Source: Trichoderma breve (lineage: Eukaryota > Ascomycota > Sordariomycetes > Hypocreales > Hypocreaceae). Taken from it: a DNA stretch of 64,000 bases. Both the position numbers and the translations under genes were made by a program. The stretch is taken from assembly GCF_028502605.1 (NCBI RefSeq), contig NC_079232.1:7523386-7587385 (forward strand), given 5' to 3'. The notes beneath the pieces were generated by a model, which ran no database searches, was not told where the DNA came from, and worked only from the letters and a program-made list of their open reading frames with translations. Each line of letters opens with the position of its first letter. Positions within the stretch are counted from its first letter, which is position 1. Positions 1 through 64,000 of the stretch are shown in pieces.

Positions 1-1465
1 CTCGCATACCTCGAAGTCATTGTAACGGGAAAGCCAATGGTGTTTGCTTCTGGCTATGAGGCTCCTCAGCTTGCAAACATACTACGATGTAAGTGATGAT
101 TTGATTGAGAAGCTTTTCTTTGGACTCCAAAATTTGACCATGATAAGATTACGCAGGATACACGGACAAGTTGAGCGGTGAGAGCTACCCATTAGAAGAT
201 GGACTTCTTAAAGTGAGTCTCTAGCAACTAGTACCCAGATGGTCCTCAGATGTATAAGTCCGTGGGTGCTAAACAATCACAGATGGTCGTACACGAGCCC
301 CTTGGTGTTTGCGCCGCCATAACAGCCTTCAACAGTCCCATGATTCTTTTTGCCTTGAAAGTAGCACCAGCTCTCGCCTCAGGGAACGTAATGATTGTCA
401 AGGCTAGCGAGTTTAACCCGTTGTCATCGCTGCGTCTGGCAGAACTCGCTACAGAAGCAGGGCTACCGGCCGGCGCCATCAACGTCTTGATCGGCGGTGC
501 AGATGTGGGAAATGCTCTCGCTACTCATAAGCATATTCGAAAGATTAGTTTCACGGGCAGTGTCGCTACGGGCAAGAAGGTTCAGATTGCAGCGACCGAA
601 TCCAACTTGAAGCGGGTGACTCTGGAATTGGGAGGCAAGTCACCGGTCGTCATCTTCCGAGATGCCGACTTGAACAATGCCGTCCGAGCTGCCTCTAATT
701 TTCTGGCTTTCAATGGCCAGGGCTGCATCTTAGGGACGCGTATACTTGTTCAAGAGGAGATATCGGTCACCTTCCTAGAAGCATTGAGGCAGCTCATTGA
801 GGAGCATACCAAAACGTTGGGCTCGGATCCAATGGAACTCTCCACGTTATCATGCCCTATATTTCACGTACAACAACACAAGAGAGTTGCTGAATTTCTT
901 GATTTGGGGAAACAAGAGGCCGAAGTTTTCGTTGGGGGGTCGGTTTGCCAACACCCGGGGCTCTATGTGGAGCCCACCGTTTTCGTCAATCCCAAGCCAG
1001 CTGCGAGGATCCTGCACGAGGAGATCTTTGGGCCGGTAGCCGTTGTCCAGACATTCAAGACTGAATCCGAAGCAATCGAAATGGCGAATGATACGGAATA
1101 CGGGCTCGGCGCATTTATACATACTAATGATATCAGCCGTGCGCTTCGAGTAGCATCCAAAATCCAGTCGGGCACGGTTTCAATCAACACGACTGAGAAT
1201 ATGAGCCCTCAAATGCCATTTGGGGGGAGCAAAAGTATGTTGAAACTGCACCTTCTCCAGCAAAGTACCAAGTTCTATTAGCTGATGGTAATTAGACAGT
1301 GGCTTGGGGCGCGAGAACGCACGATATGCGCTGATGGCTTATACGGAGCCGAAGTCAATCTTTATCAGGTATCTGGCTAACCCTCTATGCTGAAAGATGC
1401 AGATCATCACCACAGCTGTTATTATTCTAACAATTGACTTCAGGACACTTGGAGAGATGGAATGA
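1..1465 (+). CDS. Aldehyde dehydrogenase, NAD(P)-dependent (5' end outside the window)
   Basis: Aldehyde dehydrogenase superfamily enzyme, expected to oxidise an aldehyde to the acid in the cytosol. I read five exons: 1-88, 148-212, 250-1234, 1296-1368 and 1444-1465. Seen: the acceptor ending at 147 gives the conserved stretch RYYAGYTDKL, and the acceptor at 1295 restores the GGSKNSGLGRENARYAL tail that the unspliced frame loses. Catalytic residues are present: Glu in LELGGKSP and Cys in FNGQGCILGT, plus EIFGPV near the C-terminus. The start codon and N-terminal cofactor region lie left of position 1. Uncertain points: the second intron (213-249) is only 37 nt, and the last junction is optional; without it the frame stops at 1393. 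The substrate cannot be told from the sequence. It faces the same way as the SDR downstream, and both could act in polyketide tailoring. Confidence 0.88.
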
Positions 1466-2204
1466 ATGGGGAGTTCTCGGCTCATATTGAAGATGGTACA
1501 TGAACAGGGTGACCCGTATTTCGCTGTCGAAGAAAAGGTAGCTAGCATCTGCAGTTGGGAGTATCAATAATCTGAGCCTCAATAGAATCAGCTATTCTGA
1601 TGATCATTCCTTCAATCTTTCGTAAATATAACTTATTTATGATCTTTGTTGAAAAACCACAGCTATTTAAACGCGATGCACACTATAGGGAAATCTTGTT
1701 TCATGTCAACATTGAAAGCCAGACATGGGCTAATGTTGGCGGTGATCGTTGACGTTAGTAGTCATATGTCGGACAACGAATCTGCGTCCTTCAGAGCGAA
1801 ATACCATAATTAGGTAGTCCCGGATTCCAAAGTATTTATTTAGTGGAATTTAGCTTGTGCGGAACCAACTCCAACATATCTCTGTCGGAATTATTCCCTG
1901 ATTGAGCGTCCATAACGATGCTTCGTCAGCAGAAAGCCAAGTTTCGCTACAGATTTCTCCAATGTACGAAATGAGTCTATACCCTGAGCGGCGAAATAGT
2001 TGACTCAATATGTGCCAAGTAATAGAAGGTAATTAACTCGGCCAATCTCGTGTGAGCAACCCAGTGTAAACCTACCAAATCCTTAATAAGCCTCCCTATA
2101 TCCCACCTCCGACGCGAGAACGTGAAGCTACAGTAACCGAACAGTTACACTCGCATGAACCCCAAATAACACTAGGAGAATACCATCGTATACTGCCAAT
2201 TGTC
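1466..2204. other. Intergenic region upstream of the SDR gene
   Basis: 739 bases with no supported gene. It holds the 3' flank of the aldehyde dehydrogenase and the promoter side of the SDR. I see no tRNA, repeat array or conserved coding frame. Confidence 0.6.
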
Positions 2205-3079
2205 ATGTCTTTTGCATCCCGTGTTTTTGCCATTACTGGCGGCGCCTCTGGCATGGGCCTAGCTGTCGCAAAGCTTCTTTCGAAACAAGGAGCGGCCGCG
2301 GTTTGTGTTGGCGATTTGAACAAGAAGAACTTTGAATCAGCTACTAAAGAGATTCGTGGTGAGAATCCCGACACTGCCATCGACATGTCCGCTCTCGACG
2401 TGTCCAAGTCAGCAGCTGTGGAAGAGTGGATTTCCAGCATCGTACACAAGTACGGCCGACTTGACGGTGCCGCCAATGTAGCGGGCGTACCCCAAGTTGC
2501 TAGGCAGAGTAGTGAAGCTGGACCAACCCTGCTGGACGAATCCGACGACATGTGGCGTCTGCACATGGGAGTCAACCTGGATGGCGTCTTCTACTGTACA
2601 CGCAGCCAGGTGAGAGCCATGACAGCCCTGCGTCACAAGGGAGATAGTACGGAGAGATCCATCGTTAATGTGTCAAGTATGGCGGCTTTGAGGAATGGAG
2701 CCTCGTGTTTGAGTTACGGCGTGGCCAAAACTGCCGTTGTATCTTTGGGTGCTCGTATCGCGAAAGATGTTGCGCCTTTTGGCATCCGCGTCAATACAGT
2801 TCTTCCAGGTAATTAATCCACTTCCATGCTTCCTTCTATTTGCCTTGAAAACACAACCAAGTATGATGAGACCAGCACCTAACTGCATCAAAACATTCAG
2901 GTGCTACAAACAGTCCCATGCTTTCACAATTCTTCCCTAGAGACGCCAAAAGCATTGTGGCAACTCTGGGATATGATGTATTGGAGCCGGAGGATATTGC
3001 TCGAACCATTGTTTACCTTCTCAGCGATGAATCTAAGAAGATTTCTGGAGTCGCACTCCCAGTCGGAAGTGGACATTGA
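2205..3079 (+). CDS. Short-chain dehydrogenase/reductase (classical SDR)
   Basis: NAD(P)-dependent oxidoreductase of about 260 residues. Exons are 2205-2808 and 2901-3079, with a 92-nt intron whose removal continues the frame as PGATNSPML to the stop at 3077-3079. Seen: an N-terminal Rossmann fingerprint TGGASGMG; the NVAG motif (usually NNAG); the active-site Ser in NVSSMAAL; the YxxxK motif in SYGVAKTAV; and a C-terminal S(D/E)E...SG segment typical of the family. Length is normal. Fungal SDRs of this type reduce ketones or oxidise alcohols in secondary metabolism; the substrate is unknown. Start chosen at the first ATG, 13 residues before the glycine-rich turn. Confidence 0.92.
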
Positions 3080-3531
3080 GGTTTAGCTTAGTGACTTAGG
3101 TGATAGAGGTGCGGTGTGAGAAGCAGCAGCTGGATGGAAGTATCATCAAGAGATGTGAAATAAAACAAGTGAATTTCTCTGCTTTGGAGCACTCATTGTA
3201 GCACATATTTCTCGTTATGTTTCTTGCTGTTGCAGCTATTGCAGCTCCTCCCATGCCGCCATCTGTGAGGAGCCGGGTTGAGTAGAGAAGAGTGAAGAAG
3301 GATAAGAACACTGTAGTTTCTTCTTCATAAGTAGTACGCAGTTAGGTTGGGATGACTGTATTGGTTCTATAACTCATATTCAAGCACCAAGTTACGTCAT
3401 TCGATATTTACGGACATTCACTTCTAAAAACCCATCGTATTGCAGAATATTCACTCTCACGAGTGGCTTCAAAGTCTTAAAGTTCAAGTGAAGCTAAACT
3501 TGATGATATCTGATGTATACTAGGTATGTAA
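3080..3531. other. Intergenic region between convergent genes
   Basis: 452 bases between the 3' ends of the SDR (plus) and the hydrolase (minus). No gene, repeat or clear terminator structure seen. Confidence 0.6.
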
Positions 3532-4947
3532 CTAAGAAGGAGGTACATTGGCATTAATTGCAGCATTCACGAGATTGGTTGCCTGATAACCCAGAATCAG
3601 CCCTTTCTTCACAGCCGCACTTGAAGCGACCTTCATTTTCGTCACGTAGTCCTTATTCGTGGGGTACAAGCTCTTCAGTGTTTCATCAGAAAAGTTCGTC
3701 CTCACCCCTATGAATGTTCCGTTGTAAGCGGCAATTGGCACCGTGATCTCTGGCTGTCGAGCGCCGCCCTTGGTGTTGTTATAGCTGTCGCGGATGTAGT
3801 CAACACCGAGGGGCATGGATGCCGAAGGTCCAATTTCCATCAGCGGGAATGTTGGGGGTGGAATTCCTGTGCGGATCCAACGAGACGCGTGCCGATAGGC
3901 GGCATCCAGTGGTGGCAACCAGCTGACAGGATCTGCCGTGGCGGAGTTGACTGGGATTTTGTTCGGGAGCTGATCTGATATCGCTAAGGCTGCGGTCTTC
4001 TGTAACACCAGCAGATTTGCGTGGGCTCCACCAGTGTTTTCCCAGTATCGATACAAGGCCGTGTCTGGCTGGCGACATCCTTGCACATACACATACAGAG
4101 CCTCCGATTCCGTGTTGATTTGATGAACAGGTATCTTCAGGTCTGTGCGAATGCGCGTTGGCACTGCTGGTGCCAAGGCAGTGGTGCCGGTGTATGGGGC
4201 ACCAATCAGCCGGCTGAAGTCAGAAGCTTGGCCAAAAGAAATAACAGGGATGAGAGCATCAAAGGCGTTGCTCATGGGTTGGACGCCGTTGGCATAAGCG
4301 TTCAGTCGGATACCGGACTGAGATTCGCCCGTGCCAATGATATTCTTGGCTTTCAAGCCAGGAATCAGACCCGACTTGAGAAGGTTTGCTGCCTGCGTAT
4401 AAATGTCGTACGAATATCTGTCATCAGGCACGTTTAAACTGCCATAGCGTGCCGGGTCCCATTCAGTCAGTCCCAGAGGCGCCATTCCAGTTACATTTTG
4501 GTAGCCAACGATTCCCACTATTTGAGCAGAAACACCGACAAAGGCATAGCCGGCGTCGTACACTCCAGGACCATCAGATATCATGAGATCGTAACCTGCA
4601 GAAACGTTGATCCATTCAAGAATGGCGTCACCGTTGAAGTCGGACTCTTTGGCAGGTCGGCGGATGAGAATGCGCGTCTTGTAGTTTGCGGGGTCGATTG
4701 GAACCAGAGTCCATTTCCCGTCGATAGTAAGATTTCCAGTTACGTTGTAGCGTAACGCTTGACCACTAATGAAGTACTCTTCTTCAACGTAGCCGATGTC
4801 TGAAATGTCGCCAACCCAGGCAGAGAAAGGGTGTCCATGAGTGCCACCTGTGATTGGCCCTTCAATGGTGGGTATTACCGGTGGTTGATGCCCTCTAGTT
4901 GAAGCCATAACCGCTGGCAAGAGCCAGAGTAATGCAAAGAGCTTCAT
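3532..4947 (-). CDS. Secreted alpha/beta-hydrolase (Abhydrolase_10-like)
   Basis: Predicted secreted esterase/hydrolase of 471 residues in one exon. Seen: a signal peptide (Met-Lys-Leu-Phe followed by a hydrophobic run ending at AVMAS), a nucleophile elbow GTGESQSG around residue 213, several Asn-X-Ser/Thr sites, and a long N-terminal beta-rich half. The order of motifs resembles the fungal family annotated as alpha/beta hydrolase domain-containing proteins (Pfam Abhydrolase_10); the family name is from memory. The ATG at 4947 is the first ATG of the frame and places the hydrophobic core correctly for secretion. The substrate is unknown. A role in detoxifying or trimming a secreted metabolite is inference only. 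Confidence 0.85.
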   Translation of the reverse strand: MKLFALLWLLPAVMASTRGHQPPVIPTIEGPITGGTHGHPFSAWVGDISDIGYVEEEYFISGQALRYNVTGNLTIDGKWTLVPIDPANYKTRILIRRPAKESDFNGDAILEWINVSAGYDLMISDGPGVYDAGYAFVGVSAQIVGIVGYQNVTGMAPLGLTEWDPARYGSLNVPDDRYSYDIYTQAANLLKSGLIPGLKAKNIIGTGESQSGIRLNAYANGVQPMSNAFDALIPVISFGQASDFSRLIGAPYTGTTALAPAVPTRIRTDLKIPVHQINTESEALYVYVQGCRQPDTALYRYWENTGGAHANLLVLQKTAALAISDQLPNKIPVNSATADPVSWLPPLDAAYRHASRWIRTGIPPPTFPLMEIGPSASMPLGVDYIRDSYNNTKGGARQPEITVPIAAYNGTFIGVRTNFSDETLKSLYPTNKDYVTKMKVASSAAVKKGLILGYQATNLVNAAINANVPPS

Positions 4948-5867
4948 GGTCAATACCAAGGGAATGGAACCCCGCGTATGTGCTTTTTTTTTTTTTCCAA
5001 AAATAAAAAGATATTACTTGTCTGACAAGAATGAGACAATTGCAATTGTTATACTATGCATTTTTTCCCCCGAACATTTGGTTCATGAAGCAGTAGTTAA
5101 ATACAATGCAGCCAGACAACGACAAACAATAATCGATCATCTCGAAATTAAACAGGAGTTCACGCCCATGGAATTCTCAAGTTACCAATTTGGGTAATTT
5201 TCGCGATGTGTGTAGGTTGCTTGGTTGCTCCGCCTGGCACAACGCCAATGCCAATTAGCTAGGCTCTGAGATCCACTGCATGGGGACATGGAAACCAATT
5301 AGATACGAACATCGAGATACTATAGTGCTCATTTACCATATTGGGTATTCGACACGATTTTTGCAGGAAGCTAAGAACAATGGAGATCACTCCTGAAGAA
5401 TACGTAACTATCGCGGAGCGCCTCGTTTACCGCCTAGCCCTCTGAAGCCCTCCATCTCTATCGTAGGCAGGAGACAGTGTATGGTCCATATACGGTAATC
5501 TTCCCGTTCACGGAATAGAAAGTGGGAGTGCATTGTCTTGAATTACCGACCTATATTTTTACACCACACAACTCCAATTCTATGTTCCCCATATTCGATA
5601 GGTGGATACTAAGTGAAGCGTGATACTTACCGTATGATGTTTACAAAGAAAGGCTTATCTTTGGTCTTGATAACATCTGTAAATATATAACCAAGGTTCT
5701 GGTGGCCAAGAGTTATGGTTTTCTGGGATGTTGTACTCTACACGATACGTCAATCGGATGGATGTCTGTATTCCATATATCTATCGAGAAACACATTCTG
5801 TGAGGAAGTTACAGTATTTGAACTCTCTTCAAGGCTCTCTTTGTGTCATCTATATGGTTCTGTGAGA
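4948..5867. other. Intergenic region with a short T tract
   Basis: Promoter of the hydrolase, with a run of about 14 T at 4983-4996, followed by about 800 bases in which I see no supported gene. Short ORFs here have no recognisable content. Confidence 0.55.
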
Positions 5868-7971
5868 CTACCGAGCTACCGTCTCAACCTGGGCCTCTGC
5901 TAGTAAGGGAAGCCTTGGCCTATCATCAGCAATAGCTTGAGCCTGATCCCGCTGATCATCTTCCAGAGCCAGCAACGAAACGATCTTGACGGCAAAGATC
6001 ACTCGCGATGCATCGCCACAATATGAATTGGTCTCTCGGATATATCGAGCAGCGTGCAGGATGGATGATGCTTGAGTATATATAGACGATTGCAAGGCTA
6101 CCACAGCAGAAGTTGGTCCACCAAGGTTAGTCTGTGGAGGCTTCGACAATGCGATGAGCAATAAAATGTGCTGAGTGATGATGGTTAGAGCGTTGAAGAG
6201 GGCGATGGCACCGGCGGCGTGTGTATCGCCGTAGATGAAGGGACCTTGCGACACGGCCAGTGTCAAAGACTCTGCTGATATCGATGTGTCCTCGAAACTG
6301 AGTGGTCTAGCGATGCGAGGAATTGTAATATCCTCTCCCACATACTCTTTCCACCAGGCCACAAGATTCACCACGACACGATTGACTGCCACTTCTATCT
6401 CTAACTTTTGCTTCCTAGGCAAATCTTGAATAGCGCGGATTCCATCACGAATATTCGAAGCAGGCTCGTCAACCTGAGGGAGGTGAACCTCGCGGAGAAA
6501 TACAAAAGCAACATCAACGATACGATCCCAAGGTGCCTTAGGCTCTTGTGCAAATGGCACTTGGCACCAATCAACAGTAGCAAACTTTGCCGATTTGTTT
6601 CGGAGGATAGCTTGGAAGGCCTGCGGTGATGAGTTAGTATTTATGGGAAGGCATCTTCGCTGCGGCTTGTGGAAGAAAAAAAAGAAAGGATTTTAAAAAA
6701 AAAAAAGGTTTGAGGTGCATTCCTTACCTCGAGAGAACGAACGGATCGAAACATTTTATGTTGGATCCCAAAGGAACAGGCATGTGGGCCGATGGCCTGA
6801 AGTATATCGCAAGCTATATTGAGGTGCTTCAGGCCTGCGTCAGGAGTGGCGCCTTGCATCTGTTCAAAGTAGGCAAACATCATGGGTACATAGATCATGT
6901 TGCAATGACCGTTTTCATCTATAGAGAGAGAGGACGACGAGGCATTTGAACTATTCCCTAGCGCCTTTGTATCCCAAGGACGCCTGTGGCCTGAGTCGTG
7001 AAGCGACATGCGATAGCTCTCTAGTGCGGCAAGGTACCAATGAAGTGCATCCGCAGCAGTAGCGTTATCACTATTTGAGACGGCATAATAGATGAGAGCT
7101 GCTGCACGAATTGAGAATTTGACAGACGGCGACGTCGTTGTGGCCATGATGTTGGGTAGCTCAAATACCCATGAGCGCTGGGGACGCCTGGAACTTGTAA
7201 TTAAATCGACGAATATGCCCACAAGGTGGTATTCATTATTACAAATGTCAGCCAACAATGGATGGAATGGAAGCTGCCCTTGCGCGTTGGCCATATTGAG
7301 TAGAGCCTGGTCGAGATCTGGCTGTGTGGTGAAGTCGTTTGAGTCAGGGTCAAGGAAGAGTGTCTCTTCCAGATATTCTGGCGTTTCTAGAAACGGGATT
7401 CCTGGGGATTCATCTGCGGGTGACACGGCAATTAAAGAAAATCCGTTGGTAGTCGACGGGCAAGGCGAAGGACGCTCGCTAGCTGATTGAGCCGGTGAGC
7501 AGTCATCTGGATTCTCAATACTCTCCTGAATATTGGTAGGCGTAGGGGATTTTGCTCTGCACTTTGCAGCCTTGGCGCGTCGGCCACTCTCGCGTTTCAA
7601 TATCTTGCTGGTCATGTCCAGGAATACGGCGCCACGTATGGGTCCAGAGCAAGAGAGACCTAAGCGCGAGCATTGTCTGCAGCAAGGAACGCGCTCATCA
7701 CACTGTCGTAGAGAGGCATCTGTCAATCTTTGCATGCATACGCGTGTAGATTGGTAGAAGGTGGAAGAATGTGGTGATGGGAAGAATATCCATCATGAAT
7801 GGCAAGGAACGCCAGGATGTAACATGATCACGGCATAGGTATATAGAGGTCTGTCATCCCTCAATTAAAAAAAAAAAAAAAAAAAAAAACAAAACCAAGA
7901 CTTACTTTGACGTGCCGTTGTAAGCATTGCTTGCAGCCTCTGCTACGAGCTGGACGTGAGTTTTGCGGCAT
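5868..7971 (-). CDS. Zn2Cys6 transcription factor with Fungal_trans_2-like domain
   Basis: Nuclear regulator of about 597 residues. Exons (minus strand): 7971-7906, 7702-6728 and 6620-5868; all junctions are phase 0. Seen: the first intron splits the zinc cluster. Exon 1 carries Cys-x2-Cys-x6 and exon 2 supplies the remaining four cysteines, giving C-x2-C-x6-C-x6-C-x2-C-x6-C near residues 13-40. Known: the central and C-terminal regions (HPLLADICNNEYHLVG, RAAALIYYAVSNS) resemble the PF11951 regulatory domain. Odd: both introns carry long A/T homopolymers (23 A at 7867-7889 and about 12 A near 6700-6711 on the plus strand), which may hamper assembly or splicing. It lies in tandem with a second regulator 561 bp upstream. 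Target genes are unknown; a cluster-specific role is inferred from position. Confidence 0.88.
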
Positions 7972-8532
7972 GCCGCCTCGTGTGGACAGCCAGCGTTGTC
8001 GAGAGATTGGTGAAATCGTATCCTGTAGACTTGTCGTTGGTACTTTGGTTTTGTGTAGATGAAAAAAAAGTAGACAAAGAAAGATTAGAAGTGACTGAGA
8101 GGGTTCCATTGCTGTGCGATTGACGAAGAGGGAGGGGCCCCCTTGAAATTGCCGACGCCGGCCGCGTAACAACTTTTAGTGGCGAGGAACTGCATAGTCT
8201 GGTCTATAATAGCCCATCCACCAACTCTAGAACCGTTAGGATGGCCGACTTCCCCATGGGGCTCACATTAGCGCTGTAGAGTAACCTTCTTGGCCTCCTT
8301 GTGTTCTTGTAGCTAGCAGATCCGCGGATCCGTGCAAACACAAGCACCATCGTAACCACAAGACACCTACTGTTACGTACCCCTGCTCGTCTCAGGATTA
8401 TAGTACATCGTTCTTGGTAGTAGTACCAATAGGTGCCCACAACATAGACCGTCTTATAGACAGTCAAGTCTACATTCTTCCCGTGTTGAGGTCTGTTTTG
8501 TTGCACTGAATGCTAGCTCCGTCTTCACTTTG
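7972..8532. other. Intergenic region between the two regulator genes
   Basis: 561 bases that serve as promoter of the downstream Zn2Cys6 gene and 3' flank of the upstream one. No supported gene; short ORFs here look like chance frames. Confidence 0.55.
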
Positions 8533-9866
8533 TCATTTCAACGAACCGCCCCGACTGGCAAACCAAGCCTCCAACTCTGGAATTCCCACTGCTGCGGACA
8601 GCAACATCTTTCCAAACAGGTCGACATCACCGGCCTTTGCTTCACTTAACATTATAGTGAATTGCCCGTCAATGATGAGGAAATGATTTCTCTGTCGCCA
8701 AGCGTTTCTAAAATCCAACGCTGTCTCCGCCTGCCATAGATGCTCTGACACCATCCACGAGTGGCACAGGCCCAGCCGTCCATCGCACTGGTACAGGTTC
8801 TGGCTGCCTGTGAGCACTCGATACGCCTGTAGAAAGAAAAAGGTAAATAAGAGCGTCCGCCGTGCAGATTCTTGGAAGATCCAGTCTTTCCACAGATCCG
8901 AGAGCGTGGCTAGACAGCACTCGGCGAAACGGTCTGAACAATTTCCCTCGGTGTCGAAGATGACGTGCGCAAGGAGGCCGATGGCAGAGGTCTCGAGAAT
9001 TGGAATGGTGCGCTCGCCTGATGCTCGAGCGCTTATGTTGCCATCAAAGAGGCGGATAATCTGGTAGAGGAGTAGAGCTTGGGTGTGAGCGAGGCTGTCC
9101 ATTGGCGTCGTTGGTAAAGGCTCGCACAACAAATCCTGCACTCGAGACTCGATGCAACGAAGGATGACGGGTGCATTTGCTTGGTTCTTTGCCAAATAAA
9201 GTGCACAAGAAGAAATGGCGTCTATTTGTTAATGGTGTTAGCTACGTTGGATCCGATAACGACACAAAGAAATGCTCTCGTACCTTGCATCGAACGCGGC
9301 ATGCTGTCGGCATAGAGCAGTGGGTGCGACCACGGTGTCTGCATCTCCATCACCATGGTCCTGGGTGCTTTCTGTATTTGATCCAAAGAGAACTGAAGTC
9401 TTCTCGCGACAACCTCTGTCAGTCGATCATGAAGTCCCTTGGTGGCTGGCGCCGTTAGCATGGACGGTTGCTGCACAACATCGTAGTCATGACTCTCAGC
9501 ACCGTAGTCGAGAGTAGCAAGATCGCTAAGAAATGTATGCATATTGTGCTCGCTGGACTCTTGATCTACGGCCCCAACAGATCCGAATTGGCAGGCCATT
9601 GGCTTAGCTCCCTCCGTACAGTCATCGCCCAAGGGGCCATGAGGAACAGGCACGTCCTGCAATGGCTCCGGCCCGAATGCAGCACGACTAGAGGCCTTGA
9701 CCTTGGCCTGCGGCGTACGTGACGGATACTCGCACTGAATCTGTCGCTGCGAGCATCTCAAACACGCCGGGACGGCAAAATCGCAGCGGCGCTTGGCCTT
9801 GATGCATGCCGCGCAACTCTTCTTTCGAGGTGGTGGGTTGTAGCGCTCACGAGCCGTAAAGGACAT
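8533..9866 (-). CDS. Zn2Cys6 transcription factor, AflR-like layout
   Basis: Nuclear regulator of 423 residues in two exons, 9866-9284 and 9221-8533, separated by a 62-nt intron that joins SMPRSMQ to DAISSCALYL. Seen: an N-terminal zinc cluster C-x2-C-x6-C-x6-C-x2-C-x6-C at residues 18-46 (KSCAACIKAKRRCDFAVPAC), followed by a basic/proline linker. There is no long PF04082-type middle domain, and the C-terminal part is helical (ALLLYQIIRLFDG, TSAIGLLAHVIFDTEG). That layout resembles pathway-specific activators of the AflR kind. The shared promoter with the NmrA-like gene carries three CGG-N4-CCG inverted sites, which fit a Zn2Cys6 dimer, so autoregulation is a reasonable inference. Confidence 0.9.
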
Positions 9867-9922
9867 GGTTGGTCGGTCAAGGCTCTGGAGAGCATGTCGT
9901 GTCTATGAGCCACAACTTTCGC

Positions 9923-9932
9923 CGGAATCCCG
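9923..9932. promoter_or_regulatory. CGG-N4-CCG site 1
   Basis: CGGAATCCCG inside GCCGGAATCCCGCCG, 57 bp upstream of the AflR-like gene start. It is an inverted CGG pair with 4-bp spacing, the classic geometry for Zn2Cys6 dimers. Occupancy is inferred. Confidence 0.55.
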
Positions 9933-10050
9933 CCGCCAGCTGATGGATGAGTCTGGACGAGCAGTTCTATGAAAACCGAGTAGTAAGTTGTGATTGTAAG
10001 AGATAAGATTAATGTTGTGAGCTTCTGCCTGCTGGTGATGTAAAGTGGGT

Positions 10051-10068
10051 TCGGCGGAATTCCGCCGA
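10051..10068. promoter_or_regulatory. CGG-N4-CCG site 2, 18-bp perfect palindrome
   Basis: TCGGCGGAATTCCGCCGA is its own reverse complement over 18 bp and contains CGG-AATT-CCG. It lies near the middle of the divergent promoter between the AflR-like gene (start 9866) and the NmrA-like gene (start 10382). This is the strongest candidate operator in the window. Confidence 0.7.
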
Positions 10069-10120
10069 CTAATACATATGTACATGTACGTACTCTGAAT
10101 CAACTACCAGCTTTCGTAAC

Positions 10121-10136
10121 GGGCGGATTTCCGCCC
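10121..10136. promoter_or_regulatory. CGG-N4-CCG site 3
   Basis: GGGCGGATTTCCGCCC is a 16-bp palindrome except at its two central bases, with the same CGG-N4-CCG core, 246 bp upstream of the NmrA-like start. Confidence 0.6.
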
Positions 10137-10381
10137 ACCAGCTAGTAAATCCTCTACGGACGACGATTCATAAGCTAATCTCAGGAAATTTCGTAGCGGA
10201 GACATTCACAATGTTTTACATCACGGCAATCGTTCAGATAATACACTTTGCAATGAATATATTAGCGGGCGTGCGTCTCGCTCAGAAGACTGATATGGGC
10301 TGAACTCATCACAACGACCTGCCACCAACTAAAACAAAGCAAATATTACACCTCTCAGTTTTTTTATACGGCTAAATCAGA

Positions 10382-11305
10382 ATGGCTCAACCGAAAGTCT
10401 TCGTTTGCGGTATCACCGGCACACAAGGCGGCGCCGTTGCTCGCAGACTTCTCTGCGAGAATGTCGCAGTAACGGCTCTCGTCCGTGACCTGTCTTCGCC
10501 TCAAGCACAATCTATCGAGGCCCTCGGCGCCAAGCTCTTCCCTGGAAATTTCGACGACATATCTGCTCTTGAACGAGCCTTGGCTGGCTGCACTGCTGCC
10601 TTTCTCAACTTCAGTCCCGACTTCAATGACTGGACCGCTGAGCTGCGCTGGGCAAAATCCATCATCGCCGCTGCACGGGATGCAGGGGTAAAACACATCT
10701 TGTACTCTAGTGGATTTGCCGTAAACGCCCCCGAGAAACTTCAACACTGGGACCCAGACAGCGTCATGGCTATAGTTCTGCTCTCGAAACAGAGCATCGA
10801 GAAGGAAGTGCGTGATGCGGGCTTCAACTACTGGACCATACTGCGGCCAGGCAACTTCATGGCAAACTACCTGCCGCCGAAAGTCATCATGTATGGCGAT
10901 CTTCCGCAGTCAGGAATATGGCACACTGCTCTGCTGAAAGAGACCACGCTGCCCATGGTAGACGAGGACACCATTGGCCGCTTCGCATCTGCCGCAATTC
11001 TTAACCCTACCAAGTTTACCGGCCAAGAGATTGAGCTTGCCGACGAGCTCCTTCGCCCTGAGCAGATTCTTGAAAGACTCTCAGCCACTGCTGGACGACA
11101 ACTGAAGGCCGAGTATATGTCAGATGCCTCTATCGAGGAGAAAAAGAGCAACCCTTTCATTCTCGGACAGTTTGCAATGCGTGACATGGTTCAATTCGTC
11201 GACATGGACAAGGTTCAAAGCTGGGGAGTTCCAATGAGCTCGTTTTCTGCATTTCTCGAGAGAAACAAAGAATTTGTTAAGAAGACTTATCAACAGGCGG
11301 CATAA
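10382..11305 (+). CDS. NmrA-like NAD(P)-binding protein
   Basis: Single-exon protein of 307 residues, atypical SDR of the NmrA/isoflavone-reductase-like group. Seen: N-terminal GITGTQGGAV (GxxGxxG dinucleotide site), a basic residue after the second beta strand (LVRD), and the NmrA-type core HILYSSGFAV ... LRPGNFMANYLP. Known: family members are either redox sensors that bind transcription factors or true reductases acting on cluster intermediates. The canonical Tyr-x3-Lys pair is not evident, which slightly favours a sensor role. It is transcribed divergently from the AflR-like regulator and shares its operator-like sites, so co-regulation is likely. Confidence 0.9.
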   Translation: MAQPKVFVCGITGTQGGAVARRLLCENVAVTALVRDLSSPQAQSIEALGAKLFPGNFDDISALERALAGCTAAFLNFSPDFNDWTAELRWAKSIIAAARDAGVKHILYSSGFAVNAPEKLQHWDPDSVMAIVLLSKQSIEKEVRDAGFNYWTILRPGNFMANYLPPKVIMYGDLPQSGIWHTALLKETTLPMVDEDTIGRFASAAILNPTKFTGQEIELADELLRPEQILERLSATAGRQLKAEYMSDASIEEKKSNPFILGQFAMRDMVQFVDMDKVQSWGVPMSSFSAFLERNKEFVKKTYQQAA

Positions 11306-11653
11306 AGCAAAACAATTATTTGTACAGGTGACCTAAGGCCTTTGTTCTTTATAGAGATAATAAAAGGTATTGCTATTCAGCATGACAGAATTATCATAAG
11401 ACAATAACCTTGTTCTAACAATGAATCTCTCTAGGTGTAAGCAGTTTAGCAAGAGTCAAGTAAATATATGCCAGAGCCAAAGCGAGATTTTATTTATAAT
11501 TAATGAGCTATGTATGTATTAGTAATGCCGAAGTAATATATAGTCTGTGGTGCGGGGTATATATAACTGATGAAATATAAGCCTCAACAGCCCTCTGACT
11601 TTCGGCCTTTTTGCATTTCAACACTAACCTTGTTTTTTTACTAAGAGTAAGAA
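11306..11653. other. Intergenic region
   Basis: 348 bases, AT-leaning, between the NmrA-like gene and the S9 peptidase gene on the same strand. No gene or repeat seen. Confidence 0.55.
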
Positions 11654-13963
11654 ATGGAGAATTATGTGATAGAGAGTAGCAAAGTTATCCCGCATTGGCT
11701 GCCAGGCGGAGATATATTCTGGTACCAACTCAAACTGCCTGGAAACGGTCATGATTTTGTGCTTGTCAATGCTCTGAAGGCCACTCGCCAAGGGGGCTTT
11801 ACCGAGGATACTCTAGCTCAAGAGGTAGAGCGGTTGATGGGTCGGTGGATAGACTTGAAGTCTCTAACTGAAGGTGATATGGAATGGAACAACCCTCTCG
11901 ACAATGCAAATTTGAAGGGAAGGTTTGTAAATACAGAGTTCGCTTCCCCATATGCGGCCAGCGAAGTATCAATTCGATTTCTCAACAGATGCAGCTCCCC
12001 GGTAACGATAGAATGGGTTGATCACTCGTGCGAGCCAGTCTGGCGAGGTGTTATTGAAGTGGGGAAAATCGGCCACTTCACAACCTGGAATGGCCACATA
12101 TGGAGAATACATGCCAAAGAAGATCCAAATTTAAAGGTTCTATATGCTGCGCCAAAGGAAGAAGACAAAGATGCCGTTGTTATTGACGATAATCTACTGC
12201 GTGGTGAAGATGGCGCTCGCAAACCCAAGAATGACACGGGATTTCCCCTAATCTCTATACGAAATGGAACAGTTTGGGCTACTTATGAGAATGGAGATGA
12301 GCAAACTCTTGCCAGCGATGATACTGAAACTGGCCTATATGATGAGGAAAGAATCTATATCTCTCCCGACAGACAATTTGCTATTATATGGCAGTATACG
12401 CCTGAACAGGACTATCAGATGCACCTGGTTGAGTCTTCACCTACTAAACAGCTTCAGCCTAAAATAAAGTCTATTCATTACCTCAAACCTGGTCATCAAG
12501 TCAGAGTTGATAGGCCTCGTCTTTTCGATTTAAGCCAGCGCAAAGAAATACCAACAGACGATGCTCTGTTCCGCAATCCATACGCATTAACAAATCTCGG
12601 TTGGAATAAGAGCGGAGAAGAGTATAGATTCATTTTCAACGAGAGAGGTCATCAACACTTGCGAGTTATTGGAATCTCTGTGCATGGTCGCGTTCGAGTC
12701 TTGGTAGAAGAAAGTACCAAAACATTCATCGACTACTCCACCAAGCTTTATCGTCATTTGATCTTAGACACGGAGGAGATGATATGGGCTAGTGAGCGTG
12801 ATGGCTGGAATCATTTGTACCTCTACGACCTACGGCAGGGTATTTTGAAGAACCAAGTCACGACCGGGACCTGGCTCGTCAAGGCTGTCAGTAGAGTAGA
12901 TGAGAAGACGCGCCAGATTTGGTTCTCCGGCTTTGGCATGGTCAAGGGTCAAGATCCGTATTATGCTCAACTTGCAAGGATCAACTTTGATGGTTCAGGG
13001 CTCACAATGCTTACCGATGGCAACGGAACTCATTCCTGGAAGTGGTCTCCAGATTATCGCTATTTGATCGATACATGGTCAAGAGTCAATTGTCCCCCAG
13101 AAGTTGTGTTACGGGATGGAAATACTGGCGCAAAAATCTTGACTCTCCAGGAAAGCCAGCTCGCCCGCCTTGCTGACTCTCAATGGAATGCTCCGGAGAT
13201 ATTTTCTACCCCAGGTCGTGATGGAGTCACTATGATACACGGCATTATCATTCGACCTGCAAATTTTGACGCTAATAACAAATATCCAATCCTCGAAGAG
13301 ATATATGCGGGACCACAGGGTTACTATACCCCTAAAGCTTTTTCGAATTATTCTTGGTATCGCGGCTGGGCTGACCGAGACTATGTCGTTGTAAAACTCG
13401 ACGGCATGGGGACAAATTGGCGATCGAAAGCTTTTCACGACGTCTGCTACAAAAATATTCACGACGCAGGGTTCCCCGACCGCATCAAGTGGATCAGAGA
13501 GGCAGCGGCGACGCGTCCATGGATGGACCTTGAGCGCGTTGGTATTATGGGCACGTCTGCTGGCGGCCAAAGTGCGGGTGCTGCACTGATCCATCACGGA
13601 GACTTTTATAAAGCGGCAGCAGCAGACTCTGGATGCCACGATAACCGCATGGATAAGATTTGGTGGAACGAGCAGTGGATGGGCTGGCCCGTTGATAAGT
13701 CGTACGAGGACGCGAGCAATGTCGTCAACGCTGAGAAGTTGCAAGGGAATCTTATGCTGATCGTTGGGGATCTAGATGACAATGTAGATCCGTCATCGAC
13801 GTTTCAATTTGCAAATGCGTTAAACAAAGCAGGGAAAATATACGAGATGCTCCTTATACCGGGCGGCAAGCATGGCTGTGGACATGGACAATATGGTCAA
13901 ATGCGGCAGGCTGACTTTTTTCAACGCCATCTCCAAAAGAAGCAGCAATTCTCATGTATATAG
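11654..13963 (+). CDS. S9 (DPP IV/prolyl oligopeptidase-type) peptidase with a VHL-beta-like domain
   Basis: Serine peptidase-type protein of 769 residues in one exon, without signal peptide or membrane segment, so probably cytosolic. Domains seen in order: residues about 1-100, no known fold; about 103-165, a segment matching the VHL beta-domain pattern (VSIRFLNR, PVTIEWVDHSCEP, TTWNGHIWRI); about 200-520, a DPPIV_N-type beta-propeller (ISPDRQFAIIW, MIWASERDGWNHLYLYDL, SWKWSPDYRYL); about 560-765, the S9 alpha/beta-hydrolase domain. Catalytic triad candidates: Ser635 in GTSAGG (the family norm is GWSYGG), Asp708/709 in GDLDDNVD, and His740 in GGKHGCG. Known: S9 enzymes cut after proline or alanine, and some fungal homologues act as esterases on cluster products. 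The substrate here is unknown. Confidence 0.9.
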   Translation: MENYVIESSKVIPHWLPGGDIFWYQLKLPGNGHDFVLVNALKATRQGGFTEDTLAQEVERLMGRWIDLKSLTEGDMEWNNPLDNANLKGRFVNTEFASPYAASEVSIRFLNRCSSPVTIEWVDHSCEPVWRGVIEVGKIGHFTTWNGHIWRIHAKEDPNLKVLYAAPKEEDKDAVVIDDNLLRGEDGARKPKNDTGFPLISIRNGTVWATYENGDEQTLASDDTETGLYDEERIYISPDRQFAIIWQYTPEQDYQMHLVESSPTKQLQPKIKSIHYLKPGHQVRVDRPRLFDLSQRKEIPTDDALFRNPYALTNLGWNKSGEEYRFIFNERGHQHLRVIGISVHGRVRVLVEESTKTFIDYSTKLYRHLILDTEEMIWASERDGWNHLYLYDLRQGILKNQVTTGTWLVKAVSRVDEKTRQIWFSGFGMVKGQDPYYAQLARINFDGSGLTMLTDGNGTHSWKWSPDYRYLIDTWSRVNCPPEVVLRDGNTGAKILTLQESQLARLADSQWNAPEIFSTPGRDGVTMIHGIIIRPANFDANNKYPILEEIYAGPQGYYTPKAFSNYSWYRGWADRDYVVVKLDGMGTNWRSKAFHDVCYKNIHDAGFPDRIKWIREAAATRPWMDLERVGIMGTSAGGQSAGAALIHHGDFYKAAAADSGCHDNRMDKIWWNEQWMGWPVDKSYEDASNVVNAEKLQGNLMLIVGDLDDNVDPSSTFQFANALNKAGKIYEMLLIPGGKHGCGHGQYGQMRQADFFQRHLQKKQQFSCI

Positions 13964-14323
13964 CTTCGGCTCTGTTCTTACTAGATCCATATCTGATCAT
14001 TCTGAATCCAACTCTTGATGCAGCCAGAAACGTATAAGCCGAGAAAAAAACGGTTGTAAGATCACCACTACTTGGGAAAACCTTTTAGTGACGACTGCAT
14101 TGACTCGGCGATTGAGGTTGTAGTGTGCCCAAAGTGCTGATACTGATTGACATAGCAGCGAACTATTTTCTTCTTCCAGGACCACAGCCATGTTATTGTT
14201 CGAAAGGACGCCATACAAGTAAATCGAAGCGATCTTACCAGCACCGTGGATAAGCTGCCTCGTCGTTTGTTGCTGAAAAGGTGTGATACGGAGCTCTGAA
14301 TTGCATTCACGGAGGCTTCTTAT

Positions 14324-14363
<40 letters not shown>

Positions 14364-15146
14364 AACGACATGTGTCACAACTCTTCTCATGCTTACGCTG
14401 TCCCAAGCAGCTATTAATTTGTCATGTTTGTGTGATCGGGCGTGAGCTGACTGTGCCGAACCTGACGTTGAAGTAGTGTGATGAAGGCTGGAGTGAGCAA
14501 GCTAGTCGCAGGTGCTGATCAAAAATTTACTGATTCGGAACATTAAGCATAAGCATCGGCTAGCGTGCGCCTGATCGCATGAACCTTATGGCCTCCGTAG
14601 GCATGCTTCAATTCCCACTTGTTATTTACCAGTACAAAAATGTCAAACATACTCAGAGCCGAAACTCAATGATAGTACAGGTTGAAGGTACCCGACTAGA
14701 TTCCTCCACGATTGTCTTTTGGCCGTTTGACCCGTCAACCGCATGGTGAGGCCATCAGCAAACGCGATTGAACCATCGTCCTAGTTGATTCCGCGCTGCA
14801 CGAGATCCACATTGAAGAAAGGAATACAACCAGCGAGAGAGGTGAACCCTTGACGCAAACCTAGCGGTGATTAGTATTTAATCCACTAAAGTGTATGTGT
14901 AATCTTGGGTCGCCATTCGCTATCTCATTAGCAGCTGACGTCCGTTTCCAATTATATGTCCCGAAGGCTTTTAAATATCACCTCCTAAGCACTAAAGCGG
15001 CGGATAATGACAAACTAATAGCCAGTTATAGGACGAACGTAAATTGAAGGAGTATATAGAGCCAGAATGAACTCACTTCATCTCATTGTTTCAGCCCAGT
15101 CAGAAGTAAGTCTGCTACAGCTAGCACGATCTGGTCATCACCTGGA
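13964..15146. other. Intergenic region with a 37-T tract
   Basis: About 1.2 kb with no supported gene. It carries an uninterrupted run of about 37 T at 14326-14362. The rest is the 3' flank of the peptidase gene and the promoter of the GST gene. Confidence 0.6.
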
Positions 15147-15951
15147 ATGGAGTCTAAACCTATAATATTCTACGACCTTGCTGGAAGAGTAAACAAGTGT
15201 TACTCAAACAACACTTGGAAAAGTACGGCAGGAAGCCAGCCCCTCTCTCGTATATCATATCGTAACAAATTCTAACTGGAAGCCAGTACGTCTGGTGCTC
15301 AATTATAAAGCCGTCCCCTACGAGGTTGTGCACACTGAATACCCTGACATCAAAGATCTTCTTATATCCAAAGGCGTGAAACCTAATGTTATCGACGAAT
15401 ATACATGGTTTCCGTTTACTCTTCCGGCAGTGACACTTCCTGACGGATCGACTGTGCAAAACTCACGTGCTATTGTGGACGAGCTCGAACGGCTATTCCC
15501 ATCACCATCTATGCGGCTCGACAATGGCTACACGGAGCGCGCAATACGGCTCGCCCACGACCTAATGATGGGGCTTGGGGCAGATAATTGTTATACGTTA
15601 TACAGTCGAACCTATAATCCGCGTACAACTACACATTTTAATAATGTATATGCGCCTTTTTTTAAAGTGTCGTCGCTATCGGAGCTCGCCGAGAGCCCCT
15701 TGGTTTGGGATGGTGCATGGGCCAGCGCTCAAGACGCTCTGAAGAAGACCAAGGAGCTCCTTTGCGAACATCCCGAGGGCCCGTTCGTAGAGGGTACTAC
15801 TTTTAGCTACGCGGATTGCTTAATCGGAGGAGTTTGGCAGTGGCTGAGGGTTCCGAATCCAGAAATGTTTCAAAGGGTTATGAGCTACGACGAATCGTTC
15901 AGGAAGCACCAAGAAGCGTTAGCACCATACCTCGAGCGTGATGGCTCGTGA
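15147..15951 (+). CDS. Glutathione S-transferase-like protein
   Basis: 246 residues in two exons, 15147-15222 and 15287-15951. Splicing joins NNTWK to IRLVLNYKAV, giving the thioredoxin-fold N-terminus expected of fungal GSTs (KPIIFYDL ... WKIRLVLNYK ... YPDI). Seen: the cis-proline region FTLPAVTLPDGSTVQNSRAIVDELE, with an SR pair that fits the glutathione gamma-glutamyl site, then an all-helical C-terminal domain with SYADCLIGGVWQWL. Known: cluster-associated fungal GSTs add glutathione to reactive intermediates or act as isomerases. The exact reaction is unknown. The start at 15147 was chosen because it gives the full first beta strand; the unspliced frame alone lacks it. Confidence 0.9.
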
Positions 15952-17698
15952 TGGCTAAATACTGATGAAAAACTGTCGTGCTGGTACAGTAATGAAACCC
16001 GGCTCAAGCTTTGGTACATTTGTCAGGGACGGGTGAGGTTGGTTTGCTTCAGACCCAGGCCAGTGCGCTAGGCCAAGCCCATCGACAAGTGATGTACATG
16101 ATGGACATGTTGAGAAGTGTAGTTGGGTGCATTATTGTCTTGATGAAAGGTCTTCATTATCTATCAAAACGTCGGGGGCAGGACCTCTTATATATACACT
16201 CTACGAGGTCCACAGAGACAGATCGGTCAAGGATACCCTGCAACAACAGGATTCGGCTGCTCAACGAGCGTAGCTCTGCAGTCTTGCCCCTCTGGTGCAC
16301 GCTCATATTTTGCCATATGCACTAATACCATAGTCATATATTACAAGTGAGTTTTTTTCCACGGAGCAACCAGCTTAGACTATTTGATTTTGCTCCCTTC
16401 CGCTGAATACTCGAAAACGTACTTCTCTTCGATGTACTCACCGGGTGGAAACGCCAGCCACTGAGCAGCTACCCCTCGGTCCGCTGCATTAGCTCCTCTT
16501 TACGTCGCGTGAGCTAATCTCGCGCTCGCCAATACTAATCCCACTCATTGAAGAAATGGACATTTTGGTAGAGGAATTCGTCCCGCCACTTGTTCAGATC
16601 ATAGGTTACTTTACTCCAATAACTTAGAACGTCTTCGGAAAGTCGTACTTCTATCACACGATATATACAGTGCCTCGAGGACAGCGGTAGGCTGTAGGTC
16701 TCTGAGTGTTCCCGCTAGATATAAAAATTCGGATTACGTGTGATCGATTAGTAACCTAATGTCCGGACATAACATAGGGACCGGACATATCGACCCCCAC
16801 AGTGATTTGTATGTATGATACAATTAAAATAAAACTTACAAATCCAATACTAAGGTACCTAGCTAATGAAAAAAAAAAAAAAAAAAAACAAGTCTTGTAC
16901 CTTTGAAACCAATTTGAAAAGTCTTGTCGTGAAAGTTTTCAGCAGTCACTAGTAGTTAACGAGGCACGACTGATGCCCAATGGCCCTGAATTCTCAATCG
17001 ACCTCAGAGGAGATCATTTGTTATATGACGCTGCTGTTGAGACACGCGCTTTGGAAATATTTCCTAATGTGTATTGTAAATGTTATATCGTTACAATAGC
17101 AACCTCCAGAGAGACCATAGAACCTTGAACTTTGACACTGAGCAAAAACGGCCACTGATAGAAGTTAACAGGGTCAAAAAGCGGGAAACTCCGTTTCAAC
17201 GGATGAAGCGGCCGCTGTAGTACAGCCACCAGTACGAATGCAGCAGAAAGTGCCAGGAACAGAAGTGTCTCTATAGCTTACAAATTAAGCTTGAGTGCTA
17301 GTGTCACAAGGGGAAGGCAGTCGTACATGTTTGGAACAGTTACCTGCCAGGCCAGATTACTAACGTACTTCCGAACTTGTCTGGTAGGCGAAGTTATGCG
17401 CATCCTGAGTGCGTCATATCGGTTTGAAGCAAAGATGTCAGAGCTAAAAGATGTCAGAGCAAATAGATATTGAGATGATTGGTAAGACAGCTGATAGCAG
17501 AAGGTAAGGTTGAACCGCATGAAGCCTTGGGAGATTTCTATAAAGAGCGGTTCATTTCTCAACGCTAGCCTCAGTCCTTGTAAAAGACATCATCGCCTTT
17601 CTATCAACCAAACATTTTTTTTTTCGAGTTCATCCTCTGTGGTGGAAAAACCAGTATTAAAGGACATTTGCGAGTCTTTGTCAGAACAGCAAGGCATC
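15952..17698. other. Intergenic region with 20-A tract and a small palindrome
   Basis: About 1.7 kb with no supported gene. It contains a run of 20 A (16869-16888) and the 12-bp perfect palindrome ATGTCCGGACAT (16759-16770), followed by a half copy CCGGACAT at 16781. In-frame non-ATG extension upstream of the amidase is possible from 17510 but lacks amidase-like content. Confidence 0.5.
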
Positions 17699-19111
17699 AT
17701 GAGTCTGGATCTTAGATACTCCGACGCTACGGCGCTTGCCGAGCTGATTCGCACGGGCAAAGTGTCTGCCGTAGAAGTTATGCAGGCTCACCTCGACCGC
17801 ATAAATTCTCTGAACCCCCAGCTGAATGCTATCGTCACCCTTAACAAGAGTGCGTTGGAGGAGGCCAAAGCCGCAGACGCAGCAGTGCAGGCTGGTACAA
17901 AGAATCTCGGCCCCCTGCATGGCGTCCCATTCACCGTGAAAGATTCGATTGATACTGCAGGCGTGGCGACACAACGCGGCTCGCCAATTTTCGAAGGCCG
18001 CGTGCCGTCGTCCGACGCCGTCAGCGTTGCGCGGATGAAGGCCGCCGGCGCCATTTTACTTGCCAAGACCAACCTCCCGGAATTCTCATACGCCTGCGAA
18101 AGTGAGAATCTCCTCACGGGCAGGACGAACAACCCTTGGAACCTCGAGAAGACGCCAGGGGGCTCCAGCGGCGGAGAGTCGGCGGCCATTGCAGCCGGAC
18201 TCTCCCCTATTGGCTTGGGCACCGATCTTAGCATCTCAGTACGCGGCCCGTCTGCGATGACAGGCATCATGGCGCTCAAGCCAACTCACGGGCGTATTCC
18301 TATGACAGGCGTATGGCCACGAGAGCCTCGCCGGTTCTGGCATACAGGGCCAATGGCGCGAAGCGTTCGCGACTTGGCTCTGGCATACTCGGTGATGGCT
18401 GGCCCCGACGGGCAAGATGCATTTTCGTCACTGGGGGCCAACTTTGATGCCGGAGTCGGAGCGACGCCCAAACGACAGCTCAAGGTCGGCTGGCTAGTAG
18501 AGCCGGGGTTTGGCCCTATTGATCGCGAGGTTGGCTCAACCGTCCGGGCTGCCGCCGAGGCTCTCAAAGCTGCAGGCTGTGCCGTCGAGTCTGTCCGCAT
18601 CCCGGCTCTGGAGCAGGACTTCGCCCTGGACGTGTTTTTACGCATTCATGTCAATGAGATGAAACCCCCCATGGTGAAAATCACCAGCGGGCAACCCGAA
18701 GAAAAGATTTTCAAGAATGCTCGGGGCATGTTGAACACTCCCGAAACACCAATGGCCGAGTTCGTTGATGCTGAGCAGGCAATTGATAGGCTCAAGGACG
18801 GCTTTGCCGAATATTTCCAAAAGTATGATGCACTTGTGTGCCCTGTGATTCCAGTACCCTCGCATGGGCACGCTATTGAAGAGCTCACGATTGACGGGCA
18901 GACCGTCAGTAACTTCAATATTTGTTCGACCACCACGCCTTTCACTGTAACGGGACTACCAGGACTGTCAATCCCGTTCGGAGCAAGTCATGATGGCATG
19001 CCAATCGGTGTCCAGCTTGTCAGTAGCTGGCACGCTGAGTCCACAGTCCTGCACCTCGCATCCGTGCTGGAAAAGGTCAGCCCTGTTAAGGGGTCTCATC
19101 CAAACATATAA
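17699..19111 (+). CDS. Amidase-signature family hydrolase
   Basis: 470 residues in one exon. The family hydrolyses C-N amide bonds with a Ser-cisSer-Lys triad. Seen: Lys in PFTVKDSID; the glycine/serine-rich loop TPGGSSGGESAA supplying the cis-Ser; and the nucleophile Ser within TDLSISVRGPSA. Odd: most family members read TD(I/L)GGSIR at the last site, so Gly-Gly is replaced by Ser-Ile while the nucleophile position keeps its Ser. The C-terminal block TTTPFTVTGLPGLSIPFG is standard. Start at 17699 (MSLDLRYSDA) begins at the conserved N-terminal helix; a longer non-ATG frame upstream has no family similarity. Its link to the polyketide pathway is unproven. Confidence 0.92.
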   Translation: MSLDLRYSDATALAELIRTGKVSAVEVMQAHLDRINSLNPQLNAIVTLNKSALEEAKAADAAVQAGTKNLGPLHGVPFTVKDSIDTAGVATQRGSPIFEGRVPSSDAVSVARMKAAGAILLAKTNLPEFSYACESENLLTGRTNNPWNLEKTPGGSSGGESAAIAAGLSPIGLGTDLSISVRGPSAMTGIMALKPTHGRIPMTGVWPREPRRFWHTGPMARSVRDLALAYSVMAGPDGQDAFSSLGANFDAGVGATPKRQLKVGWLVEPGFGPIDREVGSTVRAAAEALKAAGCAVESVRIPALEQDFALDVFLRIHVNEMKPPMVKITSGQPEEKIFKNARGMLNTPETPMAEFVDAEQAIDRLKDGFAEYFQKYDALVCPVIPVPSHGHAIEELTIDGQTVSNFNICSTTTPFTVTGLPGLSIPFGASHDGMPIGVQLVSSWHAESTVLHLASVLEKVSPVKGSHPNI

Positions 19112-19675
19112 ACAGGCTCGTTAGGATAAACTTCGCAGTCGAGGGATTTAAATATCGGATTAGGGACTTGAGTACTATATCTCTATAGTATATATTTCAT
19201 TACTTATAGAAGATGTTGTTTTATTCTTAAAAGTGTATCGCATTTAAATGTAGCTGTCATGGCGAGGTGGTTTAAGGCTGATGGGTTGACCACAGGCCCT
19301 TTAGTACGATACCACATTCCGCACCGACTGTGAGGCTTGGGGAGGTATTGAAGATAGTAATGATATCGGCCTAATCGTTTACTTGTTATTTATAGAAATA
19401 AGATAAAGCGTATTGGTATTCAAAATGTATAACTTTGCTATTGCATTTTAGCGATAAGCTTACAATCCGGCTCAAAGTAATACTTCCAGGATAACTTTTC
19501 TTTAGTAGCTAACCCAGCGGATTTACATTTGCTTTTTAATGAATGCTTTCAATCACTTTTTTTATTTACTATTTCTGACTAATAGCTATCTGCTACTCTA
19601 CCAGACACCTATTCATCCCCAATCACCATAATGGGAATATCACCAGACAACAATATTGTTGCAAAATAAGATCTC
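19112..19675. other. Intergenic region between convergent genes
   Basis: 564 AT-leaning bases between the amidase stop and the PKS stop. No gene, repeat or RNA signature seen. Confidence 0.6.
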
Positions 19676-22600
19676 TCAAGGCCCAAGCAGTCCAGCAAGA
19701 GTCGAGGCCCAAGTATTAACCTGATTGAGTTTTAGTAAATTGAACCGTTTGTAGGAAAAGATTTCATCGACTTGCTTACCTTTGCGGGAGTCATCATGGA
19801 GAAGTGGTTGCCGTCGGCGCGAACCACACTCACGCTTCCCAAGAGTTCATCCCATCCCAAAGATCCGTCGTCGACCCTGTCGTCCAAGAACCACTCTGTG
19901 ATCCTCTGTTCTTCGGGCTTGACCTCTGGCCTGCGCACAGTATCCTGCTTGTCTGCGCCCTCCTTCGCTGAGACTAGCACAGCTTGTGGCAACTTCCTGC
20001 CAGGCAGCTTGCTCACCTTGTACGCCGCCACCTGTTGTCTTGCTAGCGTGAAGTGGTCGTTCTCAACAACTTTACCTCTGCTGCTCTCGCCATTCTTGTC
20101 TTGGGCTATGCTATCCAAAAACTCGCACAAGGCGTCGGGTAGCGTGCTTGCGAAGGTGGGACACGCCGTATCGATGAGGAATAGCTTCTCGACCTCATTG
20201 CCGTCCTCAAGCAACTGTCGCGCTGCTTCATAGGCCACAACACCGCCGACCGAATATCCACCGAGCAAGTAAGGACCCTCGGGCTGACGGCGCTTGATCT
20301 CGCCGACGTAGATGGCAGCAAGCTCCTCGATAGTAGGTATATTGAGGGCGTCGGGCTTGTTCTTGAGGAAGGGACTGTTGAGAGCATACACAGACACCTC
20401 TTCAGCACTGCTCAGCAACGGCCCAAGAGCGCCAAACACCGCACCGGACCCAAATCCATCTGGGGCAAGGAATACGTTGCGGCCTCCTGAAGCCCGTGAA
20501 CCACGATGAAGCAACGTCGATGTCGCCTTTGCAGAACACTGCTTCTCCGGCTCAGCAACCATACCACAGACCACTCGGACACCTCTGGATTCTCTCGTTG
20601 AGCCCTCAGACCAGTCCACGTGCGCAAATCCAGAGTCGTTCATGACCTTCTCCCAGGCCCAGGGGCTCTGCAGCGCATATGAGCGGCCGTCGTCGAACAA
20701 CCACCACCCGTCCAGAAGGCCCCAGACAAGGTCATACCACGCCAGCTTTTGCGCCAGCTCAACCAGTGCCACGGCGCCGTCGTCAGGTCGTACCATCTTG
20801 CGGATATTAGTCAGGCAAACATTCAGGTTGCGTGTTGCGTGCACGCAGTTGCTCGACACAACGACATGGTACTTTCCTAGCAACTCCTGCGGGGGCTCCT
20901 CTTCGATGTTCAGTTTACTAAAGTCCATGCCTTGAACGCCCTTAAATGTCTTCTTGGCGCGCGCAAGCAGTGAAGGCGAGAGCTCGGTGAATGTATATGA
21001 AAAGGGAAGTCCAGTGGCTTGAAGCAGCGGTACGAGATGTTTAGTGGTGCCACCTGTGCCGGCGCCGACCTCGAGGATCCGGAATGGTTCACCATCGGAG
21101 GCCTGCAAGTGGATAGCGGCTGAGATGAAGTCGCACAAAACCCTTGTGGTGGCCAGCAGATCGGGGCCGTTTGCGTAGAAGTCTTCTAGTAGGAGGCGAC
21201 CCTTATCAGAGCCAAACAAAAGAGAGACAGCGTCAGCTTTGCCAGACAGACATTCAGCCAAATGTGGCCCGAGAAGATCAGGCAGACCGTGTGTTGATGC
21301 GTATTGAGGGAAACGTGCGATGAGGTCGGCACTGAGTTCCACGGCCGACTTGACATTTGGGTCATGTAGGGGCGTCGGGCCGCGCATGTAGTCACCAGCT
21401 TTTGTTTTCTCGACGATACCGGCCTCCTCTAGGATATCCCAGAGCCGCGGGACTTCTCTATGGTATTTGGCAAGGGTTCCCTGCAGGGCAGGGAGTTTCT
21501 CTCCTCGCTTGAAGTTTTCAATGAGGCAGCCGAGCTTGGCAAATCCTTCGGTAATGAATGCTGCGACGGTTTCCAGCTGAGGAGGATATACCTGATCCCA
21601 ATAGCCCGTGAACTTGGTGTCCTTGGCATGTGCATCAAAGTTGCGGCGGATCTGCTGGAAAGCTGCGTGGGTTATTCTTCCACCGCTCCTCTCCAGCGTC
21701 GACTTCTCAGCAGCAGCCGGCGTGGTTGCGCCCGTGTACGGAGTCATTGAGATGTCGTTGATGGAGGCTGACTGCCCATGAGATCCATTGGAAGTGGGAG
21801 TTTGCGCTGAATCAACACCTAGAGTTGCCCCGATGAGCTTGCACAGGGATGCCACATCGACCAGTGAAGAGAATTCCGAGTTTGAGATGTCAACGCTGAA
21901 CGCATCATTCAAGTTACTGATGATTTCCGATGCGACAAGGGAGTCGGCGCCCAGATCCTCGAGATTCGAGTCCATCTGAATCTCCTCGATAGGCACGTCT
22001 AGGGAATGGCTGAGTATCGAGAAAATAGGCTCCCGCCAAGCCGATGAAGGCTTGCCGACTGCCTCAACAGTAGGTTCAAATACATGCTCAGGCTGCTGAT
22101 ATTCCTCTTCTTCTTCGCTGCTGTCAATCTCAGCGCCGGCATCATCGTCACCGCCACCGACTCGAGCAGAGATGAAAGCGCACAGAGAGGCAACATCCAC
22201 AATCTTGGTGAACTCATCATTCGAAATGTCCACTTTGAATGTATCGGAGATACTTGCCAGGATTTCTGAAGTCACCAGCGAGTCTGTACCGAGCTCCTCT
22301 AGCGTTGCGCTCTCAATGATGTCCTCAGCAGGAATGTCGAGTGACTTGCTCAGAAGCTGCTGCACGCCACCCAGCACGAAGACCGACTTTTGACCACTCT
22401 TCTTAGCTTTGGGCTTCTTAGGCGCGATCGGAGCAGCAGTGATAGCAGCTGGTGGACTCTGATACGAGCTCTTGGGCGTGGATGTTTGAACATCAACTGG
22501 TCTTGCCGGAGCCTTGACTGGCTCTTTGATCTCCACACTTGTTCCTGGGTTGGCTCCCGCAATCACCTTGGCTAGTGAGATGCGAGGAACTCTCGAGAAC

Positions 22601-25600
22601 TTTAGGCCCCTGGCAGACCAGACAAGTTTTCTTGTGTTCTTGTCAAAGCCAAATACATCCAAGATGGTCTCTTTGCTGTCCTCGTGAACAATCCTGGTGT
22701 ATGCTCTGTATCTCGCGCTTCCCTTCAGCGCACTTAGCGGGCCTACGGAATCCATGCCAGTGCAAATGTAAGACATTTCGCCGTTCGTCTCCTCTTCTTC
22801 GCCTGCGTCCCGTAGCGAGTGCACAAATATGCCCGGCACTTGTAAGAAGTTGTCCATAACCAGTGGATCCGCGATACTCTTGTTGGGAGTCATGGCCGAA
22901 GCGTCCAAGTTGGACAGCGGCATGTGAATGTCTCCTGCACCCTCCTTGCCTTGTTTGCCAACGAGGTATTTCAGGCCTTTATACGGCGGCGAATAGGTGG
23001 CCATCTTGGAGAAGACCTTGTATATCATTGCGCCTCGCAGTGCCTCCGTATCGGTATCATCATCCAGAAGCGTTGAGAGGCGCTCCCACATGTGTCTATC
23101 GCTCGATTCGCTGCCAGACTTGGAGCCGTTGGTCAGAGATATGACGCCTGTGGCATGTGAGGTTGGCTTCTCGTTGTCTTTAAAGGAAGCCAACTTGAAG
23201 TCCCATGCACTCCCCGTCTTCTTTGTTAACGTGAGTCTGACTGAGCGTTTCGAGTCTATACCAAGAGGAGCGTTGATCTTAATGGCATCCACTGTGGTTT
23301 CCGCGTTCTTCCCAGGATTCAGCAGAGCGACTGCATGCGCAGCCAGTTCGAGGTAAATTGCTGCTGGGCATAATGAAGAACCAACAACAATGTGACCTTT
23401 GACAAGCTCATGGTAGCGCCTGCTGCGTGTGTCTACCTTGAAGACATACTCTCCCTGATTCTGGCTCTTGTCCTGCTCTATGTAGGGGTAGTCACTGATG
23501 TCTTGGTGGCAGTGAGGGCACAAACCGGACAGTGGTGCCTCGCCGCCTTGCTTCGTACTTGCGCTGCCAAGGGGAGTGTAATCAAGCCAGTGATTGTGCT
23601 TTTCGAATTGATACTGCGGTAGATGCACGGGCACATAGCTCGCGGCTTGGCTCCGGTGGAAGGGCCAGAACTGTACGTTCGTGTGCCCGTTCTTCCACAG
23701 CGCCACCGTGGCGTCTGCAAGAGATCGAACTGGGTCTTTGCCATTGATCGGTACAAAGCCGTGCTGGTCTTGAGCCTGTGCTTGTGGTATCGCGTTCCGT
23801 GCCAACGCGATAATGGGACCGCCGAAGCCAGCCTCCAAAAACGTGCATGAACCCAGACGATCGACAATGCGCGAGATGGCTTTTCCAAAGTACACTGCAC
23901 CCCGAGTATTGCGGGCGATCACGTTGGGACCAGGACCGGTCCAGGAGTCCTCGTGGCACGATTCGAAAGGGTAAATGGGATTCTATCCCGAAAGAGAGGG
24001 TTAGCAAATCATCTCAATAGAAAACGGAGGCTATTGAGCTGTCTTTGAGTATCTCTTTCTACTGACCTTGAATGTGACCGAAGCTGATAGCACCGCTGCT
24101 TCATCAACGATCGGGTCAGCCATGACTGAATGGTATGCATGCATTCCTCTCAGGACCTTGAAGCGGAGCTTTTCACCGCTGGCTTTCCTCTCGATCAAGT
24201 GCGATTCAAGCAAGTCGATGTCCGGTGTATGCCCAGCGACAACGTAGTTGTTAGGCCCGTTGTAGCACGCAATGTCAAGCTTAACGTCAGGATGCTGCTC
24301 GTTGAAGCGCTGCATGTTTTGAGCAGGCGTCGTCCCCGTCCCGACCAAGTCGGCCTCGATGGCTACCATGGACCCGGTGTCATCGCCCCAGAGCTTCGCG
24401 ATGAGAGATGCACGTCCTATTTATAATTAGCATTCCAAAAGTCACTCTATCAGTCGAATCATTTAATTACTGACTATCAAACTGTTAGCATACGGCGCCA
24501 GGCTCAGATAATCGGAGCAAATTCAGCCCGGGGACAAGACATACCCAGTAACAAGTCGCATACCATCCTTCAGTGTTATGGCGCCCGAGACAGTCAGTGC
24601 TGCCCACTCGCCAAAGGAGTGGCCAGAAATTGCCTGGGGCCTCACTCCTGAAGCAATCCACGACATACCGGACGAGTACTGAATAGCGAACATGGCAGCG
24701 TGGCGGAGGACGAGATCATCGCTTTCTTGGACTCCCTCGAGGACAGCCGGGAAGAGACTGGGAAGCCCAAGAGACTGAATTGCCTCTTCGCAGTCGTCTA
24801 TATATGACTTGAAGAGCAGAGAGCTCTCATATAGAGCCTTGGCAGGCGGAACTGCAGTGCCATTCTGTCCACTGAAGAGTAACACAATTGACTTGGGCTT
24901 GGGAGAGGCCGTGGTAATGTGGCTCTCGGGATCAGCGAGTTGTGTCTGCAGGTCGTTCACTTGAGTTGGAGAGTCAGTACCTAGTCTGGAGAAGCTTAGA
25001 ACATTGTAAATAGCGAGTATATGACTTACCAGATGTGACAGTCGTGGAGAACACGTGTTGGAGTTGGCGGTTCTGCTTCTTCGCCAGCGTAAAAGCCAGG
25101 TGCCGAACGAACTCAGGAGTAGACGACTCTCTATCTAGCTGACTCTTCAGTTTGGCGAAATAAGCCAAAAGACTGGATTTAGAACCGGCAGATATGAAAA
25201 TAGGGAACTTTGAAACAGAAGCATTGGCCGTGTTAGACTCAAGCAATGAAGGCGAAGATGACGATCGAGGAGGTGGAGGCGCAACGACAGTGGCCGCATT
25301 GTTACCAGAAGCACCATAACTGCTCACCAGTGCCAAACGCAAGTCATCTCGCCATTCTTTCAAGGAGGTCGAGATCGCCATTTGGTCAGGCTCGAGGGCT
25401 GGAATATTCGGGTTCAGTGTTTGGAACTGGGCCTGAGGTGTAATTTTACCGTGCTTCATCATGAGCAGGACCTTGATCAGGGAAATCGCGCCTGAAGCGC
25501 CCTCAGAATGGCCGACATTGGGTTTCACAGCGCCGACATGCAAAGTATTGCCCCGGTCCGGACCACCAAGAACCTGTCGGATCGCCTCAACCTCGACGGG

Positions 25601-27991
25601 GTCACCAGCGCGTGTTCCCGTACCGTGAGCCTCGACATACGACACGGCCGCTGGGCTGACACCAGCGCGCAGCAGCACGTCTCTGAATAATGCCTTCTGG
25701 CTCTTCAGAACAGGATTTGTGATGCTAGTGTTGTTTATGTTTTGATTGTTGCCAGTGGACAGCAATACGGCGTGAATGTCGTCGCCATCCTGAATCGCCC
25801 TGGCCACTGGCTTCAATACCAAAACACCGACAGCCTCACCACGGCAGTATCCGTCCGCGCGAGCATCGAATGTCTTGCATGGACCCGTCTTGCTCAGAAA
25901 CCCGCCTGTGCGGAGGGCGTCGAACAAGGCAGTGTTGGTGATCAGATTGGCACCTCCAGCGATAGCCCTCGTGCACTCGCCGACCTGGATCGCCCGGCAG
26001 GCCTGGTGTATGGCAACCATAGCCGACGAGCAAGCCGTATCAATAGTCTGAGAAGGTCCTGTCCAGCCGAAATGGTGACTCAATCGACCAGCAACAAAGG
26101 AGCGGAGCATACCGAAGCCCGTGTAAGGCGACGATGGGTTGCAAGCCAGATTCAAGGGGTAGTCTGGCGCGTTCATGCCGATGAAGCAGCCGGTGATTTC
26201 GCCACCATCGGCCACATCGTGGGTCTCTGCCTCCTGTTGCTGATCTTCTCCAAAGCAGCCGGCTGATTCGAGGGCGTGGTAAGTGGTTTCGAGCAACAGG
26301 CGTTGATGTGGATCGAGGGCCGCAGATTCGCGCTTAGACTTCTTGAAGAACTGATGGTCGAATGATTCGGTGTCTCGTAAGAAATTGCCCACCATCTTCT
26401 CGCTTTTACTGGCTGCGTCGGGAAACCGCTTCGGGTCCAAGTCGCGGAACATGCTCTTACCTGACGATATCGCCTGCCAAAGGTCATCTGCGGTGTCTCC
26501 GGCCGCTGTCCGGCAAGCCATGCCCACGATGGCCACTGCATGCTCAGGATAACTTGTTGGTGTGATTTTTTCGTCTCCTGTTCGGGGTGTGATATCCCAT
26601 AGCACTGGATGCCTTGGCGGGTCTCCTTTCTTGAGCTCCAACACTCGCACCACCGCCACATGGTCAGACTTGAGGCTAAGGACGCCATCCAAGGCCGCCA
26701 GGGCCTCCTCTTTGCTGATGATTGCAAGGCCCTTGGCTTGCATTCCCGTAGTGATCATACGTGTAGCCGACTTGCTTTGAGCCATCATACCAACGCCATC
26801 CCAGCAAGTCCACTGGATCGATGTGCTGTTGTCTCCCTGACGTCTCCTCCGTGCAGCTAATCCTTCCAAGAACGAGTTTGATGGCGCATAAGACAACTGG
26901 CCGGGAAATCCAACGAGTTGTCCAACAGAGGATGTCAGGATGAAGAAATCCAATGTGCCTGGTAGAAATAACTTGTCCAGATGGAGGGCGCCCATCACTT
27001 TGGGCGCCATATCGTTGTCCACCTCAGAGGGAGTACAGCGCTCCAATGTGCGGTATCCCGCGACACCGGCTGTGTGAATAACACCCTTTACAGAAGGCAG
27101 GGCTAAGTTGTCTAAGGCTTGCCGCAGAGTCAGATCTGCATCCGGCTTGCTGATGTCAATGGCCAGCACATGTACAATAGCCCCTAAGGTGCGGAGATGA
27201 TCAATCCGTTTGACCAATGCGTCGGTATCAGCATCTTTCTCTTCGTTGTTGAGAACAGGCAAACCACGACGGGACACCAGTACAATGTTGCGAGCCCCTC
27301 TCTCCCCCATCCAAGTCGCAGTCTCCAAACCTATGCCTCGGGTCCCGCCCGTGATCAGGTATGTGCCCTTGGGATCAAGACTTGGCTTTACACCGGCCCC
27401 TTTTGTTTCAATGTCCTGGAACGGTTGGAGCCTCGCAGTCTGCGCCACTCCATTGGAGACTTTGACGACATCGAAGCCCTGGGCATATTTTATAGCGGAA
27501 AGCGGAAAGCGTCCTTCGTCTTCCTCGATCAGTCCGCCAAAGAGATCTGGTATTTCCATCTTCATTGCGCGTGCCAGTCCATAGAGAGGTGCGTAACCCA
27601 GTTCACTGATACCAGAATCTTTGGTGATGACTGAAAACAGCTTATAAGCCGTGCCTCTCTTGGCCTGGGTGTGTTGTTGCAGCATCTGCGCAGCAGCAAT
27701 GAGACTGGTGCACGATTTAGTCGCCGCTTCATAGACCCCGTACTTGTCATTCACCGCCTGAGGAAGATGAACGACAATTGCATCAGGCGTTAACAATGGC
27801 GCTATCTGCTCAACTTCTCTGGCAATGGCTGTTTTGTGGCCCTCTTCGGCAAGTTGGCTTTGGTATGCTGACAAGATTGTGTCATGCTCCCCTTCGCCAG
27901 CGAGAAAGACTACTTTCTCAAATTGAAACGGTTTGCCGGATAGTGTAGCCGTCGTCCAACGGACTTGGTGATATAGCCCGTGTGTGCTCAT
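19676..27991 (-). CDS. Iterative type I PKS, KR-KS-AT-PT-ACP-ACP-CMeT-TE (N-terminal ketoreductase, no SAT seen)
   Basis: Multidomain polyketide synthase of about 2664 residues. Exons: 27991-25030, 24980-24546, 24416-24067, 23982-19780 and 19720-19676. Domains seen: KR with its structural half at 1-195 and catalytic half at 205-405 (GTYLITGGTRGIG, Ser354/355, Tyr368); KS about 482-900 (Cys654 in DTACSS, His789, His828); AT (FSGQNG, Ser1109 in GHSFGEW, then a MHAYHS motif); PT (His1436 in VKGHIVVG, Asp1616 in MDNFLQVPG); two ACPs (Ser1807 and Ser1920); C-methyltransferase (LEVGAGTGGTTKHL); thioesterase (GGYSVGG). PT, tandem ACP, CMeT and TE are the hallmark of C-methylating non-reducing PKSs such as the DMOA synthases. 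Those begin with a SAT domain, whereas this one begins with a complete KR. Exon 2/3 joining needs a stwintron (separate entry). The C-terminal exon adds VNTWASTLAGLLGP. Product unknown. Confidence 0.92.
24417..24545 (-). other. Putative [D1,2] stwintron in the PKS acyltransferase region
   Basis: 129-nt intervening sequence. The nearest GT donor gives the wrong phase with the only good acceptor. Removing an internal intron (24544-24474; GTATGT donor, GCTAAC branch, GATAG acceptor) leaves the first donor base G (24545) next to TCAGTAAT, forming a standard donor GTCAGT. The resulting outer intron ends at the TAG before 24416. The product then reads RLVTG-RASLIAKLWG, matching fungal AT domains. 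Confidence 0.75.
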
Positions 27992-30790
27992 GACTGATGT
28001 TGTTTTCCCAATCAAAAGAATTGTTATTTGGGGAAATGTGCCATTAACAAGGTTCTTCAAAGTGTGTTGAAACGAGAAGTTGTTGCAATAAGCAAAAGTG
28101 AACTCAATCAAAGCTACGACTTCGATTGTAGAACTATATATACCAGTCGCGAGTGTATCGACTTGGTGATTTAGCCGGAGGAATATAAGAATACCCCAGA
28201 AAGAAGTGATGTCAAATCGTGATACGGCACGTATGCCCTTGCAACAATCTGACGCTAGCTATGTGCCAGATGTCAACGAAGCTACAGCTATCAGGGTATT
28301 GTATCAGCTTAGTTTCTATTACGTTTGTAGCTTCATTGCCTGATGCATACTGTGCAGGTTACGAGTATATTTCTAATCAAGATAAGAGTGTTGGTGAAGT
28401 GGCAACAGCTAGTGATAGCAATCTATCTTTTACGTTCTGAGATACAGTTGGAAAGCTTTAAAATAGTACGCAGTTAGTATTCTTTCCATTTACATAAGAA
28501 ACTAATTATATATTATGTTCTTTATAGTATAAGCTAAATAGTAATTTTGCTTTATACTATTGTTTATATAAATGTTTAATTCTTAAATAAATATTAAGTA
28601 GAGCTATAATAGTTAGCTTAAAGGCAACCTATACCCTAGCACTATTAATAGTTATTAAAATGGAAATATAATATAAATACTTTAAGTTATATTTAAGGGT
28701 TTTATATTATAAAATAATATCCCAATGATATCTTTACATATATATATTAAAAAAGAGTATACAAAAGCAATATAATTATACTCATAGAAATATATACTAA
28801 ATATATATTTTATTAGCTTTTAAAATACCTATAGTTAGTATATCACAACCACAGTGTGTAGTTCACTATTACTTAATACTTTCATTTTATTATACAAAAA
28901 GATAATTTACACAAGTATATATAGACGAAAGAGGTAAATAAACAAACTAGGATTATATTCCATCAATACAAAACTCTTCAAGTATAATGATTTATGATAA
29001 ATCACCAGTAGATATTTAACCAAAGCAACACAATGTATTCCCTTGCAACCCCTAGTCCAGTCTAGTGGCTCCTACACTACTTTGTATCACTTACATAACT
29101 TTCTTTAATGGCTACGGCTTACTTTATTTCTAACCTTGTTTGGTGTGTTGTAGTTTGTACCCAACGTAGGGTTGCAGCTGACGGATAAATCGGCATCTTG
29201 ATAAGTGTAAACGGCGATCCTTACCAAGAGTAGTATCATAATATCCCTACTCTATCAACTCGAGAGATTCCATCACATTTGTCTATCGGAATTCGCAATA
29301 CCAAGGGGTGGATAAAATACAACGTTGGTTATCACATCGATGCTCCAGGGTCTAGACTAGCGGCATTCGCTCCCCGCTGCCTAACGCAGGGCAGAATCTA
29401 ACGGTTAATGCGGCAGCTGCGGCACCCTGATAAGCGTGGATGACGATCACTACCAGTCTCAGTATTGTTAGCATACCCGATTCGTCAATTTATAGAGATT
29501 TTATAATTCTTATCTGTCAGATTGTACCTGGCCCGTGTGTGTCAGATAACTGCAGATCTGACACGTATGCTGCAGCAATTATTCATTATCCTTGTTTCCT
29601 GCGCATCTCTTGCCGTGTCTGATAACTACAGGCCTGCCTTGTAGTAGAGTAGGAGGTAGTAACAGCAGCAGTCGCAGTGTTTACTATCCTTGGCTCCCGA
29701 AACTGTGCCTCGGCATGTAATCTTAGATACTGCAGGGTTAACGCAGACCCTGTGGAGTGCGGTTTATTATCCTTGTTTCCTGCACTGTACCTAGCGTGAA
29801 GTGTCAGATGACAATACACCTAACTATCAGTACTAGACTGCGGAGTATTTCATCATCCGGCTTCTCCGGCCCGTGCCTAGTGCATAGTGTCAGATTCCTG
29901 AAGACGGCCTAACTAACGATATTGTAGTACTCCGCAGTCTACTAACCTGCGGAGTATTACAATGCTTGTTTTCTGGAATCTGGCGTAAGGTTTAGGCAGG
30001 GATCCCCATAGGGCGTTAATGACGACTATCACTTACTCTACCCATGACATACTCGTACCCGAGTCTGTTTGAACATCCTACCCTAAAGACTCTGTTCAAG
30101 TGTGCAAATTTCACCAAAACTAGATACAATAGAGGCTACGATTTATGCCTTCTCCAAATGTCCAATTGACAATTTTAAGAACTATTCAATATATCAGTGA
30201 GTTTTGGAGAGAGAGCAGCACGAATTTGAGTATTTTATGTAGCTATTCTATTTCATTGAAAGAATTGAGCGGCGGAGTCTCCGATCTACTGTCTGTTTTT
30301 TCGAGGAGGACGAGTGTGGTAACCTTCCTATGTTAGCATAACACTATGATCAAAACTCCCCACTGCTAAAGTATACGAGGGAATACGGTATGATGGTGAG
30401 TCGTGCATTTGGCCAGTAAGAGTTGTGGAAGGGCATGAGACAATGGCTGGTTGAAAGTCATCAAGTATCGTATAGCCGTTGACCGGATGGATGTTTAAGG
30501 CGAGACGCTGGGTGTCCGAATCCGCTCTGTCCTACGGATCAGTTATATACCATATGGTCCAAGGAGTTACTGACGGGCCTTGAGTCACAACGATATTAGA
30601 GATTCTATCTTAGCCTACTACTTTGATTCACAAATTAATCTAGTACAGACACGCTGCGATCTTTAGTGTCAATTTGGGAGAAAGCTCAATAGCTTTGCAG
30701 TCTCTTGAACTAATTATTTGTGCACAAATGTTGATCCCCTTATTGTCATCGATGTATCTCGCGGGGCTTGCCAATTTGACAGACTGAACT
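27992..30790. other. Gene-free spacer: PKS promoter, AT-rich block and degenerate repeats
   Basis: About 2.8 kb. 27992-28470 is the PKS promoter side. 28480-28960 is strongly AT-rich with no coding frame, like RIP-eroded DNA. 29150-30080 holds degenerate repeats (separate entry). 30080-30790 shows nothing recognisable. A 73-codon frame at 28219-28440 has no supporting features. Confidence 0.6.
29150..30080. repeat. Degenerate direct-repeat block
   Basis: Recurring degenerate units. ATTATCCTTGTTTCCTGC occurs at about 29585 and 29766, with eroded versions near 29502, 29682 and 29851, i.e. roughly every 82-97 bp. A second family (TGATAAG...ACGGCGATC / ATGACGATC / ATGACGACT) recurs near 29195, 29429 and 30017. 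Probably the remains of a minisatellite or transposon. Confidence 0.55.
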
Positions 30791-32819
30791 CTAGTCTGTT
30801 GATGACTGCTTGCGTTTTTTTATTCTGCAATTGAAACCTTCCTGCTTGAAAAAAAAGCCGTTCTCCACCGTTAGAGCTTTGGGGTCGATGATTTGAATCT
30901 GCAATTCTCTGTCAATAGCAGCTCCAATGTTCCAACACTCGGGGACATGGCAACTTGCCTCGTAGTTGAGAATCAGAAAAGGTATTAACTTCTTAACCTC
31001 AAACAAGCCAATGTACTTTCCAAGACACACACGTCTCCCGGCGCCAAACTGTGCTGACCGTTAGTTCCAATACAGTTCAAGGGCCTAATCCACGAACTCC
31101 AACACTTACGGTGAGTATGCTCTGCTCAAGTTTCTTCTTGTGACCTTCGCCACCAAGCCATCTCTCCGGACTCCAATCTTCTACGTTCTCGCCAAATGTG
31201 GGTTTGTGTCGGTTGACCACGTATGGGTTACCACCGACGAAAACGCCTTCCGGCAGATACTTGCCCATTACGTCAACTCCGCCGACGGGAACAACCCGCT
31301 CAAAGGGAAGAGCAAACGGTGGATGTATGCGCACAGCCTCTTGGACGCATGCGTCCAGATATTCCAAATCGCGGACCTCGTTCCATTTTGGATATGGACG
31401 AGAGAGATTTGCAGCGTCTAGTTCACGCTGCAATGCTTGGAGCGTGTCCGGATGACTTACCAGGTTGTCTGCGAAAAGATTAACCGCCTATTTCTTTTGC
31501 TCGCTACACATGACTTACTACAAGATTGTTAGCCCGTTATACACAAAGTAATTAGAGGGAGATGAACCTGATTGATCAGGCTTTAATGGCACATACCACA
31601 GAATCGTTCGCATTACAGAGCCAACTGAATCAGAGCCTGCTATAACATTCGAAAACGTCCAAGCAGTTGACGCCCTGTAGATTGTATTAATAACGGCTTA
31701 TAAATATCCCAAGCACCGCAAGTGAGGATATTCCTACCATGGTGGCAAGTCTGGGTTAGCCCGGTGAATCTCAAGGAAGCGAGATAGAAAATCCTTCCCG
31801 CTAGTTTGCGTGCCAGCGTCGTCGTTGCCGTCCAGTCGCTCTCGAATGGCTTTGCTCACAACCCCAAGAATTGACATTCCCGGAGTCCGTCTAAAGCTGT
31901 GGACAATCTTGTTTTTATAGAACCAGGGGTCCAGCCAAGGAATCTGTGTCATCTGGGGAACATGTTCAGTAAGATTACATGAGTCATCAACAGAAGCACC
32001 CAACAAAGTACGTACTGGTGCCGCAGTCTTCATGTAGTTGAAAATAGCGTCTAGCATTCCCTCATCATCCCGGCCTTGATCAAGGAATCCGTATCGTTTG
32101 GAAAAGGACATGGTTCCCATAACATCAAAGGCGAAATATTGCACCCATTTGCCAAAGTCGAGTATTTCCGTCGTGCCCACGAAGCGCTTGTCTAGCTGTT
32201 CAGACAGACAGGCAAGTACATCATCGACCAGTCCTTCGAATGTGACAGTGTTCGAGAGTGAAAAAAGCGGAGCAATTGGACTTTTGAGCCTCTTGTGCAT
32301 TTGTTCGTCTTGTGTGTTGAATACCAGTAGCATAGAGCCACGCTCACTAGAATATGGACGCAATGCACTGTAAAAGTCACTCTAAGAGAGAGAAACCTAT
32401 TGTTAGCATTGCATCATTCTAGACACTGCGGTAAAGGTCCAGGACAAGATACAAACCTTGGGAAACCCGGACCTAATCGGATAGATTGTCTGAATAGCTT
32501 CGGGGTTGCTGACAGACACCATGTGAGGCCCAATCCGTACAATGTCGCCATATTTGGCATGAACAGCCTGGTGATATAGATGTGCACGCCCGGTTCTCAC
32601 CCACCAGACCCTTTGCAAGTTAGTGAGGCTGGCCAAGAAGGGCCCTGGAATATGTCTCAACGACCACCAGGTTTGAAACAGGTGCACAAAGACAACAGCA
32701 ATCGTCGCTACCACAGCCAGCCACAAAAGCCGAACTCCATAGAAATCATCTCTGAAACTTGAAAATAGCTCTGCCGATGCATTGATGGCAGTTACGAGCG
32801 TCTTGTTCATTGTGCCCAT
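30791..32819 (-). CDS. Cytochrome P450 monooxygenase (first of three)
   Basis: Membrane-anchored haem monooxygenase of about 545 residues. Exons: 32819-32457, 32381-32016, 31952-31738, 31674-31598, 31468-31110 and 31048-30791. Seen: an N-terminal membrane helix ([18 protein letters not shown]), proline hinge HIPGPF, I-helix [10 protein letters not shown], ExxR in [13 protein letters not shown] in DWSPERW, and haem loop [10 protein letters not shown]. One 63-nt intron (32015-31953) is in frame and stop-free, so a raw ORF hides it; removing it gives [13 protein letters not shown]. The exon 4/5 gap needs a stwintron (separate entry), after which the I-helix continues [13 protein letters not shown] with normal spacing. 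An upstream in-frame ATG at 32909 would add 30 residues before the anchor. The substrate is unknown; it is probably a cluster oxygenase. Confidence 0.9.
31469..31597 (-). other. Putative [D1,2] stwintron in the first P450 gene
   Basis: 129-nt intervening sequence. The internal intron at 31596-31518 (GTATGT donor, GCTAAC branch, CTTGTAG acceptor) interrupts the outer donor between its G (31597) and TAAGTC. After its removal the outer intron has the donor GTAAGT and the acceptor TTCGCAG at 31469. Only this reading keeps frame and gives a normal P450 I-helix length. Confidence 0.75.
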
Positions 32820-34315
32820 CCAAGACAACCAATGCCTCGCAAGTTCCTGTTGGAAAATAAATAAACTTGACACTAAATGTTGTAGTTTACAAATGGATCC
32901 GTCTGGCATAAATAGGGCAACTGTTTTTCAGTTGTTAAAAGCGACTAAATAACGATGATGTAACAAAGGTTTTTTCCATTTATGATACAAATCAGGTCAC
33001 TTTGGCTAATGAAGCCATTGGCAAAATGTAAAAATGTTCAATGTAATATCAATTTACTAACGCCAAATAATCCTTACCAAAAACATTCGATAATAGCATG
33101 ATGTTTAGACATTTACTTCTACAGCCAAGTACATTTCTAATCATGCAATGCATTTCATCATCACTCTCTCTGTGACTAATAGTCCATGCTATTTTGAAGT
33201 CTGAATTGGAAGCGTACACTATCTTGCTTCAAGCTAGCGACTAAACAAGAAGGTTACATATTCATATCCTTGTGGCATGTATATCGGTGAGAGATTACGA
33301 AGTCCGAAATTTAGTTCCATCTCGGAGTGAGTTGTCAACTACCCATGGAAAGGCCACGTTCCTCCCGCTCTGCAACCTCAATGCATTACAGCAGATAAGC
33401 AATGTCAAGGCAACTACGTTGTAACAGAAAAGCCTCCATTAACCAAATGTAAAATAAGATTTAAATAAAAAGTGGATATAAAATAAATAAATAATAGTAT
33501 TTAAGTAAATATATATTTATAGAAATTTAATAAATTCTATTTAATTTTAATATTATTCCTTATAATATAGAAAGTTTTTTAGATTTTATAAACTATTTTT
33601 AATTTCAAATATTAGTTTTTGAATAAAAGAAATAAAAAGTTAAAATGTATAAACTAATATATAACTTATTTTTTCTTTATTTTCCTTATTTTGTATATCT
33701 TTTTAAAAAGAAAGAAATATATAAAACAGGGATTTTTAAAGTACATTTAATTACAAGCGGCAATATAACTATTTAAAGTAATATATTTACAATTATATTT
33801 ATATAATTAAGATTTTTGAAATATATAAAATATCACTATATATAGATTTTCCCAACCATTAGATACTAGGATATAAGGTGAGTTGTTGCTTTTGCGTCCC
33901 ACTGTAGTAGGTATTAGTGGAGATAGCACGGAAACTAACCGGAACCCGATATCACCTGCTTGGGCAGAGATCGTGGGGGCACCTGGTCTCTTCGCGTCTT
34001 ACATGCATACGGCTAGTCAGAGATCGCCCGGGTAAATGGTCGTTTTCCGCTTCCATATTTGGCAACCAATCTCGCTCTGTCTTACATGCATGCGACCTTT
34101 CGGTAACCCCTGTGTTCTCCACCACCGGCTTACAAAAGTTCTCAGGTACCTGAGACGTCACTTAGATAAATGAATCTTGGGATATGACATTACAATAACT
34201 TCTTGTATGAGAAACGTGGTTGAAATAGTATTATCAAGCCAATTGCCTGCTTGAGAATCCTCTGGAATAATTGCTTCCAACAGAATCTATCAACACTCGC
34301 AGAACAACCGCAACA
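32820..34315. other. AT-rich spacer between P450 and methyltransferase genes
   Basis: About 1.5 kb, divergent promoter region. 33430-33880 is very AT-rich with no coding frame. A short repeat TCTTACATGCAT(A/G)CG occurs twice, near 33998 and 34080. No gene seen. Confidence 0.6.
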
Positions 34316-35740
34316 ATGGGATCATCCACTCGATCAGTTGATGATGTTCTCAAGACCTTGAATTCCATCAAACCAGAGGACTTCGCAGCCGATGGTGATC
34401 GAAGCAACGTCCTCCTGGCTGCGTATGCTCTTGTAAGCCGCCTTGAGACGCCCTGGGAGGCTGTTGCAAGGCTGTGTATGAACCAGGCAAGTCCAAGACA
34501 TCCCCGGCTTCCTTCTACAAGTATTAACGTTGTGCTATTATGAAGCCTGCTCTTGAAGCCAGCTTGAAGGTGGCCAAAGATTTGCAGTTGTTTGAGAAGT
34601 GGCATGAGAGAGGTGATGGGCCAGAAAAAAGTGACACCTTGGCGGACCTGGTTCAGTGTGATAAGCAGCTCTTCTGTAAGTCTTTGCACTTGGACAACAA
34701 AATCATACCCTGAGAATGGGAGAAAAAGCCTCAGCACAGAAGCCACTGACATCAAGTAGCTCGTATTCTGCGGCATTTGGCAGTGAACCATATTCTTCAA
34801 GAAGTTTCGGCAAGTGTGTACAAGCCTACGGCCTTCTCTCTGTCTCTCCTCCAGCCCGTCTTCGGGGAGTGGATCAATTATCTGTAAGCTGAAACCCTAC
34901 TATCACAAATTACGATGCTAAACCGCTACCGCAGGTATGATGCTGCCATTCCTTGTTTCCATCGGATGCCAGAGTATCTTCAGAAAACACGTTACCAGAC
35001 GCCTATAGACCCTGATGATGGCGTGTTTCAGTATGCCAAAGATTACAAGGGAGATTTGTTCAAATATTACGCAGATCATCCCAAAGAAGGCGCATCCTTC
35101 AACCATGTCATGGGAGGTGTCATGGCCAATCAGGCCAGCTGGGTGAACATCATCCCTGCTGAGGCCTTTATCAATGGTTCGGATCCTAGTCAACCGCTCA
35201 TTGTTGACGTAGGAGGAAATGTTGGTCATGATATCGAGAAATTCCGCAAGGAATTTCCAGAGACGGCTGCACGGCTGTATCTGGAGGACAAGCCCGGAGT
35301 GATTGCACTGTCAAAGTGCCCTGACCCCGTGAACAAAATTCCTCACGACTTCTTCCAGCCCCAACCAATTAAAGGTGAGCGATTGTGTGCCTCTAACAAG
35401 ACTCAACCGCTGACAAATCTTTGCAGGTTCCCGTGTCTACTACATGCATGGTGTTCTGCATGACTGGGCTGATGAGCCGGCTCGCAAGATCCTCCAAATG
35501 CTCCGGGATGCTCTGAAGCCTGGTTACAGCAAACTTCTGATTCATGATCACATAGTCCCAGAGGTCTCAGCCCACCCACATGCGACATCGTACGACTTGA
35601 CCATGATGGTTTTGGTTGCAGGGCTAGAAAGGACCGAAAGCGCCTGGCATGCTTTGCTTCAGTCAGCTGGATACAAGGTCATCCGGGTATGGAGATCGCC
35701 TCTGGCAGCCCAAGCTATCCTGGAGGCCGAGTTGGCATAA
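34316..35740 (+). CDS. SAM-dependent O-methyltransferase (caffeate/sterigmatocystin OMT-like)
   Basis: Protein of 393 residues, cytosolic, expected to methylate a phenolic hydroxyl. Exons: 34316-34486, 34546-34675, 34757-34883, 34935-35374 and 35427-35740. Seen: an N-terminal dimerisation-type helix region (WEAVARLCMNQ, DLQLFEKWHE), LARILRHLAVNH, SAM motif I VDVGGNVGHD (third Gly of the usual GGG replaced by Asn), and the active-site His in HGVLHDWADE followed by the helix ARKILQMLRDALKPG. The first intron uses a GC donor (CAG/GCAAGT), a recognised minor class. Immediate neighbours are P450s, and an aromatic product of the PKS would be a natural substrate (inference). Confidence 0.92.
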
Positions 35741-36234
35741 GTTTCGAAAGGATAGATGGACACACTCCCAATACTGTATACTGTGTCGCATGACTCCTCA
35801 CGCAGAATGTTGTGGTGGATCCTTAGAGTACTATAGTCGATAATACATATGACGCAAACCAATATCATCGTCGACTTGCTTCGCACTTTCAACTATGCTA
35901 GAAAGAAGTGAACAACAAGTGCAATATATCATATAAGTGCTTCATGAATTTTTTACTAATAGCTGAGCAAGAAGTGTGCAATAGAATAAGGGCCGCAAAG
36001 TGATTATGTGCATATCATCACATTGCAAAAATATTATCGTAGCACTTATTTCTGGCATTATAGTCCATTTCTGCACGTCTATATTGCCCAATATTGACTC
36101 TGTTGCTTTGTTCCTTTCTACAAACTTTATTGTAAGTCATTATGCTACGAGCATTGATTTTGCTATTCATGATGTACTGAGTGGCCAATATTATAACGGC
36201 AATAAAAAGGTCGTAGTATTCAGCGCGCAAATGT
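35741..36234. other. Intergenic region between convergent genes
   Basis: 494 AT-leaning bases between the methyltransferase and second P450 stop codons. No gene seen. Confidence 0.6.
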
Positions 36235-38084
36235 CTAATTTATGACCACCCTGACGCCTTTGCTTTCCTTCTTAGGCATAGGAACAAACAAATCGTAGTC
36301 ATATTTCACGTCATCAATACCCGTTTCATACAATTTCGTTCGCGGAAAGACACGCAAGGTCAGAGCCACTACCGATAAGAACAAGTTACAGTACGCCAGA
36401 CTTGAGTATGGATGAATTAGTAGCCATTGCAGATCTGTGAATGCGGAAACTTACTTCATTCCCAAGCACACCCTGCTGCCCTTAGAGAACGACGTCAAGC
36501 TACTCTCCATTCGGCGCCGTTGAGCTTCCTCTATGTCGAGCCATCGTTCAGGCCTAAATACATTCGAATCGGGGAACACTTCTTCGTTGTGGTGATTGAT
36601 AGCATTGGACATGCCCATAGGTGTGCCGGATGGAATAACATATTTGACTTCGTGGCCATTGAATTGGCCTTGGTATATTAGATTTTCTTTGGATGCAATT
36701 CTGGGTATTCGGGCTGTGACGCCATAGGAAAGTCGCAAGCCTTCGGTAATGACTGCACTAAGATAAGGCAAATTTTCAAGAGCAACCCATGTTAGGCTGA
36801 TGGCATCTGCATCCTGTAATTCTTTTGTCAACCGCTCTAGGATTTCAGGCTGATTCAGGAGGTAAAACGTGATGACAGTTAGAGTCCACTATGCGAATGT
36901 TAGAACTTTAGGCTATGTCTGAGTTTGAGCTATCAGTCTTACCGCAGTCGTCTCAGTACCGGCCGAGATCATGGAGAAGCCTTCGCCACCTAGTCGGTAG
37001 TCCGTTTTCTCTTCATCTGGCAAAGAGGAGCCGAGTATCGCCGCAAAAATACTCGCACGATCCTGTACTTTGCCAGACTCGTGCTCTTGTTTAGCTTTGC
37101 GTACGCGAGCAGGCATTCTCTCATTCGACTCTGCCAACATTTTTGCGATATCCTCTCTCATGTATTTGGCAAATAGCGGAGCAATGTTGGTGAGAATTTT
37201 CAGAGGCGGAAAAAAACGGAAAACGTACGTAGTTCCGAGAATCGCTCCCAAAGGTTCCCTAAAATTTGGATACCAGGTTTCCTTCACATAATCCTTTCAG
37301 CACGATGTGATGTACATCTCTTCCAATGAGACTCATTCTTACCTGCGATATAAATCCAAAAGGCTCTCCAAAGCAGTAGCCCGAAATGACATCTGAAGTA
37401 AAACAGCTGTAGGATGTGGTCACGTCCAATGGATCTCCATTTTGTTTGCCTTTGACTGTTAGAAGCTGCCTCGGAATCTTGTTCTTTGTCATTTGACCTA
37501 CCTAAACGTATCATCTTGTCACATAGTTGGTCGACGAGCTCCCTGATATTGGATTCAAGCTTCAAAATCTGTGCTCGTGAGAAAAACTTGTTCATCGCGC
37601 TCCGTCTGATCCGATGATGATCGTGATCCAGGGTCGCGAACATGGACGAAACGATTGGCCCAGCGACGAAGTTCAAAAAGTGTTGCTGTTTATCACGCTT
37701 GCGGCCTCCACCGGCATAGATCTCATCAACAAATGCTATGTCATCAAAGTGCAGCTCCTCGGGATTAATGCGCACAACAGGACCTAATTAACAACATCAG
37801 CCATGGCTACTGGCGTTTCGACGCCATATCATTTTACCATAAATCTCATGCATTCGTTTAATCTCGTGCGTGTACCTCCCATGTAGAATTAGATCATACC
37901 AGGCTTCATAGAGGAATGTTGCAGCTGCAAGCTTCGGACCAGGTATGTGGTTGAGAGGATGAAAGGGTGAAATGTTATACAACGCCCAGAGTATATAATA
38001 CGCTATCCACAGACCAGCAAGGCCTATGAGATTAGTCTGTGTAAGGAATCCATTAAGGATGCCCAACACAGCTGGAACACCCAT
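36235..38084 (-). CDS. Cytochrome P450 monooxygenase (second; trichodiene oxygenase-like type)
   Basis: Membrane-anchored P450 of 526 residues. Exons: 38084-37838, 37783-37502, 37455-37343, 37281-36943, 36888-36455 and 36400-36235. Seen: an N-terminal membrane helix (LIGLAGLWIAYYILWALY), the fungal signature YNISPFHPLNHIPGPKLAAAT, I-helix ISAGTETTA, ExxR in EGLRLSYGV, FRPERW, and haem loop FSKGSRVCLGMNLAY. The N-terminal YN...HPLxxIPGPKLAA pattern and the FSKGSRxCLGMNLAY loop are shared with Tri4-like and related fungal P450s of secondary metabolism (family knowledge). All five introns are 46-61 nt with canonical ends. The substrate is unknown. Confidence 0.93.
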
Positions 38085-39365
38085 TTTCGAATGTAGATGA
38101 GTTCAATGTGTTGGAGGTTGTCATTGACGTTCCAAGAGTTTAATAGGTTTCTCAGACGTCGACGTTGGCTGTTAGATACACACTAACCATTTCCGATTGT
38201 CAGCAGGTTCTGTGGTTTCTGGGTACTAGTAGTAGCTACTGTGATGATTTATGGGGAATATGTTCCGCTAGTCAGCGAAGTCCCCGATAAAAGTGCCTTG
38301 TGTCTGACGTCCTTGTACCAATGCAAGTTGATCCAACAGGCACTAAACTGTCACTGTGTATTTGCTTGATTATGGCAGTGTCTTGATATTACCTTTGATT
38401 ACGATTAGCTAGGTTAGTAAACAACCAAACGGTTACAACCACTTTATTATACACTACTAAAAAATACAAACTTATTGTATTTTGCAAAGATAACTATAAA
38501 GAAGTATATATATATATATTGGTGAAATTGAGATTTTCTTAACACTTTAATATTTATAAATATTTACATTATGTATGCACTTTGTTATAATTTACATTAG
38601 TTAACTTATTTCCAACGTAAATAAAAGCTATATTTATAACTACTTCTCTAAGATTTATAACGATAATTAATTTAAAATTTAATTCAATTAAAACATTATA
38701 TATTTGGAAATTAATATAATATTTCATATAGTAGTTATTAACTTTTGATTACTTATTTTTGCAATAACGAGATATACAGGGTAAGATAAAGTTGTCAATA
38801 CAATGCGGGATGAATGTGGGTCTGAAACAACACGCTACTTTATCGTGGGGGTGGATTCTGCAATAGACATGGATGACGAGCTCCATAAGAACGGCCCGTC
38901 CTGCATGGGTAGCCATCCCTGCATGGGTCCCCAGTCATCAACCCTGCACGGAGAGTCAAGCCTGCATGCACAGTCCTGCATGGATCGTTAACCCTGCAAG
39001 CTGTAGCAAGGGTATATTCAGCCCCCGGTCATGTATCGTCAAGGTTGCTCGACTCAAGATAGCATGATTCCTTCGGCCCGCTTACGAATGTTGCGGAGCC
39101 GGCAACGAGCACATCATCATCATCATCATCATTATCACCAATAGCACTGAGCAAAATTTGCCCATGTTCTCTCCCGCCCTTTCCTCCCCCCTGGTCATTG
39201 GTGGTACGACTGCTCTAGGCTAACATCCTTCACACCGCACTGCTGCTTAGAAGACGATAAGCCCCCGAAGTGTTCGGATGCTGTTTGTCGATTTGAATTG
39301 CTCTAAAATAGCCAGACGATCTATCCTTAGACTACCACAATTCCATGGGCCACTGAATACGGATA
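38085..39365. other. Divergent promoter region with AT-rich block and short repeats
   Basis: About 1.3 kb. 38440-38790 is AT-rich and non-coding. Near 38898-39000 the motif CCTGCATG/CCTGCACG/CCTGCAAG recurs six or so times. A (CAT)7 microsatellite lies at 39112-39132. No gene seen. Confidence 0.6.
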
Positions 39366-40907
39366 ATGAGATTAACAGAGGCATATGTCAAGGCGGCACT
39401 GCAAGGTGCTACGCCTGCGGCTGTGTGCCTGCTCGCCGCTTTGGCAATATTATCCGTCATTCTTTACCGGCTTTATTTCCATCCTCTCAAACATATTCCT
39501 GGCCCGCTATTAGCAAGGACATCGTCAATCTTCCTCTATGTGATCAGCTACCTGGGCCTCGAAGCCCGTATCCTTCGCCATTACCACAAAGTTTATGATA
39601 CAAAAGTGTTACGAGTAGCACCAAACTCAGTTTCTGTGTCCGATGGCGCTTCTATTCACACTATTTATGTGGCTGGGGGTGGGTTTGCGAAAGATGCCAG
39701 GTACTCAAATTTCAACATGGGACCTGTAACTACCATTTTTTCGAGCCTGGACACCGATTATCGTGACTTGCGCGCCAAGGCTGTTGCGCCCCTTTTCTCA
39801 ACATCTCGTCTTCGCAATGCTTCTTTACATGGAGGTGTTATCCATGAATGTGTCTCCGAGTTTGTCACCCAGCTCGCTAGTCTCAAAGCCGACTGCAAGA
39901 CCAACCATGCCAAGTTGGATATCCTAGACCAGTGCGCCCGTCTCTCTCTGGACGTTGTGACTGGCTATCTGCTGAACGAGCCGTACGGTGGCCTGGCCGA
40001 GCACCAGCAACTTCCCACGGAGAAGCGGCTGAATGCCAAGCTCAGCATAAACCCATTCATATTTGCCATTGTGGGGTTTTCGCGCTTCTCGCTGCTTCCA
40101 AACTGGCTTTTCAAATTCATGTACTCTCTCTACAGCCGCTTTAGCTTCAGCGAGGAAGTGGGCAGATGTTTTGTCAGCATGGACTCGTTTGCGCGTCGTC
40201 TAGTCAGCCAGACTCTTGAAGTCGATCCCACCAAAAGGCAAGACTCGTACCAAACTCGACTTTTGGCAGCGGGAATTACACCTTCGGAGACCGAAGTTCA
40301 GTGTCAGGCCGTCGTATTCGCCGGTTCTGACTCCACAGCCGTTAAGTTGGCCACAATTCTGTTTCATTTGGTGCAGAATCAGGACTGCCTTCGCCGACTG
40401 AAGGAAGAACTCCAGGCGGCAGAGACTGAAGACGAAGCCGTAGCCCTGCAAGAACAGCCATACCTGCTTGCCGTTATCAAGGAAGGTTTGAGAGTGGGCA
40501 TGGCTAATCCGACTCGGATGACGCGTGTTGTTCCCGCCAAGGGGATGCAAGTTGGAGAAGTCTACATCCCACCAGGTACCATTGTTGGTGTTGCTCCGTA
40601 TATTGTGCACCATGATCCAGCTGTATTTCCAGATCCATTTGCATTCCGGCCTGAGAGATGGCTCGAGGCCGATAGGGACAATGGGTTGAAGAGACCCAAT
40701 ATGGACAGGAGTTTACTTATGTTTGGAGCGGGTTTGAGAGCTTGTATAGGAAGAAACCTGGCGCAGAAACAGTTGACAGAAACCATCAAGGCCGTGGTGA
40801 AAAGCAGTGTGCTTGAAGGCGCGCAGACTTGCCAAAAGCGCATTGAGCTTGTAGAGTGGTTTAACGCCGAAATTAAGGGGCATACGCTAGACATTGAGTG
40901 GCCTTGA
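39366..40907 (+). CDS. Cytochrome P450 monooxygenase (third, intronless)
   Basis: P450 of 513 residues in a single exon, unlike the other two P450 genes here. Seen: an N-terminal membrane helix (AAVCLLAALAILSVILYRLY), HPLKHIPGPLLA, I-helix VVFAGSDSTAVKLA, ExxR in EGLRVGMANP, FRPERW, and haem loop FGAGLRACIGRNLAQKQL. The layout resembles the pisatin demethylase-like group of fungal P450s. It is divergent from the second P450 across a 1.3-kb spacer. The lack of introns may mean retrotransposition or ancestral intron loss. Substrate unknown. Confidence 0.93.
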   Translation: MRLTEAYVKAALQGATPAAVCLLAALAILSVILYRLYFHPLKHIPGPLLARTSSIFLYVISYLGLEARILRHYHKVYDTKVLRVAPNSVSVSDGASIHTIYVAGGGFAKDARYSNFNMGPVTTIFSSLDTDYRDLRAKAVAPLFSTSRLRNASLHGGVIHECVSEFVTQLASLKADCKTNHAKLDILDQCARLSLDVVTGYLLNEPYGGLAEHQQLPTEKRLNAKLSINPFIFAIVGFSRFSLLPNWLFKFMYSLYSRFSFSEEVGRCFVSMDSFARRLVSQTLEVDPTKRQDSYQTRLLAAGITPSETEVQCQAVVFAGSDSTAVKLATILFHLVQNQDCLRRLKEELQAAETEDEAVALQEQPYLLAVIKEGLRVGMANPTRMTRVVPAKGMQVGEVYIPPGTIVGVAPYIVHHDPAVFPDPFAFRPERWLEADRDNGLKRPNMDRSLLMFGAGLRACIGRNLAQKQLTETIKAVVKSSVLEGAQTCQKRIELVEWFNAEIKGHTLDIEWP

Positions 40908-42466
40908 TACGTGTAGAATATATTACTGAAATCCCCCTACATAAATACATCATTGAATCACTGGGAACAGCCACTTAGGTGGGTGATAGTGTATCGTTCT
41001 ACTTAGGCTTAGGGGTCAATAGCAGTTATACTATAACAAACGAGTTTTGTACAAGATGGATTGCAAAGCAAAGACTATCGAATACACAAGGCAGCATTTA
41101 GTGACTCTCAAAACAGTTTTATTTCATTACTTTTACTGTCAACTAAGCGAACTCCTGTATATCTAATAAATATAATAGAAACTTTTTTATATGCCTCTAT
41201 ATGAAAGTTTATTTTTTTCTCATGATAATAATACGGCTCTTGTAAATACTTCAGCCTTCAAATGAATATTATCCAAAAGCAATATATAAAGGAATGTTTA
41301 GTAATATCAATGACTACTTTAGGCTAAGTGACGCAGTTTCGTATTTAACCTGTGAGAAAACGGCAAGTCTTCCGGCATGACACGGCACAGAAATACTGCG
41401 CACAACGCGGTAATACGAAGAGAAAAAAAATGTTTTGCATGAGGCGCAGCATGTGAATGTTAAAACACTTTGGTGCTGACTACAAGGTAGGCAACTGCTA
41501 CATTAACGGTGGGGCCGGGACTTTTGCATTAGATAAACTGCAGCAGAATGTCACTTTGGCATTGTAACGTCAAGGGCAGGGCTAGGGAGCATGACGTAGT
41601 AAATCGTGATTGGACTGATGGAAACATGGAACGGGAACAGGGATCAAATGATCAACTAACCAGAGTCTCTTCACTTTGAACTCAAGTATCACTGGTGTAT
41701 CATATGTCATTTCCATCGTGATCCTCTACAACGTCTCGTGATGACGCTCACCGCCGGATTGATGCTAAAGATCCGCGGACCTAGGTAGATCTTGTGGTTC
41801 TAGAATCATCAAAGCTGTTACTAATACGAGGCGTGCATTACATTCGGGAGTTAGCAATCACATTATCTCCGCCGTGACTAGGAAGTCAGGCAATACACTG
41901 TTGGTGCGCTCATCCAACTTGGGCCGCAATGTGTCTGCACTACTGCAGCTAGCCCTGTTAACGCGGAAAGTACTGGCGTGTATATCTCAAGTAGTTGTAT
42001 AGGATACAATTGAATGAACATCATTTCTTCCTTTGGCCTACACATTTGGTGTAAGCCGCGTTTATCTCAATAGGTCAACTTGTATCACCAACCCCGACCA
42101 TTATCTCTCCACTGCATACGCTGATTTGTCAAATATCGCGAGTATTAATAACGAGTTCATGGAATGATTTGTAATAGATTCAACATCGAGATAATTGGTG
42201 CCTTCCAATTCCGCCACGGCCACATCCATGTTTGGTTACAAACAGGCGCGCTTAGACTGTTTCTTCTGAAGCCCCTGAATCTTGTCCTGTAGTATTGTAC
42301 TTTCGAGCGCTATCTAGCAGACTGCTACCATCCCGCGTAGACTCATGCCAAAGATACAAGCTACTAGTGAAACTTTGATGGCATTGTCCAAAGTGACTAA
42401 ATTTGAGTGTTGAATTTACTATATCGTCACTAATAAACAACTCCTATTCGGGTGTTCATTGTGTGT
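40908..42466. other. Gene-free spacer
   Basis: About 1.6 kb between the third P450 and the MBL-fold gene (convergent). I see only short chance ORFs and moderate AT content; no repeat or RNA feature recognised. Confidence 0.55.
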
Positions 42467-43651
42467 TTATGGCTTAACATGTTCTAGCTCTTTACAAAAC
42501 AACCATCGAGTGGCTTTGCCCAGGTCCTTTCCTTCCCAATTGTTCAATCGATCTGGGTAAAGTGGCAATTTGCCACCCAGGGAGTCGTCGTGTGCGAGAA
42601 GAACGAAAATATTGCCGGCAGCGTCTAGTTCCTGAATCTTGGCGACAGTGTCCAAGGCTGCATCATGGTCAGGGAACAACGGCCCGCGTGCCACGTGGAA
42701 AAAGGGCTCTCGGAGGCTCTTCTTCCATTTACCCAGCTGTGTTAGCAGATCTCCTGGACAGCCGCCGTAGCTGCTTAGATGCTGTGATCCTGAAGACGTC
42801 GGCTGGGGAAGAGTAAGATACTGCGAGGGCCGCAGCACACCTGGGTGATGGCACGCGTCGGCACCCATGAAAACAAAGGACGGTGGATCGACAGTCGTGC
42901 GTGCCAGAGCACACATGTGCCCCGTTGCATGACCTGGGGCGTTGAGTAGGTAGAAAGATCCATCGCCGAAATAGTCGAACGCATCAAAGCGGCCAATTCG
43001 CAGCCCTGTGTTGTCGAAACTGATCTCGCGTACAACCCGGCCAGCAGCATCGCTGTCGAGCACGACACCGTCGGGGTTAGACGGGTAACCCGGCCATGAG
43101 CTTGCCTTGACGCCGGGCCCGACAATGAGCTGTGTGTTGGGTGGAAACCGTGACGGATCCCCCGCGTGGTCAAAGTGGCTATGAGACCAAACAATTGCCT
43201 CAATGTCAGAGCTACGAATGCCCAGGTCGCTGTCGTCGTCGTCAAGCAACGAGGCAATGTCCTTTTCGCCAGTTGACACTGTGGTAGTGGCCTTGACGAG
43301 CTTCACTATATTGGGCGCATAGTTCTCCCAGTCGGTGCGAACCCCGAGATCAAAGATGATGTGGCGGCTACCGTGAGACACAAGAAAGCAGTAAACGGGC
43401 GCATTGGGTCCCTCGAAGCCTTCTAAGATTGGCTCCCAGAATACCCCCGGCTTTAGGTAGAGGCGCGTGTTGCTGCGTATTGTCCATGTGCGATTAGATG
43501 CTTGTACAACTCAAGTCCAAAATCTTGACCAAGGGACAGAATTCACGTACGTATCGAGAACCCTGACATCGACGATACTCGAGGATGTTGGGACCTTGAC
43601 ATCAAGCGGAGACGAGGCGCCAGCCGGATGTGGCTGCTCGGAAGAGTCCAT
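42467..43651 (-). CDS. Metallo-beta-lactamase-fold hydrolase (lactonase-like)
   Basis: 368 residues in two exons, 43651-43551 and 43472-42467, with a 78-nt intron that joins VRVLDT to NTRLYLKPGVF. Seen: the metal-binding motif HSHFDHAGD, then the further ligands His in NAPGHATGH and Asp in FMGADACHH, and a late His in LLAHDDSLG. The arrangement fits the dinuclear-zinc hydrolase fold; sequence flavour is closest to N-acyl-homoserine-lactonase-like proteins that are common in fungi. It could open a lactone, hydrolyse a thioester or detoxify the product. It is not obviously the ACTE-type discrete thioesterase of anthraquinone clusters, and the PKS already has its own TE. Confidence 0.9.
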
Positions 43652-44442
43652 CTATGCGGGAAGGCCGTAGTTTCAGTAGGAGCTGATCAAGAGCAATGCT
43701 TATTGACGGTAGATGGAAAAATCGGCAGATGTGACGGGGTTAGGCGAAGAGGAGAGAAGCAAAGGTATTGTACTTTGCACGAGTGTCTTTCGAGAGTGGC
43801 CTGCTTGTCCTTTAGCATTAGCTCACATATTACCTAGAGTATCATCAGGCCAAGTTGGTAAATAATGCATGTATATGGACCGGGGCTCCTTAAAAGAGCA
43901 ATAAGCAAGGGTCTGTTGTTCGTAAACATAATGAACCAGAGGAATATACATAAGATTACAAAGTTATGCTGAGAAATTATTTAAAAAAGGTTTATTATGT
44001 TTTTATAATTTTATTTATTATTAGCTAATATAAACAAATATTACTTATTACTTATTTTTATTATTTGAAATATCTTTATATATATATATAACAAAGTAAG
44101 GTATAAAATATATAAAAAATACTATTTAATATTAATGAGTAATTTTTAAAATTATTATTATAAAAGGCTCTTACAAAGACTAAGTAATACAAAGAAAACT
44201 TATATAATAGTATAGAATTCAGTACAGAGGTGGACGACCCGGGACCATGGTGCCGTTTCCCGCCCCCAAGTGTTCCATGCCTATCGCAGCCTCGTTGAAA
44301 ATACATGCACCACGGACAAATCGGCATAACCGATCCTCTTGCTTACGCTGTGAGGCTGAGCAAACTACCAGGTATGTTGGCCACACACAAAGACAGTGGT
44401 TCTCGCCTAGTAGCGTATTGCACTACACCTGGAATCAGGCCC

Positions 44443-44544
44443 TTGATTTCTCTCACCCAGCTCATCCTTCAAGTCCTTGACTTTTCCCACCCGTCTCCTC
44501 CTCCATGTCCTTGGCTTTTCTCACCCATCTCATCCTTCAGATAA
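44443..44544. repeat. Three tandem copies of a 34-bp repeat
   Basis: Copies begin at 44443, 44477 and 44511, each starting CTTG(A/G)(T/C)TT and containing CTCACCC or CCCACCC followed by a CTC(A/C)TCCTCC-like pyrimidine-rich stretch. Lies about 260 bp upstream of the GMC oxidoreductase start. Confidence 0.7.
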
Positions 44545-44592
44545 CATGGCTGCCTCCCTGTTAGGAGTCAGCTTACAGGACAAGGTCAAGCC

Positions 44593-44624
44593 TCCTTTCA
44601 GCTGATCCTTTTCAGCTGAAAGGA
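44593..44624. promoter_or_regulatory. 13-bp inverted repeat upstream of the GMC gene
   Basis: TCCTTTCAGCTGA and its exact reverse complement TCAGCTGAAAGGA are separated by 6 bp. Each arm contains the palindrome CAGCTG. Located 182 bp before the GMC start codon; it may be a protein-binding site or a hairpin. Confidence 0.55.
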
Positions 44625-44805
44625 TGGGCAACCATCGTCGTTCAAAAAATAACTCGGGCTGGCAATACACACGATGATGACTATTAAAGGGGGTTGTCCG
44701 CTCGACATCAGTTCCTTTGGATCTGCAGCTTTGAGCGGCGTCTTTGTGTCATATACTACTTCATCGAGCATATTTTCCCTCGCTCTTCACTGTTAATCTT
44801 ACATT

Positions 44806-46877
44806 ATGGCCAAATCGAAAACTCTCGCCGTCCTGGCGGCCATCTCCAGATGTGGGCTCGTTATTGCAGCTCCTCTGGAGACTGCTCCGGGTCTTACTTT
44901 CGACTACGTCGTCGTTGGTGGCGGGCCTGGTGGATTGACTGTTGCCACTCGGCTGTCTGAGGACCCCAACGTCTCAGTTGCCATTATTGAAGCTGGTACT
45001 TGGTCTGAGTCAGTGACGGGTAACCAGAGCCAAGTCCCTGCGTACGACTTCTTCTACAATGGGAAATCAGCCAATGACACGAATCCCTTGGTTGAATGGG
45101 ACTTTGTCACGTCGCCGCAGGCCGTATGTTACCCAACTGTCACCGCGTTACAGTAGCTGAGTTCTGAACTGACTGTTTTAGGGGATCAATGGACAATCCG
45201 TCCACTATACCCGCGCAAAGTCGGTAAGCAAAACTCCACCAAGACATTCACATTGTTGGAGTTTGTGAGAAGAGAGCTAACAAACAATGTGTCAGCTCGG
45301 AGGGTGCACGAACCTGAACTACATGGGCTACACGCAGACTGCCAAGGGGGCCCTTCAAAAGTGGGCAGACACCGTGGGAGATTCGTCATACGCCTGGGAA
45401 ACGGCATCGAAATACTACAAGAAGAGTCTGAACTTTACCGGGGCGATCGAAAATCGTGATCTGAGAAATGTCACGACATCTGAATCCCCTGGCTCAATCT
45501 CTGTCGACGGACCTTTGCACGTATCATATGCTTCATGGGCGCAAAGCTTCAGCACATGGGTGGCCTTGGCCATGGATTCGGAGGGTATCCCCTCAACCGA
45601 CGCCTTTATCAACGGCAACTTGAACGGTTCTTCGTGGCTGACATCGACAATCAACCCCACCAATGGCCACAGAGAGTCGGCGGCGACGGCTTATCTCCAG
45701 CCCGTGTTGAGTCGCCAAAACCTGAAGGTCTTTGACCTCACCCTTGGCGAGCGAATCCTCTTCGACGCCAACAAGACCGCAGTAGGTGTTCAAGTCACCA
45801 CAGGAAACCAATCATATACTCTGAATGCGAAACGAGAGGTCATTCTATCCGGTGGGACGTTCATGTCGCCGCAATTGCTGCAAGTATCAGGCGTCGGGCC
45901 AGCGGACCTGCTAAAGAAGCACAACATTCCCGTTGTGGCAGACCGACCAGGCGTTGGTCAGAACATGGGCGATCACGTCTTTTTCGGCATTGCGTATCGT
46001 GTTAACCTCGAAACTGCGACCTCGCTAGAGGACCCTGCCACCATGCTGCAAGCCGAGGATCAGTTCAACCGCGACGGTACTGGGCCACTATCCAGCCCCG
46101 GAGGTGACTACGCTGGATACGAAAAGATCCCACAATCTCTGCGCAGCTCGTTCTCAGCCGCGACTCTCGAGGAACTAGCTGAAGTTCCTGCCGACTGGCC
46201 CGAGATGCAGTACCTGACCCTGCCTACCTTTGTCGGAGATTTCGAATCAGCCACTGCTGCTTCTCCGGATGATGGCTTCAAGTATGCAACTCTACTGGCA
46301 ACCTTGATCGCTCCATCTTCGCTGGGCAACGTGACCATTGCTTCACCGAACATGTCTGATAAGCCGATCATCAACCCCAACTGGCTGACAACGCAGCGGG
46401 ACATCGAGCTGGTTGTTGCTGGATTCAAGCGCATACGACAAATTTTGGAGGCCCCTGTTATGGGCAACATTACCATTGGCCCAGAATACTACCCAGGTTC
46501 CGCGGTACAGACTGACGATGAGATTCACGCTCAAGTCCAGACCAGTTTCAATACTATGTATCACGCCAGCGCTTCATGCAGGATGGGCAAGTCTAGCGAC
46601 CCGGACGCAGTGGTGGATACCCACGCCCGTGTGTACGGGGTGAAGAACTGTGAGTATTGTCATTTAAAGCTTGAGATTATTTAACACTGACCGTGTGGAA
46701 TATTTGCAGTGCGCGTTGTTGATGCCTCGGCTTTCCCATTCGTCCTTCCGGGACTCCCGCAAGCCTCAGTCTGTAAGTGTCGACATCCTCAATGAATCCA
46801 GCGCAGGACCCTTAGCTAATCTTGTCACAGATATGTTGGCTGAGAAGATTGCTGATGACATCAAGAACGGCAACTGA
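44806..46877 (+). CDS. GMC-family FAD oxidoreductase, secreted
   Basis: 607 residues. Exons: 44806-45123, 45182-45223, 45296-46649, 46710-46772 and 46831-46877. Seen: a signal peptide (KTLAVLAAISRCGLVIAAP), the FAD-binding GxGxxG site VVVGGGPGGL, the GMC signature GCTNLNYMGYT, and the C-terminal active-site block HASASCRMG with the first catalytic His. Known: fungal cluster members (for example patulin- and xanthone-pathway enzymes) oxidise alcohols or aldehydes. Odd: the second catalytic position, usually His in PPGHPQ(S/A), is Leu here (VLPGLPQASVYM), which could weaken or change catalysis. N-glycosylation sites are numerous, fitting secretion. Confidence 0.92.
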
Positions 46878-47587
46878 GAGGAGTCTGAGTTGGCGGCTTC
46901 GGCGTCTCTTTTGTCCCCTTCGTATATTTGCCTAATATTTATGTAGCATTACTTCATCTTTAGATATGTGACGTAGAGTAATATGAAGATTCAGATCACT
47001 TGTAGTATGCGCTGTTTAATATTCTTGCAGTGACACCTGGTTGATGTGAGGATTGTGAAACTCTCAAGTATTTTCGTTTTGACATGTACCAATCAATCGC
47101 CACTTTGTCGAGTCGCGCTATTCGGCGTGATGCGACTTTGATAGAATGTATAGTTGATCCAATTCAGGGAAAAGGAAAGGGGAGAAACGGAAGCTGACCA
47201 GATACGGTTCAGATCCAATGGTTTTTAGGTGAGGATATGGGAGAACTCGAGATTCACGATCTTGAGTTGGAAAGAAATAGCCTCAACACTTAGATTGTCA
47301 ATCTTTACGAGTTAGAGAGGTTCAAGAGCAGTAGTAGCGACATTGGACACAAAGCCATCATGTATTTCTATGCTAGTACACGATTTCATAGACTATAGCC
47401 TCCTACATTCTGGTGACCTTCATATGCTCTCACCAGAAAATGATGGGACCTCATATATGCGTCCAATACGCTCCATCAGTACTTATTGTCGTGGTGCTAC
47501 AATCTCTCTGTGTATATCGTGAAAGCAACCACGAGGAGACGCCCACTATCGGCGGCTACGCCTCCAAGTCAACCTGATTCAGAGGCT
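46878..47587. other. Intergenic region between convergent genes
   Basis: 710 bases between the GMC and aldo/keto reductase stop codons. Nothing recognisable beyond 3' flanks. Confidence 0.6.
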
Positions 47588-48878
47588 TTATATAGACGTT
47601 GGCTGGTTTGCATTCGGGAATTTCATGGCATTTGTACGGCCGATCAGGAACGACTTGCCAGTGACGTTGGGGTCCGCCGGGATGAAGTTGTGCGGGAAAC
47701 CAGGGTTGAAGGGGTGGACGCTCTCGAGGTATTCGATTTGCGCTGGGGTAAGTTTGATGCTCAGCGCTTGGATGTTGTCCTGGAGGTGTTGGACTTTGCG
47801 GCCACCAACAATTGGGAACACGTTAGACGCCTTGGACAAGACGTACGCAAGCGCGATAGACGTGACCGACTCGGTGCCATGCTCGGCAGCAACTTTAGCC
47901 AGCGCCTCGCTTACCTTGACCTCGTCCGGATTCTGGTGGGCAGGCTTTCCTGCGAAGCTGCGAAGCGCCTCACCCGACTTCTGGCGTCGCTCAAGCTCGG
48001 CCTTGGACTGGAACTTACCGCCACTAAGGACGTCCCATCTATTTTGAGGAGCCGATGCGTTAGCCACAAGTCATCCACTGTTCTTATCTTTACAGGGTTC
48101 GAAGGGGACACTCACGGTGCAAGCGCCATGCCGAATTGGCGAGCCATGGGAATAATATCCCGCTCGAAGTCTCGGTGCAATAGGTTCCAGCGGCCCTGAT
48201 AGATACTGAAAGGTGTCTTTCCGTGGTCGATGGCGTAGGTGTTTGCAGCAGCAACTATCCAAGCAGGGGTATCCGATGCGCCAAGATATAAAACTTTGCC
48301 TTGCTGAACAAGAACGTGAAGAGAATCCATGAGTTCTTTGATGGATGTGGTGTAGTCCCAGTAGTGAACGTAGTAAATGTCTAATACGTAGTGAATATAA
48401 GCTCCGGTTTCTCATGATGGTTACGGACAGGATTCGGACGGTCAAACTACTTACCAATATAATCAGTCTGCAATTTCTTCAGCGAATCACGCACACTGAC
48501 GTGAATACTGTGGCGAGAGTTGCCGGCGAAGTTGGCAGATGGGACTCCAGTGCCTTGAGCGTGGCTGCGATAGTCCATGCTGAATTTGGTTGCCAGGACC
48601 ACAGAATCGCGATTCTTACGGGCTGCCAGCCATTCACCGATCCACGTCTCAGACTGTTCGTTCTGGTAGTTATTTGCAGTGTCGATGAAGTTACCACCGG
48701 CCGCGTAGAAGGCATCGAGAAGCTTGAAGGCGGCGTCCTTGTCCATAGAGCCCATCATGCCAGCCCAGGCGTCGCCAATGGACATGCCGCCTAGCTGCAA
48801 TGGGGAGACTCGGACGCCTGCGGCAGAAGAGAGGACGCGGAGGCGGCCGAGCTCGGTGGGAGGGGTTGGTTCAGCCAT
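47588..48878 (-). CDS. Aldo/keto reductase (aryl-alcohol dehydrogenase / norsolorinic acid reductase-like)
   Basis: 379 residues. Exons: 48878-48455, 48380-48116 and 48038-47588. Seen: the catalytic tetrad Asp in FIDTANNY, Tyr in the same motif, Lys in LATKFSMDY, and His in YYVHYWDYT; the NADPH-binding [11 protein letters not shown] ... PIVGGRK region is present at the C-terminus. Length and the insertion [22 protein letters not shown] fit the fungal aryl-alcohol dehydrogenase subgroup to which NorA-type enzymes belong. It would reduce an aryl aldehyde or ketone with NADPH. The start gives [16 protein letters not shown], standard for the group. Confidence 0.93.
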
Positions 48879-50874
48879 GATTGAAAGTTGTTGTGACGGT
48901 GGTGGTGATGATGCTGGTGAAGAACAAAGCGACTTCTTGCTGTTGCCAACCGAAAAGACTGATGTCTCGTGTGACTGGAGAATCCGTTGAGATAACCAAG
49001 ATGGGAAAGGGAACGGTAAATATTCGTTCTTATCCTTGAGTCTTGAAGAATGAGTTGCTTCTTCAAGAAGGAATCTGAGTTGGAAGCCACTAAACAAGAT
49101 GATATATATAGCTTTTGCAAGAGTTAGTATGTAAGGCGTGGATAATACAGACGGCCTTATGAATTAACTCCGACTGATAGATGGACAGCCAATGTAACAA
49201 ACGAGTCATAGTGTGGTATTTGGAGGGTTGTATACATTGTGGGTACATGTGATAACGCACTCCGTGATGTAATGCAAAAGGGTTGTCACAAGATCAATGC
49301 TATAACGCAACCTTCTGTAGTATTTTAAGATTATTATCATGACCTAGCTCTTATAGTTGCAACAATAGGCCTATAGGGTAGGCGCCGCTAAATTAACTAT
49401 TAGCTAGTAGACTAATAATAATACACTTACTTAACTTTTTTAATAAGTAATTATTACAACCTAATTTAATATAAGTATATACTTTAGATAAAGTATAGAC
49501 TATAGAAGTAATTAGAAAAGGGTTACTTATTTAGTATATTTTTAATAAATTACTACTATAATTTATTATAATTTAAGGAATTTCTAATTTAATAGTAATT
49601 TAAAAAAATAACTTAATATATAAAATTTTATTTTTTATATTTTTTAAATAACTTAAATAAATAATTATTAATAAAATATTGAAATTAAATATAAATTAAA
49701 TTTTTATTATATTTTACTTACTTTATAATTATATTTACTTAAAGTTATATAATAGATTAGTTTATATTAAATAATATAAGTATTATAACTTAGTTTTTTT
49801 AGTTATAATAATAGGCCTATAGGATAAGTACCACTAGATTAACTATTGGCTAATAAACTAATAGTAATATATTTATTTAACTTTTTCAATAAGTAATATA
49901 AGTAGTATTTTATTTAGTTTATTTAATAAGTTATATAAGCTTAAATTTAATTAACTAAGTATATAAGTTTACTTTATATTACTTATTAAATTACTTAAAT
50001 AGTTAGTTATTATTAATATAATAGTATTTAAATTAAATACTTAAATACTTTATTTTATAATTAATAATATTTTTATTTTTATTATTAATAAATATATTAA
50101 AATTAAGAATTAAAATTTTAAAAATTAATTTTATTTAAAATATAATAATTTATATTATTTAAAGGTATTTAATATTTTTTTTAAATAAAAGTTATTAATA
50201 TATAATATCTTAACTTAATACTTTAATAATATAAAGTAAATTCCTAAAGTAATAAACTATAGTTAATTAATTTATATTAGTAAAAAAAATAAAAAATAGT
50301 TTTAAATAAATATAATTATAAAATAAGTAAAATATAATAAAATTTTAATTTATATTTAATTTTAATACTTTATTAATAACTATTTATTTAAGTTATTTAA
50401 AAAATATAAAAAATAAAATCTTATATATTTAATTATTCTTTTAAATTACTATTAAATTATAGTTTTATTAAATTATAATAAATTATAATAGTAATTTATT
50501 AAGGATATATTATATAAGTAATCCTTCTTTAATTAGTTCCTTAGTCTATACTTTATCTAGAGTACAGACTAATACTGGATTAGGTTGTAATAGTTATTTT
50601 ATTTAATAATTAATTAAATAAAGTAAGGGTTTTTAGTAATTAAGTATCTAAAAGGTAAAGTACCTATAGATATAAAAGGGAAGCTTACTAAGTAGATAAT
50701 TATAAAAGGCTAATGTTTAATAAATTTTGACCTTGTTATATAAATCAACTGGGAATAATAGACAAATTGTAAAGTAAACTAAGTAGACTAATTTTACAAA
50801 CGCCCTTAGTACAAACGCCCTTACACGCCCTTGTTTATAACCATGTAGACCTCGTAATATCCGACTTACTCCAA
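48879..50874. other. AT-rich, RIP-like spacer
   Basis: About 2.0 kb. The first 450 bases are the reductase promoter. From about 49330 to 50800 the sequence is almost entirely A and T, carries no gene, and contains a long inverted repeat (separate entry). Confidence 0.65.
49340..50620. repeat. Long AT-rich inverted repeat with copies of a subtelomeric motif
   Basis: The stretch at about 49430-49775 matches the reverse complement of about 50265-50620 (for example CTTTAGATAAAGTATAGAC on the left versus GTCTATACTTTATCTAGAG on the right). Arms are about 340 bp with about 490 bp between them. The motif AATAGGCCTATAGG occurs at about 49366 and 49811, and a related AATAGGCCTAGG at about 63459. Likely a RIP-eroded mobile element. 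Confidence 0.7.
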
Positions 50875-53712
50875 TTAAATGCCTGCGTCAGTGCTGTTTT
50901 CAGAGTCGAAAACACAGTCATTAACATTTACACGCATTGAACGGTTTTCTAGCATTTGGAGAACTTTGTGACAATGCATAGTGTACTCATCCTGAGAGGC
51001 AGAGAAGATGAGAATAATATTGTTGACCGATAGGCAGAACGTCTGGTCAACATCTTTGGTTGCGTCGAGTGCCGCTTTAACCTCTTGGTGCGAGTGCCTA
51101 GTTCCCAGGCGAGTAAAAATGGTAGCTTTACAAACTTTATCGAAAGCTGTTGGGTGGGCTGGCGACCATATGGCGACATTTGTCTCGGCATGGGCACTTG
51201 TCGAGCTGCGACCAACAGTTCCGTCTTCAGCAATCCTAAATCCTATCGAGTTCGAAATCATATCCGAGTCGAACCCGAGCCCAAGCTGTTGGTCAGCTGC
51301 ATCAAAAAACTCATTCATCTCGTTCATACCATCCGCTGCAGCTTGCATCAGCTCATAATCCATGCCAACAGCAGCTCCAAGTATATATCCAACCAAAAAG
51401 GGCAACTGGTTTTCACGCTCTATGTATTTTGACCCATATCTCTCGCACATTAGAGCGTCGCAGTGCTCTTTAACCCGCCTCAGAAGCTGCCAGCATAAGC
51501 GATGTAACAGCAAGTAAGAAAACTGAAGTTCAAGAGATTCGTTTTGCAGACTCAACATAAGCTCCCTGACCAAGCTCTCCGGCCGCAGGGAATCGGCACT
51601 AATAGGTTTCCTCTGATGCTGCTCGCGCCTGCGTCTAAGTTCTTCAGCATCCGGGATTAAATGGAACTGAAGAATATCTTCCTCTTCTAACCTCACTTGC
51701 TGATACTCGCTTGAAGAGCAGATGCCATCTATCTGCTTAGGTGTCCAGTCCACACGTTCTGCTTCCCCAGCATATCTGCTTTTAAATTTTAAAGATACCG
51801 GAATGCGATCTTTTATCTTTCCAGCCTCCGCACCTGATCCAAAGCTACTAGATCTCCGTTGATCTTGAATTGGTTTCTTAAATAAAGCCTCGTCCATACC
51901 CAGCCGGAGACAGAATTCCTGTAAGTATCTTTCTTTGTTCTGTGGCCAGCCTGCTACGTAGAAGCTTTCCTCACGTAACAGAATTTGGGCCACGTCCAAC
52001 CCATTCCATCGTCTCTTTAGAAGTTTCTCATTGCGCAGTGCGTTGTATAAGTGGGCGGTGTAGATAGTAGACCCCCAGGCATCTGTGACAGAGATCCCCG
52101 CATTGTGAAATCGAAGCTGGAAGTGAAAGAGGATCAAACCTGAAAGCACAGGCGAGCGTCTGAGGATATGATGTCGCTTCGTGCATGACGAAATGGGACG
52201 TCCAGCCTGCTGAAGGAGTTTGACTTTCGCTTTGTAAACAGGATCGCCATCAATCCACCTCATATTCTTCCGCAGCTCTCGAATAATTGTATCGTTAGAT
52301 GCGGGCCATCCTCCAATCTTAAGATTCGTATGGAAATTCAGGTGTTTCTCAAGCTCACTGTTCATTCTTGTGACCTGACGTAGTACCTGCTCGGAAGAGA
52401 GAGCCGCTTGATCGCGAAGGATATGATGGATATCTAAGAAGACCTGAGCGGCAAAAATGAGATAGAAAGGTACCGCCCCTGTCTTACTCAGTTCAACCAT
52501 GCCACACAGAAAAACATCCTTCGCTGGGTAGTCAGGGATGCGCCGAGCGACTGTGATGAGTTCGGTGAAGAATTCCAGTAATAGAATTCTATCCTCGGTG
52601 AATTTCTGCCTCCCAGTTTTAAGATCCCTGTTGCTAGTTGGGTCGTAGCTACCGAACGTTCCATCTACGTAGATGGGGACATCTGATTGAACGAGAGTTC
52701 CAGCAAAACTATGCAGCATCCTGAAGACATTCATATAAACCTCATCGGCAATTTCGTACAAATCGTAGTTGAAATTATCCTCTTCTGATAGATACACTTC
52801 GTTTTCCTGATATCCTTTAAGGAGGCAGCGGTAGCGAAAGAAACTGTGAATCATCCCTGGAAATCCATTATGATCTTTGAACAGTGGGGTAACTTCCTCT
52901 GTGGCGTTGCGTGCAAGGTCGATGGCAGTATCGGTAGCCACAGCCGCTCCGGAAAGGGTGAAAAGGCCTTTCTTGTAGTTTTCCCATATCCATCGAATGC
53001 GTGATCTAATGTCTTGTAGATCGTTCATCATCATTGTATAGGCAACAATAGCGTTTTCGAAGGATGTCTGTGGTTCTGCCATGTACACCGCCTCGTCACC
53101 TGCCAGGATTTGGCGGCTTTGCATACCGAGAGTATCCAAAAGACTTGGAGAAGCCTCGCTTACTGCAAGAGCGTCGAAGACTGACTCTACTCCATTCAGC
53201 GCTTCTCCTGGGCCCTCTGTAGCCGCAGACGTTGGTGGAGGTAAGCGTGTACAAGGCTTCAGCGTATCTCGCACCTCCTCTAAAACTTTAATAAAGTGTT
53301 GATGTTTCACATTTTCTTGGGCAGTAGTTTGGCCTCCATAATCGTTCAACTGCTGGCCATGATGGGTTCTCGCTTCTATGATCCGATTTAGAATGCTCAT
53401 AATGAGACCAGGAACTTGTATCCCGGAATTCGCTCGACTTGCAATGAAAGCCGCCAGTGGAACAAAATCCTTGATGGCCAAGGTGTACGTATGCGTCTTC
53501 TGTGTTTGCACAGACTGGCCAATGCTTCTATTTTTCGCCTTTGTCCTTGCCTTTCCTTTCAGACGCTTTGAGCTAGCCTTCGCCATATCGACAACCTCTG
53601 ATAATGCGTCAGGATAGCCATGTGCCTTAGCTGTCTGTGTTAACCATGTCGCTACATAATCTGTGTCTTGTTTATACAGTCTGTATGTGCTGACAAGTGC
53701 AGGAGGTAACAT
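50875..53712 (-). CDS. Large fungal protein with N-terminal DUF6604-like region
   Basis: 945 residues in one uninterrupted frame. The first 250 or so residues (STYRLYKQDTDYVATWLTQTA, basic KRLKGKARTKAK linker, then YTLAIKDFVPLAAFI) resemble the fungal DUF6604 family, which often heads long proteins of unknown function. The remainder is helical with no catalytic motif I can name (TLVQSDVPIYVDGTFGSYD, RILLLEFFTELITVARRIPDYP, ENQLPFLVGYILGAAVGMDYEL). No signal peptide or membrane helix. It sits alone between AT-rich blocks and outside the polyketide genes. Function unknown; the frame is intact, which argues against a relic despite its surroundings. Confidence 0.8.
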   Translation of the reverse strand: MLPPALVSTYRLYKQDTDYVATWLTQTAKAHGYPDALSEVVDMAKASSKRLKGKARTKAKNRSIGQSVQTQKTHTYTLAIKDFVPLAAFIASRANSGIQVPGLIMSILNRIIEARTHHGQQLNDYGGQTTAQENVKHQHFIKVLEEVRDTLKPCTRLPPPTSAATEGPGEALNGVESVFDALAVSEASPSLLDTLGMQSRQILAGDEAVYMAEPQTSFENAIVAYTMMMNDLQDIRSRIRWIWENYKKGLFTLSGAAVATDTAIDLARNATEEVTPLFKDHNGFPGMIHSFFRYRCLLKGYQENEVYLSEEDNFNYDLYEIADEVYMNVFRMLHSFAGTLVQSDVPIYVDGTFGSYDPTSNRDLKTGRQKFTEDRILLLEFFTELITVARRIPDYPAKDVFLCGMVELSKTGAVPFYLIFAAQVFLDIHHILRDQAALSSEQVLRQVTRMNSELEKHLNFHTNLKIGGWPASNDTIIRELRKNMRWIDGDPVYKAKVKLLQQAGRPISSCTKRHHILRRSPVLSGLILFHFQLRFHNAGISVTDAWGSTIYTAHLYNALRNEKLLKRRWNGLDVAQILLREESFYVAGWPQNKERYLQEFCLRLGMDEALFKKPIQDQRRSSSFGSGAEAGKIKDRIPVSLKFKSRYAGEAERVDWTPKQIDGICSSSEYQQVRLEEEDILQFHLIPDAEELRRRREQHQRKPISADSLRPESLVRELMLSLQNESLELQFSYLLLHRLCWQLLRRVKEHCDALMCERYGSKYIERENQLPFLVGYILGAAVGMDYELMQAAADGMNEMNEFFDAADQQLGLGFDSDMISNSIGFRIAEDGTVGRSSTSAHAETNVAIWSPAHPTAFDKVCKATIFTRLGTRHSHQEVKAALDATKDVDQTFCLSVNNIILIFSASQDEYTMHCHKVLQMLENRSMRVNVNDCVFDSENSTDAGI

Positions 53713-54364
53713 CTTTAAATATAGAAGTTAGGAATTTTGCTATGAGCTCTTAAGTGTAGTACGAGAAAAATCAAGCCTGCTAGATGACTCTACGCAGAGG
53801 GTTCACCAGGCTGCTGCTACCCCGCATCATACAGTGGTATCACGACCCGACTCTTGCCGACTCTTATGGTCGCAGCAATGGGCCTACAGGGGAGGTGGTC
53901 ACGGAACAACCTAGTTCCGCCGAACCAATCAGGGTCAGGACTCACTCTCAAAGTGAGTTGCAGTGAGCGTACTTCTTAAACAGGCAGCGGCTCACTTTTA
54001 GAAAGAGAGCCCTAGTGAGCTTTACCTTATATATATAGCTTCTTTACGCTAGGCTGAATTCTCGGGCAGTATGTATAGTGTCACTAACGATAGGTTAGGT
54101 AAAGCAGACCTCATTAAAGTTGCCTAGACTTAATGGACATGAAGAAGAAGGGGCGGCCGAATAGTTATGAGTTTAAACACTCACTCGTTGCGCTCAGCTT
54201 TGACCTGCCTAAACCCGGCTACTATAGAGAACTAGGAAACTACGGCACAGTACGTACCGCCGGACCGGTGAGACTCTTACAGCTGCCCAGTTAACCGCCT
54301 TATCGTCTACCTCGACCAATTTCGAGTATGCGCCGCAAAGCTCATTGCCCAACGAGATCCGTGT
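53713..54364. other. Gene-free spacer
   Basis: About 650 bases; the promoter of the DUF6604 gene and sequence without a supported frame. Several short repeated phrases such as CACTC(T/A)CAAAGTGAG are visible but not a clear element. Confidence 0.45.
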
Positions 54365-54580
54365 GAGGAAGCTATTAAAGTAGTTAATATGTTTGACTAC
54401 GACCAGGATGGTATTATTTCAGTCGAAGCTATTGAGCAACTAGCTCAGGAAATCACGGATGAACGTACAATGCCAAAAGAAGAGATTGACAATATGATAG
54501 ATTTTCTCGATCACAATGGCAAAGGCGGAGTAAATCTCGAAGAGTTTATATAGATGATTGATGAGACTAGATATTACGTA
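54365..54580 (+). pseudogene. Calmodulin-like EF-hand relic
   Basis: The frame starting at 54365 reads EEAIKVVNMFDYDQDGIISV and continues to FLDHNGKGGVNLEEFI, two EF-hand loops with the spacing of the third and fourth hands of calmodulin. The frame ends in TAG at 54551-54553 where the calmodulin family continues for a few more residues; reading through gives MIDE. No N-terminal half is visible upstream. A CAG-to-TAG change there would fit RIP. The second loop has weakened calcium ligands. Treated as a gene fragment, not a functional calmodulin. Confidence 0.6.
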
Positions 54581-55579
54581 AAGCAACAAAGACATACTTT
54601 TAAAGTATATAATACTGTAACATGTAGGTCGCGAATATGGAGTGTTGCATGGCATTCTCTTTTAGGACCCCAATGCTAGAAAAAGTAGATCCGTTTTCAC
54701 CTCATCGATTATCGCAAGCTTGAGCAAGCCTGTTGACGAGACACTTGAAAGTCTATTCCGTACTATTGACGTTGTCTCTCATTGCATTAGGTTTATGTTG
54801 ACCAGCCGAAAAGTCATTTTGCGGCCGAATCCTCTTTAATGCTACTTGTAAGAGAATAGGCTCATAGAATCGACGAGCGACTTTGAGCCGCAATGGGATG
54901 GAGCTAGGCATACTGTGGTTGACACCTTTATAGCGATAACGTTCGGTATGCGTATAATCTTATGGATTATCTTTCGCATACTAGTCGCAGATCGACTAGC
55001 AGCAAATGGTTTGTTCGCGACACTTTAATCCAACAATCAATATTGGATGCTGAAGAAAAGTTAGTTGTGCTTGTAGGGAAAAAAAAATTAAAGTGACTGA
55101 GTATTTGCGATTGAGCAGGTGATGCAGATTGCCTATAAGTCTTTTTTTTCCAGCAGGTGCTTACATTACCTACTTAAATCAAGCGAGAGCTTTTCCCAAA
55201 ATCCAATGAAATAAAGACATAGCTCAGCCATAAAAGGCATGCGTGGCATCATGGGGCTTCATGTCAAATTATTAGATGCTATGCTGTTCAGTCAACCTAC
55301 AGGTCGTCCTCTCTGTGACCATAATTCTTTCGCGTCCCAGATACACTTGGGCGGCCTACAAACGCAGCCGTGATGCCAGGCTGTGATGGAGACTGCTGAA
55401 TCCCATCGATTACTCAATTGCATCCTATTAGATTATCAGGCTGCGGGTGGCCTACGACATCAAGCCTGCAAATTTTGCAGGCTTCCTATGCAAGCCTCTA
55501 GTCTTCGCCCGACAAACATGCAGGGGGTTACATGGGTTGGTCAACGTTTGGTTACTGATACGAAGTACAAGGATCTGCA
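54581..55579. other. Gene-free spacer with relics
   Basis: About 1 kb. One open stretch near 54887-55030 reads as a possible hydrophobic peptide (VVDTFIAITFGMRIILWIIF) but has no start or family match. Otherwise nothing recognisable. Confidence 0.4.
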
Positions 55580-55891
55580 GTAGAATCACATGTCCCAGCC
55601 TCCAGATGCAGCAGCATCGCTGAGTCAGTAACAAAGAGCCGGTTGCAGCCTGCACACTTTACGTTCTTCTCAGCATGGATAATCTTATGCTGTGCGGCAT
55701 ACGTCAGCGTGTCGTAGTTTCACGCAATGCGGGAGAAGACGAAAACAAACCATTTCCCGATTCTTCAAGGTGCGAAAGTAATGCCGACAAATGATACACA
55801 TATTGTGCTCGTCCACGGCATCTTGATCTAGTTGTCTGGAGTTCTTGAAGGGCCGATCGCAATACGTGCAGATACGATTCTTAGTTTCCAA
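55580..55891 (-). pseudogene. C2H2 zinc-finger protein fragment
   Basis: Two exon-like pieces, about 55891-55753 and 55691-55580, joined by a canonical 61-nt intron (GTTTGT donor, GCTGAC branch, CACAG acceptor). Seen: ICTYCDRPFKNSRQLDQ, CIICRHYF and CAGCNRLFVTDSAMLLHLEAG, the finger style of fungal C2H2 proteins with CxxC...LxxHLExGxC. No ATG opens the frame: it starts at a TTG, and an in-frame stop lies just upstream, so the 5' part is missing or lies in an unrecognised exon. Probably a truncated relic; a short functional gene is less likely. Confidence 0.55.
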
Positions 55892-56648
55892 GTGATGTTC
55901 AACTCATTCTGTGTCTCAATATCCAAAGCTTTGGGAGCAAATATGGCAAAAGACAACAAATGCCCTGCCGGGGTGGAATGTCAGGGCATTTGAAGGCTTA
56001 GCGTATAATTTTGGCGCCAATGCTAGAAAGTTGAAATCATTGCTGGGCATCGCTAAGCTAGGCAGCCTGATGCGGGCACAACAATTCGCGGCTCCAAATC
56101 ACGTGCTTGCATCAAGCATTCCACATTCGAATATGCCATTCGAATCACAGTACCAGGTGTGTTGACCAACTGTTGGGGCCCTCCTGTATCTTAGTCAGCG
56201 CTGGTGTCTCTGATATCCAGCCGGGGTTGCACAGATTATCGTGTAAATGAACGGGCCCGCTTCGCGTTTGTCTAAACGCGATCTGAACTGGGGGAGTAAA
56301 AGCGGAGACGTCGCTAGTGATTTACCCAGTACCCCGCACAATGATCCGCAGCAGGGATCAACAAAGACCAAGCGCTGTGAGGTTGAACGATGACGGACCA
56401 TGTGCTTGCAAGAAGTACGACTTAAACAATGCCAATATGATCACTTGGCCATTTGACCGTTTGACGCGGTCGAAATTATCAGTCGCCATGAGTCGATTCA
56501 TTTCTAAGAAAGGCAAAGGGCTCGAGTAGCACAGTGCACAGAGTTAGGATACACGAAAACGTCTTTTATTGGTCATTTTGTGATATGCGTATAACCCCGA
56601 CCTGCCACATATCCGCAAATGAGCCGGTCAGTCTGATATCTATTCATC
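55892..56648. other. Gene-free spacer
   Basis: About 760 bases with only short chance ORFs on both strands. No repeat or RNA feature seen. Confidence 0.5.
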
Positions 56649-57704
56649 CTACCGGCTTACTCCAACGAAATGCATGAACTCGTTTCGCGTCTTACTCTTG
56701 CGCTCGAAACAACCCAACATGCAGCTTGTCAGGGTTGTCGTATTAGTTTTCTCCACGCCACGCATTACCATGCACAGGTGGCTAGACTCCATAATGACGG
56801 CAACACCTTGAGGTTTCAAAATCTTCATAATGGCACGAGCAACCTGCTTGGTAAGGCGCTCCTGGATCTGTAAGCGATGAGCGAATACCTCGGCAATTCG
56901 AGGAAGCTTCGAGAGGCCGATAACGGTATTGGAGGGGATATAACCAATGTGCATCTAGAAGAGATAATTAGCCGGCATACCCCAGCTTTGAGTGTAGGAA
57001 GAACTTTCCTTTCCTGTAAAGGGCACAAGGTGGTGCTCGCAAAGGCTGAATATGTCAATATCTTTGACAATGACCATCTCGTTATGGCCCTCCTGGAATA
57101 GCGCGTTATTCACAATCTCTTCCACATTGACATGGTAGCCCTGGGTCAGGAACAGCAACGCCTTGGCATAACGTGAAGGCGTATCCAGCAGGCCACTACG
57201 ACTTGGATCCTCGCCGATGCACTCTAACAAAGTTCGCACAGCACCTTGCATCTTTTCTAGGCGTAAGGCGGCCTGTTCCTGATTCTCTCCTCGGCGGGTT
57301 CTAGTCTCGATTGCTGGGAAATACAAATGTGAGTTTCGATACAAAGAAACTCGTACCGAGCCGCAAGAGTACTCGGTAAAAGAGCAAGATTATAGTAACC
57401 TACAAAGACCATCAAAACCGGACAATGGGCCGGACGATTTCGTTTCTATGCCATCCTCGGAGACGAGAACTTTCTCAATGGATGAGTCGTCTCGGGTATC
57501 ACCGACGGCATTTCGCCGCGACTTCTTGTATAGATCGGGGGCACTCAAAATTGTACTATCAACGGGAACCCCGATGCTGCTGAGCTTGTGTTTCTTCCGT
57601 CTTTTGCTCTCATCTTGCGTTAAATCATAGCTGGTCGGGGAGACAGTAGCAGTGTTACGGCCCCGCTTCTTAGAGAGGGCGCTAACGTTTTTGGGATTAG
57701 CCAT
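56649..57704 (-). CDS. GTP cyclohydrolase I (abnormal GA donor; possibly decaying copy)
   Basis: Converts GTP to 7,8-dihydroneopterin triphosphate. About 315 residues if spliced as 57704-57404, 57349-57009 and 56954-56649. Seen: a Lys/Arg-rich N-terminal extension; [20 protein letters not shown]; zinc and active-site residues in [13 protein letters not shown] and [38 protein letters not shown]. All key residues are kept. Odd: the second intron has perfect branch and acceptor (GGCTAATTATCTCTTCTAG) but its donor reads GAAAGT instead of GTAAGT. If unspliced, the frame stops soon after FTGK and loses the C-terminal half. Filamentous fungi normally have one housekeeping copy elsewhere, so this subtelomeric copy is probably extra. 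It is divergent from the four-domain fusion gene. Confidence 0.85.
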
Positions 57705-59134
57705 GTTAACCGCTACAGACCGGCAGGAACAGAAGCAAGAAGTAAGATATTTAAGGAAAGATACTGTATGCTGTCGCAATTGGACCTGAAAGTCCGAGCG
57801 ACCTGAAAAGGCTCGAAAACAAAGACCAAAGGAATCTGATCCTGCAAAAGGGGTGCTTCTCAACTAAATATATGGATAAATGAACTGGGCGATAATATAC
57901 CATTTTGATCTTATCGCCTAGAGCACATTAACAACCATAATATCTCTCCTTTCGCCCTAGCAACCTTTGAAGCCGACCGATACATGTACCATTTTTTATG
58001 CATTATAGACAGATTACAGTCATCCAAGCCGATAGAACGGCTAGGCTCTGGCTCGACAACCCCCCTCTTTGAAATGGTCTTTTTGTTGTCTTTATGCGGG
58101 AGGCCGGCCACTATAAGCGGGAGGCCAGCCACTAATTGTCCTGCATGACACCACAAAACTCCTATGAGCGTTGTCCACTTGGGGGAAGGTGCTGCCTGCT
58201 TAGGGGTTATAGGTATAGCTTGGTACATGATTGTGATGCTTTCATCTGGATGGACGCGATGAAATGTGGAATGTCGAATACTCTAGAGCTAATGCTCTTT
58301 GCGGCTCTGGGTGTAGGCTTGAATTTTAGCAGCCTTCACTATCATATGGTCACTCGATTCACAAAGATTTGACTCTAGTTACCACATGCTTTTGGGGCTT
58401 GACGGCGGTTGGCGGCCGCCTTTGCATTGAGTGCATTGTTCCCCTTCAGGTGGAAATGGATTTCAATTTCGTATTACGTACAACCTATCGATATTGTGCA
58501 TGATACATGCATACATGTATTGAGTTTTTGTCATGCAACGCGCGTCTCGCCCCCCCCATATTTTCAATACATATAATCTCTCATCAATAGCCTAACGAAT
58601 CCCACTTGATATTGCTCGCACAACAGGATTCCCGCAGTACATGATGGGCCATGCGAGAGGCCGGCCAAAACAGGTTTATCCGCAAAAGGCGAATCAATGA
58701 ACTCTTTGACACACCTCGCGGCAAACGTGGTCTTCGTTGATAGGGTGAGCTAAAAACCCTTTTGCATAATGAAATAGCTGACGTGGCCATGCATTAACAT
58801 CGTCGAGATAGCATAACGCGCGCGCGTACATCAAAGTTCCACCCACTATCTAATGAGGATTTGATCATCTCAATAATTCCTGTGAGCGAATATTTCACTG
58901 ATAAGAGAGAGTATGAAAATAAAAATAATAGTGCTTTGACCGGTTAATCAAAGGTCGAGAAATTATCCTCGATAAATGTAAGATTCCGACCCTTCTAATA
59001 CACCCAACGTCGGGGCCGATAAGAAGCGGCAACAGCCCCGTAGGCACGCAATTCAGCTTAATCTAATCATCATCCATACGCAAACGTACTATATTATCTC
59101 TACTAGTACGAAAGCGTGCTCCTATCAAGCTGGT
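57705..59134. other. Divergent promoter region between GTP cyclohydrolase and fusion genes
   Basis: 1430 bases with no supported gene. Candidate shared promoter, with GC-containing stretches near 58400 and 59000. A minus-strand open stretch near 58600-58790 shows no recognisable family. Confidence 0.5.
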
Positions 59135-62100
59135 ATGGCCACTCTCGACACCCTGAAGCAAACGCTAAGGCAGACGGCGACGGCGACAGCATCGTACGCA
59201 ACGCAGCCGTTGTCGCAGCTGCAGTACAGCGCCGGTTTCGACGTCTTGGTGCAGGGCTCGGGATGGATGACATACCAGGAGTTCATTGTCCCTCAACTCT
59301 CTTCGCTTCTAGACCGTTTATTCAGCTCGCGTGTTCATATCTCGGTGCTAGAAGTCGGACCCGGCCCAAAGAGCGTTCTTGCATACTTGCCATATCACGT
59401 CAGGAGCAGGATCATGAGATATGTTGCATTCGAGCCTAACGACTTGTTTGCCGTGAGACTAGATGAATGGCTTCACCCTAACTCAGGAACAGAGCGTCCC
59501 CTGCCATGTCTGGAACGTCACCCTGATATTCATCGGATCCCATTCGCACCGGACAACGACGACAAAAACGCAAGGAGCGGTACCAGCATCGGAACAAGTG
59601 ATGATGGGAAGTTTGATGTCGTCTTATTCTGCCATAGCATGTACGGCATGAAACCTAAGCGCAGATTTATCGAAGACGCACTGAAATTACTTTGCAAACA
59701 CCCAAAAGGCGGAATAGTGGTGGTATTTCATCGTGATGGCGACCTCAACTTTGACGGCTTGGTGTGTAATCACACGGCTTCTTTCCCTACCGGGATCGTT
59801 CGGATAGCAACCGACGACGAGACATTGGACCGATTTACTTCTTTCATCGCGGGCTTTACCCTCCAAGATGAGAAAATGAACGAAGCTATCCGAGGCAAAT
59901 GGCGTGAGCTGTGCCACGTACTGGGTCGTCGTGAAGAAGCATACCCCGACCATCTCTTGTTCAGTTCGCCCAACGTCATGGCAACTTTTACTAAACATGC
60001 AACCGCATTGCCTGACTTGACGGCGCATGTGCCCTTAGTGACGAAAAGCAGGAGAATTAAAAACCACGAGGCCCGCTTCCACCGTCCCGCATCGATTGTA
60101 AGGCCAACAGAAATCGAGCACATCCAGAAGTGCGTGAAATGGGCCCTTAGAGAGAATGTTGGCCTAACCGTCATTGGTGGGAGCCATAGCGGCCATTGTC
60201 TTTGGCCTAACGTCGTTGCCATCGACATGAGTGCTTTTAATCAAGTACACATGGTCACAGCTGAGGCGGAGGGGGGAGAATTGAATTTCGATTCTACTAC
60301 CCTGGTTGTCGCGGAGGCTGGTTGTAATACCGGAGACATTGTCCGCAAGACTATGGTGGCAGGCAAGACAGTACCTCTGGGAGCTCGCCCAAGTGTAGGC
60401 TCAGGGTTATGGCTGCAAGGCGGCGTTGGACACCTGGCTAGACTGCATGGGCTCGCGTGCGACGCTATAGTGGGTGCTGTGATGGTCAGCGTTGCCTCTG
60501 GTCAGGTTCTGTACGTCGGCCACGTACCAAGTAAATATCGACCGGCCGGTGCCGTGCAGTCAGAAATTGAGGCCGATCTATTATGGGCTCTGAAAGGCGC
60601 AGGGACTAATTTTGGCATCGTTGTCAGCGTTGTCTTTGAAACTCATGCAGCCCGGAAATATTTGGTTCGAAGCTGGAGTATCCCGTTGAAAGACGATCGT
60701 GACACACGGCTTAAGCTTCAGGACTTCGATCAATGTGCCAGAACTCTCCCTCGACACAGTTCCGCGGATGCATATTTATTTTCAGATGACTCACAGATGC
60801 ACCTTGGCGTGACAGTGATCGAATCTACTACGACTCAACTTCCTTCCAAACCACCTAGGCTTACAAGTACGATGTTGGGGCCGGAAGATACCTTCAAGAC
60901 CGTTGACGGCGTCGGTCTGTTCGAAACTGAGATGTACATATCCGGGATGCACGGCGGACACAGTAAGGGTAAAACCTCTTCATTCAAGCGGTGTTTGTTC
61001 TTAAAACACATCGGGGCCAGTAACATCGCAAACGCCTTAGCAGCAGCTATAGAGGTTCGTCCTTCTCCCCTCTGTTATCTTCATCTGCTGCAAGGAGGTG
61101 GAGCTGTCGGCGATGTGGCGAATAATGCTACAGCTTTCGGCTGTCGAGACTGGGACTTTGCCTGCGTAATAACCGCTGTATGGCCTCGTAATGAGAGCGG
61201 AACTAAGGCTACTCAGGCTGCTATACAATGGGTGTATAGCGTCGCCAGGAACTTGTTGCCCTTAAGCAGCGGAGTTTACGGTGCCGACCTTGGGCCAGAC
61301 CCTAGAGACGCCGCGCTGGCAGCTAAGGCTTTCGGGCCAAACGGACCGCGCCTGGCCCAGCTAAAACATAGCTTGGACGTGCAAAACGTGCTGGCTTACG
61401 CCTGTCCGCTCTCGAAACTGCCGAAGAAACAGAAGCTCATTATACTTGTTACGGGAGAAAGCGGCGTCGGCAAGGACTACTGCGCCGACGTTTGGGTCCC
61501 TATGCTCGCTAGATCTGCCGACCAACCCCGCGACGTACACAAGGCCAGTATCAGCGATGCCATCAAGCGAGAATATGCAGCAGCTACCGGCGCTGACTTG
61601 GATGGTCTGTTAGGGGATCGGACTTACAAGGAACAACACCGGCCGGCTTTGACGGCATTCTTCGAAGAACAGATGCGACAACAATCTTTCCTTCTAGAAA
61701 AGCAATTTCTGAATGTGGTGTCTGGAGCCGCAGATGCGGATGTGCTGGTGATCACTGGGATGAGAGATGAGGCGCCTACTGCGACCTTGTCGCATCTAGT
61801 TCCGAATAGCAGATTACTCGACATTCGTGTCACAGCTAGCGAAAAGACGCGGCAGACTCGCCGGAAACGCCAAGCGAGCGACAATGATCGACACGATAAT
61901 CATGATTGCGAGGATGACAATAGTAGCGACAACGGCAGCAACTGTAAGTCGAATTCGACGACATTGGACTACTGCCCCAGCCTCGTCTTTGGCAATGAAG
62001 CAACAGGAGATGAGGTGGTAAGGAGGTTTGCCGATACGTACCTGCTTCCCTTCCTCCATGGGGACCTGGAGCGACTGGCTAGTATGGTGCTCCCTGTGCC

Positions 62101-62644
62101 CGACTTCCCACGCCCAGGCATCGAGTTCCGCCATGTGCTCAACATCGCCCAACAGCGAGGCGGGTTAGCTTTGTGCACTTCCCTACTACAAACTTGCTTC
62201 GTAGATGACTGGGATAACATCGGTATGGTCGCCTGTTGCGAAGCGGGAGGCTTCGTGTATGCATCGGCATTGGCTCAGCAAGTTGGCGTCCCCTTGGCGC
62301 TAATCCGCGAAGCCGGCAAGCTTCCCCCACCTACCGTTTCCGTCAACAAGCCTTCATCACACATCTCATCTTCAGAACCTAACAGTTCAAAAGGGAAGAG
62401 GATTGAGATGAGCCTGGACTTGATTCCAAGGGGCGCATCAGTGGTGGTGGTGGACGACGTACTTGCCACAGGAAGGACGCTTTATGCAATACTTCAACTT
62501 TTAGCTAAAGCAGGCATCAGTAATGAGGATATTAGCATCATTGTTATAGCCGAATTTCCGGTTCACCGTGGTCGGGAGTTGTTGTATCGTCGTGGCTTTG
62601 GTGGGATCAGTGTTCAAAGCCTTTTGGTATTTGGCGGGGCCTAG
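59135..62644 (+). CDS. Four-domain fusion: methyltransferase-like / BBE-type flavin oxidase / phosphomevalonate-kinase-like P-loop kinase / adenine phosphoribosyltransferase-like
   Basis: 1169 residues in one intronless frame. Domains seen in order: 1-300, Rossmann methyltransferase-like with motif I VLEVGPGPKS (71-80) and acidic FEPN (99-102); 317-760, PCMH/BBE flavin oxidase with IGGSHSGHC (347-355, His351 a candidate covalent flavin site), LQGGVGHLARLHGLACD (427-443) and a BBE-like tail LAQLKHSLDVQNVLAYACP; 766-910, P-loop kinase with GESGVGKD (774-781) and ISDAIKREYAAATGADLDGL ... YKE, as in animal-type phosphomevalonate kinases; 911-940, Asp/Asn-rich linker; 980-1169, APRT-like PRTase with PRPP loop VVVVDDVLATGRT (1102-1114). 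No signal peptide. Neighbouring GTP cyclohydrolase suggests a nucleotide-derived pathway. The product is unknown. The start is the first ATG; all four parts share one frame with no internal stop. Confidence 0.88.
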   Translation: MATLDTLKQTLRQTATATASYATQPLSQLQYSAGFDVLVQGSGWMTYQEFIVPQLSSLLDRLFSSRVHISVLEVGPGPKSVLAYLPYHVRSRIMRYVAFEPNDLFAVRLDEWLHPNSGTERPLPCLERHPDIHRIPFAPDNDDKNARSGTSIGTSDDGKFDVVLFCHSMYGMKPKRRFIEDALKLLCKHPKGGIVVVFHRDGDLNFDGLVCNHTASFPTGIVRIATDDETLDRFTSFIAGFTLQDEKMNEAIRGKWRELCHVLGRREEAYPDHLLFSSPNVMATFTKHATALPDLTAHVPLVTKSRRIKNHEARFHRPASIVRPTEIEHIQKCVKWALRENVGLTVIGGSHSGHCLWPNVVAIDMSAFNQVHMVTAEAEGGELNFDSTTLVVAEAGCNTGDIVRKTMVAGKTVPLGARPSVGSGLWLQGGVGHLARLHGLACDAIVGAVMVSVASGQVLYVGHVPSKYRPAGAVQSEIEADLLWALKGAGTNFGIVVSVVFETHAARKYLVRSWSIPLKDDRDTRLKLQDFDQCARTLPRHSSADAYLFSDDSQMHLGVTVIESTTTQLPSKPPRLTSTMLGPEDTFKTVDGVGLFETEMYISGMHGGHSKGKTSSFKRCLFLKHIGASNIANALAAAIEVRPSPLCYLHLLQGGGAVGDVANNATAFGCRDWDFACVITAVWPRNESGTKATQAAIQWVYSVARNLLPLSSGVYGADLGPDPRDAALAAKAFGPNGPRLAQLKHSLDVQNVLAYACPLSKLPKKQKLIILVTGESGVGKDYCADVWVPMLARSADQPRDVHKASISDAIKREYAAATGADLDGLLGDRTYKEQHRPALTAFFEEQMRQQSFLLEKQFLNVVSGAADADVLVITGMRDEAPTATLSHLVPNSRLLDIRVTASEKTRQTRRKRQASDNDRHDNHDCEDDNSSDNGSNCKSNSTTLDYCPSLVFGNEATGDEVVRRFADTYLLPFLHGDLERLASMVLPVPDFPRPGIEFRHVLNIAQQRGGLALCTSLLQTCFVDDWDNIGMVACCEAGGFVYASALAQQVGVPLALIREAGKLPPPTVSVNKPSSHISSSEPNSSKGKRIEMSLDLIPRGASVVVVDDVLATGRTLYAILQLLAKAGISNEDISIIVIAEFPVHRGRELLYRRGFGGISVQSLLVFGGA

Positions 62645-63915
62645 ATAATAAGAGTAACTGGGAATCTTGAGGATGCAGCATTTCTATCGACATGTTTCTG
62701 TCCCCAATTCTGCATCTGTAGCGTTACTTTGTAAGCTTTGTGGTAGCGGGCGTGTCTACCTATTGAAGAAGCTGCTGGATTTAAACTACAAAGCCAATAC
62801 TACATCTTGAGCCCCCTACATTATGTCGAATATGCTCTTAGTATATCGCTTGCCAAATACCAAAAAATAGTATATGTCGCCTTGGAGCGGGGTAAATTTT
62901 CTGTTAATTCTGTCCACCGCTTACCTGAACAGGCGTCTAAGATAGTAGAATTGTTTACGCGTGCAGTTGGGTTACTAGAATACTACTAGGTATACACTAC
63001 AAAGCATATTCTTCCAATTACGCTTTGGATAATAGGTAATACTCTATAAGAGATAATTATAGTTTCGGAAATTTTCTACTGAGATCAACTAGCTCTAAGC
63101 TTAGGCTTATATACTATTTTAGTAACTTCCTTAAGTAAAGCTTAACGTTAGAATTATTAAATTATAAGCGGTGAGCTTATTGTACTTAGGTATTGCAGTC
63201 CTGTAGTATTTAGTATAGTATATTTGTTTAATAAAAATATAAAGATTTTAATTAATAACTTCCGCTGCTTAAGCTTAGAAAGCTCTTAGTATTTATAAAT
63301 TATATTAATTTTTAGTAAAATATAAAAGTTTATTATAATAAAAAGTAAGTAAGTACTTTTATAAAAGAAAACTTAATTTTAAATAAAATATAAAAAATAA
63401 AGTAATATAATTAATTTTAAATTAATAAAATTATTATAACCTAGCTTTTATAGTTACAATAATAGGCCTAGGTACTATTAATAAAGTAATAAATCCAAGT
63501 ACTTGAAGAATTTAACGTAAAAGTAAAGTAAATAAGTTAAAGTTTTTTATCTTAAATTCTTTACACTAATTTACATACAGAAGTCAGAGTATAGGTCAGA
63601 GTATAAGTTAGAGTATAAAATAAAGTAGTACTTAAATATAAAAGGGGCTAGTAAAATAAAAAACTTATATTAATTTATTATCTAAAGTAACTAAAAATAG
63701 AAAATCTTATTTAAGTAAATAAAACTTATAATTTAATAGTTTATTTATAGTATAAATATATATTAACGCTAGGTAATAAAGTAATTAATTATTTATAAAA
63801 TAAGTATAAAATTTTAAGTACTATTTTATAAAATATTAAAAACTACTTAACTTTAGGACTAGTAAATAATCTAAAAACTATTTAAGTACTTAATAATAGT
63901 AAACTACGTTCATTA
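62645..63915. repeat. AT-rich subtelomeric DNA
   Basis: About 1.3 kb, increasingly AT-rich towards the telomere, without a supported gene. Around 63432-63477 it carries a copy of the ACCTAGCTTTTATAGTTACA / AATAGGCCTA motif also found at 49340-49384 and 49790-49820, so the same eroded repeat family lies in both places. Confidence 0.65.
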
Positions 63916-63999
63916 ATAGGGTTAGGGTTAGGGTTAGGGTTAGGGTTAGGGTTAGGGTTAGGGTTAGGGTTAGGGTTAGGGTTAGGGTTAGGGTTAGGG
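63916..63999 (+). repeat. Telomere, about 14 x TTAGGG
   Basis: Uninterrupted TTAGGG units run to the end of the window, G-rich strand reading 5' to 3' outward as expected at a right chromosome end. The final base (A at 64000) breaks the pattern and is probably the assembly edge. Confidence 0.97.
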
Positions 64000-64000
64000 A

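Follow-up and report, generated by a model that had tools for sequence, protein, structure and literature searches.

The stretch of Trichoderma breve DNA analysed here (64,000 nucleotides, hereafter 'the window') encodes a polyketide synthase (PKS) in which a ketoreductase domain (KR) replaces the SAT domain ahead of a body of the non-reducing (NR) type. Its domains run KR–KS–AT–PT–ACP–ACP–CMeT–TE, according to Pfam searches of the exon pieces together with NCBIfam, and we refer to enzymes of this kind as KR-NR-PKSs. The replacement of SAT by KR is confirmed. The layout itself has already been published; new here are the affinities of KR and KS, the changes of state of the CMeT domain, and a candidate stwintron.

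The original prediction took the architecture to be undescribed, and in this it was mistaken. In its passages on these enzymes, the Synthaser paper (2021, PMC8582187) reports such a family, an uncharacterised cluster of Aspergillus NR-PKSs with KR instead of SAT, and offers the general suggestion that this KR could work reductively, as in HR- and PR-PKSs. A row in a table from 2014 (PMC4073137) lists a 2648-aa 'KR-KS-AT-PP-TE' protein. As described there, the Synthaser enzymes resemble ours in having KR in place of SAT directly ahead of KS, a PT body, and a KS of the NR group. Ours differs in coming from Trichoderma, with CMeT and TE resolved, and in that we have worked out its splice structure and the affinity of its KR; the comparison is with the published description. 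A search of the open-licence PMC literature found no characterised KR-NR-PKS member or product.

Domain layout

Splicing out four introns yields an uninterrupted protein of 2664 aa, from the ATG at 27991 to the TGA at 19676 on the minus strand (Table 1). The catalytic half of the KR matches its Pfam profile at 180 bits (cut-off 22.6), and the structural half precedes it; alignment with three 6-MSAS-type proteins identifies the N-terminal module as a whole KR, structural and catalytic halves together. At E 0.001, exon 1 gives no match to a SAT profile; across the genome 12 SAT matches were scored, all of them outside the window. A complete KR at the SAT place, as predicted, is thus borne out. 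An SAT exon farther upstream was considered as well, and is ruled out by the genome's SAT matches and by the N-terminal start common to the family.

Table 1. Features of the KR-NR-PKS gene (positions within the window)
Feature	Position	Strand	Details
KR-NR-PKS gene	27991-19676	minus	5 exons, 2664 aa
Exons	27991-25030, 24980-24546, 24416-24067, 23982-19780, 19720-19676	minus	
N-terminal KR module	26582..27991	minus	Residues 1-470; structural half ~1-205, catalytic half 209-398; Lys331, Ser354/355, Tyr368, Asn372; Pfam, alignment
KS	25256..26539	minus	Cys654, His789, His828
AT	23740..24900 (boundaries approximate)	minus	Ser1109, His1228; interrupted by introns 2 and 3
PT (product template)	22561..23481	minus	His1446, Asp1626
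ACP1	22165..22365	minus	Ser1817
ACP2	21832..22026	minus	Ser1930
CMeT (HTH_51 + methyltransferase)	20623..21657	minus	Pfam, structure match
Thioesterase and short last exon	19676..20478	minus	Ser2493, Asp2520, His2642
Intron 2, candidate [D1,2] stwintron	24417..24545	minus	Sequence parse
Internal intron within intron 2 (candidate parse)	24544-24474	minus	GTATGT...TTGATAG
External intron (candidate parse)		minus	Donor G/TCAGT split by internal intron; ends AAATAG at 24417

The remainder of the protein has the domains of SAT-KS-AT-PT-ACP-CMeT-TE NR-PKSs (e.g. the citrinin type), and differs from these enzymes in lacking SAT and possessing KR. Pfam matches both ACPs, HTH_51, the methyltransferase and the thioesterase in the exon pieces. 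At the PT place the Pfam match is to PKS_DH_N, and the NCBIfam model for fungal PT, TIGR04532, aligns over positions 8–327 of its 329 (E 2.7e-35), at 122 bits, below its curated cut-off of 168. Among solved structures, the citrinin PKS (5mpt) is the best match to the CMeT. When the exons are searched one by one, Pfam recognizes AT in the piece from exon 2 and in no other; the piece from exon 3 (116 aa), taken by itself, matches no Pfam family. The AT motif reads GHSFGEW, in contrast to GHSFGQL in most of the NR-type matches listed. These profile searches recover the layout originally claimed, and with the placement of KS described below they uphold the assignment of the body to the NR type. 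Canonical NR-PKSs are defined by an N-terminal SAT and the absence of reductive domains, and this enzyme departs from both. Nor does it fit the PR-PKS layout, in which KR lies between DH and ACP and there is no PT or TE.

Family and affinities of KR and KS

Relatives with an N-terminal KR, for which the original prediction proposed a search, do occur: KR precedes KS in 48 among the 120 homologues listed, of 2902 in all, Aspergillus proteins of the same layout among them. Databases name some of the 48 BcPKS20 or BcPKS19. In 45 of them the start methionine is at the same position, to within one residue, which bears out the reality of the first exon. The catalytic residues are intact: all 48 share the Lys, Ser and Tyr of the KR and 47 its Asn, and the KS Cys, the PT His and both ACP serines are likewise conserved throughout. 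The PT Asp is replaced by Asn in five. The KR is less conserved than the KS, with median identities to the T. breve protein, within the listed family, of 49% and 61% for the two KR halves versus 73% for KS. The CMeT domain has changed state at least four times within the family. Relatives were sought in viral contigs, too, where four patterns matched and none was confirmed.

The two N-terminal domains have different affinities. In the KR tree, the family groups with the KRs of PR-PKSs, separately from eight further KR loci of this genome. The T. breve KR resembles the 6-MSAS (PR-PKS) KR over its full length, with 35–46% identity among the 6-MSAS-like sequences listed. In the 6-MSAS family, KR follows AT/DH and precedes ACP. 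That family, unlike KR-NR-PKSs, has no PT, CMeT or TE, and its KS belongs to another group. Two constrained trees were compared by AU test: one holding the PR-PKS KRs together (p-AU 0.609), and one holding the KR family together with the near PR subgroup (p-AU 0.76). Both had likelihoods above that of the quick free tree, and the tests fit a KR family nested within the PR-PKS KRs or sister to them.

The KS of the family falls with NR-type KSs, as a long-stemmed clade of its own outside the PR-PKS clade. The KS tree comprised 31 family sequences, including the query, and 27 labelled NR-type, 19 of which carry an annotated SAT. One of the 27, P0124, has a model that begins within KS; the tree places it among the family, to which it belongs. 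A KR allied to 6-MSAS-type PKSs joined to an NR-type KS is consistent with one domain capture.

Probable course of synthesis

From these features we infer how the enzyme is primed, when and where it reduces, and what it makes. We think it probable that it belongs to a group of KR-NR-PKSs which, with an NR-PKS body and a 6-MSAS-related KR at the SAT place, prime themselves, reduce once and early, and proceed to PT and TE. Free of SAT, AT and KS would self-prime with an acetyl unit. The in-cis KR would then reduce one β-keto group, once, at the di- or triketide stage, and since there is no DH the hydroxyl would be left in place. KS would extend the remaining chain unreduced, with C-methylation; PT would fold it into an aromatic ring; and TE would release the product, plausibly a 3,4-dihydroisocoumarin (mellein-like) lactone or related acid. 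P450s and other oxidoreductases nearby may modify it further. Early reduction ahead of methylated aromatic assembly, as originally proposed, is plausible on this reading of the sequence.

It is possible, although unlikely, that the KR acts late instead, on an advanced intermediate or on the released product, its target being for example a ketone or enol of the side chain once the ring has formed. The KR is distant from the ACPs in the sequence, as this alternative would have it. Against it, the KR is allied to those of 6-MSASs, which act on the ACP-bound triketide, and it precedes KS in the same protein in all 48 listed members. The terrein pathway offers a precedent for late action. There, according to the portion of a review that deals with it (PMC12848540), the NR-PKS TerA and the KR protein TerB form 6-hydroxymellein in trans, TerB converting 2,3-dehydro-6-hydroxymellein to 6-hydroxymellein. 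TerB is a separate, multidomain dehydratase-ketoreductase, and terA and terB are divergent genes (PMC12848540). The two systems have in common an NR-PKS body and a KR, and the product of TerA/TerB is a partially reduced aromatic (PMC12848540). They differ in that KR and KS of T. breve occupy one polypeptide, which has a CMeT besides; the likeness is one of description. On the preferred reading, early reduction, the KR-NR-PKS would be a one-protein counterpart of TerA/TerB, and the joint working of that pair counts in favour of this reading too. Artificial terA/terB fusions are reportedly mentioned.

Less probable still is that the KR handles the starter, reducing a β-ketoacyl unit that it would receive from an HR-PKS or FAS partner. 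Its position at the SAT place would suit this, and many CMeT-bearing NR-PKSs do use a partner. However, no SAT match remains to take up such a starter, and among the best candidates scored, this is the one PKS locus matched in the 64-kb window, with no second, KS-bearing locus, the nearest other PKS match on the contig ending ~76 kb before it.

Gene model, intron 2 and wider meaning

Intron 2 is unusual. As a plain GT/GC-AG intron it has no in-frame solution that restores the conserved LVTGRASLI, and as tandem introns with a micro-exon it has none either; a nested, two-step splice is needed because no plain intron keeps the frame. Seven nested parses exist, three donor-disrupted ([D1,2]) and four acceptor-disrupted, among which sequence alone cannot choose. 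As described in the parts of three papers that concern them (PMC12403724, PMC9024468, PMC5639578), [D1,2] stwintrons begin 5'-GGT, have an external donor split between nucleotides 1 and 2 by the internal intron, and are overlooked by annotation software. In the candidate parse, intron 2 likewise begins 5'-GGT, its donor is split, and splicing in two steps restores the frame. It differs from the published examples in being a candidate recognized by sequence, in a PKS family that spans three fungal classes.

Intron 2 thus looks like a stwintron that breaks the family's database models. Under the looser of the motif rules used, the junction is contiguous in 8 family models, non-contiguous in 33 and unreadable in 7, compared with 64, 0 and 7 for NR-type controls and 40, 0 and 23 for PR-type controls. 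Narrower AT motifs served less well. The first version was readable in 1 of 71 NR-type sequences; the second scored 41 of these as contiguous and 23 as not, those 23 being contiguous by eye as printed, and gave 6, 35 and 7 for the family. The first junction statistic was too blunt, since natural indels elsewhere also score, and was replaced by length heterogeneity and by counting spacings against two sets of controls. A one-base frameshift, from assembly error or in a pseudogene, would equally explain why no plain intron keeps the frame. We consider it improbable: models of the relatives break at the same junction (33 of the 41 readable, as opposed to none of 64 and 40 in the controls), and two unspliced metagenome proteins (P0201 and P0211) run into intron 2 in the same phase.

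The idea that a separate KR gene was fused in silico, for which nothing was found besides the rarity of the layout, is largely refuted and can be given very little credence: KR and KS share one 1094-aa open frame with no intron between them, metagenome-derived proteins of ~990 aa have the same KR–KS frame, and 48 listed homologues agree.

More tentatively, and with rather less confidence than in the course of synthesis above, KR-NR-PKSs might be a third, intermediate class of iterative PKS. A PR-type KR and an NR-PKS would have fused once, to do the job of TerA/TerB in one polypeptide and make partially reduced, often C-methylated aromatics of the dihydroisocoumarin kind. The stwintron would have been kept across Sordariomycetes, Leotiomycetes and Eurotiomycetes, corrupting most public models and helping to hide the family.

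If the suspected stwintron is real, the AT domain is modelled wrongly in many public entries for these enzymes, and cloning from predicted cDNAs would be spoiled in consequence. Spread over several classes of Ascomycota, KR-NR-PKSs cut across the textbook division of fungal PKSs into reducing and non-reducing. And if it is true that the in-cis KR programmes one early reduction, they would provide a clean system for learning how an iterative PKS comes to stop after a single reduction.

A ketoreductase in the place of the SAT domain

The KR-bearing PKS is encoded by one gene of five exons, the borders of which were set by eye; scripted splicing yields 7995 nt and a protein of 2664 aa with no internal stops. 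One open frame, 1094 aa from stop to stop, contains both KR and KS. Pfam matches on exon pieces comprise KR, KS, AT, PKS_DH_N, two ACPs, HTH_51 with a methyltransferase, and a thioesterase. The AT match comes from the exon 2 piece, and the exon 3 piece alone gives none. The PKS_DH_N match sits at the place of the PT domain, and the fungal PT model of NCBIfam is matched there over almost its whole length, with a score below the curated cut-off. Splicing and these profile matches bear out the gene coordinates and domain order (KR-KS-AT-PT-ACP-ACP-CMeT-TE) of the original prediction. The C-terminal piece finds its best match to a solved structure in the citrinin PKS (5mpt), followed by norsolorinic acid synthase and, lower in rank, by aflatoxin PKS TE (3ils), PT (3hrq, 3hrr) and noranthrone synthase PT (5kbz). 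The KS matches bacterial PKSs best, with CTB1 and norsolorinic acid synthase further down the list.

A complete KR had been proposed where a SAT domain normally stands, and this holds. Exon 1 has no Pfam SAT match at E 0.001, and of 12 exon-wise SAT matches in the whole genome none lies inside the window. Because the model gives 12 matches in this genome, it works here, and its absence from the window is meaningful. Of 2902 homologues retrieved with the KR region, the top 120 include 48 proteins (P0001–P0046, P0053 and P0054) that carry the same kind of KR ahead of the KS; with the query, these form the 'family'. Some are incomplete: P0028 and P0054 have no TE match. The start methionine is within one residue of the query's in 45; of the other three, two start upstream by 9 and 17 residues, and P0053 begins inside the KR. 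The KR Lys, both candidate Ser and the Tyr are identical in all 48, and the Asn in 47. Elsewhere in the protein, all 48 keep the Cys of the KS, the His of the PT and the Ser of each ACP; the AT Ser is present in 46 (two gaps), and the PT Asp in 43, the other five having Asn. Judged by these residues, the family KR is held in a catalytic state.

Named sources include Trichoderma guizhouense, T. chlorosporum, Botrytis, Stromatinia, Aspergillus, Penicillium, Diaporthe, Cytospora, Apiospora, Colletotrichum and Xylariaceae, which span the Sordariomycetes, Leotiomycetes and Eurotiomycetes. The query and the T. guizhouense protein are 91% identical in the KR and 97% over residues 1000–2400. Judged by this one gene, the genome (38.5 Mb in 9 contigs) most likely belongs to a Trichoderma close to T. 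guizhouense. By domain, identity steps at the KR/KS border, from ~91% in the KR (residues 1–480) to ~98% in KS, AT, PT, CMeT and TE. The step may reflect gene conversion, allele exchange or a faster rate of evolution. Among the 50 genome matches scored, the KR-KS exon has no second copy.

The architecture has published precedent. The Synthaser paper (PMC8582187) describes uncharacterised Aspergillus NR-PKSs in which a KR replaces the SAT, and a 2014 comparison of Aspergillus species includes a KR-KS-AT-PP-TE protein of 2648 aa, its expression values given as 0.0 (PMC4073137). For Bcpks20, no compound has been identified according to PMC9909433; its place in the family comes from database labels, and the label BcPKS19 is also found on SAT-type proteins. 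A search of open-licence literature found no characterised member. The enzyme is real, intact and conserved, and of a kind already published and uncharacterised.

Origin of the KR and KS

In a KR tree of 87 rows, 31 of the 49 family rows (query included) form one clade with support of 100, together with fragments P0220 and P0221. The clade lies among KRs of partially reducing (PR, 6-MSAS-type) PKSs, apart from same-genome loci L001–L008, eight KR loci provisionally labelled HR-PKS. A second KR tree (55 rows, 23 of them family rows with the query) again gives one clade at 100, and AU tests leave standing both nested and sister placements relative to PR-PKS KRs. In the KS tree (78 rows) the family lies, on a long stem, with NR-type KSs, apart from PR-PKS and bacterial KSs. 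KR and KS trees were made by a quick method with SH-aLRT support only, from rows without TerB (a separate KR protein, see below), and long branches were flagged in the 87-row KR tree and the KS tree. The affinities of KR and KS thus differ, as expected of domain capture, and since each forms one clade, a single capture event would be the simplest reading. The CMeT is missing in 10/48 members (P0027, P0028, P0030, P0033, P0038, P0040, P0044, P0045, P0046 and P0053), some of which may be truncated models, with at least four changes of state on a KS-plus-PT tree.

A candidate stwintron in the AT domain

Intron 2 interrupts LVTG-RASL, a conserved stretch of the AT. This stretch is restored by no single GT/GC-AG intron and by no two tandem introns enclosing a micro-exon. 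Nested splicing restores it in seven parses, three donor-disrupted and four acceptor-disrupted, from which the most canonical was chosen by eye. In it, a candidate internal intron (GTATGT...CTAAC...TTGATAG) lies between bases 1 and 2 of the external donor G|TCAGT, and the candidate external intron ends CTAAT...AAATAG. This is how a [D1,2] stwintron, the most common type, is defined in PMC12403724; such introns begin 5'-GGU and are missed by annotation software, according to PMC9024468. The family's database proteins agree: the junction is broken in 33 of the 41 in which the motif can be read (7/48 are unreadable). It is broken in 0/64 NR-type controls (71 examined, 7 unreadable) and 0/40 PR-type controls (63 examined, 23 unreadable), or 0/104 readable controls pooled. 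In number of length variants the junction also ranks first of 1044 windows flanked by conserved sequence (21, versus a median of 4), and two unspliced metagenome proteins, P0201 and P0211, enter the intron in the same phase. These protein comparisons lead us to infer that the stwintron itself is conserved. Against it, the junction is contiguous in 8/41 members, in P0121 and in the metagenome protein P0122, so that the intron is either lost in some or correctly predicted. Two same-genome NR-type loci are contiguous too: L010, which has an adjoining SAT match, and L009 (G000:C4:629000-638900), for which the genome search found none. L009 has a KS of 45% identity and an open frame of 1831 aa, with ORFs present upstream.

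Neighbourhood and proposed chemistry

Pfam searches of 30 ORFs around the PKS gave the neighbours tabulated. An oxidative tailoring gene cluster with putative borders is likely. The three P450s, the metallo-beta-lactamase fold protein and the GMC oxidoreductase, at 31080–46681, lie next to the PKS and probably form one biosynthetic cluster with it. Two AT-rich stretches, one upstream of the PKS and one around the 5' side of the first P450, have 37% G+C, versus ~53–56% at 20–28 kb. Further off, one open frame joins an unusual combination of models.

Features of the PKS region
Feature	Position	Strand	Basis
KR-bearing PKS gene	27991-19676	-	splicing, Pfam, NCBIfam
KR	26552-27991	-	Pfam
Intron 2 (candidate stwintron)	24545-24417	-	nested parse
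Zn2Cys6 regulator	9.2-9.9 kb	-	Pfam
P450 gene	~31.1-32.4 kb	-	Pfam, exon pieces
P450 gene	~36.5-36.9 kb	-	Pfam, exon pieces
P450 gene	~39.4-40.9 kb	+	Pfam
Metallo-beta-lactamase fold protein	42.5-43.5 kb	-	Pfam
GMC oxidoreductase	45.3-46.7 kb, perhaps from 44.8	+	Pfam
Aldo/keto reductase	48.5-49.2 kb	-	Pfam
AT-rich stretches	28001-30000, 32001-34000		G+C
Methyltransferase, FAD-binding, phosphomevalonate kinase, phosphoribosyltransferase models, in order	58982-62641		Pfam

No second PKS locus was matched within the window. From what is observed, namely the layout, intact active sites, absence of SAT and one matched PKS locus, we infer a route in which the enzyme would prime itself with acetate, the N-terminal KR would carry out one early ketoreduction in cis, and the hydroxyl would be retained because there is no DH; C-methylation of the chain, PT ring closure and TE release would complete it. 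According to PMC12848540, TerA, an NR-PKS, and TerB, a separate KR protein, jointly make 6-hydroxymellein. This pair is the best functional analogue of the query, differing in that its KR is on a separate protein. Artificial terA/terB fusions have reportedly been made, and the family would be a natural version of that idea. The query is of interest for its chemistry, for the differing affinities that KR and KS show, and for a suspected conserved stwintron.
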